Positions 1 through 44,519 of a stretch of DNA of 44,519 nucleotides are shown here, piece after piece (position 1 is the stretch's first letter; each line of letters begins with the position of its first letter). Location: positions 1-44,519 of the IMG/VR virus record IMGVR_UViG_3300030412_000381; one strand, written 5' to 3'. Both the position numbers and the translations under genes were made by a program. The DNA is from a virus. The notes below the pieces were generated by a model, which saw nothing but the letters and a program-made list of their open reading frames with translations, was not told the DNA's origin and did not search any database.

Positions 1-1293
1 CCCAGCGTTCTCAGTTATCAATACTACATTTTCCATCAGCCACTTTGCATCGTTGGCACCATTGGCTGAAGCATCGCTTCGCTGTATTGATTTAACTATC
101 TTTACTACTTCACTTTTAGACCACCCCATCACTTCTCGGATGTCTTCATAGTAATCTAATTTCATAATCTCATTGTCGAGCTTTGATACATTTCTCATCA
201 ATGTATCGGCAAGTTGTCGTTGCTCATCTCCGGCCACCAGTGAGGCCAATTTATCAATCTGCTCTCCGACAACGTTTGTGGGAGCCTGCATGAATGTGAG
301 TTGCGGTTCAGGCGCTTGCATGAATGTGAGCTGTGGCTCAGGGGACGGCATATCAGCAAAGGTTGCTTTAGCTTTCCAAAGGTTATAAACCATTGAGAAC
401 CCTTCAACCTTTGCTGATAGATATTTAATCACATCACCACCTGTCTTATCCTGACAATGGCCGTGATGACATTGGAATCCTATCGAATTATCGTCGTTGG
501 TAAAGATGGCTGACCCGCTATCATCTTCATCGGTGTGAGTATGTACCCAAGGACAAGTGACATCGTAACGACCAGCCGACAATGCCGATTTGATATTGAG
601 ATAATCCAGTACAGGATGGTCAATAGTGACAGCGCCAGACACGCGTACGTCAGGCCGCTCTGCATCTAATTCAACACCGAACGGTATTGCTAGCTGCTCC
701 ATGGTGTATAACCGCTCAGGGTGCCATTCAGTTACCTGACATTGGGGTGCTGCTCCGCCGTTCTCTTCGATACGCTTCGCTTTGGTGTTGTAACCTTCAG
801 GCAGGCGTAAGTATCGTGTCACACCTTTTTGTCCAGTATCTTTACCGTCGGGTGCAAGACCATTTGCTAACAATTGGTCATGTAAATTATCGAAGCGGTT
901 CCGATTCGTTTCAGGCACTTCAAGGATGTATAACCACTGCTCAGAATAGAGAGATGATTTAAGTACGATTGAAGGCGGCGGTAGTCGCTGCACCTGTTCA
1001 AGCGGTAGTTTCTCTTTAACATCATCAAGACCGATGACATAACATCCTGCGAAGTTGGCTTTACGACGTACTGCTCTACCTGTGTCCGCGTCGGGTGCGA
1101 ACGTTGAGACGGTGAAGAACTGATTCTCACCATCGCGCAATTTGTAATCTTTATAGTAACCACCAGCCCATGCGATACCGCGTTTATCGTTTGGAATTTG
1201 GTTCGGGTCAAATGGGAATGAGGCGACATGCGCATAGTGATACATGTCTCTGAAGATGGCTTTTAAATACTGGTCATTCGTTATTCTTATCAT
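1..1293 (-). CDS. Primase-helicase, N-terminal part (gene continues across the circular junction)
   Basis: The frame is open from ATG at 1293 to base 1 without a stop and continues in frame at 44420 down to 43263, giving 816 residues. This part holds an archaeo-eukaryotic-primase-like domain: an acidic LDD at residues 89-91 and the RYLRLPEGYN signature at 160-169. A probable zinc site follows (C247, H251, C275, H276, H279, C280), typical of phage primases of this class. Residues 318-337 are two copies of a 10-residue unit, a linker to the C-terminal helicase. Role: primer synthesis and unwinding at the phage fork. The start has upstream GGTG and lies in the divergent promoter region. Domain calls are by motif; exact metal ligands are inferred. 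Confidence 0.9.
   Translation of the reverse strand, partial: MIRITNDQYLKAIFRDMYHYAHVASFPFDPNQIPNDKRGIAWAGGYYKDYKLRDGENQFFTVSTFAPDADTGRAVRRKANFAGCYVIGLDDVKEKLPLEQVQRLPPPSIVLKSSLYSEQWLYILEVPETNRNRFDNLHDQLLANGLAPDGKDTGQKGVTRYLRLPEGYNTKAKRIEENGGAAPQCQVTEWHPERLYTMEQLAIPFGVELDAERPDVRVSGAVTIDHPVLDYLNIKSALSAGRYDVTCPWVHTHTDEDDSGSAIFTNDDNSIGFQCHHGHCQDKTGGDVIKYLSAKVEGFSMVYNLWKAKATFADMPSPEPQLTFMQAPEPQLTFMQAPTNVVGEQIDKLASLVAGDEQRQLADTLMRNVSKLDNEIMKLDYYEDIREVMGWSKSEVVKIVKSIQRSDASANGANDAKWLMENVVLITENAG
2..99. repeat. Terminal direct repeat, left copy (assembly overlap)
   Basis: These 98 bases are identical to 44422-44519. Base 1 differs from the matching base 44421. Because an intact reading frame spans the junction, the repeat most likely reflects a circular assembly graph (circular or circularly permuted DNA) and not true short terminal repeats. 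Confidence 0.95.
284..343 (-). repeat. Two 30-bp tandem repeats in the primase linker
   Basis: The 13-mer GCATGAATGTGAG occurs at 288-300 and 318-330, 30 bp apart. The protein reads PEPQLTFMQA twice between the zinc-binding primase region and the helicase. Several silent third-position differences separate the copies, so the peptide seems to be kept by selection. Confidence 0.85.
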
Positions 1294-1386
1294 AGTTCAC
1301 CTACTATTACCTGAATTATAAAGGGTGGCGAGCGGTGCAGGTGGACACCGCTATTCAGAGAAGGTAGCTAATCCTTGTCCTAGCCT

Positions 1387-1421
1387 TTTATAGTGTGAGC
1401 TGAAATGTCTGACAGTGTCAA
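1387..1421 (-). promoter_or_regulatory. Leftward promoter of the primase-helicase with two operator repeats
   Basis: On the minus strand TTGACA (1421-1416) is followed 18 bp later by CACACT (1397-1392), next to TATAAA (1392-1387). The same stretch read on the plus strand holds GAAATGTC (1402-1409) and ACAGTGTC (1412-1419), two 8-mers spaced 10 bp that resemble the words found at the other phage promoters. The -35 is clear; the choice of -10 is uncertain. Confidence 0.5.
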
Positions 1422-1446
1422 TCTAAAATTAATTTCACTCAAAGTG

Positions 1447-1477
1447 TTGACAATGTCATACAAGGTGGTACACTGTG
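1447..1477 (+). promoter_or_regulatory. Early rightward promoter with three 10-bp-phased operator repeats
   Basis: TTGACA (1447-1452), a 16-bp spacer and TACACT (1469-1474) form a sigma70-type promoter. Three direct 8-mers overlap it at exact 10-bp period: ACAATGTC (1450), ACAAGGTG (1460) and ACACTGTG (1470). The first gene begins 32 bp downstream. The arrangement matches the promoter at 4233 and fits a multimeric ribbon-helix-helix operator. Confidence 0.75.
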
Positions 1478-1508
1478 CCTAACTTAACTAATCAATGGGG
1501 TTATTAAA

Positions 1509-1745
1509 ATGAAGATTACTAGAAACGAAGCTATGAAAGATATTAGGGAAACAGCACGGAATGTAGGGCTGGTATTTAAAGAGTCAAACCATTATATAAA
1601 TGGTCAGCAGGCGTTTAAATTTGAAGATAGGGAAAACGGGATGGTCAGACTTGATGCTCGCCTTTTCTGGACAGCTTACGAAGACTGTATGAGCGGTTAC
1701 ATTTCATCATACGATAAAGAGTCTGGCACTTTTAAAGGCGTTTAA
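1509..1745 (+). CDS. Hypothetical early protein, 78 aa
   Basis: First gene after the early rightward promoter, preceded by a purine-rich GGGG stretch. I do not recognise the family. The sequence is soluble and mixed alpha/beta-like, with a basic N-terminus and an aromatic-rich middle (residues 53-65), and shows no membrane segment or cysteine cluster. It is separated from the next gene by two bases, so the two are probably co-translated. Its first place in the early operon suggests host takeover, but nothing in the sequence shows this. Confidence 0.7.
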   Translation: MKITRNEAMKDIRETARNVGLVFKESNHYINGQQAFKFEDRENGMVRLDARLFWTAYEDCMSGYISSYDKESGTFKGV

Positions 1746-1747
1746 TC

Positions 1748-2089
1748 ATGAAAACAATCACACAACTAGATCAGATGGATGAGCGCGAGTTGAAGCATGA
1801 AGTTTTATGTTTGCAGAAAGTATTAGGTGATCTACAGGTTGACGAGTTTAAAAGCTCAGTATGTCACCGCTATCATTTTGCAAGCAATGAACTGTTGAGA
1901 CTAAACCGAGATCGATACTTGGGAAGCGCTGTTATAATATCAATAGCTGATTTAAAGGGTGAATTATTAATCAAGCCCGTCAGCTTTAAAGATGGGTTGT
2001 CAAACGAATCAATCAACGCTTTGCTAGATGATCTGCAATATTCATACGATAGCGTTATCGAACTTACACCGACCATAAAACGATTATAG
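1748..2089 (+). CDS. Hypothetical early protein, 113 aa
   Basis: Starts two bases after the previous stop. The N-terminal half (MDEREL onward, residues 10-35) is charged and probably helical; the C-terminal half alternates hydrophobic residues and looks mixed alpha/beta. No known motif is visible. It is followed by a GC-rich hairpin (2119-2138), so the first transcription segment may end or be attenuated here. Confidence 0.65.
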   Translation: MKTITQLDQMDERELKHEVLCLQKVLGDLQVDEFKSSVCHRYHFASNELLRLNRDRYLGSAVIISIADLKGELLIKPVSFKDGLSNESINALLDDLQYSYDSVIELTPTIKRL

Positions 2090-2118
2090 GTAGATATCTA
2101 CTAACTCCGCATCACACA

Positions 2119-2138
2119 AAGCCCCTTAACTGGGGCTT
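2119..2138 (+). terminator. Hairpin, possible weak terminator or attenuator
   Basis: AAGCCCC (2119-2125) and GGGGCTT (2132-2138) form a perfect 7-bp stem with a 6-base loop. The downstream sequence TAAAGGG lacks a T tract, so termination would be weak; it may instead stabilise an mRNA end. Confidence 0.4.
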
Positions 2139-2173
2139 AAAGGGTGAAAACGTACATTTAAGAGGATTGAATT

Positions 2174-2341
2174 GTGAACGATGAAATTAACAGTGAGCAA
2201 CATAAAGTAGCTTGGAAATATCAAATCAAAGGTGAAACATGCCTGCGCTATATTTTTGCAAAAGATGTAGATGAAGCGACTGATATTATTGTATCTCGTT
2301 TCCCAGACAAGGACTTCACCTTAACAAAAAGTTTAAATTAA
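2174..2341 (+). CDS. Small hypothetical protein, 55 aa, GTG start
   Basis: Open frame beginning with GTG, preceded by AAGAGG eight bases upstream, and ending TAA at 2339-2341. The protein has the pattern of a small alpha/beta domain: a strand-like KVAWKYQIKG, a FAKDVDEATDIIVSRF helix and a FTLTKS strand. This pattern is common in short phage proteins of unknown role. It fills what would otherwise be a 260-base gap between neighbours. Not recognised as a named family. Confidence 0.6.
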   Translation: MNDEINSEQHKVAWKYQIKGETCLRYIFAKDVDEATDIIVSRFPDKDFTLTKSLN

Positions 2342-2355
2342 TTGAGAGAAATGTG

Positions 2356-2787
2356 ATGTCAAATAAAACAGAATTAAAAAATGGTGATAAATGTCACGTG
2401 AGTAATGTATCGGAAGAGGACGCATTGTCTAGGCCTAATACGGAAACATATAATTATATTGGGCATACAATAATTGGTGATCACATAATCGAAACCCCTG
2501 ACGGGCATACATTCTCTTGTAAGTATGTCACACCTATTCCAGAACCCGAGCTTGTGCCTTGGACTTATGATACCTGCCCGCTGCCCCCGTTTACCGTGAA
2601 GAGGAAAGGCTCTAACAACTTTATAGTGGTAATGAGTCTCAGTGATAATGGATGTCTCATGGGCCCGAATATTAATGTTGTTCGAGATTGGGTACATGAA
2701 GACTTTAAAAGGCTTCTTAACCATTATGAATACTTCCCAAATAAACAAGACCGAAATAATGTCTGGCCTTGTGGAGTTGTGAAATGA
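2356..2787 (+). CDS. Hypothetical protein with C-terminal PPFTVK module, 143 aa
   Basis: Start ATG 2356 follows GAGAG at proper spacing; GTG 2353 is an alternative. The C-terminal half (from about residue 70) contains CPLPPFTVKRKGSNN, a central Gly and a Y-x-Y-x-P ending. It aligns by eye with the C-terminal half of the 168-residue protein at 7119-7625, so the two are paralogues over this module. The N-terminal half (NGDKCHVSN...) resembles a small beta-barrel as in many phage accessory proteins. Its stop overlaps the next start (ATGA). Function unknown. Confidence 0.7.
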   Translation: MSNKTELKNGDKCHVSNVSEEDALSRPNTETYNYIGHTIIGDHIIETPDGHTFSCKYVTPIPEPELVPWTYDTCPLPPFTVKRKGSNNFIVVMSLSDNGCLMGPNINVVRDWVHEDFKRLLNHYEYFPNKQDRNNVWPCGVVK

Positions 2788-3506
2788 AAATAGATAAATA
2801 TGAGTTGACGGATGAAAAAATTATGGTAGGAGGTAGAACTCTCTATCGTATTAAAGCACTTAAATCTTTCGGTGATGTGAACGAAGATGAAGTAGGAGGA
2901 TTCATTGAATCCTTGGACTGTTTAAGTCAAGTTGACACGGCTTGGGTGTATGACAATGCTCAGATATATGGCGGCGCTCGGGTGTCTGGTAACGCTCAGA
3001 TATATGGTGGCGCTCAGGTGTTTGGTAGTGCGCGGGTGTTTGACAATGCTCGGGTGTTTGACAATGCTCAGATATATGGTGGCGCTCGGGTGTCTGGTAG
3101 TGCGCGGGTGTTTGACAATGCTCGGGTGTTTGACAATGCTCAGATATATGGTGATGCTCGGGTGTTTGGCGATGCTTGTGTGTTTGACAATGCTCGGGTG
3201 TTTGGTGATGCTCGGGTGTCTGGTAACGCTCAGATATATGGTAACGCTCAGATATATGGTAGTGCGCGGGTGTTTGGTGATGCTCGGGTGTTTGGCTATG
3301 TTGATTACATATCAATAAGTCCAATAGGTAGTGAAAAAGGCGTGTTCACGGCTTATAAAACAGATGATGGGATTTATTGTAATCGCGCATGTTTTCATGG
3401 TTCGTTGTCAGATTTCAAAAAAGCCGTTGAAACCACACATGGTGATAACGCCCACGGTAAAACATACAAGGCCATGATTAAGATGGTTAAAGCGAGGTTG
3501 TCATGA
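2784..3506 (+). CDS. Hexapeptide-repeat (left-handed beta-helix-like) protein, 240 aa
   Basis: Start ATG 2784 overlaps the previous stop as ATGA and follows GGAG. Residues about 50-175 are some twenty imperfect copies of a six-residue unit such as NAQIYG, GARVSG and NARVFD, with a small residue followed by A at positions 1-2 and an aliphatic residue at position 4. This is the hallmark of left-handed beta-helix hexapeptide folds. Flanking regions are not repetitive: an N-terminal beta domain and a C-terminal helical tail with KAYK/MIKMVKA. Such proteins occur in many phages as accessory genes without assigned role; I see no acetyltransferase active-site loop. The gene next to it overlaps by four bases. 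Confidence 0.8.
   Translation: MKIDKYELTDEKIMVGGRTLYRIKALKSFGDVNEDEVGGFIESLDCLSQVDTAWVYDNAQIYGGARVSGNAQIYGGAQVFGSARVFDNARVFDNAQIYGGARVSGSARVFDNARVFDNAQIYGDARVFGDACVFDNARVFGDARVSGNAQIYGNAQIYGSARVFGDARVFGYVDYISISPIGSEKGVFTAYKTDDGIYCNRACFHGSLSDFKKAVETTHGDNAHGKTYKAMIKMVKARLS
2946..3300 (+). repeat. 18-bp tandem repeat array inside the hexapeptide-repeat gene
   Basis: The DNA repeats with 18-bp period (for example GCTCGGGTGTTTGACAAT and GCTCAGATATATGGTGGC), with near-identical copies interspersed. High nucleotide identity between units points to recent copy-number change by slippage or recombination. Confidence 0.9.
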
Positions 3507-4219
3507 TGGATACTGTCACAACAGACGGATTTTACATTAAGCACAAAAGCAGAGACGAGGCGATTGAGTTTATAGATTTGGTTGTGGCGAATGGATATGA
3601 GTTGTTTGAGGGTGTTGTTAGGCATCATAACTCCAATCGTAAAACCGAACCAACGGATTGGAGTTATGTGGGCATTCGCGGTAAAGAGGGTACTTTTTTC
3701 ACTGATAACAAGTCGGGGTTCGGCAAAAACGCAAAAGAAATGACCCTACAACAAGTCCGTGACATGTTTAATAAAGACGATAAATGGATTAACGGCATAC
3801 CGCCTGTTGGGTGCGAGTGTGAGCACTTTAACGAAGATGTTGGCGAACGGGAGAAGTGCATAATTGTTGCCCATGATAATGGCATGGCCGTCTTTAAGTG
3901 TACCCACGAAAAAGGGGATTGCTACGGAGCTGACGACAAAGGTTTTCGCCCACTAAAATCACAACAAGACAAAGAGGGTGAAGATGTTATTAACGAAATG
4001 CTTAAGCTGGATAATGTAGACCATCTCCCAACAGCATGGAAAAAGGCGTTTTGCAAAAAGCTGATTGACGAAGGCTACAGAAAAATAAACCCCATTAGCG
4101 ATGAAGATATTGAAGGCCGCATTTCTTCGATGATAGTATCAAATGACTCGTATGTCAGAGGGATTAGAACTGGCATCAAGTGGGCAATCGCCACAATGCT
4201 GGGGAAAAACAATAAATAA
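3503..4219 (+). CDS. Hypothetical protein with two small phage modules, 238 aa
   Basis: ATG 3503 overlaps the previous stop (ATGA). Residues about 10-95 carry a pattern A-x-E-F-I-x-x-V-V-A-N-G ... W-S-Y-V-G-I ... MTLQQVRDMF that also occurs, weaker, in the N-terminal half of the 168-residue protein at 7119. Residues 100-160 (VGCECEH ... MAVFKCTHEK ... FRPLKSQQDKE) form a second module common in phage early proteins, probably a small beta-barrel. The C-terminus is helical. No catalytic motif. A noncoding promoter region follows. Confidence 0.7.
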   Translation: MMDTVTTDGFYIKHKSRDEAIEFIDLVVANGYELFEGVVRHHNSNRKTEPTDWSYVGIRGKEGTFFTDNKSGFGKNAKEMTLQQVRDMFNKDDKWINGIPPVGCECEHFNEDVGEREKCIIVAHDNGMAVFKCTHEKGDCYGADDKGFRPLKSQQDKEGEDVINEMLKLDNVDHLPTAWKKAFCKKLIDEGYRKINPISDEDIEGRISSMIVSNDSYVRGIRTGIKWAIATMLGKNNK

Positions 4220-4232
4220 CCTGCGATAAAGG

Positions 4233-4263
4233 TGGACAAGGTTAAACAATGTGTTACACTGTC
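4233..4263 (+). promoter_or_regulatory. Promoter of the RHH/replication operon with three 10-bp-phased operator repeats
   Basis: TGGACA (4233-4238), 16-bp spacer, TACACT (4255-4260). Direct repeats ACAAGGTT (4236), ACAATGTG (4246) and ACACTGTC (4256) are spaced exactly 10 bp and cover the whole promoter. Binding of a protein here would block RNA polymerase. Because the next gene is an RHH DNA-binding protein, autorepression is the obvious hypothesis. Confidence 0.75.
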
Positions 4264-4287
4264 ATTATCTAAACGGGAGGTATCAAA

Positions 4288-4506
4288 ATGGCAGATGAAA
4301 AATTGGACGCACGATTTATGATTCGAGTTAATTCTGAAAAGATGAATCAATATCGTGAGTCAGCAGCAACCACGTACGGTAAAGACAGTAATGATTTACT
4401 ACGTGAATGTATGGACGCGCTGGTGGATGGACGACTTCGTATCACACCCACCGATGAACAACTTAAAACTTTAAAAACGAGAGAGGACTTATACGATGTC
4501 AATTGA
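4288..4506 (+). CDS. Ribbon-helix-helix (Arc-like) DNA-binding regulator, 72 aa
   Basis: A strong GGGAGG ribosome site precedes ATG 4288. The sequence matches an RHH fold: beta strand ARFMIRVN (residues 8-15), helix A SEKMNQYRESAATTYG (16-31), helix B DSNDLLRECMDALVDGRL (33-50), then an acidic tail. RHH proteins such as Arc, MetJ and omega bind as dimers to short repeated words, with the beta ribbon in the major groove. The gene's promoter carries three 10-bp-phased repeats that recur at other phage promoters, so it is the best candidate for the regulator of these sites. The family call is firm; the regulon is inference. Overlaps the next gene by 11 bases. Confidence 0.82.
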   Translation: MADEKLDARFMIRVNSEKMNQYRESAATTYGKDSNDLLRECMDALVDGRLRITPTDEQLKTLKTREDLYDVN

Positions 4507-4843
4507 AGAAACTTTAAATCGAATCGCGGATAGTAATGACAAGATAGTAGCATTATTATCTTCGGCGGCACCTGTAGCAACAACGCCAGCGGCACCTGTA
4601 GCAACAACGCCAGCGGCACCTGTAGCAACAACGCCAGCGGCACCTGTAGCAGCTCCACCTTCCGTCGATGCTTCATCATTGACTCTTGATTTCTTGAATG
4701 ATATGTGTGTGAAAGCAGCGACTAAATTACAAGATGGTGGCGCGGCGGTTCGTGCAATTCTATCCGAGTTCGGTGCAGCTACAATCGACACAATCCCACA
4801 AGCTAATCTGGTGCAGTTTCACGATAAGGTAAAGGCTTTATAA
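4496..4843 (+). CDS. Linker-containing hypothetical protein of the replication operon, 115 aa
   Basis: Begins inside the end of the RHH gene. Residues 1-22 form a helix, residues 23-55 are a Pro/Ala-rich linker with three AAPVATTP octads (24-bp period in DNA), and residues 56-115 form a compact helical domain (TLDFLNDMCVKA ... AILSEFGAATIDTIP). That domain is of a kind common next to phage recombination and replication genes. The linker shares the 12-mer GCACCTGTAGCA with the linker of the SSB gene. It is followed one base later by the DUF2800 nuclease. Function unknown; a small adaptor in the replication complex is possible. Confidence 0.7.
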   Translation: MSIEETLNRIADSNDKIVALLSSAAPVATTPAAPVATTPAAPVATTPAAPVAAPPSVDASSLTLDFLNDMCVKAATKLQDGGAAVRAILSEFGAATIDTIPQANLVQFHDKVKAL

Positions 4844-4844
4844 C

Positions 4845-6104
4845 ATGGGTGCACATGCAAGATTGGGGCCATCCAATAAGAGATGGCCAAAATGTGCAGG
4901 GTCAGTCCGTGAAGAAGCGGCGTACCCTGATACAAGCAGTGATGCGGCGATAGATGGCACGGGGTCGCATTTATTATTAGAATTGTGTTTGGTCAACGGC
5001 GTGAAAGCTGATACTTACATCGGGCAGACTATAGGTGTAGGAGATGCTGAAATGCCTATGGGTTGGTTCGTTGAAGCCGACCGTGCTAAACGTGTTCAAA
5101 TCTGCCTCGATTATGTATCACAACGCGTCGCTGAGTTGAAAGCCGAATATGGGGTTCAATACTCCGATGTTAAAGTGGCAGTCGAAGCTGAAACCATATC
5201 TAATGCGGGTGAAGCTTATGGTCGTGATGATTGGTGGGGTACGTGCGACATTACACTGGTGGTCATGGCTCGAAATTCAGATGATGAATTACACGAAGCG
5301 GTGTTTGTAGAAGTCATTGATTATAAAGATGGCAGAAGGTATGTAGATGAGAAGTTTAATACTCAATTAATGACATACCTGCACGGTAAAACATACGCAT
5401 TGATATCTTGTATCAGCGGTGCTATGACCATCGTACAACCTAAAACCAAAGTGGCTATCCGCACACATCACATGACGCTTGCGGATTTACAAAAAGAAGC
5501 TGATAAATTGGCTGTTGCTGCGGCTAAGACCGACGCATCAGATGCACCGCTAACCGCTGGCAAACATTGCCACGATTTTTGCAAGCATAAGCCTAACTGT
5601 CAGGAGTTTAAAAACCAAAAATTTGGGAGGATTAATGTCGTGGAAGAAATGGGACTAGTAGAGAAAGTCACCAACCACCTGCAAACAATGCAGGGTCATG
5701 AACTGAGTGCAATTTTAGATGTAGAAAAGGACTACACCAAAGCGTTCAAAGAAGCCAAAGAAGAAGCCATTCGTCGCATCAATAGCGGTCACACGGTGCC
5801 CAATTATATTGTAGGCAATGGTAGTAATAAGTACGTGTGGGCAGAAGATGAAGAAGAAATGATTAAGAAATTCAAAGGTCGGAAATTAACACAGGCCGAT
5901 TACTATGTTTCTAAACTCATCTCACCGGCGCAAGTTGAAAAGATGACTGAAAAATTATCTGAAACTCAGATTAAAGGGTTGCAGAAATTTGTCAAAACAG
6001 TTGAAGGTAATCCTTCGCTGAAGCGCACAAAGGCTCCTGAAAAACAAACCGCAGAGCAGATGTTCGGCGGTCAGGTGGAACAACCATTAACATTCTTATC
6101 ATAA
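4845..6104 (+). CDS. DUF2800 family PD-(D/E)XK nuclease, RecB/Cas4-like, 419 aa
   Basis: The N-terminus (LGPSNKRWPKCAGS) is typical of DUF2800. Nuclease motifs are seen in order: H42; GTCD with D135; a strand E156-V-I-D159-Y-K161; and the QLMTY motif (Q174-Y178) of RecB-family enzymes. C17 together with C242, C246 and C252 matches the one-plus-three cysteine layout of Cas4/AddB iron-sulphur nucleases. The family is usually paired with the DUF2815 SSB in phages, as here 12 bp downstream, and probably resects DNA ends for replication or recombination. The C-terminus carries a QTAEQMFGG element shared with the SSB and ends in PLTFLS. Confidence 0.88.
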   Translation: MGAHARLGPSNKRWPKCAGSVREEAAYPDTSSDAAIDGTGSHLLLELCLVNGVKADTYIGQTIGVGDAEMPMGWFVEADRAKRVQICLDYVSQRVAELKAEYGVQYSDVKVAVEAETISNAGEAYGRDDWWGTCDITLVVMARNSDDELHEAVFVEVIDYKDGRRYVDEKFNTQLMTYLHGKTYALISCISGAMTIVQPKTKVAIRTHHMTLADLQKEADKLAVAAAKTDASDAPLTAGKHCHDFCKHKPNCQEFKNQKFGRINVVEEMGLVEKVTNHLQTMQGHELSAILDVEKDYTKAFKEAKEEAIRRINSGHTVPNYIVGNGSNKYVWAEDEEEMIKKFKGRKLTQADYYVSKLISPAQVEKMTEKLSETQIKGLQKFVKTVEGNPSLKRTKAPEKQTAEQMFGGQVEQPLTFLS

Positions 6105-6116
6105 GGAAAATTAAAA

Positions 6117-6866
6117 ATGGCAACACAAACTACAATTAAAGTGAAAGGTATCATCCGTCATCAATCATTGCTAACAGCAACCGCTGCAATGAAAGCGAAC
6201 GGTCAACGATATGACCAAAAGAATTATTCGGTGAACGTACTAATTCCAAAAAATGAACCGATGGTTCCTACTATTAACCAAGCGTTTGAAACAGCGATTA
6301 CATCTGTATTTGGGAGTCCGGCATTGCCAGCAAACGCTCACACAGTATGGAAAGATTGTGCGGTATCAGATGCGGGTAATGCTGATTTGGCCAATTATTA
6401 TGAACTTCGGTTAGCGAGCCGTGAAGAGTACGAAAGACCATTGGTATGTGATGCCAATCATCAACCGATATTAGACCCTGCAACCGTAAAAGTAGGTGAT
6501 GAAGTGTGGGTGGTGGGTGTAGTCACAGCATACGATACGGGTGATGGTGGTACAAGCTGTTACCTCAACGGCACTATGATTACAGGCGTGGCAGGTGCAA
6601 TCCCTATTGATAAATTATCATCACGTCAAACCGCAGAGCAGATGTTTGGCGGGATGGCAGCACCTGTAGCAGCAGCACCTGTAGCAGCAGCACCTGTAGC
6701 AGCAGCACCTGTAGCAGCAGCACCTGTAGCAGCAGCACCTGTAGCACCTCAACATATCATGACGGCGGCGGCACAAGGTGCTACGTATGAAGCCATGATT
6801 ACTGCGGGGTGGACGGATGAAACCCTCATTGCCCATGGTATGATGATTCAACCTAGCTACGCTTAA
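6117..6866 (+). CDS. Single-stranded DNA-binding protein, DUF2815 family, 249 aa
   Basis: Preceded by AAGGAAA. Residues 1-165 fit the DUF2815/OB-fold SSB family: a basic N-terminal beta strand, YSVNVLIPK, and a core WVVGVV ... CYLNGTMITG. Residues 171-179 are QTAEQMFGG, identical to the nuclease C-terminus. A linker of AAPVA repeats (15-bp period) follows, then a C-terminal module (GATYEAMITAGWTDETLIAHGMM) seen in many phage SSB-like proteins. There is no acidic DDDxPF-like tip. It is expected to coat ssDNA at the fork and interact with nuclease and polymerase. A terminator hairpin follows. Confidence 0.88.
   Translation: MATQTTIKVKGIIRHQSLLTATAAMKANGQRYDQKNYSVNVLIPKNEPMVPTINQAFETAITSVFGSPALPANAHTVWKDCAVSDAGNADLANYYELRLASREEYERPLVCDANHQPILDPATVKVGDEVWVVGVVTAYDTGDGGTSCYLNGTMITGVAGAIPIDKLSSRQTAEQMFGGMAAPVAAAPVAAAPVAAAPVAAAPVAAAPVAPQHIMTAAAQGATYEAMITAGWTDETLIAHGMMIQPSYA
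6655..6746 (+). repeat. 15-bp tandem repeats encoding an Ala-Pro-Val linker in SSB
   Basis: About six copies of GCACCTGTAGCAGCA in tandem encode AAPVA units. The copies are nearly identical in DNA, so the linker length is likely variable between relatives. Confidence 0.9.
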
Positions 6867-6874
6867 TTACAACG

Positions 6875-6906
6875 AGCGGTCATCGACCGGTGGCCGCTTA
6901 TTTTCT
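6875..6906 (+). terminator. Rho-independent terminator after SSB
   Basis: AGCGGTCA (6875-6882) pairs with TGGCCGCT (6891-6898), 8 bp with one G-T pair and an 8-base loop, followed by TATTTTCT. It would end or attenuate the nuclease-SSB transcript before the polymerase genes. Confidence 0.65.
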
Positions 6907-6919
6907 AGGATAAAACACA

Positions 6920-7129
6920 ATGACTCAAGAATTGAATAAGGTTAAGGACATGATAGCTGCAAAACTGTATGACTCCCCTCACGGGTTGGTGTCTGTCAAT
7001 TTTGTGCTCTCTCTTATCGACGATTACATTGCAGACGTTGAGCGTGAGGCTCGCAGATGGCCTCCGACTGAAGAACGAATTGATATTATAGGACCGAACG
7101 GTAACACAGGGGAACATTATGAAAACTAA
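6920..7129 (+). CDS. Small hypothetical protein, 69 aa
   Basis: Preceded by CTAGGATAAA. The first 45 residues are helical (VKDMIAAKLYDSP ... VNFVLSLIDDYIADVEREARRW), the tail is polar. No recognised family. It overlaps the next gene by 11 bases and lies between SSB and DNA polymerase, so a replication-linked accessory role is possible but unproven. Confidence 0.65.
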   Translation: MTQELNKVKDMIAAKLYDSPHGLVSVNFVLSLIDDYIADVEREARRWPPTEERIDIIGPNGNTGEHYEN

Positions 7130-7625
7130 ATGGTTTAGAATTGCAAATTGTACGGACGCATTGGAGTTTTACAATCGGACAGTAGCTAACGATGTGGAAT
7201 GGCCTGACCCTCTTCGAGATATTATTTGTGACAATACCTCTGTCGTTCACTGCGGTTCGGGGTGGATGCACTTCGGGGTGACTGAGGATAATCTCGCGGT
7301 AATGCTATACGGTCATACGGATGCATGTATGACTCTTTCAGAACTTCGCGGGCAGTTTCCGATTGCGAGCGATGTCAAAATCAAAGACGTGACATATGTG
7401 AATTATTGGGGGGCCTCATCAGTCCCTTGCCCACCGTTTACAGTTAAATCTAAGCGGTTTAATCATATCACTACAGTAACTCAGACGACTGTATCAGGGG
7501 TTGTCGTGGATGGGGGATTTGTGAGCTACAAAGATTTATACAATCTGTATGATTATATCCCCGACCGAATGTCAAAGAATAGAACTGAACCCTGCTGTGC
7601 CAGCGTAGCAACACACGAGATTTAA
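7119..7625 (+). CDS. Hypothetical protein, paralogue of upstream early proteins, 168 aa
   Basis: The N-terminal half (ALEFYNRTVAND ... GWMHFGVTEDN ... CMTLSELRGQF) resembles the first module of the protein at 3503. The C-terminal half (CPPFTVKSKRFNH ... YDYIP) matches the C-terminal module of the protein at 2356. It therefore looks like a combination of two modules used elsewhere in the same phage. The stop codon abuts the polymerase start. No catalytic motif is seen. Confidence 0.7.
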   Translation: MKTKWFRIANCTDALEFYNRTVANDVEWPDPLRDIICDNTSVVHCGSGWMHFGVTEDNLAVMLYGHTDACMTLSELRGQFPIASDVKIKDVTYVNYWGASSVPCPPFTVKSKRFNHITTVTQTTVSGVVVDGGFVSYKDLYNLYDYIPDRMSKNRTEPCCASVATHEI

Positions 7626-9617
7626 ATGAGTTTCTTAAATACTTCGTCCCATTATTGGGTGTGGGATATAGAAACTTTCCCCAATATATTCACTGCGGCA
7701 TTTCATAACGTTGTGTCCGGTCAACGACTACTCTTTGAGATAAGTGACAGACGCAATGATGTACACCAACTCTTAGAGTTTGTAAATCAAGAAAGGGATA
7801 ACAACGCTACATTTATAGGGTTCAACTCGATAGGGTTCGACTATCCAGTATTGCACTACATCGTGAAGGTTGGTCCAAGCATCGCATTGAGTGAAATATA
7901 CAACAAGGCTATGTCAATCATCAACGCTGATTACAATAACCGGTTCAACTTTATGGTGTATGAGGACGACTGGCTCGTGGCGCAAATCGACTTGTTTAAA
8001 ATCCACCATTTCGATAACGTGTCACGAGCCACCAGCTTAAAGACTTTAGAAATTAATATGGGGATGGGTAATGTAGAAGACTTACCGTTTGACGTGGGGC
8101 TTATACTTGATAACTCTCAAAAGCAGGTTCTCATCACGTACAACTGGCACGATGTGGATGCTACATTACTGTTCTATTACTACTCTCTACCGATGATTAA
8201 GTTCAGACAAGAACTTTCCATCAAGTACAATAGGAATTTTATAAACCATAACGACGGGAAGATTGGTAAAGACTTCTTCATCATGAAACTTGAACAAGCT
8301 GTTGAAGGTAGTTGTTATGATACCTCATCGGGAAAGAAGGTCAAACGTCAGACGCTATACCCTAATGGTATCAATCTCAACGATGTGTTCTTTGACCATG
8401 TAGTACTTGAGCACCCTGAATTTCGACGGATTGAGTCATGGCTTCGAGCACAAACCATCACCGAGACAAAAGGTGTATTTAAAGGGCTGACGTGTAATGT
8501 GGATGGTTTAGAGTATGTGTTCGGGCTTGGTGGATTACATGCCAGCATCAACTCCTCGGTGGAATGTAGTGATGATGAGTTTCAACTTATCGACGTGGAT
8601 GTGGCGAGTTATTACCCGCGCATACCGATGAAAACAAGGTTAAAACCAGCGCACCTTCCTGACGTGTTTTGTGACATCTATGAGGAGGTGTTCTTAGAGC
8701 GTCGCAAATATGCCAAGGGTACGCCAGAGAACGCGATGTTAAAACTCGCATTGAACTCAGTTTATGGTGACAGTAATTCCAAGTACAGTCCATTTTTTGA
8801 TACCGCTTACACCATGGCCACGACTATTAACGGTCAGTTAATGCTGTGTATGCTGGTCGAACAAATTATAAAGATACCAAACGCAACAATGGTGCAGGCT
8901 AACACCGATGGCATCACTGTGAAATGCCCTCGCGCGTACATCGACCACTTCAGAGATGTGTGCAAGTGGTGGGAGTCAGTCACGCAGCTTGAACTCGAAG
9001 AGGTATTTTATTCACGCATGATGATTAAGGATGTGAATAATTATATTGCAGAGTATGAAGATGGCGGCGTAAAACGTAAAGGTGCATACGGGTATGGTGA
9101 TGATTTAGACTGGAATCAAAACTTCTCAGAGCAAATCGTAGCCAAAGCAGCAGAAGCTGCGCTGGTACGCGGCGAGAATGTAGAAGAGTTTATCCGTAAT
9201 CATTCAGATATAACAGACTTCTTAATCAATACTAAGGTGCCTCGTACATCCAATCTGGTGGGTACTATCGATGACAAAGATGTCAAGTTGCCGAACGTGG
9301 TGAGATACATTGTAACGAATGACGGGGTGTCGCTGAATAAAGTCATGCCCGCAAAAGGACCAGAGGGGCAGTTTAAGCGTGCCAACAGTTTAACCGATGA
9401 GTTCTATCAGTCTGTGTTAGATGAGATAGGCATGGGTGTATGGGATGCCCGCATTCATACAAAGAATAAGTCGGTGTATGGTGCAACGGTGCGGACCGGA
9501 ATTAATGCAGGTCACACTGTGACTATATGTAATAACCTTGACTCAATCAATCATGTAGATATAAATTATGATTACTACATATCGCGAGCCAATAAGCTGG
9601 TGATACCCTTACTCTAA
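7626..9617 (+). CDS. Family B-type DNA polymerase with 3'-5' exonuclease, 663 aa
   Basis: Exonuclease motifs: D14-I-E16, N67 to D72 (FNSIGFDY), and Y172 to D176 (YNWHDVD). Polymerase motif A is DVDVASYYP (D325 and Y329-Y330), motif B is K373-x3-N377-x2-Y380-G381, and motif C is NTDG (426-429). Motif C has Asn and Gly where many family B enzymes have DTDS; the catalytic D428 is kept, and I recall similar forms in other phage polymerases. At 663 residues it is short for family B, like protein-primed or compact phage enzymes, but no terminal-protein gene is recognised and a primase-helicase is present. It replicates the phage genome. Confidence 0.93.
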   Translation: MSFLNTSSHYWVWDIETFPNIFTAAFHNVVSGQRLLFEISDRRNDVHQLLEFVNQERDNNATFIGFNSIGFDYPVLHYIVKVGPSIALSEIYNKAMSIINADYNNRFNFMVYEDDWLVAQIDLFKIHHFDNVSRATSLKTLEINMGMGNVEDLPFDVGLILDNSQKQVLITYNWHDVDATLLFYYYSLPMIKFRQELSIKYNRNFINHNDGKIGKDFFIMKLEQAVEGSCYDTSSGKKVKRQTLYPNGINLNDVFFDHVVLEHPEFRRIESWLRAQTITETKGVFKGLTCNVDGLEYVFGLGGLHASINSSVECSDDEFQLIDVDVASYYPRIPMKTRLKPAHLPDVFCDIYEEVFLERRKYAKGTPENAMLKLALNSVYGDSNSKYSPFFDTAYTMATTINGQLMLCMLVEQIIKIPNATMVQANTDGITVKCPRAYIDHFRDVCKWWESVTQLELEEVFYSRMMIKDVNNYIAEYEDGGVKRKGAYGYGDDLDWNQNFSEQIVAKAAEAALVRGENVEEFIRNHSDITDFLINTKVPRTSNLVGTIDDKDVKLPNVVRYIVTNDGVSLNKVMPAKGPEGQFKRANSLTDEFYQSVLDEIGMGVWDARIHTKNKSVYGATVRTGINAGHTVTICNNLDSINHVDINYDYYISRANKLVIPLL

Positions 9618-9732
9618 TTTGGGCATATCCTAGCCGGTGGGAATAGCAGCATCGGTACAAAAGATATTCTGACTATAGTGGTGCCCACAGTTCATTTTAC
9701 CCACTCAAGAATATCAACTGCTATTATTAATG
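9618..9732 (+). other. Gene-free leader after DNA polymerase with alternative RNA stems
   Basis: No coding frame of note. TGGGCA (9620-9625) can pair with TGCCCA (9682-9687), and GATATTCT (9663-9670) with AGAATATC (9708-9715). The two stems interlock, so they would be exclusive or form a pseudoknot. This could be a transcript end or regulator upstream of the next promoter. Confidence 0.3.
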
Positions 9733-9762
9733 TTGACAATGTCTGACATTGTATGTTGTAAT
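9733..9762 (+). promoter_or_regulatory. Third rightward promoter with operator repeats and a perfect palindrome
   Basis: TTGACA (9733-9738) is followed by TGTAAT (9757-9762) at 18 bp, or TTGTAA at 17 bp. ACAATGTC (9736) and ACATTGTA (9746) keep the 10-bp period. Bases 9736-9752 are also a perfect inverted repeat, ACAATGTC-T-GACATTGT. It drives the nuclease, HD, TraR-like and helicase operon. Confidence 0.72.
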
Positions 9763-9800
9763 GTTATCTATCTTACACAGAGGGGAAATGGGGTGGCGAT

Positions 9801-10097
9801 ATGAACAATTTGATAGTACAGACTCCGAGAAGCACAGTCACGACACACGTTGACAGATTGAGAAGTGCAATTGACGAAAAGATTGACGAGTATATGTTAA
9901 ATCACGGGTGTGCTCCATCGGTCATCGCACTGTCCGAACCTCAAATGCTCGTGCTTTCACACAGTCTCACTCGTAGAACCACTCAGGAGGGATGCTACTA
10001 TAAAGGCATCCCTGTCGTGAGAACTTCAGCAGTGATATCTCTTGCACTTGCCGACGTTGAAGGTCTTCCTGCATTTCTACAACCTCAGGCGTATTAA
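9801..10097 (+). CDS. Hypothetical protein, 98 aa
   Basis: First gene after the third promoter. It has an N-terminal helix (THVDRLRSAIDEKIDEYMLNHG) followed by an alternating hydrophobic region (PSVIALSEPQMLVLS ... GIPVVRTSAVI), giving the impression of a small alpha/beta domain. It is not a family I can name. Two bases separate it from the VRR-NUC gene, so the two are probably translated together. Confidence 0.7.
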   Translation: MNNLIVQTPRSTVTTHVDRLRSAIDEKIDEYMLNHGCAPSVIALSEPQMLVLSHSLTRRTTQEGCYYKGIPVVRTSAVISLALADVEGLPAFLQPQAY

Positions 10098-10099
10098 TC

Positions 10100-10435
10100 A
10101 TGGGTAGAGAAGAGAATAAGGTTGAGACATACCTTCAGGAAAAGATAGAGGAAGCTGGCGGTATTACTCGTAAATGGGTGTCACCTAATCATGTCGGGGT
10201 TCCCGACCAGTTGGTGATAATCCCTGTCACTGTTCGCGAAATGATGGCGCGGTTGATGAAGATGGACCCGACCGAACTGGTGGCAGATATCACGGCGGTT
10301 GAAGTTAAGACGCTAGGCAACGTACCAGAAGACCACCAAATGCGTGAGATGAGACGCTTGCGTGATGCAGGGATGAACGTCACATGGGTTGCAGGGCGGC
10401 GAGGTGTAGATATCTATATGAGTAAGGTGAAATAG
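10100..10435 (+). CDS. VRR-NUC domain nuclease, 111 aa
   Basis: The complete protein is a stand-alone VRR-NUC domain of the PD-(D/E)XK superfamily. E8 lies in the first helix, GVPDQLVII gives the catalytic D of the GxPD motif, AVEVKT gives the E-x-K pair, and a conserved HQ (DHQMREM) begins the last helix. Stand-alone VRR-NUC proteins of this size are frequent in phages next to SNF2-like helicases and are thought to resolve branched DNA. The helicase at 12999 would be the natural partner. Confidence 0.9.
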   Translation: MGREENKVETYLQEKIEEAGGITRKWVSPNHVGVPDQLVIIPVTVREMMARLMKMDPTELVADITAVEVKTLGNVPEDHQMREMRRLRDAGMNVTWVAGRRGVDIYMSKVK

Positions 10436-10440
10436 TCTTT

Positions 10441-10590
10441 ATCGGGGTGATGCGGCGCTGAAAGTAGAAGCGCAGGTAAGGCCGAGCATACTGGGGATGG
10501 GCGAGCTTGCACTAGAAAAGTGGCGCTACTCCAATGGTTGAGTGCAGAATTATCCGCCCTATAGCTGGAATAACGCCCAGCCATCACCAC
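10441..10590 (+). ncRNA. Candidate structured RNA between VRR-NUC and downstream genes
   Basis: About 180 bases here have no supported gene but many complementary blocks. GGTGATG (10446-10452) pairs with CATCACC (10582-10588) and closes the region. GCGCT (10455-10459) pairs with AGCGC (10469-10473) around a 9-base loop. TGCACT (10508-10513) pairs with AGTGCA (10541-10546). GGGCG (10499-10503) can pair with CGCCC at either 10555-10559 or 10574-10578. The result looks like a closed multi-branch fold with a possible switch. It is followed by a ribosome site AGGAG and a gene at 10617. I match it to no named RNA family. Confidence 0.5.
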
Positions 10591-10616
10591 CAATAAAGAT
10601 TAAACAGGAGAGTTAG

Positions 10617-10766
10617 ATGAATGTTAAAGAGTTAGTGGAGAAACTACAGGCCCATGAAAACCAAGCGGCTAATATAGAATATTTTATAGTTGAGACTGAC
10701 GGTTCACTGGTTGCAGTTCATATTGAGAAAATGAGAAAGTCAATACTACGTTTATTAAAATTATAA
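10617..10766 (+). CDS. Small hypothetical protein, 49 aa
   Basis: ATG 10617 follows CAGGAGAG. It has a short helix (VKELVEKLQAHEN), a beta hairpin (EYFIVETDGSLVAVHIEK) and a basic C-terminal helix (RKSILRLLKL). The good ribosome site and tight fit between neighbours support translation. Function unknown. Confidence 0.6.
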   Translation: MNVKELVEKLQAHENQAANIEYFIVETDGSLVAVHIEKMRKSILRLLKL

Positions 10767-10787
10767 GCTGTGTTAGGAGATAGGGGA

Positions 10788-10940
10788 ATGCACTACGAAG
10801 AAAAGACAATCAACAACATATTAATGTATCGCACATCGCCAAGTGACGAGTTTCAGCAAGTGTCACCCGAATCAATGACGCTTATGATTCAGGATTTAAG
10901 GAGTCAGCTTTCTGGTAAGGAGTACGGGGTATATGAGTGA
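10788..10940 (+). CDS. Small hypothetical protein, 50 aa
   Basis: ATG 10788 follows AGGAGATAGGGG. The 50-residue product is polar and helical at its C-terminus (MTLMIQDLRSQLSG). It overlaps the next gene by eight bases, consistent with translational coupling. No family recognised. Confidence 0.6.
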   Translation: MHYEEKTINNILMYRTSPSDEFQQVSPESMTLMIQDLRSQLSGKEYGVYE

Positions 10941-11442
10941 ATTTAAAAGAGAAGGCCGTTATGTGATTTTAAAGCTTAAGCATATGAGTGGCACGGAAAA
11001 GTCGTGCCTAGCTTTATTATTGCATGATTACGAGGAATATTGCGTGGATGCCGTTGTTGTTGAGGCTGACTGGCCTATATATGAGGGCGCATGGGATGCT
11101 GTTCAGCGACTTTCTGAAGGAAAACCACAGCTTATCGACGAACAGCAAAAGCAGATTGATGAATTGAACGCCAGAATTAGCGCCGTAACTTTGGCAGCAA
11201 ACAATCTACGGAACGCTATCGATAATCACTATCCTGACACGCCTGAGTTTGCGAACTTGTATGTGAAGGCTATGGATGTAATTGATAGTCAACCGACCAC
11301 ACAATCACTAGCAGAGCATAACGCGCGGGTTGTTGAAACTATGCTGAACGCACTCCAAGACCCTAACTATCCACCGATGATGTATGACAGAGAAAGCATG
11401 GAAGAATATGCCAGCAACCTACGCAAGCAAGGAGAAGAGTGA
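10933..11442 (+). CDS. Ea22-like phage protein, 169 aa
   Basis: The N-terminal 60 residues (RYVILKLKHM ... VVVEADWPIYEGAWDAVQ) match a domain widespread in phage early regions. A helical coiled-coil-prone segment (residues 68-105) follows, then a tail starting SLAEHNARVVE that is characteristic of Ea22/ead-like proteins of enterobacterial phages. The function of the family is unknown. It is embedded in an accessory cluster with one-base overlap to the HD-domain gene. Its Ea22-like tail is one of the hints for a gammaproteobacterial host. Confidence 0.7.
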   Translation: MSEFKREGRYVILKLKHMSGTEKSCLALLLHDYEEYCVDAVVVEADWPIYEGAWDAVQRLSEGKPQLIDEQQKQIDELNARISAVTLAANNLRNAIDNHYPDTPEFANLYVKAMDVIDSQPTTQSLAEHNARVVETMLNALQDPNYPPMMYDRESMEEYASNLRKQGEE

Positions 11443-11447
11443 TGACT
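11423..11447 (+). repeat. 25-bp direct repeat at a gene junction, copy 1
   Basis: GCAAGCAAGGAGAAGAGTGA followed by TGACT is identical to 12442-12466. Both copies cover the end of one gene, a strong ribosome site and the start of the next. It may be a recombination boundary for exchange of accessory genes. Confidence 0.85.
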
Positions 11448-11966
11448 TTAGAAGAAAGAGCAAAACAGTTTGCAACTGAACGACACGCAGCGATAAACCA
11501 TATCAGGAAATACACAGGCGAGCCATACATTAATCACCCTGCTGCTGTCGTTGAGCTTGTGCGATCAGTTCCTCATACAGAGGAAATGCTGGCTGCGGCT
11601 TGGCTTCACGATACGGTTGAGGATACCGAAACCACTTTTGATGAAATTGGTGAAATATTTGGTCTCGACGTAGCATGGCTTGTGCTTAACCTAACAGATG
11701 TAAGCGTCCCTAGCGATGGAAACAGGAAAGCAAGAAAAACCCTCGATAGGCTGCATACTGCTACCGCCAAACCAGAAGCTAAAACAATAAAGCTTGCGGA
11801 CCTAATCGATAACTCGTCAAGCATATTAGAGTTTGATTATGATTTTGCCAGAGTTTATATAGAAGAAAAACGGCTACTGCTTGAAGTGCTAAAGGATGGC
11901 GATCCAGTGCTATGGGATAGGGCAAATAAAATAGTGCAAGATGCTCTTATTGAGCTAAACAAATAA
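11442..11966 (+). CDS. HD-domain hydrolase, SpoT/MESH1-like predicted (p)ppGpp hydrolase, 174 aa
   Basis: ATG 11442 shares its A with the previous TGA and follows AAGGAGAAGAG. The motifs of the RelA/SpoT HD domain are present in order: YINHP (H32), LHDTVEDT (H56-D57 and E60-D61), and KLADLIDN (D120, N124). The length equals a stand-alone hydrolase domain; there is no synthetase domain. Known relatives hydrolyse ppGpp to GDP and pyrophosphate with Mn2+. In a phage this would lower alarmone levels during infection. Other nucleotide substrates such as NADPH are possible. It lies about 860 bases before a TraR/DksA-like gene, which supports a stringent-response role. Confidence 0.85.
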   Translation: MTLEERAKQFATERHAAINHIRKYTGEPYINHPAAVVELVRSVPHTEEMLAAAWLHDTVEDTETTFDEIGEIFGLDVAWLVLNLTDVSVPSDGNRKARKTLDRLHTATAKPEAKTIKLADLIDNSSSILEFDYDFARVYIEEKRLLLEVLKDGDPVLWDRANKIVQDALIELNK

Positions 11967-12006
11967 CAATGAGCACATTAGCGATAACAAGTGATAGAGG
12001 TGAGTG

Positions 12007-12276
12007 ATGAAACCTTGCGTGAATTTAGGAACAGTCGGGCACTGCGATAACGCCAAAGCAGCAACAAAATTATTAATTAACGCTTTAGATAAGGCTGCAG
12101 TCGTGGAAGCAGATTCTGAAAAAAAAGTGCTTGAGCTTCGCCCGCTAGGCGCCGTATTAATTGAGCCTTGTCGGGGGTTTGCAATGCTAAAAAGACAAGG
12201 CGACGAGCCGTGGCGCAGAGAAAATAAGCGGCCTAAAATTTCACAAGCCAAGAGAAGAAGGCGGGCTAGAAAATGA
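12007..12276 (+). CDS. Short protein with EF-Tu-like N-terminal motif and degenerate P-loop, 89 aa
   Basis: ATG 12007 follows AGAGG. Residues 5-20 read VNLGTVGHCDNAKAAT, strikingly similar to the N-terminal G1 region of translational GTPases (VNxGTIGHVDHGKTTLT). The P-loop Gly and Thr are replaced by Ala (A16, A18, A19) while K17 is kept, so nucleotide binding is doubtful. The rest does not resemble a GTPase, and the last 20 residues are very basic (KRPKISQAKRRRRARK), suggesting nucleic-acid or ribosome binding. It might be a decoy of EF-Tu, or a phage family that only borrows the motif. Confidence 0.6.
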   Translation: MKPCVNLGTVGHCDNAKAATKLLINALDKAAVVEADSEKKVLELRPLGAVLIEPCRGFAMLKRQGDEPWRRENKRPKISQAKRRRRARK

Positions 12277-12461
12277 GCAGAACGAAAACTTCGAGTTTAT
12301 GCAGTAAGTGCAATCTTTCTATAGATGATGACGACTTTTGCTTGAAATACACAAGAAACAGCCCGATAGAGGCTAAGATTATTATGAATGCTCTGACTAC
12401 AGGTAAATGTGGAGAGTATATACCGATACAGAAACCTAACGGCAAGCAAGGAGAAGAGTGA
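12273..12461 (+). CDS. Small cysteine-containing hypothetical protein, 62 aa
   Basis: Overlaps the previous gene by four bases (ATGA). CSKC at residues 10-13 and later cysteines (C23, and C46 in GKCGEYIP) suggest a small zinc-binding fold. The C-terminus overlaps the 25-bp repeat that also serves as ribosome site for the next gene. No named family. Confidence 0.6.
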   Translation: MSRTKTSSLCSKCNLSIDDDDFCLKYTRNSPIEAKIIMNALTTGKCGEYIPIQKPNGKQGEE

Positions 12462-12466
12462 TGACT
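12442..12466 (+). repeat. 25-bp direct repeat at a gene junction, copy 2
   Basis: Identical to 11423-11447, about 1.0 kb apart. Recombination between copies would delete the HD hydrolase, EF-Tu-motif and small zinc genes as a unit and leave an intact ribosome site. Confidence 0.85.
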
Positions 12467-12817
12467 AAACCAACCGAGCAACAAGTAATAGATTGTGACG
12501 ACGAGCAACAGCTTAGTGAATGGGCGGCTATTTATTGTATGGGGTGGTCGCTAGACGAAGAAAATGACGACTGGATTTATCATGGAGCCGCCATGATTGG
12601 TCGAGCATATTACAACCCATGCCAGAACAACGCTCAAGCTATTGAGTTGATGGTTAAGTTTGGCGTTTCGCCAGCAAAAGTCACTAGAGATGAAGGGGAA
12701 ATATTCATCGTATCAATTTGGGGTAGTCGAGAACGGGTATATATTGTTGGCGATAAAGATGAGGTGGCAAAAATTATAACAAAAGCCGCAATATGCAGCG
12801 CGATTAGAAAAGGATAA
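12461..12817 (+). CDS. Phage ABA-sandwich-like hypothetical protein, 118 aa
   Basis: ATG 12461 lies in the 25-bp repeat with strong GGAGAAG. The segment AYYNPCQNNAQAIELMVKFGVSP followed by a strand-rich stretch resembles small alpha-beta-alpha sandwich proteins (DUF2591-like) of phages. These usually hold a conserved N-x-A-x-A helix. The function of that family is unknown. Placed five bases before the TraR-like gene. Confidence 0.6.
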   Translation: MTKPTEQQVIDCDDEQQLSEWAAIYCMGWSLDEENDDWIYHGAAMIGRAYYNPCQNNAQAIELMVKFGVSPAKVTRDEGEIFIVSIWGSRERVYIVGDKDEVAKIITKAAICSAIRKG

Positions 12818-12822
12818 GAGTA

Positions 12823-13002
12823 ATGGCAGATGAAGCAGATATTGCAAATGATAGAATTGAACTAGAGATGAACTTAACAATGAGGGCAAGGCAGAAAGTA
12901 AAGCGGTTTAGCGTTGACTGCGTCGAGTGTGGGGAATATATACCTCAAGCCAGACAGCAGATTTTAGGCGGTACAGATAAGTGCGTAAGGTGCGCAGAAT
13001 GA
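12823..13002 (+). CDS. TraR/DksA-like zinc-finger regulator, 59 aa
   Basis: The N-terminus MADEADIAND matches the start of plasmid TraR, whose acidic residues reach the RNA polymerase active site through the secondary channel. C33-x2-C36-x17-C54-x2-C57 is exactly the DksA/TraR zinc-finger spacing. The protein ends two residues after the last cysteine, so the C-terminal helix of TraR is missing. Known TraR acts like DksA plus ppGpp on rRNA and amino-acid promoters. Its stop overlaps the helicase start (ATGA). Confidence 0.88.
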   Translation: MADEADIANDRIELEMNLTMRARQKVKRFSVDCVECGEYIPQARQQILGGTDKCVRCAE

Positions 13003-14480
13003 TGCACCCGTCTCAGCTCTATGATTACCAGAAACATGCCGTAGCACACCAGACCGCAAACCCGTATTCGATGTTGTGGTTGGGTGTTGGATTGGGTAAA
13101 ACCGTCATCACCTTAACCTCAATCGTTGACTTAATGCGTGCGGGACTGGTACAAAAGGCTATCATATTCGGGCCGCTAAGGGTGGTGGAAGCGGTCTGGG
13201 AACGAGAGTCAAAGAAGTGGGAGCACACCACCCACTTACGCTGTCAATTGCTGTCTGGTACGGCGGCAACTCGGCGCAGGAAATTATTCAAAGATGCCGA
13301 TATATATTTATGCAACTACGAGAACATGAATTGGTTGGCTGATACGTTGATGAAATACTACATCACCCAAGGGAAAGACATACCATTTCAAATGGCGGTT
13401 TATGACGAAGTCACTAAATTAAAGAACTCTCAATCGGTGCGGTTTAAGGGTGGCAGGCGGGAGAAGGTGGATAAGGTTACTAAGTTATCGTACATTGAGA
13501 AGGTGGTAGGGTGGAAAAAAATCAACGACCTGTTCACATACAGGACCGGCCTAACAGGTTCGCCCGCCAGCAACGGGTATATCGATTTGTTCGGACAGTA
13601 TTACGCGGTTGATGGTGGGGAACGGTTCGGCACCAGTGTTACTTATTTCAGAAACGCATATTTCGCAAGTGATTATATGGGGTGGTCGTACAGTGTTACC
13701 CCGATAGGCAAGCATTACATTGAAGAGAAAATTTCAGACATCACTATAAAGATGGATAGTAAAGAGTACCTAGACTTACCCGCCGTGCGAGAGGTCAACA
13801 TCATGGTGGATTTGCCAGCCAAAGCACGCAAGCATTATAAAGAGATGGAGGCGAAGATGTTCACCGCACTGGATAGCGGTACAGAAATGGAAGTGTTTAG
13901 CAAATCCAGCGTGGGAAATAAATGTTTGCAAATATGCAACGGTAACCCCTACACCGATTTGGACGGGTCATGGGAGAACATTCATCATGCCAAACTCGAT
14001 GCACTTGAGGATGTATTAGAAGAAGCTGGTGGGCAACCTGTGCTACTAGCTTACGCGTTTAAATCTGACGCGAAGCAAATAATGCAGCGGTTTAAGAAAT
14101 ATAAACCAGTAAACTTAACAGCGGAACCGAGTAGTAAGACGGGGCAAATAATCAAAGACTGGAATGCGGGTAAAATTAAACTACTCATCGGTCATCCTGC
14201 AAGCATGGGTCACGGCATCGATGGTCTACAGGATAGCGGTTCGATAGTGGTATGGTTCGGACTTAACTGGTCATTGGAATTATACATTCAATTGAACGGC
14301 AGGATTGACCGTAATGGTCAGAAGAATCCAGTATCAATCATCCGAATACTATGCAACGATACTCTCGACCTTGCAGTTGCCGATGCAATCATGCGTAAGG
14401 CAGGTGATGAGGAGGGGTTGAAGGACTCTATCGGTAGGTATCGGGCAGGTAAGGCCAGCGCTGAATTATCATTTCTATGA
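12999..14480 (+). CDS. SNF2-like superfamily 2 helicase, 493 aa
   Basis: The start is taken as ATG 12999, overlapping the TraR-like stop. An upstream GTG at 12981 is in frame but inside that gene. Motif I is GVGLGKT (29-35), motif II is YDEVTKLK with D136-E137 as in SNF2-type DExx proteins, and motif VI is GRIDRNGQ (434-441). No extra domains. Phage relatives occur with VRR-NUC nucleases and act in DNA remodelling at forks. The protein ends in ELSFL. The gene is the last of the rightward arm and overlaps by six bases the last gene of the leftward arm. Confidence 0.92.
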   Translation: MMHPSQLYDYQKHAVAHQTANPYSMLWLGVGLGKTVITLTSIVDLMRAGLVQKAIIFGPLRVVEAVWERESKKWEHTTHLRCQLLSGTAATRRRKLFKDADIYLCNYENMNWLADTLMKYYITQGKDIPFQMAVYDEVTKLKNSQSVRFKGGRREKVDKVTKLSYIEKVVGWKKINDLFTYRTGLTGSPASNGYIDLFGQYYAVDGGERFGTSVTYFRNAYFASDYMGWSYSVTPIGKHYIEEKISDITIKMDSKEYLDLPAVREVNIMVDLPAKARKHYKEMEAKMFTALDSGTEMEVFSKSSVGNKCLQICNGNPYTDLDGSWENIHHAKLDALEDVLEEAGGQPVLLAYAFKSDAKQIMQRFKKYKPVNLTAEPSSKTGQIIKDWNAGKIKLLIGHPASMGHGIDGLQDSGSIVVWFGLNWSLELYIQLNGRIDRNGQKNPVSIIRILCNDTLDLAVADAIMRKAGDEEGLKDSIGRYRAGKASAELSFL

Positions 14481-14804
14481 TGGGGGTGGGGGAGTCTGGT
14501 TGAAGTACGCTGTTATTGCGGCTATCGTTGCTAGTATTGGTACAATCCATCGTGCGAAGCTGCCAATGATTTTACCCGCAGTAACAGTATCAACTAATAT
14601 CTGGGTGCTTAACGTCAGCGTATGAATTGCCTCAATGTTGTCCTGCTGCGACTTGGTCAACTCTTTCTGAGACTGACTGATTTCTTTTTGAGACTTGTTG
14701 AGCTGTCTTATGTTGTCGCGAACCTCGTCGTCACGCGCGTCCATAACCCTTTCAATCTGTTCGAGCTTTTGATTAAACAATCTGCACTCATCTATACTTG
14801 GCAT
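14475..14804 (-). CDS. Lysis-cassette membrane protein, XhlA-like, 109 aa
   Basis: ATG 14804 is chosen because AGGGA precedes it; GTG 14810 is an alternative. A long helical coiled-coil region (residues 8-65, with repeated KSQKE/KSQQD) is followed by one C-terminal membrane segment (WIVPILATIAAITAYF) and a short proline tail. This layout is like XhlA-type holin partners found beside phage holins. Last gene of the lysis cassette and of the leftward transcription unit. Confidence 0.65.
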   Translation of the reverse strand: MPSIDECRLFNQKLEQIERVMDARDDEVRDNIRQLNKSQKEISQSQKELTKSQQDNIEAIHTLTLSTQILVDTVTAGKIIGSFARWIVPILATIAAITAYFNQTPPPPS

Positions 14805-14806
14805 AT

Positions 14807-15175
14807 TCACTTCCCTGCTTTAACATTAGAATAGTTTACGCCAAACGAGGCTGTGACTATTGTACCCCAAGCTGTAGTGATTGGCACAAACAATTCTGTC
14901 AATGCCTTAATAGCATTGACTGATTGCTCAGATGATTCACCTGCACCGAAGAAGTGAAGAGTGATGAGGATAATCATAGATGCTAGATACACCCCGTAAG
15001 CCTTACATGTGAAGCGTGATAACTCGCGTCGCATCATCCCGTTCGGGTCAAGTGTTTTAATAAACAACGCTTTAGCTTCGGCGGTTTCTTGACTAGTCTC
15101 AATTGCTTCACTGGCAATACGCTCAATAGAACCAACCACGCCTGAACCGAATAAATTAGCTAAGAAAGATGTCAT
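14807..15175 (-). CDS. Holin, 3TM-family-like, 122 aa
   Basis: ATG 15175 has GGGAG seven bases upstream, so a longer in-frame extension is not used. The protein has an amphipathic N-terminus (MTSFLANLFGSG), a helical middle with MMRRELSRFTCK, and hydrophobic segments YGVYLASMIILITLHFF and a second one near PITTAWGTIVTASF. This is the layout of the three-TM phage holin family (holin_3TMs). It follows the M15 peptidase by one base and would form the membrane lesion that times lysis. Confidence 0.75.
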   Translation of the reverse strand: MTSFLANLFGSGVVGSIERIASEAIETSQETAEAKALFIKTLDPNGMMRRELSRFTCKAYGVYLASMIILITLHFFGAGESSEQSVNAIKALTELFVPITTAWGTIVTASFGVNYSNVKAGK

Positions 15176-15176
15176 A

Positions 15177-15572
15177 TTAATACTCCCAAGTAGGAACGTC
15201 GGTGCGTTCAGTCGGTGTCCAAGCGATGTGTACAAACCCACAATACGTACCGCCTGCAACTCGGGTTGCACCGTGGCGGCCAGCTAGCACCTTCAGCTTT
15301 GTTTCCATTGAGAAGTCAGGACATGACACATCAATACCGTACCCTCGTTGATGGTCCCCTGCGTGAGCCTTATAAACTTCATTTTTATGGTGAGGACATC
15401 GCCCGCCAGATGTGACATATATAGGGGACTTCAAATCATCACGCATCAACTGCAACTTATCAAGTGTCTCTTGAGATACGCTACGTTTATCACAGTTCCG
15501 ATGACCGCATGTACATCTTAATTTGATATCTGTCTCAGGGTCGAAGTTTTTAGTTTTAATAATATCTGTCAT
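15177..15572 (-). CDS. Peptidase M15-like endolysin, 131 aa
   Basis: ATG 15572 follows GAGG nine bases upstream; upstream ATGs at 15581 and 15578 are possible. The core TSGGRCPHHKNEV ... AGDHQRGYGIDV ... FVHIAW gives the H, D and H zinc ligands of the peptidase M15_3 fold. Relatives cleave peptide cross-links of peptidoglycan. The position between a membrane-protein gene set and the tail fibre fits a lysis enzyme. It lacks a signal peptide, so holin release is needed. It overlaps the next upstream gene by 17 bases. Confidence 0.82.
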   Translation of the reverse strand: MTDIIKTKNFDPETDIKLRCTCGHRNCDKRSVSQETLDKLQLMRDDLKSPIYVTSGGRCPHHKNEVYKAHAGDHQRGYGIDVSCPDFSMETKLKVLAGRHGATRVAGGTYCGFVHIAWTPTERTDVPTWEY

Positions 15573-15783
15573 TCTCATCATCCTCAATTGATTTAAGACA
15601 ATGCTCTTTATCGAACATGTGTAAAATCCTACACGTAATGTAACATCCTACGCATCGACCTTCACGAATCGCCTTACCCATACGTGAACTAATTGTCTCG
15701 TCAGGGTTGCCAGCCGCAACGGTGTTAGCTAGTTGGTCTACACTTATCAAAAGGTTGAACAGGTATGTTTTTAGTTTGGTCAT
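15556..15783 (-). CDS. Small phage protein of the lysis region, 75 aa
   Basis: The pattern ISVDQLANTVAAGNPDETISSRMGKA followed by HCLKSIEDD matches a very common short phage protein found near endolysin genes. Its family usually shows DQLxNT, PDETxSSR and an HC motif. The function is unknown despite wide occurrence. The hydrophobic N-terminus (TYLFNLLISV) may touch the membrane. It lies upstream of and overlaps the M15 peptidase. Confidence 0.75.
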   Translation of the reverse strand: MTKLKTYLFNLLISVDQLANTVAAGNPDETISSRMGKAIREGRCVGCYITCRILHMFDKEHCLKSIEDDENDRYY

Positions 15784-15804
15784 ATCCCTACTCCAATGAT
15801 GTAA

Positions 15805-16188
15805 TCACAAGGATGCAGCGGTTATAAATAATGCATCAACCGACTCTTCTGACAATGCTAGTCCCGATATTAATGCTTTTGTTAAATCGTCGTCTCTGTC
15901 AATGGTACTGGCCGTCTCCCATGTAATCAATGCGGGAGTTTTAGTTGGTTCAGAAAGTCCATTTAAATACTCTTCAACTGACGATAGTAACCCTGCACCA
16001 TGTAATGCTAGTCGTGCTTGTTTTTTTGTAACAGTCTGAGGCACTACAACTGGTTCATCCCAGCTTGAGCCATTCCATGTAGCCGCCGCACTTAATGGTG
16101 CACTTGCTACCTCAATGCCGCCAACCATGGGTGAATTAGAAGCACCCAAATAAGTATTACTTGAATCTCTATAATATTTTACGGTCAT
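15805..16188 (-). CDS. Probable tail-fibre-associated protein, 127 aa
   Basis: Overlaps the end of the fibre gene by four bases. The N-terminal third is a small beta-rich domain (VKYYRDSSNTYLG ... WNGSSWDEP). From residue 50 a helical region with TKKQARLALHGAGLLSSVEEYL resembles the C-terminal half of small tail or fibre accessory proteins. Position and composition suggest a fibre assembly partner; no direct evidence. Confidence 0.55.
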   Translation of the reverse strand: MTVKYYRDSSNTYLGASNSPMVGGIEVASAPLSAAATWNGSSWDEPVVVPQTVTKKQARLALHGAGLLSSVEEYLNGLSEPTKTPALITWETASTIDRDDDLTKALISGLALSEESVDALFITAASL

Positions 16189-17537
16189 AGCGATGCCCTT
16201 ATATATAAATCCCAGCTACCATTTGATACCCCGACTAGATTGCCAGTTGACTTATGCCCTATAACGAACACGTCGGAACTGTTGCTGAGTCTTATATTTA
16301 TATTCGTCTCATCCACCGTTACACCATTTATCCTAGATACTCCTGAAGATGAGTTGTTCACCAGTGAGAACTCAGCCTCATCCCCTATCGAATACCCCTC
16401 CTCGGCAGTGGTACACTTTCCAAAAATCGATACGCTGAAAGGTTTAGACCCTAACCCGTGTGCCCAAGTGATTAGACCACCCGTTGTTATAGAATAAGCG
16501 GTGGATGTCACCCCGCCTACCAATGCCCTCACAAAAGCAGTGGTGGCAATTTTCGTGCTATTATCCGATACGGTAGCTGTGGGCGCAGTAGGAGTTCCTG
16601 TGAGCGCGGGTGAAGCTAAATTGGCTTTCAAATTTAAAGCCGTTTGCTGAAGTGTGCTAACAGGTTTTGACGCATCGGATGTGTTATTTACGTTTGCCAA
16701 TCCTAAGTTGGATTTTGCAGTTGACGCATTTGCTACATCGCTGAGATTATTAGCAGCAAGCATGTCGCCTGTACCAGCACCGGCAGCACCACGTAATGCT
16801 AAGATATCGTAGTAAGTTCCGTTGGGGGGAGCAACTCCTGTAACGGGGGATATTACAATGTACGATGCACCCTCATAGGATATACCCTCGTTCACCCCAT
16901 AAGGTTCCCCTGCGTCATACGCGCCGCGCCATACAATCTTTTGGTCTTGCACCTCTAACACCGACGCAGCAGCGGCATTCTCGCTTACTAAGGCGGCAGC
17001 AGCGCTTGCTGCTGCATTTGAAGAATACGTTTGAAAATCACCCTCACTAGGCCCGTTTACCAACCCTGAAGCATCACCATTCCATGCGAGCACCTTATCC
17101 GCTACGGGGTCTGGCAGGGTAGCGTCAATAAATCCGGCCGCAGAATCTGGGTATCGGATGGAGCGATTTGAAATATCTAAAACTTGCTGTAATAGAAATA
17201 TAACCTTATCAATAGCCGCCTCGTGAACTTCGGGGAAAAATCCCCCTTGTGAACTGAAAGCCGTGTCTTGAGTGTATAAATAATTAGAACGAATATACCA
17301 CTCATACCCTGCGGGTAATGCCCCCGCAATTCTAGTAATGGTGCCACCCCCGTCCACCCCGACATCATTGACAGTGTAGTCAACATCAACTGTAAGAGGG
17401 TCTTGACTTCCTTCATCATCCGTCTCATAAACTATTAGTTGATTCTTGTTCTCGACCCTAAAATCATAACTAAATTCGGTAGTCGAACCGTTACCCAGAT
17501 AAGGACCGGATGTGATTGATGTAGTATTGACAGTCAT
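16185..17537 (-). CDS. Tail fibre with T7-type N-terminal domain, 450 aa
   Basis: Residues 1-135 (GNGSTTEFSYDFRVENKNQL ... AIDKVIFLLQQVLDISNRSIRYP) match the virion-attachment domain of T7 gp17-like fibres. A variable stem with Ala-rich segments and collagen-like GAAGAGTGDMLAANNLSD follows. Next comes a trimerisation region (LANVNNTSDASKPVST) as in phage fibre stalks, then a beta-rich tip (residues 345-450). Expected to be a trimer bound to the tail that contacts the host surface. Confidence 0.87.
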   Translation of the reverse strand: MTVNTTSITSGPYLGNGSTTEFSYDFRVENKNQLIVYETDDEGSQDPLTVDVDYTVNDVGVDGGGTITRIAGALPAGYEWYIRSNYLYTQDTAFSSQGGFFPEVHEAAIDKVIFLLQQVLDISNRSIRYPDSAAGFIDATLPDPVADKVLAWNGDASGLVNGPSEGDFQTYSSNAAASAAAALVSENAAAASVLEVQDQKIVWRGAYDAGEPYGVNEGISYEGASYIVISPVTGVAPPNGTYYDILALRGAAGAGTGDMLAANNLSDVANASTAKSNLGLANVNNTSDASKPVSTLQQTALNLKANLASPALTGTPTAPTATVSDNSTKIATTAFVRALVGGVTSTAYSITTGGLITWAHGLGSKPFSVSIFGKCTTAEEGYSIGDEAEFSLVNNSSSGVSRINGVTVDETNINIRLSNSSDVFVIGHKSTGNLVGVSNGSWDLYIRASL

Positions 17538-17565
17538 GGGTGCACCCTTATTGTTTTATTTAATT

Positions 17566-20500
17566 TTACTTTGATTTATCGGTGGTTACAAGTAAATGCC
17601 TCATCGATAACTCTTCACCTTCCACTATCACATCTTGTAAATGCTCAAACGTTATCCACGCTTGATTGGTAGCAGGCACACCGAATGCGACACCTAATGC
17701 TTTAGATGCTTGCTTGACCCTGTATTGAGTCATATCGTCTCCGCGCGCGGCTTTAGATGCAGCTTCCACACCACCCTCAACTATCCCATATACGGGTGAG
17801 GCAGAATAGTTGAACCCTGATACTAACCCATTGGCAGCATCGCGATAAAACGGTACAGTGGCAAATGGCATCATTGCCGTACCAGTAACAACCTTTTCAA
17901 AAAATTCGCTGTCATCATCATCGTCGCCAAGCCCTTCGCGCATGATAGTTTCAAATATGACAGGCAGTGTCCACAAAAACATCAACTTTGCAACTGCTGC
18001 GGTAGGTGATATCTGACCAGCTTTGACCCCGCGCTTAACGTCAGCATTGTGATTAAATAGTGCGCTGAAGTACGTCATGAACATAGTACCGAGTTTAACT
18101 GCTTCATTCTTATCACGCATGATAGATGACATATCTTTAGTGACACCACTACCCTGCACGTTCTCAATAACCCAATCAGCATATTGAAACGCTCGTGCCT
18201 CATCACCTTCAAACGTCTCCATACCTTTATCGTAAGCTGCGTACCATGATGGTAAATCGACGGTGTAGGTTTGCACTAACGCTATGTGCATCATTGACGC
18301 TTCTTGTGCCATTGACAGTAATGTACGCTTACCTTGCAGGTTTACGAACGCGTTCTTAATCTCGCGGTCCATAGTAGTCTGACGATGGGCTAACACTTTA
18401 CTATTTGCTTTTGCAAACTCCCATGTCTCGCGTATTGATTTTTCACCAGCAAATACTGTTCTAGCCGCCCGCATAGTACGAGCCGCACCCACTTCAGCCA
18501 TGGAGTTAAATAAGCCTGATACTTGTATCAGTCCTGTTGAAACTTTGAACCCCATTATTCCATAAGTTGTACCGAACCGGAGCCTGCGCAATAACGAGTT
18601 ATAACTCTTGTTTAGTTGTGATTCCCTACCATCTTTGGCCACGTCGTTTAACCACGGTTTGATTAGCGCATACTCGGTGTGACCCATCTTCTTCTTGATA
18701 GCGTCAGCAATTCGCGGGTCGCTGGTCAGTTTATTAACCTGCTTAATAGCATCGTAATGGGTAATAAAATGCACTACCTCTTGTACATGCTGCGGCACTA
18801 CGTCAAGACTGTATCGTAACGGTCCTGTAAACTCGGTACGATTAATACGGGCACCAGTTCTAGCGATAGGTTGTACGAACCCGCCAGCAGTCAGCATGGA
18901 CACAGCTTGTTCTTCTGACTTCTCTTCGTTTAACCGTGCTTGTTCGCTACGATTCGCGTCATATTTTACAGGATAATACCCGCCCTCAATTATGCGCCCC
19001 GATGGGAGTTCAAAAGAAGCCGGTTCAACTTCTTCAAATTGCAACCCTGTTGCCTTCTCGTGTACCGCAGCCAAGTCGGGTTTGAGCGAACCAATCTGCT
19101 CCCAGATTAATTCTACCAAGTCCCAATCGGACTCAGTCATGTGTTTTAAAATGGCCTGCAACTTAGGATTATCAACAGTCACATCAGCCTCATTGACGGG
19201 CTGACCTTTATTATCAACCTCAATCCACCGTTCGCCCGCGAGCATTTTTTTCAAATTACCCTTGTTACCGGTGTTGAGTGCGACCGCGATAATCTGACTA
19301 CCCATCATCACGCCGTCGAGGTGAGTAGCTTGATTCTCAATTTCAGGAATCAACACTTCTCGCGTATGGCGTTTGATATCTTCTTTACTGCGATTCATAA
19401 TCGCCTGCATGACCGACTTACCCACGCGGTTCCATAGCTTGACTTCAGCATCATAGGCATCGGTTAAAGGTTGGTTTACAGTTTGATGCATTACCCCGAC
19501 TTCTTCGCGGTTGTCCAACCATCTCATCATCCACGGCATTTTGATTTGTTCGGTCATGAAGTTTTCATGCCATTTTCTAATACCACCTTTATCCACAGCG
19601 TCTTTGAATTGACCGAAATGCTTATCTGGCAACTCATTCATTTTGTTTAACATCCGGTCAACCGTTTGCTCAAACGTCAGCTTTTCTTCATTGATGATGA
19701 TGTTGTTTAGTGATTTGGCACTGTTCTCAATACTCTTGATTGAGTCTTGGATGCCTCGCAGCTCATCTACCGGAACTTCTTTCCAATGGCGAGCATACGA
19801 TTCGTCGAGCACAGCATCACTCAATGCTATCATGTCGCTTTGTGTGCCTTGTTTATCCACCCAAGATTGCAAGCTGTCACGAGCCTCAGCGTGTTTCTTA
19901 AGGGATTGAGACTTCCGCAGCTCAAACCGTTCTAATATTCGGTCAATGTTGTCAAGGTAGCTGTTGCCAGCTTTACCGATACGTTCACGTACTGACTGCT
20001 TTTTAAATCGTGCAGCGAACGTCAGCATTTTACCTGCGAACAACTTCGCTTCCTGTGATTCTTTCCACAGATAGAAGTTCATCACCTGTTGCGTCTTAGC
20101 CCTCAACGCCGCAGCTTTGTCGCCAGAGGCCAATGCCACCGCTGCTTCCTGAGCGCTACGAATTTCCGCTCTACGAAATGTAGCGGGTCTGATATCCTTC
20201 AATGCTTTTTTACCGATGGCCTCTGCGGCTATGCCCTTGATTGTTTCTTTATCAATCGCAGGCACCTGCTGTCCGCGAGCCAAAGCTTTTATCTCGGTGA
20301 GTAATACTGTACCGCGCTCCTCACTTCTGACAGCATCATCTGCTAACTGTTCAAGTGTTCCATCGTTAAGAATATCACCATGTTTATCTATCATCTCAGC
20401 GTCGGCCATGGCTTCAGCTTGGTCTTGTAATCTCGGTGCAGTAGTTAATGCAGATAACATTTCATCGCCGGTTCTGAACCCATACAACTTGGCTGCATCT

Positions 20501-23500
20501 TCAGGTTGAACACCTACACCGCCTTTCGCTGTCATCCCTCGAAGTTGAGGTACTTCTTTCAAGTTTTTAACACCCAAGATATCAATGACCGCGTTGTAAT
20601 CAAGCTTCGTATCGCCGCCGCTCTTCAACCTCACGCGAGCGACGTACACTGGCTCCGTACGCAATTTCACTTCGGCTTCGTCAATAAAATCATCACGCTC
20701 ATCGTTCCACCATTTCTTGTGAACACGAGTGAGTTCTTTCATTACTTTATCACGCAATGTTTCAGTAGCTTTATCAGTGGTGGCTTGAGCACGTTCTTGA
20801 TATTTCTTAAATTGCTCTTCTGTCATACCTGCCATCACAGCATCGGTAAACAATGGTGCCGCTCGATTACGAGCTTCACTTGCGGCTATTTGCTCCTCTG
20901 TGGCTATCAATCGGTCGAATACACCTCTCATATCATCTGTGAGATTTGGAGTGTCTAACCCGCCTTTAATTTGCTTGTACACTGCGACTAATAATCTGGC
21001 CATCACCCTGAAGAAGTTTCTCAACTCCATACTCGGTGACTTACCTTCCATCACATACGCTTCAAATCCGCGAGCAAATTGCTCATGGGTGGCACGTTCA
21101 ATATTGAGAAAGTCCGTCTCAGTGATATCAGCTTGGACTTGTCTAGTGATGTAGTCTCTAACCATCCATTCTGGCACACCAGCCTCTTCAGCAAGACTCG
21201 CAGAATTGCCTAAGAACCATTCATTAATCGTATCAGTCTCGCCGCCCCCAATCTTACCCTCCATGTCGAACATGAAGTGGGCAAATTCGTGAATAAACGT
21301 AGAAGGGTTAGATGCTTCGTTCAATCGGATTAATACATTTTCAGGATTGTAATACCCGCGTGATTTTTGGAATAGAGTATAACCTTCGCTCTGTACTTTC
21401 TCACGCAATTTGTCGGTGATAGGGATAATCCAATATCCTCGTTCTTGATGCTGCTGGGCTTCACCTTCATTGTTTAGCTGTACGGGAGTTTCACCGGTGA
21501 GCTTCTTAACAAACTTGACCATCTTTCTATCATATTGGTTAGCGTATAGCTCACTGTATGTCTCTGACCATCTGTCTGATAACACCTGTGAGTTGGGCCA
21601 CGCGATTGCGCCATACCCTTTTTCCACAGCTTCTGTAATGGCTCGCTTCAGTCCGAGGTTTACCCACGCGTCCCCTTTGAATGGGGCATCTGGTACATCT
21701 GACTGTAACCGACTATGTAGAACCTCAATCCGTTTCGCAACATCGTCAATCTCTTGCGACAATTCAGGAGAAGGCGTGCCGGTAGTTTGACCCGACAGTT
21801 CGACATGTCTACTTCTCAAGTCTGACAATTCGGCATGATACGCCTCAATTACATCAGGGTTTTCTACCGCGTACCCTCTCTGGCGACCTTGCTGGTGCCA
21901 ATCAGATTGGAACTCGTCGATGAAGAAGGTAGTGGTCGGTGGGTTGAGCCTTTTTGCAATCTGGATTGGGCTGTTTAATTTCTTTAATTCTATTTGTAAA
22001 GACTCTTCCAACCTCCTTTTGTTTTGCAGAAATCTACGATACCCGCTTGCTATATTTCCATCAAAACCCGCGAGATTGACAATCCCCTCCCAAGAGGTGT
22101 AATCATTCATCTTTGTCTCAAATTTATCGGAGTCTGTAGCAACCATCCCGCTAGCTTGAACAGACTCATCCACGACGGACTTAGACTCCTCAAACGCTTT
22201 CCTTTCTTGCTCCTCGTTATACTCTGCTTCTAAAGTTTTCTCTATTTCAAGCACGATATCATTTTTTTCAGGCGTTAATTCTTCAGCACTCAGTTCACTA
22301 ATATGTTTAGTAGGTGCTACATTCATCATCCTGTCATCTACCCGCAGGAATGCGACAATATTATCATCGGGGAAATGCACATCGTAGCTAAAGTCGCCGC
22401 CTCCAAGCTCAGGTAATTTCAGCTTTATCTCGCGATAATTATCGTAATCACCCTCCATGATGTATTCTTCCCACACATGGGTGGTTTCACCAGATACAAC
22501 ACCCTCTTCTTGTAAGAATGACCGCGCCTGAACCTCAGCCTCATTGAAACTGTAGATATCTTCATCAGCCACCACTTCATCGTTATAGTAGACGCGATAC
22601 CTTTCACCTCCGTCTAAACTGATTATTGTCAATGATGGGTCTGACACTTCCGTGAACGTCCGATTCGGGGCATCAAGGTATTCATCACGAGCTACTTCCT
22701 CAGCTAATTTCTCAGCGTCTTCCCTCATTTCATCAATGGCGGGGTTATCATCAAATCCTAAAGCATACATCGCCCCAGATATTGAATCTCCGGCATCATA
22801 CGCCGCTTCAATTGCTGCTGTGTTGTCGTCAGCGTCATCACCATTTTTGAGAAATTCAATCAGTGTGTCTTTATTATTTTCATACCAATCTTCTCGCCAT
22901 TGATACCCGTTACCTTCACCCATCCAGTCGAGGTCATCATTATCATACTCGTACATGAAGTTGTATGCGCGGTCGCTCCAATTGGATGAGTCAAGGTCCT
23001 CTTCCTCATTCCAGTCGAAGCCTCCTTCTGACGACTTCTCGTCTGCCACTGTTTCCTCGACGACAACGCCGTTCTCACGGACAATATTCAGCACTTCTTC
23101 GCGAGTGTATTTCGCTTTAGGTACTGTCTTCAGGATGTCCTCTAACCCCATCCATTCGAGTTCTTCTTTTTTAACACCCGCAGTCTTGGATATCTTAGAC
23201 CATATCTCAATGGCAGGGGCAGCGCCGCCATTTTTCCAAGCGGGCAAGCTGATATCAAGTACCGCTTGCTCTACTGCACTGTGCAGCCCGATGGTGTTTT
23301 TCTGAGCGTTCTGGTGGAATACTTGCGATTGTGCCACGTTGACATCATCAAATAGGGCAACAGTCTTACCGAACTGAGGTGTGTTCACCATGTACCCTGA
23401 ATACCCAGATTCAATAATATTCTTTTCGGTCGATATGATGTCGTTGCCATCATAGAGATTTAAAGGGTCACGGTTTAAGTTGTAAATTAACTCACCCGCT

Positions 23501-24708
23501 ACCTTAGCTACTACTCGGTTGTGACCAAGTCCTCTCTCTTTCCGATACCCGTCCGTAGTAGCCGACTCGACCCCGAAGAATGTGCGTTTTGGGGCACCTG
23601 CGAGGATTCTGTTTTTCTCGGTTCTGACACGACCTGAGAGTCCTTGACCCCATCTACTTGCGTCGGTGCGAGTGATTGGTTCTCTTGAGTAGTGGACGAG
23701 TTCAACTCTACCTTGCGTGTCGATTGCGCCCTCAAACCCTGTCTCGCCAGCTTTGAGAAGTTCGTTAAATCTAGTAGCTCTTTCATAAGCTGATACCCTT
23801 CCTTCTTCTGATACCCAAATAGGAAGTAGTCCTATCTTCTGGTCAGCGAATACCGTGTTTTCAGTGCTCGCTGTTCTATTAGTTTCACCATGAGGCCCAT
23901 AGTTCACCCATGAGTTTTGTCCGCGAGTTTCTGTAGTCATGGCGCGACGTGCCAGTGGTGAGTACATCGATGCGTGTGACTGCCATGCGTTCTCCTCACC
24001 TTTCGCTCTGAACCCTGCGTTTGTACGCACATGCCCGAAATAATCATGCACTACGCGGAACACATCATTGGCAAGTAATTTAACGCCATCTATCTCAAAT
24101 TCAGTTTCTTGAAGTAAAGGATTATCAACAGGGTCAAACGTGTCATTGCTACCAAATCCATCGCGCGTGCTAAAAACCCATAAATGGTTTCGTTCCCGAA
24201 CATCACGAATAGCATCACGAGGACCATTCACGTAAGGGTCTGCACCTCTTATAAATTGAATTTCTAAACCGGTTTCAAGGATGGATTTAAATTGCTCGAT
24301 GGTTTCCTTAATCATGGCATCATACGCAGCCTTGACTTCAGGGTTCGCAGGATCATGCTTCATCATTTCAAATTCTTGAGCGATTGCTTCGGCGCGCGGC
24401 ACATCTACGTTTGCAAATTCGCTAGGCGGCGCGTGATATGGTGCGTCATTCTTATCAGCGTAACTTCTAGCAGCGTTGTCAGCTACATCAAATACGTCAA
24501 CCGGTATCGGTGCTGATTTAAGTAGGGCGATATTTTGAGCTTCAGTTGCTTGGTTTATAACCTCTTCAAGCTCAACACCAATGTTATCTAAGTGTGCCTG
24601 AACAGCTTCAAGTTCAGACATACCTTGTCCTACCAACTCAGAGATTGCAGCCTTATCACTCTCATTGATAGCTTTTCCGAATTGATTGTAGCAGTCTTGT
24701 AATGACAT
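17566..24708 (-). CDS. Giant phage polyvalent protein with zincin-like motif, 2380 aa
   Basis: At 2380 residues this is the largest gene. Segments seen: a conserved N-terminal domain with VVHDYFGHVRTNAGFRAKGE and RRAMTTETRGQNSWVNYGP (about 214-275); a module with FIDEFQSDWHQQGR (about 927-940); a zincin signature HEFAH (H1140-E-F-A-H1144); long helical regions (about 1300-1900); and a hydrophobic C-terminal LPD38-like region. Such arrays are known as polyvalent proteins of phages, thought to be ejected with the DNA. Gene position among virion genes supports packaging in the particle. The metallopeptidase call rests on the motif only. Confidence 0.85.
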   Translation of the reverse strand: MSLQDCYNQFGKAINESDKAAISELVGQGMSELEAVQAHLDNIGVELEEVINQATEAQNIALLKSAPIPVDVFDVADNAARSYADKNDAPYHAPPSEFANVDVPRAEAIAQEFEMMKHDPANPEVKAAYDAMIKETIEQFKSILETGLEIQFIRGADPYVNGPRDAIRDVRERNHLWVFSTRDGFGSNDTFDPVDNPLLQETEFEIDGVKLLANDVFRVVHDYFGHVRTNAGFRAKGEENAWQSHASMYSPLARRAMTTETRGQNSWVNYGPHGETNRTASTENTVFADQKIGLLPIWVSEEGRVSAYERATRFNELLKAGETGFEGAIDTQGRVELVHYSREPITRTDASRWGQGLSGRVRTEKNRILAGAPKRTFFGVESATTDGYRKERGLGHNRVVAKVAGELIYNLNRDPLNLYDGNDIISTEKNIIESGYSGYMVNTPQFGKTVALFDDVNVAQSQVFHQNAQKNTIGLHSAVEQAVLDISLPAWKNGGAAPAIEIWSKISKTAGVKKEELEWMGLEDILKTVPKAKYTREEVLNIVRENGVVVEETVADEKSSEGGFDWNEEEDLDSSNWSDRAYNFMYEYDNDDLDWMGEGNGYQWREDWYENNKDTLIEFLKNGDDADDNTAAIEAAYDAGDSISGAMYALGFDDNPAIDEMREDAEKLAEEVARDEYLDAPNRTFTEVSDPSLTIISLDGGERYRVYYNDEVVADEDIYSFNEAEVQARSFLQEEGVVSGETTHVWEEYIMEGDYDNYREIKLKLPELGGGDFSYDVHFPDDNIVAFLRVDDRMMNVAPTKHISELSAEELTPEKNDIVLEIEKTLEAEYNEEQERKAFEESKSVVDESVQASGMVATDSDKFETKMNDYTSWEGIVNLAGFDGNIASGYRRFLQNKRRLEESLQIELKKLNSPIQIAKRLNPPTTTFFIDEFQSDWHQQGRQRGYAVENPDVIEAYHAELSDLRSRHVELSGQTTGTPSPELSQEIDDVAKRIEVLHSRLQSDVPDAPFKGDAWVNLGLKRAITEAVEKGYGAIAWPNSQVLSDRWSETYSELYANQYDRKMVKFVKKLTGETPVQLNNEGEAQQHQERGYWIIPITDKLREKVQSEGYTLFQKSRGYYNPENVLIRLNEASNPSTFIHEFAHFMFDMEGKIGGGETDTINEWFLGNSASLAEEAGVPEWMVRDYITRQVQADITETDFLNIERATHEQFARGFEAYVMEGKSPSMELRNFFRVMARLLVAVYKQIKGGLDTPNLTDDMRGVFDRLIATEEQIAASEARNRAAPLFTDAVMAGMTEEQFKKYQERAQATTDKATETLRDKVMKELTRVHKKWWNDERDDFIDEAEVKLRTEPVYVARVRLKSGGDTKLDYNAVIDILGVKNLKEVPQLRGMTAKGGVGVQPEDAAKLYGFRTGDEMLSALTTAPRLQDQAEAMADAEMIDKHGDILNDGTLEQLADDAVRSEERGTVLLTEIKALARGQQVPAIDKETIKGIAAEAIGKKALKDIRPATFRRAEIRSAQEAAVALASGDKAAALRAKTQQVMNFYLWKESQEAKLFAGKMLTFAARFKKQSVRERIGKAGNSYLDNIDRILERFELRKSQSLKKHAEARDSLQSWVDKQGTQSDMIALSDAVLDESYARHWKEVPVDELRGIQDSIKSIENSAKSLNNIIINEEKLTFEQTVDRMLNKMNELPDKHFGQFKDAVDKGGIRKWHENFMTEQIKMPWMMRWLDNREEVGVMHQTVNQPLTDAYDAEVKLWNRVGKSVMQAIMNRSKEDIKRHTREVLIPEIENQATHLDGVMMGSQIIAVALNTGNKGNLKKMLAGERWIEVDNKGQPVNEADVTVDNPKLQAILKHMTESDWDLVELIWEQIGSLKPDLAAVHEKATGLQFEEVEPASFELPSGRIIEGGYYPVKYDANRSEQARLNEEKSEEQAVSMLTAGGFVQPIARTGARINRTEFTGPLRYSLDVVPQHVQEVVHFITHYDAIKQVNKLTSDPRIADAIKKKMGHTEYALIKPWLNDVAKDGRESQLNKSYNSLLRRLRFGTTYGIMGFKVSTGLIQVSGLFNSMAEVGAARTMRAARTVFAGEKSIRETWEFAKANSKVLAHRQTTMDREIKNAFVNLQGKRTLLSMAQEASMMHIALVQTYTVDLPSWYAAYDKGMETFEGDEARAFQYADWVIENVQGSGVTKDMSSIMRDKNEAVKLGTMFMTYFSALFNHNADVKRGVKAGQISPTAAVAKLMFLWTLPVIFETIMREGLGDDDDDSEFFEKVVTGTAMMPFATVPFYRDAANGLVSGFNYSASPVYGIVEGGVEAASKAARGDDMTQYRVKQASKALGVAFGVPATNQAWITFEHLQDVIVEGEELSMRHLLVTTDKSK

Positions 24709-24742
24709 TTATCACCCTTAATCTAATGCACTCGTGAGTTTA

Positions 24743-24754
24743 AGTATAGCGTAT
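24743..24754 (-). promoter_or_regulatory. Possible leftward promoter of the giant gene
   Basis: The minus strand reads ATACGCTATACT, a good -10 (TATACT) inside a 12-mer identical to the one at 40024-40035. No convincing -35 lies 16-18 bp upstream. The gene starts 35 bp downstream after AAGGGTG. Confidence 0.45.
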
Positions 24755-24778
24755 CTCTATTGAATTAAATAAATATTC

Positions 24779-24985
24779 TTACGCTGTTGTACTTTCTGCT
24801 GGACCGTCACCTGTTGGCGTGTAGTCAATATCTTTAGTGAGAACAATTTTATCTACTCGGACACCATCTTCACGCCCATAAATATTAATAGTATGTTCAC
24901 CGGTTGTTGGGATATTTACAACTGCTCTAACACCACCTGACACTATGAACTGTCTCCAAGTCCAAGAACTATATACTGAAGTCAC
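24779..24985 (-). pseudogene. Carbohydrate-binding-like C-terminal fragment out of frame with the spike, 68 aa
   Basis: The frame encodes SSWTWRQF ... TGEHTINIYGREDGVRVDKIVLT ... YTPTGDGPAES. This resembles the second half of carbohydrate-binding modules found at the end of polysaccharide-degrading enzymes. It begins inside the last codons of the spike gene in another frame with only a GTG and no ribosome site. The frame opens twelve codons earlier. It may be a decayed end of the spike, a product of frameshifting, or a short independent protein. Its N-terminal half is missing. Confidence 0.55.
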
Positions 24986-27092
24986 CGTTTGCTGGATCTG
25001 TCCAGTTAGGATTAATACTCACGTTTGTTGCACTTAAAGCACTATTAAATGCGCTCAAAGTTTGTTTAGTTGTTCCACTTGAAATTAAGAACTCGCCGTC
25101 AGCATCGTTAGGTGCATAGAATATATTTCCATCTATATAAGTAGATGCACCGGAAACCACTCCCGCACCATCCTTACCCACTAAAACTAAAGCAGTATCA
25201 CTAGATGTATGGTAAATTTTATTACCATAACATTCTAAATTTCCGGTGCTATCTGTACCAACAGTTTGGTCTATAAGCGCAAAGTCGTGTCCTAAATTGT
25301 CTTCTAATACTGTGTCTTGGAGTGTTTGGTCAAAACCAGCATTTACATCGGTATGGAACATTCTTCGCTCAACAGCATCACCACCCCAACATCTATTACC
25401 CTTAGCGAACACACTAGATAATAGATAGTTCCAAGTGATGCCATTCTTTGAACTGTAATTATTGAACAACTGTACTTTAGAAAAACTACCTAGTGTCGGG
25501 TCGTTACTCGCATTCGAGAAATCCGTAACCCACGAGCCAGCGTCCTGTTGATTATCATGAATACTAAAGAAGCTATTTACTAACCCAGACGTACTTGAAT
25601 TATCTGTATTCAAACCGTATCCAATACTTGTGCCAGCTTTGAACCAGTTCCAACCAGCGTGCATATCATAGCTCTGACCTTTTGGATACCAGAAGTGGTC
25701 GACATTTGAGTTTGTCCCGTTGCACTGTGCAACCGTACCCAATATAGACAACCAACCACCCCCGCCCAATTCAATATAAGCACCTGAAGCACTTGGTGTT
25801 CTTGGTGCAACTGGTTGGTTATTATAGTCACCACCAAAGACACTAATACTCATCTTCTTACTATAAGCGGTAATTTGAAATGCTTTGTCTTCTTTTGGGT
25901 CTAACCACTTACAATCATGGATAATAAATTGCGAGTCGAAAGTATCAACGGGAGAACCACTTGACTGATTACCTGATATAGCTCGATACACATGCTCGTT
26001 ACAGTCAAGCTCTATACGTGACACAATCATTTTCTTAGGGGCATAAGTAGTAGAATCTACACCACTATTGATATAACTTGTACCACTGCTGCCACTCCCT
26101 CCCCACATATTTGTCGAGAATAACTTAGCCCTAGTTCCAGAGCCATATCCAATAATTCCTTTGGCATTTATCTTGGTCGTTGATTTGTAATGGTACTCGT
26201 TTGAAGGCAAATACGTCTGCCCGTTACGTAACATTACAAGTACATTATTAGAATCATTACCGTCGAATGTTAATTTAGGCCCAGTAGATGGGACAACATT
26301 AGTATAATCTTGACCTAATGCATCTTCTAGAACAATAGCATCCGCACTCACTGAGGCAATACGCACACGCTGAGATATTGAACCTTCTGTAGCAGTCTTT
26401 AAATGAATAAAGTCGTTAGTATTGGTTCTAGGTAAATTGTCTAAAGTAATACCTGTACCGATCCCTGTACCTGATAGTGTCTTAGTTGAATCTGTATAAC
26501 TAATTGATCCAGCAGAAGCAGTTACCCCTAATCCATCAAGCCCATCATTACTATCGTTACCAGTACCAGCATCAACGTATTTGTACGATACACTAGACAT
26601 CCCACCTATTGTATGGGTTTCAGTAACTGATTCTGTGATATATCCTTCAGTAGTTTTGCCTGTTACTGAAAGAGTTACCTTAATATCACCCACCTCATGA
26701 ATAAGAACAGATAACCTCATTCCAACTGTGTCAGTGGCTGGATTAACAACAGCAGCTCCCATACCAGTCAGGTTATTAACAATACAATTATCGTATTCTA
26801 TAGGCGATCCGTCTGCTTTAGTAACCGTCCACCGGATATCGCATAAGTGTGGTGATAACGCCCATAATGAACCAAGCCTAGCACCAGATACTACTACATC
26901 CTTAGCCGAGGCTTCTAACATGTATGGAGCAGTCTTTTCGCTAATATTTATGTTAATTGATGGGATTGTTATATTAGTAACATTAACTTGAGTATACCCC
27001 ATAAACTCACCAGCAAAAGTAGGTGATGATGGTGTACCAAGTGCGAAAGGCATCGAGCGCAGCATCATCATCATTAATTGAGATATCTGCAT
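24969..27092 (-). CDS. Tail spike, right-handed beta-helix (putative depolymerase), 707 aa
   Basis: The N-terminus (residues 1-35) is short and may attach to the tail. Residues 40-170 form Ig-like beta domains (VNVTNITIPSININIS). From about residue 175 (YKYVDAGTGNDSNDGLDG) the pattern of a pectate-lyase-like parallel beta-helix begins and runs to the end (DPANGDFSI), with SGVDSTTYAP and WYPKGQSYDMHAGWNWF inside. Phage proteins of this build often cleave capsule or O-antigen; the substrate cannot be told. It lies directly after a 77-residue beta protein and before a lectin-like fragment. Confidence 0.83.
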   Translation of the reverse strand: MQISQLMMMMLRSMPFALGTPSSPTFAGEFMGYTQVNVTNITIPSININISEKTAPYMLEASAKDVVVSGARLGSLWALSPHLCDIRWTVTKADGSPIEYDNCIVNNLTGMGAAVVNPATDTVGMRLSVLIHEVGDIKVTLSVTGKTTEGYITESVTETHTIGGMSSVSYKYVDAGTGNDSNDGLDGLGVTASAGSISYTDSTKTLSGTGIGTGITLDNLPRTNTNDFIHLKTATEGSISQRVRIASVSADAIVLEDALGQDYTNVVPSTGPKLTFDGNDSNNVLVMLRNGQTYLPSNEYHYKSTTKINAKGIIGYGSGTRAKLFSTNMWGGSGSSGTSYINSGVDSTTYAPKKMIVSRIELDCNEHVYRAISGNQSSGSPVDTFDSQFIIHDCKWLDPKEDKAFQITAYSKKMSISVFGGDYNNQPVAPRTPSASGAYIELGGGGWLSILGTVAQCNGTNSNVDHFWYPKGQSYDMHAGWNWFKAGTSIGYGLNTDNSSTSGLVNSFFSIHDNQQDAGSWVTDFSNASNDPTLGSFSKVQLFNNYSSKNGITWNYLLSSVFAKGNRCWGGDAVERRMFHTDVNAGFDQTLQDTVLEDNLGHDFALIDQTVGTDSTGNLECYGNKIYHTSSDTALVLVGKDGAGVVSGASTYIDGNIFYAPNDADGEFLISSGTTKQTLSAFNSALSATNVSINPNWTDPANGDFSI

Positions 27093-27094
27093 TG

Positions 27095-27328
27095 TTATAC
27101 TACCATAATGCCAACAGCGGCTGTACCTGTACTCATCACTTTTATAGCATTACCGCAGGGAATCCACACCCCTACAGGAACATCTGATAAGGTAGGAGTG
27201 CTGCCGCCTTTTAATTCTAATGTCACATCGCCAGCCGTACCTGTTACCATGAGCCAGTTAAATTCCGGTAACTCGTTTGAATCATTAGGGGTCACGTCTT
27301 TTGATAACCCTAAGCTTGAATTTGCCAT
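27095..27328 (-). CDS. Small beta-rich virion-region protein, 77 aa
   Basis: Beta-strand-rich with few charges: WLMVTGTAGDVTLELKGG, VGVWIPCGNAIKVMSTGTAAVGIMVV. Comparable short proteins lie upstream of spike or fibre genes in many podoviruses and are thought to be capsid decorations or spike partners. Its stop lies two bases from the spike start, so the two are coupled. Assignment tentative. Confidence 0.65.
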   Translation of the reverse strand: MANSSLGLSKDVTPNDSNELPEFNWLMVTGTAGDVTLELKGGSTPTLSDVPVGVWIPCGNAIKVMSTGTAAVGIMVV

Positions 27329-27339
27329 TGCAATGCTCC

Positions 27340-29379
27340 CTACCTATTAAGGCACTCTATTAATTTTGATATCATTGTACGCTGTTTTGTTCGCTGTTCA
27401 ACCAGTCTTTGCGCATCGACTTTCTGACCGTCTTCTAATTCTATCTCGATACCTTCAAACTGCTTTTGGTTAAACACCGTGCCAAGCTCGTCTTGACCTT
27501 CTTTAAGCGCTGCTTTCCGACCTTCAAACGGACCCTCTATTTTAAGCCCTACTTGTTCATACAACTCTTCAACAGGCTTACCTGTGCGCTTACTCACCAC
27601 TGTGGCCCACGCAGGTACAATCGCCGCCATGTGCTTCGCAACCTGCGGTGTGACCTGTCCTGTTTCAACGAGCTGCGTCACAACGTCATCGAATATCTTT
27701 TGATTCTCGATATACACAGCGTTATTCTTAGTGGCCTCTTCAACTATTCGTTGAGCGTATGATGATGTTTGCTCGTGTTCTGTTTCTTTTCTGAAAGGAG
27801 AGATGGTGTCTGCACTCATGGTGATGTGCGGCCGCAATGCGTCGAGGTGGGGGCTGCCTACAAAATCGGTAGCAAAGTCCTCAAACGGAATGGTTATCTC
27901 ACCATTCGTTACATCCGCTTCTGACACCTTAGCCGCCAATTTGGATAGTACAGGGTCAGACTCTATATTTTCTTGTTGTCGTAGGTACAAAGCGGTCTGC
28001 GGTCCGTCGATATACACCGCACCCTCTTCACTAGCCTGCTGCATAAATTCTTTAAACTTTTGAGGGCTTCTTTTTTTAAGTTTTGAATTTTCAACAACAT
28101 CTATAATTTTATCTAAATTCTCCTGCTCCATGGCGCTCTTGACTTGTGATGATTCACTCTCCTTGGTCAATTCGTGTAATAACTTGCTAGTACCTCCCAC
28201 AACAGCAGCTTGTGCCCCGCCGCCCACAACCGTGGCTATCGCTGTAGATTTTTGGCGGTCAGCTTGCAAGCTTAGAACAGCACGCCATGACTCTTTAACA
28301 GCTTTATCCATGTCGGGGTCTAACCCGTATTGGTAATCCGTGAACGACCCCGCCAAAGTATTCAATTGCTCTCCGGCCAATTCATTAATTAGAAAGCTAA
28401 ATACTTTCTTACCCGATGGTGACCGAACCAAGTCTATCAATCTTTTAGTAGGTAGCATCTCTGTACCCACCTCAAGCGTTGATTTAATGAGGCTGAAAGT
28501 TAATGCCTCGTCATGGTTCAACCCACCTTGCACCGCTTTCCAATACTCTGGTCCGCGAACTTGAGCACCTATCATACTTAACGTTGTCGCTGTACCTAGT
28601 GCGGGGTTCCCTGTGGCAATAGATGTACCAATACCACTCGCTATAGCAGGCATCATCTGTGCAAAAGAATCAAGACCGCTAAGTGCAGATTGCTGATTCT
28701 CAGTAAGCCCTTTCGGTGCAAGCGCTTCAATGGCAGCCTCGGTCAGCGTGATATCATCAATTTTATTTATTATCTCTAATTCAGATGCGGCTACGGTTTT
28801 GCTAATGGAATCATTAATTTCGTTAAGTCGGGTACGCTCCAATGGGGTCAGTGCACTTAATGAGTCTCGACGTTTTTGAATTACAGGATTGCTTGTAAAC
28901 CCTTCGCTGGTGGACAGCTCAGAGGCACGCTGTAGACGTTTCTCTTTTTCCAATCGTGAATTGAGACTGGCCAGCCCCGATGGTAATAGGTTGGATGTTT
29001 GTGCGGCCAGCGTGAATGATTCACCTTGTCGCTGAAAGAAGTTGTCGAAGAATGTTTTACCTATTAAATTGCTTTCTATTTTTTCGAGGTTTTCAATATC
29101 GTCGTGCGCAACAGAGGCGTTATCATATAACCCTAGAAATCGATTGGTATGGGGTGAGCGGGCAACGATTCCTTCCACATCTATTTCTTTAGCTTTAGCA
29201 TGAGCTTCAGCAGTCGGTAAATCGTGCGCAACCGCATCGGCAGGGATACCCGACCGTCGAGAGATATCCAACACCTTGGCCCTGTTATCAGGGTTTTCTC
29301 GCACTGATTCGGTCAACGTATTACGCAGCGGTGCCGAGGTCATCGAATCATCTATTAGGCCCAGAAATCTGTTTTCCAT
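27340..29379 (-). CDS. Virion-associated polyvalent/ejection protein, 679 aa
   Basis: The N-terminal 90 residues contain NRFLGL twice (3-8 and 79-84). A helical region and a stretch of small and hydrophobic residues (GIGTSIATGNPALGTATTLSMIGAQ, about residues 250-275) might insert in a membrane; VVGGGAQAAVVGG near 390 is another. The C-terminal 180 residues are mixed alpha/beta and end with RTMISKLIECLNR. The layout resembles N-terminal parts of giant phage polyvalent proteins. The gene shares a base with the ejection protein gene upstream and probably acts with it and the 2380-residue protein at DNA entry. Confidence 0.7.
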   Translation of the reverse strand: MENRFLGLIDDSMTSAPLRNTLTESVRENPDNRAKVLDISRRSGIPADAVAHDLPTAEAHAKAKEIDVEGIVARSPHTNRFLGLYDNASVAHDDIENLEKIESNLIGKTFFDNFFQRQGESFTLAAQTSNLLPSGLASLNSRLEKEKRLQRASELSTSEGFTSNPVIQKRRDSLSALTPLERTRLNEINDSISKTVAASELEIINKIDDITLTEAAIEALAPKGLTENQQSALSGLDSFAQMMPAIASGIGTSIATGNPALGTATTLSMIGAQVRGPEYWKAVQGGLNHDEALTFSLIKSTLEVGTEMLPTKRLIDLVRSPSGKKVFSFLINELAGEQLNTLAGSFTDYQYGLDPDMDKAVKESWRAVLSLQADRQKSTAIATVVGGGAQAAVVGGTSKLLHELTKESESSQVKSAMEQENLDKIIDVVENSKLKKRSPQKFKEFMQQASEEGAVYIDGPQTALYLRQQENIESDPVLSKLAAKVSEADVTNGEITIPFEDFATDFVGSPHLDALRPHITMSADTISPFRKETEHEQTSSYAQRIVEEATKNNAVYIENQKIFDDVVTQLVETGQVTPQVAKHMAAIVPAWATVVSKRTGKPVEELYEQVGLKIEGPFEGRKAALKEGQDELGTVFNQKQFEGIEIELEDGQKVDAQRLVEQRTKQRTMISKLIECLNR

Positions 29380-31025
29380 TACTCAAACCTCTTAGCACGC
29401 TTGCCTAGCTCATACATGTGAGCAATAGCCGCTCCGGTTACAGGTCGTCCTTCTTCCACCAGCGCCTGAACGATTTCATCAACATACTCAGTAGGTACTT
29501 CTTCTTGACCAACCTCAGCATCGTACAATGAAATAGGACCGAACGAACGCTCAATGGTCGCTTTGGTTTTCTGTGATAATAACAAACTGTCAAACTCTAA
29601 CGGTCCTAATTCCCTGCCGAGACGTACCTCCTCTTGTGCCACCGCCTGATTGACCGTGCGATAAAACGCATTTGCCCTCTCACGCTCCGCATCATTAAAT
29701 TCGGTAGTTTTTTGACCGTAGATATCTTCTAGGGTGTTTTTCACACTCGCAGCCCTTGTCCTACCGGACCCAGATGCTGTACTACCGCTCGAAGGCTTCC
29801 TAGCAGCCTTCACCTCGGAAACTAACTTATCGCGGTCAGCACCACCAATAACATCGAAGTAATCAGTCGGGTTTATTTTCGCCAACTCTTTCGGTGGAAG
29901 CAGTCGTAATTCTGCAAACTTCACCTCGTCGGTGATGATATCTTTACCTTCGGCTTTCAATCTCTCAATTTTTAAAAGTGTGTTACGCTGAGATACAGTA
30001 AAACTATCCCATACATTACCGCTTATATCGCCGGTATTAAAATCAGGATTATCTTGAACACTCTTGCCGTAATATTCATAAGTCTCACGCGTGGATTCAT
30101 CGCGAGCAGCCTTCTCCATCTTATATCGATTTGTCGCGAGCCGAGTCACTTCCTCTTTCATGGCAATCTGGTCGGGGGTGTCAGTAGGCATCTCGTTGAG
30201 GCGGTTATTCAACGATGATAATGTATGCCCGCCAGCCCCATAAATTCGAGCAGCTTCAGCATTACTGTCTGCTACGAAGTTGGCTTTGTGTAAGTTTTTA
30301 GCCACGACCCCAGCCTCTCGCGGTTCCATTCTATCCCCAAATCTACCCATCAATTCATTAGCCCGCGCTAAGTCCGATGTCTCAAGAGCCGCATTTATAG
30401 AAGACGCTGTGAATTGAGAATCATAAGTCTGTAGATTTTCGTTAATTGCTTCGTCTCCAAACCCCTGTCGTCTACCTTGAGCTATGATTGAATCATGACC
30501 TGTAGCCCGCTGCAATCGCAGCTCATCGTCATTGGAAAAATTCAGCGCCGCACTCTCTATGCTGTTTTCAATACGAGCAGCAGTAGTTGCATTCTCATAA
30601 GCCCGAAGACCGGCTGAAGAATGCTGCATTATCGATGACGATGCTCGATTGATATGCACCTGAGAGGCCCGCATGAACGCGTCTCTGGCAACAGGTGAGT
30701 CAAACCCGCCAGCATATTGAGTCTGCATTTTAATCAGTGCTTGGTTAGTTGATTCTGCGCCGTCATACGCATCACGACCCTGCTTGTTAAAGTATCCGCT
30801 ATCAGGGTTAAAGAACAAATCATTCTTCTCTTTTTCAAACTTGATAAGAGCGTCTTCGGCAGTTGTAGCGTCGTATTCGTTCTTTGCAGTTTGTATCGCC
30901 CCACCTAGCTGATTGAGACCTCTACCTATAATACCCGCAGTATCTGCTAGTTGTGGGGTGGCCACAGTAGACTGAGACGCTACCTGAGTTGATACTTGGT
31001 CGGGTCTATAAGTTTCAATCTTCAC
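29379..31025 (-). CDS. Ejection (internal virion) protein, 548 aa
   Basis: Almost wholly helical, with an N-terminal stretch IIGRGLNQLGGAIQTAKNEYDATTAEDAL followed by a region with FFNPDSGYFNKQGRDAYD. Both are frequent in podovirus internal core or ejection proteins analogous to T7 gp15. Located between the gp14-like protein and a second large virion protein, as in the usual ejection-protein cluster. No lysozyme motif seen. Confidence 0.75.
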   Translation of the reverse strand: MKIETYRPDQVSTQVASQSTVATPQLADTAGIIGRGLNQLGGAIQTAKNEYDATTAEDALIKFEKEKNDLFFNPDSGYFNKQGRDAYDGAESTNQALIKMQTQYAGGFDSPVARDAFMRASQVHINRASSSIMQHSSAGLRAYENATTAARIENSIESAALNFSNDDELRLQRATGHDSIIAQGRRQGFGDEAINENLQTYDSQFTASSINAALETSDLARANELMGRFGDRMEPREAGVVAKNLHKANFVADSNAEAARIYGAGGHTLSSLNNRLNEMPTDTPDQIAMKEEVTRLATNRYKMEKAARDESTRETYEYYGKSVQDNPDFNTGDISGNVWDSFTVSQRNTLLKIERLKAEGKDIITDEVKFAELRLLPPKELAKINPTDYFDVIGGADRDKLVSEVKAARKPSSGSTASGSGRTRAASVKNTLEDIYGQKTTEFNDAERERANAFYRTVNQAVAQEEVRLGRELGPLEFDSLLLSQKTKATIERSFGPISLYDAEVGQEEVPTEYVDEIVQALVEEGRPVTGAAIAHMYELGKRAKRFE

Positions 31026-31592
31026 TTAGAAGCCTCCGATACTATTCGGGGTGATGGTGCCAAAGTTTTTAGAGGGTGTTATTGAAGTCTTAGCTGCGCT
31101 GGTGGAAGAATACCATTTAGATGCCACTGGCAACCCTTTAGACGCAGCACCCAATAAGCTTGATGTGAATGCAGCATTGCCCGCCGCTTTAGTCTGCGAT
31201 GCTTTAAAGTCACCGTCATATCGCGTGTTAGTAGCCGACTGTTCTAGCGAGCTTGCTTCGTCATCATAATTACTTCTAATTCGCAACGCATCTTCTTCAC
31301 CGAGCATCGCTGTATCTTCTTGGAGTTGCAGTGCACTACCTGAATCAGTGACTACACCAGATGCACCAAGCTGGGCACGCTGCCGACCGAGGAGTTGAGC
31401 AATCTCACGACGCTTCATGTTCTCCTCTTCCACACCTTTGTTCCGAACCTTTGTAGCTTGGTTCTCAAGATTAACAGCGTTAATCTCAGCAGCATTGCGC
31501 TCATAAGAAGCCTGTTCTCTAGCCTGAGCACGTTGTTGATAACCTGAGAAAGCGGTAAGCGCCATCAATCCTATAGTAGCTGGTTCACACAT
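31026..31592 (-). CDS. Internal virion protein, T7 gp14-like, 188 aa
   Basis: The start MCEPATIGLMALTAFSGYQQ is typical for gp14-like virion proteins, with one hydrophobic N-terminal segment. A long helical region follows (REQASYERNAAEINAVNLEN ... RRREIAQLLGRQRAQLGASG-like). The family is ejected and forms part of the channel through the outer membrane in T7. Neighbours match the ejection cluster order. It ends one base before the next gene start. Confidence 0.8.
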   Translation of the reverse strand: MCEPATIGLMALTAFSGYQQRAQAREQASYERNAAEINAVNLENQATKVRNKGVEEENMKRREIAQLLGRQRAQLGASGVVTDSGSALQLQEDTAMLGEEDALRIRSNYDDEASSLEQSATNTRYDGDFKASQTKAAGNAAFTSSLLGAASKGLPVASKWYSSTSAAKTSITPSKNFGTITPNSIGGF

Positions 31593-31601
31593 GGGTGTTC
31601 C

Positions 31602-32066
31602 TCATCGGTTAGACTCTTTATAAAACTTATGAAACAATTCTTTTCGCTGCCCAAATTCTTCAGGCTCCTCTATCGTAAACCCTAACGCCTTCAGCCATTC
31701 GATACTGACAGTGTTCTTATAATATACATAATTGTACAGCATGGTTACTTCTTTGAACATCTCCTGCATACCCACTCGCGCGTACCGCATTATCTCACGA
31801 GGGTGTTTTGAAATATCATCTGTACCGAGCATCCATACCACCGCGCCACCGAGGAGAGATGCCTTACGCATTCCAAATATGCAAAGCGGTGTATCGCCAT
31901 ACATGGCCACTGAGCAACAAGGCGACACCTCCACACCTTTCTCAATTGCTTCTAACGGTGATGAGTGACCAGCAGCCTTAACTTCATCAATATCAAACTG
32001 TCGCATATTATCTGCAATTCCCTGAATCAATGCTTTGGTAGGTTTAACAAATGTTATCTCAACCAT
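31602..32066 (-). CDS. GNAT-like virion morphogenesis protein, T7 gp13/DUF2833-like, 154 aa
   Basis: ATG 32066 is preferred; longer in-frame non-ATG starts overlap the upstream gene. The fold pattern is that of acetyltransferases: an N-terminal EITFVKPT strand, a middle strand PLCIFGMRKASLLGGAVVWMLGTDD, and a C-terminal NTVSIEWLKALGFTIEEP. Proteins of this type sit in the T7 gp13-like position and help place the internal proteins. An acetyl-CoA loop is not evident, so enzymatic activity is doubtful. Confidence 0.7.
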   Translation of the reverse strand: MVEITFVKPTKALIQGIADNMRQFDIDEVKAAGHSSPLEAIEKGVEVSPCCSVAMYGDTPLCIFGMRKASLLGGAVVWMLGTDDISKHPREIMRYARVGMQEMFKEVTMLYNYVYYKNTVSIEWLKALGFTIEEPEEFGQRKELFHKFYKESNR

Positions 32067-32070
32067 CCTG

Positions 32071-34140
32071 TTACCCACCAATATCAGCGGTAGGAATAAT
32101 GGCCAATACTGATAAAGGGAATGGTGCTTTTTGCACCACTCTAACCTTACCGTCTTGAGTCCATGCTGCGGGAATATTAATACGTTGTTGGAATGAGCGC
32201 AATGGTGCTGTCAGATATGAGTCACTAACCATTCTGGGTTTAATCTCAACCATAACCGCATCTAAATCTGTAGCATAATCTAATACCGGCCCAACCCATC
32301 CGCCTCGCGACTTATCAACAACCAGTGTAACTTCTGATACCGATTTGACGGACGCTCTTACTACTTCAGATGAGGAATCAATTCCGAGCGTGATTAGTTC
32401 GGGTTCGTAGTATAATCCCACATGCACTTTGCTCGCAGCTCTAGGTAAAGTTATACCCCCCGATTCTACTACTAATCCTGTGACCTCATTCCCGTCAGCG
32501 ACTACAACAACGCTCTCACCTTCCAAGTGGTCAAGACCTGATATCTCCGTGACAGCCTCTCCATCGTAGGACAGTCCAGAATCTACGTAAAAACAGTCTT
32601 CAACATTAGTCTCTTCACGAGGTTCAAACCGCTCTACATACCGCACTGTGGAGCCGTTTATTTCACGCTTCACTATAGCGTATACAGCATCTCGATTGCC
32701 TTCTGTAATCACGGCCACTGACTCAAACTCGCCCTGAGTGTCGTGTTGATGCCACCCCCACACCTCATGTTCCCGCTGGTATGTTAATCCCAACAGCACT
32801 CCATCATCTCGCACGCACCACACTATCCCGTACGGTTCCGCAGAGTAGGTCATTTCTTTAATCTCGTGCCCTTCAAAGAGATGTTCTGACATGATTGACA
32901 AATCATTACCGGTATATTTATCACTACTGAATGTATACCCTAAATCACGAATGCGAGCACCCTTCTCTTGCACATACACTACAGTGTCATTTACAACGAC
33001 CGGTGGCACCCATGAGGAGCCGTTATACGTTTGAATTCTTACCCCGACTGTGTCAGGAGCCAATACTTCTTCTTGACCCTCGGTCACTTTCCACTCGCCG
33101 CCAGATGTCATTAATATCATCGCATCAAGTGCTACGATATGACGAATCTCATTAACTTGCCGCCCAGCAATAGTGAGTGTAACAGCGTCATCTGCACGGG
33201 CAGGACTTGATGTTCTTAACGACGAGTAGTTTGCGGTTTGAGTAGTAAATACCGTTTGAGGTTCCGCAGTTGTATTCGCGTAGACTTGTCGTTGCTGATA
33301 GTAATTTACAGTTGACGGTTTATTATCATCATCTGCAAAAGGAGTGCGGTCTTCCGGTGGAGCTGTAGATACATCGGGGGCAATATTGAAGTCGGTAAAC
33401 TCCTCAGTCTTACTCTCACCAATCCACCCAAATACATCGGTGTCGCGTGATTCAGTCTTGTACACTTTGTAGTATTGAGCATCGGCTACAGCGTCCCATG
33501 TGAGCTTCACCCCATAGGTTGTCGATAGTGATTTCAGGGTTATTTGTACTTGCGATGATGCCAATGATTCTGAATTATCATCACCGATAGCAGTAACCAC
33601 ATATTGATATGTTTTATCATAAGTACCACCGCCTGTACCAGAAGCTACAGCTACTACGGTTGTGGGGACCGGAGTGGTGGGGGAATAGTCAATAACTGCT
33701 AACGTCCAATCGTCATGGTCCAGCCTGCTTAGATTTCGAGGGTCATGGTCTGGGTGTACTATCGTCATGACATCGGCAGACTGAGTGAATGATAGTCTAG
33801 GAAGTTGTTCTTCAGTGTATGGGGTTGTTATCTCATAATCGCCACCACCATCCTCTACGACGGCACCTAACCGGACGACTTTGATGGTCAAGTGTTCAAA
33901 CACCAAGATGTATGATTGTTCAGTATTGAATTGAAAAGGGATAAGCCTACCGCGCTTCTCTGGGGTGGTCAACGGCGCAATGTATCGTAATCCAGCGCGG
34001 GAATAAGCGCCACCCTGTGAACGGATGATGAAATTCTTCATCTTAGCTAGACCGTTGGAATACTTGCCCAAGTCGGCACGCACCGCGAGTGCTGGTGCTA
34101 ATTCCCCAGAGGTAAAACTACGCTGTATAATTTCAGGCAT
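32071..34140 (-). CDS. Tail nozzle-like protein (T7 gp12 / tail tubular B type), 689 aa
   Basis: The N-terminus (IIQRSFTSGELAPALAVRADLGKYSNGL) and following MKNFIIRSQGGAYSRAGLRYI are diagnostic of a tail or stabilisation protein family in podoviruses, equivalent in position to T7 gp12. The middle has an Ig-like insertion (about residues 150-240) and a beta-propeller-like C-terminal part. It forms the short tail with the adaptor encoded just upstream, whose stop overlaps this start by one base. Confidence 0.82.
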   Translation of the reverse strand: MPEIIQRSFTSGELAPALAVRADLGKYSNGLAKMKNFIIRSQGGAYSRAGLRYIAPLTTPEKRGRLIPFQFNTEQSYILVFEHLTIKVVRLGAVVEDGGGDYEITTPYTEEQLPRLSFTQSADVMTIVHPDHDPRNLSRLDHDDWTLAVIDYSPTTPVPTTVVAVASGTGGGTYDKTYQYVVTAIGDDNSESLASSQVQITLKSLSTTYGVKLTWDAVADAQYYKVYKTESRDTDVFGWIGESKTEEFTDFNIAPDVSTAPPEDRTPFADDDNKPSTVNYYQQRQVYANTTAEPQTVFTTQTANYSSLRTSSPARADDAVTLTIAGRQVNEIRHIVALDAMILMTSGGEWKVTEGQEEVLAPDTVGVRIQTYNGSSWVPPVVVNDTVVYVQEKGARIRDLGYTFSSDKYTGNDLSIMSEHLFEGHEIKEMTYSAEPYGIVWCVRDDGVLLGLTYQREHEVWGWHQHDTQGEFESVAVITEGNRDAVYAIVKREINGSTVRYVERFEPREETNVEDCFYVDSGLSYDGEAVTEISGLDHLEGESVVVVADGNEVTGLVVESGGITLPRAASKVHVGLYYEPELITLGIDSSSEVVRASVKSVSEVTLVVDKSRGGWVGPVLDYATDLDAVMVEIKPRMVSDSYLTAPLRSFQQRINIPAAWTQDGKVRVVQKAPFPLSVLAIIPTADIGG

Positions 34141-34802
34141 TAGTATCGAGCCTCTATAAACTCACTCTCTTTTTCAGGACCATTCTCCTGCTCATTAGCA
34201 TCCATCGCCATAGCTTCTGCGATAGTGGCCTTGTACATTTGAAAAGCAGCAGCCCGCTCTGCTCGTCCATTATCACCACCGATGATAGGCACGGCTATTT
34301 CAGCAGTGAGATACCATGCGAAGGCTAATATGAACGATGAGTCGTATTTGTTCGGGTCGGTAACCCTTATCAGATAATCAATCCAAAGTTCAGCCTCATT
34401 AGCACCTATCACCTTATTACCGCTTGCATTCATCACCGCATACTTGATTTTGCGGTTACGGCTTTGTTGTAGATACTGCTGGTCATAATATTCAGGTCTA
34501 ATGGCATACCCTGTCTCAGCCTGTGTGAGTCGGTCATGTCTGCTCTTTAGCCTGTTAATACGCAGGCAGTCACTAGGATATTGATAACAATATGCCCAAT
34601 CGAACAGCTCGTCGGTGTTCAACGCTAATGCTGTCTGCTTTCTGGCAAAATTCCATGGTGCGCCACGTAATACAGAATCTAATACGATATCGTATTTAAG
34701 CTTGCAATACTGTGCGCTAACACTAGCCTCGTCTATCGAGTTGATAGAACCTACCCGAATATTCGACAACGCTAGGTTGCATATTTCAACTTGGCTAGTC
34801 AT
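34140..34802 (-). CDS. Head-tail adaptor (T7 gp11 / tail tubular A-like), 220 aa
   Basis: Begins MTSQVEICNLALSNIRVGSI, and RGAPWNFARKQTAL follows. This is the typical start of gp11-like tail tubular A proteins, which bridge portal and nozzle. The C-terminal half has a helix-rich region with AWYLTAEIAVPI. The length is usual for the family. Next to the nozzle gene as expected. Confidence 0.83.
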   Translation of the reverse strand: MTSQVEICNLALSNIRVGSINSIDEASVSAQYCKLKYDIVLDSVLRGAPWNFARKQTALALNTDELFDWAYCYQYPSDCLRINRLKSRHDRLTQAETGYAIRPEYYDQQYLQQSRNRKIKYAVMNASGNKVIGANEAELWIDYLIRVTDPNKYDSSFILAFAWYLTAEIAVPIIGGDNGRAERAAAFQMYKATIAEAMAMDANEQENGPEKESEFIEARY

Positions 34803-34811
34803 AGGTCACCT

Positions 34812-35180
34812 TTAAAGTGCGGTCGGTTCGTCAGCGTCATCTGCAAGAAAACTAGCGGATTTTGATTCTTCTAATTTTTTTGCTTCTATTTCTTTTGCTT
34901 CTAAATTCTTCTTACGGGTAATCGCTGCACGTTGTTGTGGAGACAATTCAGCATCAGGAATAAATGCTTTAGTGGTATGTAAATCAAGCTCTGCTTCTGA
35001 AGCTAGCGACTCTGCGAGTGCTGCTGCTTCCTTTTCAATTTGCTCATCGGATTTACCTTTGACTTCCTTAGTGTCCGCTGGCATTCGGTCAAACTTCTTT
35101 GACACTGTGAAAGGTGTATTTGCAGGATACAGTACGCCTTCTACAAATCGCGGATGAATACTGACATATGTGTGTGACAT
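34812..35180 (-). CDS. Hypothetical virion-region protein, 122 aa
   Basis: The first 40 residues are beta-rich (TYVSIHPRFVEGVLYPANTPFTVS). The rest is highly charged and helical with probable coiled coil (ITRKKNLEAKEIEAKKLEES), ending acidic. It lies between the cement-protein and adaptor genes and is followed upstream by a hairpin. Similar small proteins occur here in related phages without assigned role. Confidence 0.65.
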   Translation of the reverse strand: MSHTYVSIHPRFVEGVLYPANTPFTVSKKFDRMPADTKEVKGKSDEQIEKEAAALAESLASEAELDLHTTKAFIPDAELSPQQRAAITRKKNLEAKEIEAKKLEESKSASFLADDADEPTAL

Positions 35181-35202
35181 TGGCTTTCCCTTGAAGATTA
35201 AT

Positions 35203-35228
35203 AGTACCGCCCCACATGAGGCGGTACT
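35203..35228 (-). terminator. Strong hairpin downstream of the cement gene, partial terminator
   Basis: AGTACCGCC (35203-35211) and GGCGGTACT (35220-35228) form a perfect 9-bp stem with an 8-base loop. On the minus strand ATTAATCTT follows, not a full T tract. It would allow partial read-through or protect the abundant capsid mRNA end. Confidence 0.55.
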
Positions 35229-35248
35229 CTGTTAAACAATGCTACAGA

Positions 35249-35680
35249 TTATACACCCGTAACGTTTGTTTGGTTACCCATTGTGATACCGGCTGTCACT
35301 TTGCCGTTATCAGGCGCAGTGCCGGTGACGGTGTATTTAACACCCAAATATCGCTCAGTAATGTCGTTAGGTAAACAGTCAAGTACAAACTGTTTGCCCG
35401 CGAGCAAGTTTGCTGCCACAATGGTTTGGCTAACGATTTCCGTACCAAGCGAAGTCGTAGAACCAGTCTCGATTGCAATCTTCAAAGATGTCAAGTTGTC
35501 AAAGTCTTCAGTAACTTGTACCAAGAATGGCACCTTGTTGCCTAGACCTACATCACCTACGAACGCAGCTTTCGCGCCGTAAGCGGTGCCTTTAACACCC
35601 AAGTCAATAACGTTGGTAGACAATGCAGTGGCTGTAACAGCTTGCTGGTCTGATAAGGTTTGTTGTGCTGAAAAAATCAT
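35249..35680 (-). CDS. Capsid cement protein, Bbp16-like, 143 aa
   Basis: The sequence (MIFSAQQTLSDQQAVT ... STNVIDLGVKGTAYG ... VPFLVQVTEDF ... ITERYLGVKYTVTG) matches the Bbp16 family of capsid cement proteins known from BPP-1-like podoviruses. Beta-rich, no cysteines needed. It follows the major capsid gene directly and precedes a hairpin, as expected for a protein made in large amounts. It should bind outside the T=7 shell. Confidence 0.85.
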   Translation of the reverse strand: MIFSAQQTLSDQQAVTATALSTNVIDLGVKGTAYGAKAAFVGDVGLGNKVPFLVQVTEDFDNLTSLKIAIETGSTTSLGTEIVSQTIVAANLLAGKQFVLDCLPNDITERYLGVKYTVTGTAPDNGKVTAGITMGNQTNVTGV

Positions 35681-35707
35681 GATGGTGCTCCCAAATTATA
35701 TGAATGA

Positions 35708-36706
35708 TTATACTACGCGAGCTTCAGTATTGATTATCGCATCTGTTTCACGAATCGGAATACCACGATATGTAAGCACTTCCTCGCCTTGAATTTCTCT
35801 TACTTTCAAACGTGTGAAGTTATCAGCGTTACCAGAGTTCGTGGCTAATGCATCCAATGCTTCTAACACATCACGGTTACAGTAGATAGCTTGGCTACCA
35901 CCCGCAACACGACGTGATTGAAGTTTGTAGTAAGCTTTACGCATGAAGTTGTAAAGTTTAACAGTACCCGCTTGCATGTCACTAACGTCGATGTTAGCGA
36001 TGCGAGCGTTGTAACGCCAATCTTTAACAGCAAGTCCGACATTCCAACGAAACAGTTCTTCCTTACCGTAGTAAGCGTCACCGTTTTCATCAGTCAACCG
36101 CTGCTCACCCATATCTTTACGCTCAATACCTGCCTGAGTGCCTTTAGGATAAAGCAGTTGTGTCTGGTTATCACCCCATGATACAAACCAGATAGAAGTG
36201 TTGTCATCACCAGTACCTAACGCATCAATGATTTGATTACCGTTTTGTGCAGATTTATCATTGTAACGAGGTGCCAGACCCATAAATTCTTCAGGTGCCG
36301 ACGCTGTGTTACCGTAGAAAATCTTAGTTGCTACTTCTTGGTTCATTGCTTCGAGATAAGCTGTCGCTTCACTCAATCGCACCGCACCTTCGTTTGCTGA
36401 GATTTTTAAAATCCGGTCATCGATAGTGCTTAAACCTTCCGCGAAACCAGTCGTATCTTCGACTTGTTGTTTAGATGATTTAGATTGTGGAATACCCTTG
36501 TACATTTTACCCCACGATACAGAAGGTAAACCTGTCCGTACTGTGTGGAGATGCTTAGTACCGCTGTTGCATTCTACTGCAATAGCGTCGTCAAGAATCG
36601 GGTTCATCTCTTTTAACATTTCGATGACTTCCGCGATTTGACCATCGGGTGTTGTTGATTTGTACAATTCGACTAAGTCGAAATATGTGCTGCCTAAAGT
36701 TGCCAT
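35708..36706 (-). CDS. Major capsid protein, 332 aa
   Basis: MATLGSTYFDLVELYKSTTPDG and EMNPILDDAIAVECNSGTKH are typical of the HK97-fold major capsid proteins of BPP-1/epsilon15-like phages, and the length of about 330 fits. Conserved GLPSVSWGKMY and a C-terminal YRGIPIRETDAI are visible. The gene lies between the scaffold-like protein and the cement protein, in the standard order. Confidence 0.9.
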   Translation of the reverse strand: MATLGSTYFDLVELYKSTTPDGQIAEVIEMLKEMNPILDDAIAVECNSGTKHLHTVRTGLPSVSWGKMYKGIPQSKSSKQQVEDTTGFAEGLSTIDDRILKISANEGAVRLSEATAYLEAMNQEVATKIFYGNTASAPEEFMGLAPRYNDKSAQNGNQIIDALGTGDDNTSIWFVSWGDNQTQLLYPKGTQAGIERKDMGEQRLTDENGDAYYGKEELFRWNVGLAVKDWRYNARIANIDVSDMQAGTVKLYNFMRKAYYKLQSRRVAGGSQAIYCNRDVLEALDALATNSGNADNFTRLKVREIQGEEVLTYRGIPIRETDAIINTEARVV

Positions 36707-36727
36707 GATTATAGCTCCAAGTTAAGT

Positions 36728-37381
36728 TTAAGAATTAGGGTATAGTATGCTAGTGCGGTCACTCTTAGCAGCAGCATTAGAGCCGCCAACCGCAGTGTCC
36801 TCACCCATCAATTTACCAATACGCACCATCAGTCGTACCATTTCAGGATGGTTACCCATACCCGAATCATCTAGTGCTTGTTTAAGTTCAGGGGTACCCA
36901 ACTTATCGATAGCTTGTGTGGCCAACCCGATAGATTCATCGAACTTATCGCCGCCATACTCCTTATCATTTTTAGCCGAGTTTCCCCATTCGTTCAATTG
37001 TTGGCTGAAAGCGTCATACTGTGCCTGTTGTTGAGCCTTGACTTGTTCCGCTTGAACGTTGACTAACCCCTGAGCTTGCTCTTGTGTCAGACCCATATCT
37101 TTAAATACGGGTGTGAACGCTTCAAGCATCTCAGCGTTAATAGTCATACCGTCAGGCAAATCAAAATCGACATAACTTTCAGGTGCACCATTTGCATCAT
37201 CACTACCATCAACATCACCATCTTCAGGTTTATCATCAGATGACTCACCACTTTCACCAGCATCGGCCGTCGCTTCAATTGGTGTATCGGTGTTTGGTTC
37301 GGACCCACCGCCTGCGCCCACATCTGTGCCGTCAGTCGCTTCGTCCATTAATCTGTTTAGCATGTTAATCCATTTATTCAT
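36728..37381 (-). CDS. Scaffold-like head assembly protein, 217 aa
   Basis: Acidic, low-complexity N-terminus (about residues 15-70, rich in D, E, G, S and T) followed by a helical body (QEQAQGLVNVQAEQVKAQQQ) and a C-terminal helix. This composition and the location directly upstream of the capsid gene are those of phage scaffolding proteins. It overlaps the Bbp19-like gene by eight bases. Confidence 0.8.
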   Translation of the reverse strand: MNKWINMLNRLMDEATDGTDVGAGGGSEPNTDTPIEATADAGESGESSDDKPEDGDVDGSDDANGAPESYVDFDLPDGMTINAEMLEAFTPVFKDMGLTQEQAQGLVNVQAEQVKAQQQAQYDAFSQQLNEWGNSAKNDKEYGGDKFDESIGLATQAIDKLGTPELKQALDDSGMGNHPEMVRLMVRIGKLMGEDTAVGGSNAAAKSDRTSILYPNS

Positions 37382-37637
37382 TTCTGTTCTCCTGCATCAT
37401 TTCTGCAAATAAAGCGGGTGATGCTTCTTGTAATTCAGCCATCAACCGCAACCCTGAATTGCGCCCACCTTCACGAAAGGCTGTGTGTTCTGACGATTGT
37501 TCTACACCATAGCTGCACACATACACCCCAGCTCGCACAATTAGCCGCCACATGAATCTGCGACCAGATGTCGTGGCCATTACAGCCTTTACATCTTCTA
37601 ATTCTAGTATTCTTGCTTTCTCTTCAGCCGTTGCCAT
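37374..37637 (-). CDS. Bbp19-like phage protein, 87 aa
   Basis: The pattern VKAVMATTSGRRFMWRLIVRAGVY with a later ending EASPALFAEMMQEN matches the Bbp19-like family of podoviruses. These small helical proteins always lie between portal and scaffold genes; the function is unknown. It shares one base with the portal stop. Confidence 0.8.
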   Translation of the reverse strand: MATAEEKARILELEDVKAVMATTSGRRFMWRLIVRAGVYVCSYGVEQSSEHTAFREGGRNSGLRLMAELQEASPALFAEMMQENRNE

Positions 37638-39313
37638 TATTGAATCCCTGCCATTTTCATTACATCGGTCAACGCGTTTGCACCCGATGTGTCAGTCTGA
37701 CTAGCTTGCTGTGCCATATTGACAGCCTGCTGTGCACTCTCAGCTTGCTGCAAGGCTTGTTGCTGCTGCTGTTGCTGTTGCGTAATAGCATTAGCTTCAT
37801 CATCGCTACGCACGACACGAGGGCTAACACCGATAGACGCTGCATACTCATCGACGACTTGCTGCCCATCAATTTTGTTAAGCACTTCAGGCCATAATGC
37901 TGCAATCTCACCGACGAAACCGACCGTACGCTCAATCGCGGTGATGCCCACCATCTGTTGCGCTTGTGCCAACACAGACACATATTCAACATTAATCTCA
38001 GTATCTTGCAGTTCTTCAGGTGGCACAGGTACTATCCCAGCTTCCTGCATTATTGCGAATGTACGATTGATGACGGGGTCTAATAGTTCAGTGTGCAATC
38101 GTTCAAGCACCGGTCCCAATTGAAGCAACTTCTCTTCATGTCTCTCAGCAATTTCACGCGCTGTAATTTGGCGACGGTCGGAACCTGCCAACATCAAGAA
38201 TAAATCTTCATAGAAGGCACGCTTAATGCGTTGTTCACTCTTTTCGATTTTTATCTCAATAGCGTTGAGGTCGGGTCGATAATCGTATAAGGATTTGATA
38301 CCCCCTGAAGACGTGTCATCGACGAATACAATCTGACCTTCTACCATATCACCCGACGATACTTTATTACGCAACGCTGAAGGTGCTTGTACTGGTGGAT
38401 TGACCAGCTTGCCCACAGCTTGATAGGACCGCCGCTCTGCTAATTGCAGGCTCTTAGTATCACCGAGCGCGACCATAGCCGGACAATCTGTACCGTAGAC
38501 ATCTTCACCCACCGCATCCCAGCGAGGTGCCATAATTGGAAAGCCTTTAAACCCCGACTCACGTAAGAACTGATTAGGTTCTTTAACGCTTACATCAGCT
38601 TCATAGTGAACACTTCTAAAAGCCATATTCTTAGCAGATAAGCTTGCATTGTCGCGCGTGTCGTTAGGCTCAACTAGATGGACAACTTTAATCCACGCTT
38701 CAGTATTGCCTTTATCCCACATATCTTTTACACGGTTGCTAACTTTATCAATGCCGTATTCTTTGACCAGTTGCCCCACCGTTAGCTCAAACTCTCGATA
38801 CTGAGTATCAACAACATTCTTACCATTCATACCGAGCATATAACTGCCCACGGTGTAGCTCTTGCACCAAATCACATTATCAAAATCTTTGTATATGCCC
38901 ATGCTGGCGGTGCCGAACACAGCCACTTCTGAATACAATACATGCAGCGAGTTATATAGATTTGAGCTTGAGAATACATCTCTCATCTTACCCTCAACAA
39001 CATGCAACCATGCTTTAACAGCAGGGTTATCGTTGAGATTAGGGTCTGAAGTACGAAGCTTGAACCATGGTCGTGCGGGTGATGTGATACCCGCCATCAT
39101 GCCCGACGCAATAGTTCGCACTGCAAGTCGTGACGTGTTGTTGACCTGTCGCGTATTTCGCTTATGTCCTTTGTTTCTATCAGACGTTAAAAACCTTCCA
39201 CGATGAGCCAAGTGTACATCAGACAAATCTCGCCAATAATCCATGAAGCTGGACCGCTCAGACCTGAGATTTGCTAATCTTTTATCGTAAGATAGTTTAG
39301 TCAATTGTGCCAT
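37637..39313 (-). CDS. Portal (head-tail connector) protein, 558 aa
   Basis: N-terminal region YWRDLSDVHLAHRGRFL followed by NTSRLAVRTIASGMMAGITSPARPWF is the typical start of podovirus portal/head-to-tail connector proteins. The length of about 560 is usual. The C-terminus has a Gln-rich coil (eight Q in a row in QQQQQQQALQQAE). It forms the dodecameric ring for DNA packaging, docking TerL and the gp11-like adaptor. Confidence 0.9.
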   Translation of the reverse strand: MAQLTKLSYDKRLANLRSERSSFMDYWRDLSDVHLAHRGRFLTSDRNKGHKRNTRQVNNTSRLAVRTIASGMMAGITSPARPWFKLRTSDPNLNDNPAVKAWLHVVEGKMRDVFSSSNLYNSLHVLYSEVAVFGTASMGIYKDFDNVIWCKSYTVGSYMLGMNGKNVVDTQYREFELTVGQLVKEYGIDKVSNRVKDMWDKGNTEAWIKVVHLVEPNDTRDNASLSAKNMAFRSVHYEADVSVKEPNQFLRESGFKGFPIMAPRWDAVGEDVYGTDCPAMVALGDTKSLQLAERRSYQAVGKLVNPPVQAPSALRNKVSSGDMVEGQIVFVDDTSSGGIKSLYDYRPDLNAIEIKIEKSEQRIKRAFYEDLFLMLAGSDRRQITAREIAERHEEKLLQLGPVLERLHTELLDPVINRTFAIMQEAGIVPVPPEELQDTEINVEYVSVLAQAQQMVGITAIERTVGFVGEIAALWPEVLNKIDGQQVVDEYAASIGVSPRVVRSDDEANAITQQQQQQQQALQQAESAQQAVNMAQQASQTDTSGANALTDVMKMAGIQ

Positions 39314-39315
39314 CG

Positions 39316-39780
39316 TTAGCCGCCTAATAGTGTTTTAACGCCGCCCGACGCGTTGCCCAACAAGCCTTGTGAGCCTGTCAGTATCGTGCTCGCTCTGCGG
39401 TTTTCACCCTTCTGCGTACTACTTTTGCTGCTCGCCCGAGGGTCTTTACTACGCTTGGATTTCTGAGGTTGTACATCGCTTGGTGCAGATGAGCCTGCTG
39501 TACGCCCTACACGGGTGTAGATGGGTTGATATACTGGTTGAAACTTCTTAACTCTACCGTTGTAATCAGCGTTACCGGATACCAGTTTCTGACCGGTTTG
39601 AATATAATCGTAATAGTTATCGGCAAATAGCTCTTTACCAGAGTTGTTAGAGGTAGGCTGAACACGGCCTGTAGCTGAAATGTCACCAAGCTGTAGATAG
39701 GCGGCATCTTCAGAGGCAGCAACGGCTGCGCTGTTCTTGTTGTCATGTTTATTTTTTTGGGCTTTTGCAATAAGACTCAT
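39316..39780 (-). CDS. Small virion-region protein with LTG...KTLLGG tail, 154 aa
   Basis: Basic and low in complexity, with a C-terminal STILTGSQGLLGNASGGVKTLLGG-type ending that is shared with the next gene upstream. A folded part may include YYDYIQTGQKL. Similar tails occur on short podovirus proteins between terminase and portal, comparable with T7 gp6.7/gp7.3 in position. The role is probably in virion or tail assembly. Confidence 0.7.
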   Translation of the reverse strand: MSLIAKAQKNKHDNKNSAAVAASEDAAYLQLGDISATGRVQPTSNNSGKELFADNYYDYIQTGQKLVSGNADYNGRVKKFQPVYQPIYTRVGRTAGSSAPSDVQPQKSKRSKDPRASSKSSTQKGENRRASTILTGSQGLLGNASGGVKTLLGG

Positions 39781-39782
39781 GT

Positions 39783-39992
39783 TTAGCCGCCTAATAACGT
39801 CTTAGCATTAGAGCCACCAGCTTCGGCCGTCAACCCTCGTGCCCCTGTGAGAATTGTGCCCGCTTGACCTGCTCGCTTTCTACGCTCTTTATCAGCGTCT
39901 TTAGAAACCTCAACGCGTCCCGATGCTTGTGGTGCCTCAGGCAACACGGCGGGAATAGGTTGTGCTTTTGGAGAACTACCACCCATACACAT
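39783..39992 (-). CDS. Small MCMGGSS virion-region protein with LTG...KTLLGG tail, 69 aa
   Basis: ATG 39992 follows GGAGTG. Starts MCMGGSSPKAQPIPAV and ends ILTGARGL ... KTLLGG, so only the tail is homologous to the protein at 39316-39780. Cys and Gly near the N-terminus recall lipid-linked or virion-anchored small phage proteins, but no lipobox is present. First gene after the leftward head promoter at 40024-40052. Confidence 0.7.
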   Translation of the reverse strand: MCMGGSSPKAQPIPAVLPEAPQASGRVEVSKDADKERRKRAGQAGTILTGARGLTAEAGGSNAKTLLGG

Positions 39993-40023
39993 AAAGACAC
40001 TCCGAATTAGTCATTTTGTAGGG

Positions 40024-40052
40024 AGTATAGCGTATAGATTTAGATTGTCCAA
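40024..40052 (-). promoter_or_regulatory. Leftward promoter of the virion operon
   Basis: Minus strand TTGGAC (40052-40047), a 17-bp spacer and TATACT (40029-40024), a good sigma70-like promoter in the only gap between terminase and the head genes. The -10 lies in a 12-mer shared with 24743-24754. Confidence 0.72.
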
Positions 40053-40069
40053 CTCATTGTTTTAATTAA

Positions 40070-40097
40070 GATTTTGTATGACTTTGTCTGACATTGT
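40070..40097 (-). promoter_or_regulatory. Operator array of three 10-bp-phased repeats upstream of the virion promoter
   Basis: Minus strand ACAATGTC (40097-40090), ACAAAGTC (40087-40080) and ACAAAATC (40077-40070), each 10 bp apart. Unlike the early sites this array lies upstream of the -35, where a regulator could activate or only weakly repress. Confidence 0.7.
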
Positions 40098-40098
40098 A

Positions 40099-41436
40099 TC
40101 AGTACTCATCAAAGTTCACACTCTCCATGGGGTCAACGTCGTATTTATTGTTCAATCTGTTACCCACCACGCTATTCCGTCGCGACCTGTCGATAGGGGC
40201 AACATCGATTGCAAACGTCAAAGCAACAGCATCCGCGTAGTCTGGTGATGGTTTAGGGTTTGGACCTTTGCGCATTGCCTGCTTGCTCTCTAGCATCAAG
40301 CGGTCTTTGTTGTCGTGATAGAACTCGCGATTAGTCAGTTCGGCTTTAAGTCGTACACTCTTAGGCAACGAGCCACCGTTGATTATCCACTTACGCATTC
40401 TGTCCCACATCTCAGCAGTACGATTGCCATAATGCTTATCATCCATGGCGTTACCACCAAAGTTCACCCCCGTGACATTCCACCCAAGCTGGTTCAATCT
40501 ATCCACGATGGGTCCACCCATACTACCCTCATCGACGTTCACTTGGTCGGGCTGGTGGTCTTGCAGCACTTTGGCGACGAGTGACACCACGGTCATTGAG
40601 TTTCGTGACTTCTGACCGGATATCGTATAAGTCTTCTCAGACCTACCATCAAGACCTCGCCGGAAATATATTACACAATCATCCTTACCACCACGCGCCA
40701 AATCTATCCCGCATATCAGCGCGTCGTCGTCTAAATACTTAACGGTTCGACCCATCGCTGAATCTACTGATTGTGAAGTGATAAATTGCATGTCGCTTGC
40801 TCCCAAAGGTTCACCCAACCAGATGTTAGGATAATTGTCAGGGTCTGCCTCTTCACAGTGTGCCCGCTCTTGTTCCAGCTCAGTCTCGTAGAACCATGGG
40901 TTATCGTAGTAATTGATTAAACATACCCATGAGTTTGGAGGTGGGTTAATGACGAATCGTTGATATGTGCTATCTGATTCTTTGAATGGATTGAAGGTTA
41001 TCCATATTTCAGAGCCTGCTGCTCGGATAGTATTGATGAGCGTTGTCCATGACCTGTCTGTTACAACCTGCCCTTCTTCAACCCAGCAGATGTCTACACC
41101 CTCGAATGATTTAACACTATCGACCGATGCGCCAGCTAAACCAGCAAAACTAAACTCAGTGCCGTTGATGCCTCGAATCTCTGTTTCTAGTATCTCGTAG
41201 AAGTTGGTAAGCCCAAGTTTGACAATATAGTCACTCAGCAGCTTGTGTACCGATTGTTTGATGGATTTTTGCACCTCGCGAGCACAGAGTATTCGCAAGG
41301 GTTTTGTCGTGCCTTTCAGCAATAATGCTTGTGCTACAGAGTGAGACTTGGCACCGCCTCGCCCGCCGTACATCACTTTGTATCGCATTGCCTCAAATAG
41401 AGGCTTTAGCTTACTCGGTATCTTTACGTGGGCCAT
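40099..41436 (-). CDS. Terminase large subunit, PBSX-type, 445 aa
   Basis: ATPase: Walker A GGRGGAKS (24-31), Walker B DICWVEE (115-121). Nuclease: acidic residues D245 (GIDLARGG), D302-E303 (VDEGSMG) and D399 (DYADA) fit the RNase H-like domain. Full length. It overlaps TerS by 26 bases. The PBSX-type family packages by either cos or pac, so the ends of the virion DNA cannot be inferred. Confidence 0.93.
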   Translation of the reverse strand: MAHVKIPSKLKPLFEAMRYKVMYGGRGGAKSHSVAQALLLKGTTKPLRILCAREVQKSIKQSVHKLLSDYIVKLGLTNFYEILETEIRGINGTEFSFAGLAGASVDSVKSFEGVDICWVEEGQVVTDRSWTTLINTIRAAGSEIWITFNPFKESDSTYQRFVINPPPNSWVCLINYYDNPWFYETELEQERAHCEEADPDNYPNIWLGEPLGASDMQFITSQSVDSAMGRTVKYLDDDALICGIDLARGGKDDCVIYFRRGLDGRSEKTYTISGQKSRNSMTVVSLVAKVLQDHQPDQVNVDEGSMGGPIVDRLNQLGWNVTGVNFGGNAMDDKHYGNRTAEMWDRMRKWIINGGSLPKSVRLKAELTNREFYHDNKDRLMLESKQAMRKGPNPKPSPDYADAVALTFAIDVAPIDRSRRNSVVGNRLNNKYDVDPMESVNFDEY

Positions 41437-41863
41437 TCGGTTCTATAAATTCTAGTGTGTGATTTACATTAAGATTGCCAGTATGTGTGATAGTCGCTTT
41501 ATCCGTAGCCATTCCGTGCAATTTAGCAATACCTAATACAGCGCCGTTAGCGGCACCTGCCTGCCCTTCGTCGCGTGCAAGCCGCAAGTTGGTACGGTAC
41601 TCATCAGTAAGCGATTCTACGCTAACCTCATTACGCTCACGCTTAATTGCAAACAGTCTTTCTATTTCAGCAGCAATATTTGGTTTTCTGAGGTTCTCAC
41701 TAGCGATGGTCGCCGCTGTATTTGAGCTATACCCAGCCTCTACAGCGGCTCGTGTTCCATTGCCATCTATTACATATTCTTCACAAAAGCGTTGCTGTTT
41801 GTGTTTAAGCGGTGGGAGTTCCCCCACGCTCGTCGATAAAAAGCTCATTTCCGTCATCTTCAT
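41411..41863 (-). CDS. Terminase small subunit, 150 aa
   Basis: The N-terminal helix-turn-helix region LKHKQQRFCEEYVIDGNGTRAAVEAGYS followed by A-x-x-x-A-S-E-N-L-R-K-P-N is the signature of terminase_2 small subunits. A helical oligomerisation region (about 75-110) and a short C-terminal tail follow. It recognises phage DNA and hands it to TerL, encoded in overlap downstream. Confidence 0.9.
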   Translation of the reverse strand: MKMTEMSFLSTSVGELPPLKHKQQRFCEEYVIDGNGTRAAVEAGYSSNTAATIASENLRKPNIAAEIERLFAIKRERNEVSVESLTDEYRTNLRLARDEGQAGAANGAVLGIAKLHGMATDKATITHTGNLNVNHTLEFIEPNGPRKDTE

Positions 41864-42104
41864 CCACCCATTTCAATTCTTGTTGATGCCATCGGTGCAT
41901 AAAGTCTAACATTTTACCAACCTCATTTGCCACTGAGTCTTTTTCCCCCAATCTCCGACTGTACTTTTCAATGTGTGAAAACATGACTTCACGATATGCG
42001 TCAGGTGTGAGTCGTCGTCCCCAATCATCTATCAAGTCTTCACCGTTATGACGCTCATACCGCTTCTGTTTTTCCGTCAATGACCATCCATTATTGTTAT
42101 TCAT
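41805..42104 (-). CDS. Hypothetical protein, DUF3310-like, 99 aa
   Basis: The pattern DLIDDWGRRLTPDAYREVMFSHIEKYSRRLGEKD followed by KMLDFMHRWHQQE resembles the small DUF3310 domain. That domain is also found in T7 gp1.7 and has the consensus D-x-I-x-x-W, KY-x-x-R and a terminal helix. The match is by eye and moderate. It overlaps TerS by 59 bases in another frame and the membrane protein gene by four bases. Confidence 0.6.
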   Translation of the reverse strand: MNNNNGWSLTEKQKRYERHNGEDLIDDWGRRLTPDAYREVMFSHIEKYSRRLGEKDSVANEVGKMLDFMHRWHQQELKWVDEDDGNELFIDERGGTPTA

Positions 42105-42313
42105 TTCACGTTCACCCTCATGTATTTTGCAGGAAGCTCGTCAGGGCAGGCAACTCGCTCAAACTTTGGAGCCTGCTCTATCCACTTACACTCCCCTGAC
42201 TCGGTTATGCCAACCGCTGGCATATTCACATAATTATTAACAACGACCAGTGTGCCGAAAAACACAACTATGCCCGCCAGCAACGCCAATACCGCCTCGC
42301 CCGTATTCTTCAT
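42101..42313 (-). CDS. Single-pass membrane protein, 70 aa
   Basis: ATG 42313 overlaps the previous stop as ATGA and follows GGGGAG. Residues 7-28 (AVLALLAGIVVFFGTLVVVNN) form one membrane helix. The rest (residues 30-70) carries two cysteines (C43 and C57 approximately) and would lie in the periplasm with N-in topology, where they could form a disulphide. Possible roles include superinfection exclusion, but no family is recognised. Confidence 0.65.
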   Translation of the reverse strand: MKNTGEAVLALLAGIVVFFGTLVVVNNYVNMPAVGITESGECKWIEQAPKFERVACPDELPAKYMRVNVK

Positions 42314-42477
42314 GATTTCCACTCCCCACAACAAAACGACTCGTCTGATTTCATTACTTTATCAAGTGAGCCTGTATTAGCCTGATAGCTTCGCACTGTT
42401 AGCTCATTATGCAATTTATAACATTTGCTGCACACTTTGCACATTACACCGTTCATCATCACGCGTTTACTTAGCAT
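42310..42477 (-). CDS. Small zinc-binding-like protein, 55 aa
   Basis: ATG 42477 is chosen for its GGGAG eight bases upstream; the longer frame starts inside the previous gene. CKVCSKC near residues 13-19 and CC in the tail (FCCGEW) suggest a zinc site. It overlaps both neighbours, as part of a run of short genes. Confidence 0.6.
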   Translation of the reverse strand: MLSKRVMMNGVMCKVCSKCYKLHNELTVRSYQANTGSLDKVMKSDESFCCGEWKS

Positions 42478-42604
42478 GTTCTTTTCTCCCAACACATTTT
42501 TCACATTTATCACCATACTTCCCAATTCTGTACACTACCTCACGATGACATTTGCACCCTTTGCAGTAGAACATTCCCACCGGTGTTAATTCTTTATTCT
42601 TCAT
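42467..42604 (-). CDS. Small zinc-ribbon-like protein, 45 aa
   Basis: ATG 42604 overlaps the previous TGA (ATGA). The 45-residue product has CKGC at 14-17 followed by C19-H20, and CEKC at 34-37, spaced as a zinc ribbon. Basic (11 Lys, 4 Arg). Overlap with both neighbours and codon pattern support it, though it is short. Confidence 0.6.
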   Translation of the reverse strand: MKNKELTPVGMFYCKGCKCHREVVYRIGKYGDKCEKCVGRKEHAK

Positions 42605-42882
42605 ACCTTTACCCCGCGTACTTTAAACCCTGCTCTTTCAATCATATCCCTAATCCACTCAGCATCTACATTCGCTAAAGAAGCATGGACCATACCGGAC
42701 TGCAAATACCGCATCGCGTTTCGTGAAGCCCGCCCCGCAGCATTATCATGATTAACAGACCGGATAAAAGCATCTTCTATTGCACTCGCTACAATACCGA
42801 ACATCAATTTACCCTGCGGTGATTCATGAAACTGTGGGCGAATTTTTGCATTAATCGCTTTAACTTTATCTCTTGTTTTCAT
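42601..42882 (-). CDS. Hypothetical protein, first gene of the leftward operon, 93 aa
   Basis: Preceded by GAGGAGTTGGT. Helical, basic (KTRDKVKAINAKIRPQF), with SAIEDAFIRSVNHDNAAGRASRNAMRYL in the middle and WIRDMIERAGFKVRGVKV at the end. No family recognised. It starts 35 bp downstream of the -10 of the leftward promoter and is followed by coupled small genes. Confidence 0.7.
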   Translation of the reverse strand: MKTRDKVKAINAKIRPQFHESPQGKLMFGIVASAIEDAFIRSVNHDNAAGRASRNAMRYLQSGMVHASLANVDAEWIRDMIERAGFKVRGVKV

Positions 42883-42916
42883 ACCAACTCCTCGTCATGT
42901 GAACATTCACCGTTCT

Positions 42917-42944
42917 ATAATACTACACCGTCATACAATGTCAA
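42917..42944 (-). promoter_or_regulatory. Leftward promoter of the terminase operon with operator repeats
   Basis: Minus strand TTGACA (42944-42939), 16-bp spacer, TATTAT (42922-42917). On the plus strand ACACCGTC (42925) and ACAATGTC (42935) form two 10-bp-phased repeats that overlap the -35 and spacer. Confidence 0.72.
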
Positions 42945-42951
42945 CCTTTTG

Positions 42952-43262
42952 AAAGGTAGTCAGGTAACCACGACTATCACCGTTTCTATAGAGGCATATT
43001 AGAATGTGTGTATGTTAAAGTAATACATTAAGTAACAATATTGATATACTCTAAATATAAGTATAGTGGTTACCTGACTACCTTTTACCCTAAGTCTTTG
43101 ATTCTATTAGCAAATAGCGGTAACCACCACTCGAAAAAGGTAGCCACTACTTTTAGCATTAACGCTACAAACGCGTGTTTCTAGCACGTGTTTCATAAAA
43201 CACACGCAAAAAAAGACGCTTAAAAAAGCGTCAATTTAAACACACGCTACAAACACGCGTTT
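42952..43262. other. Gene-free region with inverted and direct repeats, candidate replication origin
   Basis: There is no supported gene in about 310 bases. AAAGGTAGTCAGGTAACCAC (42952-42971) is repeated inverted and perfectly at 43066-43085. Between them lies an AT-rich core (about 43005-43065). GGTAACCAC (43119-43127) and AAAGGTAGCCAC (43136-43147) are further copies of parts of the element. A 23-bp direct repeat (43162-43184 and 43244-43266, 21 matches) and AAACACACGC words follow. The region adjoins the primase-helicase gene. Together this looks like an origin with iterons and an unwinding element; it is inference. Confidence 0.55.
43208..43232 (-). terminator. Rho-independent terminator after the primase-helicase
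   Basis: On the minus strand GACGCTT-TTTT-AAGCGTC is a perfect 7-bp stem with a 4-base loop, followed by seven T. It ends primase-helicase transcription before the leftward promoter of the terminase operon. Confidence 0.85.
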
Positions 43263-44519
43263 CTAGGAGTCGTTTAGACCCGACATTAATTGCACGTGAT
43301 AATATTCGTGTAATTCCACAGCACGCATTTCTCTGCACGCCTCATCGTTGGACCAGAATCTGACAACAGGGAGTCCTTTCTTCTGTGCTCGATATGATTC
43401 GTACCCTTCACGCGTCAGCATTTCCCCAACTCGTCTCTGACTTCTAACACCTGTGCTTTCTCGCAGCTTCATCATCAAGTCCGCAATGCGGAAACACTTC
43501 GGATTGAACACACCATCATCCAACCACTCCATCGCCATCGATTCGTACTCTGGCCGAGATGCATGTACCATTTTCCGCATTGCAGCAGTACGAACAGGCA
43601 ACTGTCCTGCGTTGAAGTTGGAGATGTCATAGTTAAGCAGGTAGTGATAGATGCCAGCAACAAAGTCAGGGTTGAAGTTAATCTCATCCCCTAACGCACG
43701 GTAGAATTCAATCGGCAATCGGTCGCTGCAATCTATGACCAATAATTTATCATCGTCTTCTTCAAACTGTAACGCATCGGCGTGGTTCGTGCACATATAC
43801 ATAGAGTACAGATTACGTTGAGTCTTCAGCCCTTGCCCTTTGATGTTCAATGTTTCTATATCATCATTGGCAAGCTTGGATTTGAGTTCATTGAACTGAC
43901 GCTTATCAGGCTGCCATACTTCTTCAAATATCAGCACCTTCTTGCCATTGAATATGTCACCCCATCCCGCTGCAACATCCTTATCACCTACCACAGATGC
44001 AGAGCCTGCAAAGATGATTGCCATGGGTTTTAACACTAATGACTTACCTGTTCTAGCACGACCACCGTTGATAATCTGCCATCGAATCTTCACTTCTGGT
44101 TTTTGCACAGTAAACGCCATGTGACCCAGAGCGTGATGCACGTTCTCTTTATATACATGGTCCATCAACTGCAACCACATCGTGATATCGTAAGGTTTTG
44201 GCACGATGGAAGGCGCACGGTAGGTATTGAGATATGTGTGTCCATCATATTCAAAAGTACGCTCTGGCGTAGGGTGCCACCCGATTTTATCTGCTGTCTG
44301 TTTCATTCGGCTACTCGCTATTATTGTAGAGGGAGTCTCATCACCTAGCTGCATGTGTGAGTACGTTGCATTCAATGACATGGGGCTTTGGAAAATGTTG
44401 CGTGATAAGTTATAAAACCCACCAGCGTTCTCAGTTATCAATACTACATTTTCCATCAGCCACTTTGCATCGTTGGCACCATTGGCTGAAGCATCGCTTC
44501 GCTGTATTGATTTAACTAT
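43263..44519 (-). CDS. Primase-helicase, C-terminal SF3-like helicase part
   Basis: This is the C-terminal half of the same gene as complement(1..1293); the last 98 bases of the window duplicate bases 2-99. Seen here are a Walker A motif GGRARTGKS (full-length residues 550-558), a Walker B strand ending in EE (597-598) and a sensor-1-like TNHAD (642-646). This arrangement is characteristic of the DUF5906 / superfamily 3 helicase module of phage primase-helicases. The stop TAG is at 43263-43265 and overlaps a 23-bp repeat of the adjacent putative origin. A strong terminator follows on this strand. The protein should be the replicative helicase working with the phage polymerase and SSB. Confidence 0.92.
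   Translation of the reverse strand: MVKSIQRSDASANGANDAKWLMENVVLITENAGGFYNLSRNIFQSPMSLNATYSHMQLGDETPSTIIASSRMKQTADKIGWHPTPERTFEYDGHTYLNTYRAPSIVPKPYDITMWLQLMDHVYKENVHHALGHMAFTVQKPEVKIRWQIINGGRARTGKSLVLKPMAIIFAGSASVVGDKDVAAGWGDIFNGKKVLIFEEVWQPDKRQFNELKSKLANDDIETLNIKGQGLKTQRNLYSMYMCTNHADALQFEEDDDKLLVIDCSDRLPIEFYRALGDEINFNPDFVAGIYHYLLNYDISNFNAGQLPVRTAAMRKMVHASRPEYESMAMEWLDDGVFNPKCFRIADLMMKLRESTGVRSQRRVGEMLTREGYESYRAQKKGLPVVRFWSNDEACREMRAVELHEYYHVQLMSGLNDS
44422..44519. repeat. Terminal direct repeat, right copy (assembly overlap)
   Basis: Exact second copy of bases 2-99. Removing one copy leaves a circle of about 44,420 bp and restores the primase-helicase gene. Confidence 0.95.

Follow-up and report, generated by a model that had tools for sequence, protein, structure and literature searches.

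A probable replication origin with inverted iterons around an AT-rich core, 3' of the primase-helicase gene of a complete phage

The window, i.e. the whole stretch of 44,519 nt analysed here (IMG/VR record IMGVR_UViG_3300030412_000381, positions 1 to 44,519), derives from a record that had been classed as linear, but its ends share 98 bp (window 2-99 = 44422-44519). The genome is circular or circularly permuted with a length of 44,420 bp, and the record ends cut the primase-helicase gene in two. This gene is a single minus-strand gene of 816 aa, which begins at 1293, reaches the start of the record and continues from 44519 to 43263. Early genes occupy the plus strand from 1509 to 14480 (exonuclease/DUF2800, an Enc34-type SSB, an A-family DNA polymerase at 7626-9617 and a SNF2-type helicase), and the minus strand bears the primase and the late genes. 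The window carries terminase, portal, capsid and tail genes and therefore represents a phage rather than a PICI, a satellite without structural genes of its own. The most repetitive stretch of the genome (2769-3506) encodes a 245-aa protein of hexapeptide-like repeats (ARVFDNAQIYG...).

The region under study extends from the primase stop (43263) to the first ORF on the late side (42601-42882). The initial annotation had proposed a replication origin here, in DNA without genes, and the region indeed lies in a gene-free gap that extends from the primase-helicase stop to the late operon. The gap and its surroundings contain the following features:

1..1293, minus strand: 5' part of the primase-helicase gene with the primase domain, continuing across the record ends
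42917..42944, minus strand: sigma-70-like promoter TTGACA-16-TATTAT, directed toward the late operon (consensus match only, 11/12)
42952..42971, plus strand: left iteron pair AAAGGTAGTCAGGTAACCAC, the left arm of the inverted repeat, with units GGTAGTCA (42955-42962) and GGTAACCA (42963-42970)
42972..43065, no strand: AT-rich core by its AT content, presumed melting site
43066..43085, minus strand: right iteron pair, the right arm, with minus-strand units at 43067-43074 and 43075-43082
43119..43126, plus strand: outer iteron GGTAACCA (repeat search)
43139..43146, plus strand: outer iteron GGTAGCCA, inside AAAGGTAGCCA at 43136-43146 (repeat search)
43165-43184 and 43247-43266, no strand: two near-palindromic 20-mers CTACAAACRCGYGTTTCTAG on either side of the terminator (repeat search)
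43215..43232, minus strand: intrinsic terminator of the primase gene (sequence prediction)
43263..44519, minus strand: 3' part of the primase-helicase gene with the helicase and a C-terminal winged-helix-like domain, the proposed initiator

The arms had been described as a perfect 20-bp inverted repeat 94 bp apart, and 42952-42971 and 43066-43085 are 100% complementary with 94 nt between them. They form the sole perfect 20-bp inverted repeat of the window with a spacing of up to 200 bp, and at this spacing 20 dinucleotide-shuffled genomes yielded no perfect inverted repeat of 20 or even 14 bp. The enclosed DNA, likewise reported as AT-rich, reaches 74% AT against 55% in the genome, a value matched by 0.05% of the 94-bp windows in the genome, and its inner 67 bp (42999-43065; 80.6% AT) tie the genome maximum. 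Two further partial copies were found as claimed (43119-43126 and 43136-43146). The unit underlying these repeats is GGTARYCA, present as a tandem pair in each arm and as two outer copies: of 13 copies in the whole window, six lie within 42955-43146 (192 bp; Poisson p about 1e-13, for a motif defined after seeing the region). When the whole window is ranked for inverted 8-mer repeats the candidate region comes first; for direct repeats it is outscored by 2951-3300, 4451-4800 and 6651-7000, but these intragenic repeats sit in coding sequence. Inverted iteron pairs, for which a hairpin is not required, are the best reading of the perfect inverted repeat.

A 23-bp direct repeat (43162-43184 and 43244-43266; 21/23 bases match) overlaps the primase-helicase stop, which it had been said to reach, and belongs to a pair of 32 nt with 81% identity. 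The second of the CTACAAACRCGYGTTTCTAG copies overlaps the stop codon, and no others occur in the window. This terminator-proximal direct repeat (43162-43275) looks like an element separate from the iterons. At the other end of the gap the sigma-70-like promoter stands 7 bp from the left arm. Because this near-consensus match faces the late genes, the gap most likely also holds a late promoter and is probably the starting point of the late operon as well.

The C-terminal 397 aa of the primase-helicase were modelled with AlphaFold2 (pLDDT 85.9, pTM 0.78, 32 aligned sequences), and the model ends in a predicted helix-helix-helix-strand-strand arrangement typical of a winged helix. The best Foldseek matches in the PDB were the C-terminal region of the NrS-1 polymerase (E 4e-18) and the SaPI5 primase-helicase (E 8e-9), followed by PriRep1 with dsDNA (E 5e-7). 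NrS-1 polymerase (6k9c, 6lrb) is the closest solved structure to the helicase and C-terminal part, with 14-15% identity; no iteron origin was found described for it in the text consulted. Since sequence identity to the fold matches is low (12-15%), the modelled relationship to the SaPI5 and NrS-1 proteins is a kinship of fold and not a proof of function. A phmmer search with the C-terminal 70 aa against the PDB gave no match, and the primase search in host genomes returned one match (33%). Among 26 loci, iteron similarity correlates with similarity of the C-terminus (Mantel r 0.66) and less with that of the helicase core (0.49), with a residual iteron/C-terminal correlation of 0.47 (all Mantel p 0.0002); a few related pairs among these loci carry most of the signal.

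Comparison with relatives had been suggested as a check, and an absence of the repeats from close relatives with the same replication genes had been named as the observation that would speak against an origin. Such an absence was looked for and not found: the repeat family and the AT-rich core are kept 3' of the primase-helicase in L096, L097 and L141, whose helicase parts are 63%, 39% and 38% identical to that of the window. GGTAG-type arrays with an AT-rich stretch thus directly follow the primase in 4/4 members of the helicase clade, a sample of four independent members only, and the inverted-8-mer statistic reaches p 0.001-0.002 against dinucleotide shuffles in each of them. In L096 (IMGVR_UViG_3300029926_000006), with a primase-helicase 63% identical, five GGTAGTCA units lie within 190 bp just 3' of the primase around an AT-rich stretch, out of eight in the 48.7-kb record, and a weaker sigma-70-like promoter occupies the equivalent position. 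The 15-mer AAAGGTAGTCAGGTA of the left arm is identical in L096 and L141; in L141/L140, which represent a phage with an SU10-type portal, it is accompanied by more GGTAG units 3' of the primase. L097 has inverted GGTAG-type repeats directly after the primase with AT-rich DNA between them; its genes (S24 repressor, cro-like gene, small HTH-like gene, primase) are arranged much as in an early region of lambdoid type, and its contig yielded no terminase. This contig is temperate-looking; serine-recombinase-like and TnpB-like ORFs at 1283-3324, judged by eye to be an IS607-like insertion, separate the S24 repressor from the primase region. The pattern AAGGTAGTCAGGTARYCAC occurs among the viral contigs only in that of L096, apart from one chance match in coding DNA (L088). 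The clade arrays hence stand in three gene contexts, i.e. the late operon of the present phage type, the SU10-type portal phage and the lambdoid-like early region. Because L096, L141/L140 and L097 keep them across differing neighbours, it is the helicase, and neither the late operon nor the packaging genes, with which the putative iterons travel.

Beyond this clade, distant relatives were sampled without bias by running helicase profiles against 398 genomes from a single phylum and 369 from a single class, which gave 19 distinct testable loci on pieces of 3-4 kb. A significant inverted iteron array (p<=0.01) is present in the 600 bp after the stop at 12 of these prophage-like loci, in none of the gene-internal controls, and no significant array was detected within that distance at the other seven. 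Each locus has its own motif, e.g. GTGCAGGGT, CAGGTAACGCA, ATCAGAGCG or AAATGAGGCAA, often with a tandem period of 9-10 bp and an AT-rich core; in L172 and L163 as many as 10 units recur at a 9-bp period. Because the 19 loci may be prophages or PICIs, ten named phages, drawn from BLAST lists and several of them related to one another, were tested as well. Nine carry a significant array (pAN, S1, Turba, H4907, Mcat9, Silvanus, PG1, Mcat4 and KT1), and phage phiM5 has none within 600 bp after the stop; among the gene-internal controls of the named phages, 1/9 also reached p<=0.01.

A different arrangement is found in Vibrio phages, whose primase N-termini are 40-51% identical and whose helicase is of another type (about 23% identical). 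Their TGACAC-family repeats adjoin the late operon, kilobases from the primase and beside a small DNA-binding-like gene, and some metagenomic members show the same displaced arrangement. These repeats may be a displaced origin or serve late control. The small gene at the late-operon start (L091 35087-35545, L092 42914-43372, L093 42433-42891, L090 39665-40546) ends in a domain like the primase C-terminus, probably a winged helix, of which MZH0603 has about three copies; the gene product is possibly a regulator or an origin binder split from the primase. An HMM of this gene found nothing in the window or in the neighbourhood of L096. The primases of Vibrio phages PS25B.1 and 1.021.A (L091 41183-43810, L092 35734-38328) have diverged N-termini and nearly identical C-terminal helicase halves, which suggests a domain exchange. 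The annotated 'CRISPR spacers' of Vibrio phage 1.185.O (L093 28101-28318) are situated within a tandem-repeat gene and appear to be an artefact of annotation.

Judged from sequence comparison, we consider the region, with a probability of about 85%, to be a phage replication origin of the SaPI/PICI type, in which two iteron sets surround an AT-rich melting site 3' of a self-loading primase-helicase. The proposal of an origin beside this gene gains support from a layout that persists in relatives with differing neighbours and follows many distant relatives of the enzyme. The C-terminal domain of the SaPI Rep protein recognises iterons that directly follow the gene of this protein, which seems to occupy them as two hexamers (PMC7581432). 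In PICI origins an AT-rich region is flanked by two sets of iterons, and a pri-ori plasmid was maintained only with both its parts, pri and ori (PMC6092414). The window resembles these systems (Rep or Pri-Rep plus ori) in its array of short iterons (42952-43146) immediately 3' of the initiator gene, in the inverted tandem pairs around the core, and in a self-loading, D5/SF3-like helicase with a fused primase, whose fold matches the SaPI5 primase-helicase and whose C-terminal end is predicted to bind DNA. It differs from them as a complete phage that encodes an A-family DNA polymerase, and its primase-helicase has 13% identity to that of SaPI5.

Similar elements are known outside the PICIs. The fused primase-helicase of BPP-1/BIP-1 (bbp29) is followed, about 470 bp past its stop, by a pair of tandem GCCTCGTTT units that a 73-bp core separates from two units in inverted orientation, after which the terminase genes come as in the window; in contrast to the window, the iteron is AAACGAGGC and one small gene (bbp28) lies between primase and array. 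The element 3' of the BIP-1 gene had been interpreted as a 'large stem-loop' without iterons (PMC4234260). In plasmid pRN1, too, the gene of ORF904 (prim-pol/SF3 helicase/winged helix) is closely followed on its 3' side by an essential origin element, and according to its authors pRN1 lacks iterons; the window region can fold, but iterons are present. In satellite phage P4 the winged-helix end of the alpha protein, a helicase-primase, binds the origin repeats (ori/crr) (PMC4234260), a likeness drawn here by description, although P4 has a Toprim-type primase and iterons of another sequence.

At such an origin, the 8-bp GGTARYCA iterons in their inverted pairs would be bound by the winged-helix-like end of the primase-helicase, probably in the form of two hexamers with opposite orientation. 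The intervening AT-rich core would then melt, the helicases would load and unwind outwards in a bidirectional start, and the fused primase would lay primers to be extended by the A-family DNA polymerase of the phage. GC skew, proposed earlier as a check on the location, speaks neither for nor against it: the circular cumulative minimum lies near position 273, roughly 1.6 kb away, within a broad flat minimum at the divergent boundary of early and primase transcription. Third-codon skew gave no signal, the primase gene being the same as the late genes. A DnaA-dependent origin, which calls for a cluster of DnaA boxes, was considered and rejected: no exact TTATNCACA was found near the region, and near-matches in the whole window are fewer than in shuffles.

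Other readings were weighed. The repeats could be operators of a late-operon regulator, either an activator or a looping repressor on both arms, for a promoter that drives the small ORFs, the terminase and the structural genes, with replication starting elsewhere. The close spacing of promoter and left arm fits this, as do the same distance at the weaker L096 promoter and the repeat cluster of the Vibrio relatives at the start of their late operon. We nevertheless regard it as improbable: in L097, PG1, H4907 and Mcat4/9 the arrays follow the primase though no divergent late operon starts there, L141 keeps the unit sequence with a structural module of another type, and an operator would need neither so many copies nor an AT maximum between them. 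That the small terminase subunit binds here, at a pac or cos region upstream of terS, is hardly credible, even though the region lies to the late side, with about 1.1 kb and several small ORFs between it and the downstream terS. The L097 array stays with the primase on a contig that yielded no terminase, TerS families differ among phages that share the unit, and L141 has no match to the TerS profile of this phage.

Alternatively, recognition might be directed at a large cruciform or stem-loop built from the 20-bp arms, as proposed for pRN1 and BIP-1, with the unit sequence being secondary. The strand does fold better than its shuffles (z -3.8), pRN1 depends on the integrity of a 100-nt stem-loop 3' of orf904, and the BIP-1 gene has been noted to be followed by a large stem-loop (PMC4234260). 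Yet relatives keep and multiply the unit, to as many as 10 copies in L172 and L163, the arm spacing changes (the best 17-bp pair of L096 lies 50 bp apart), and the BPP-1 stem is itself built of two tandem GCCTCGTTT units per arm; iterons therefore fit better than one fixed hairpin, and recognition of the structure itself seems quite improbable. A combination of origin and late promoter is conceivable, if rather unlikely: the primase-helicase on the left iteron pair would start replication and also control late transcription. Such a switch, if true, would time the late genes to replication without a dedicated regulator.

The kind of origin proposed here is known, and the present case adds an instance from a phage that encodes a polymerase of its own. 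Some phages of Gram-positive bacteria have been reported to carry origins with repeats next to their primase genes. In 2018 the iteron/AT-rich layout was called exclusive to PICIs; the arrays predicted here indicate that it is not confined to them and follows related primase-helicases in many phages. The open-licence literature yielded no earlier phage example of this layout besides BIP-1/pRN1, and earlier reports may exist. The 'large stem-loop' of BIP-1 thereby gains an alternative reading as inverted iterons, and a group of phages with fused primase-helicases obtains a testable origin. If the arrangement is general, the sequence 3' of such genes would predict both the origins of these phages and the DNA specificity of their initiators.
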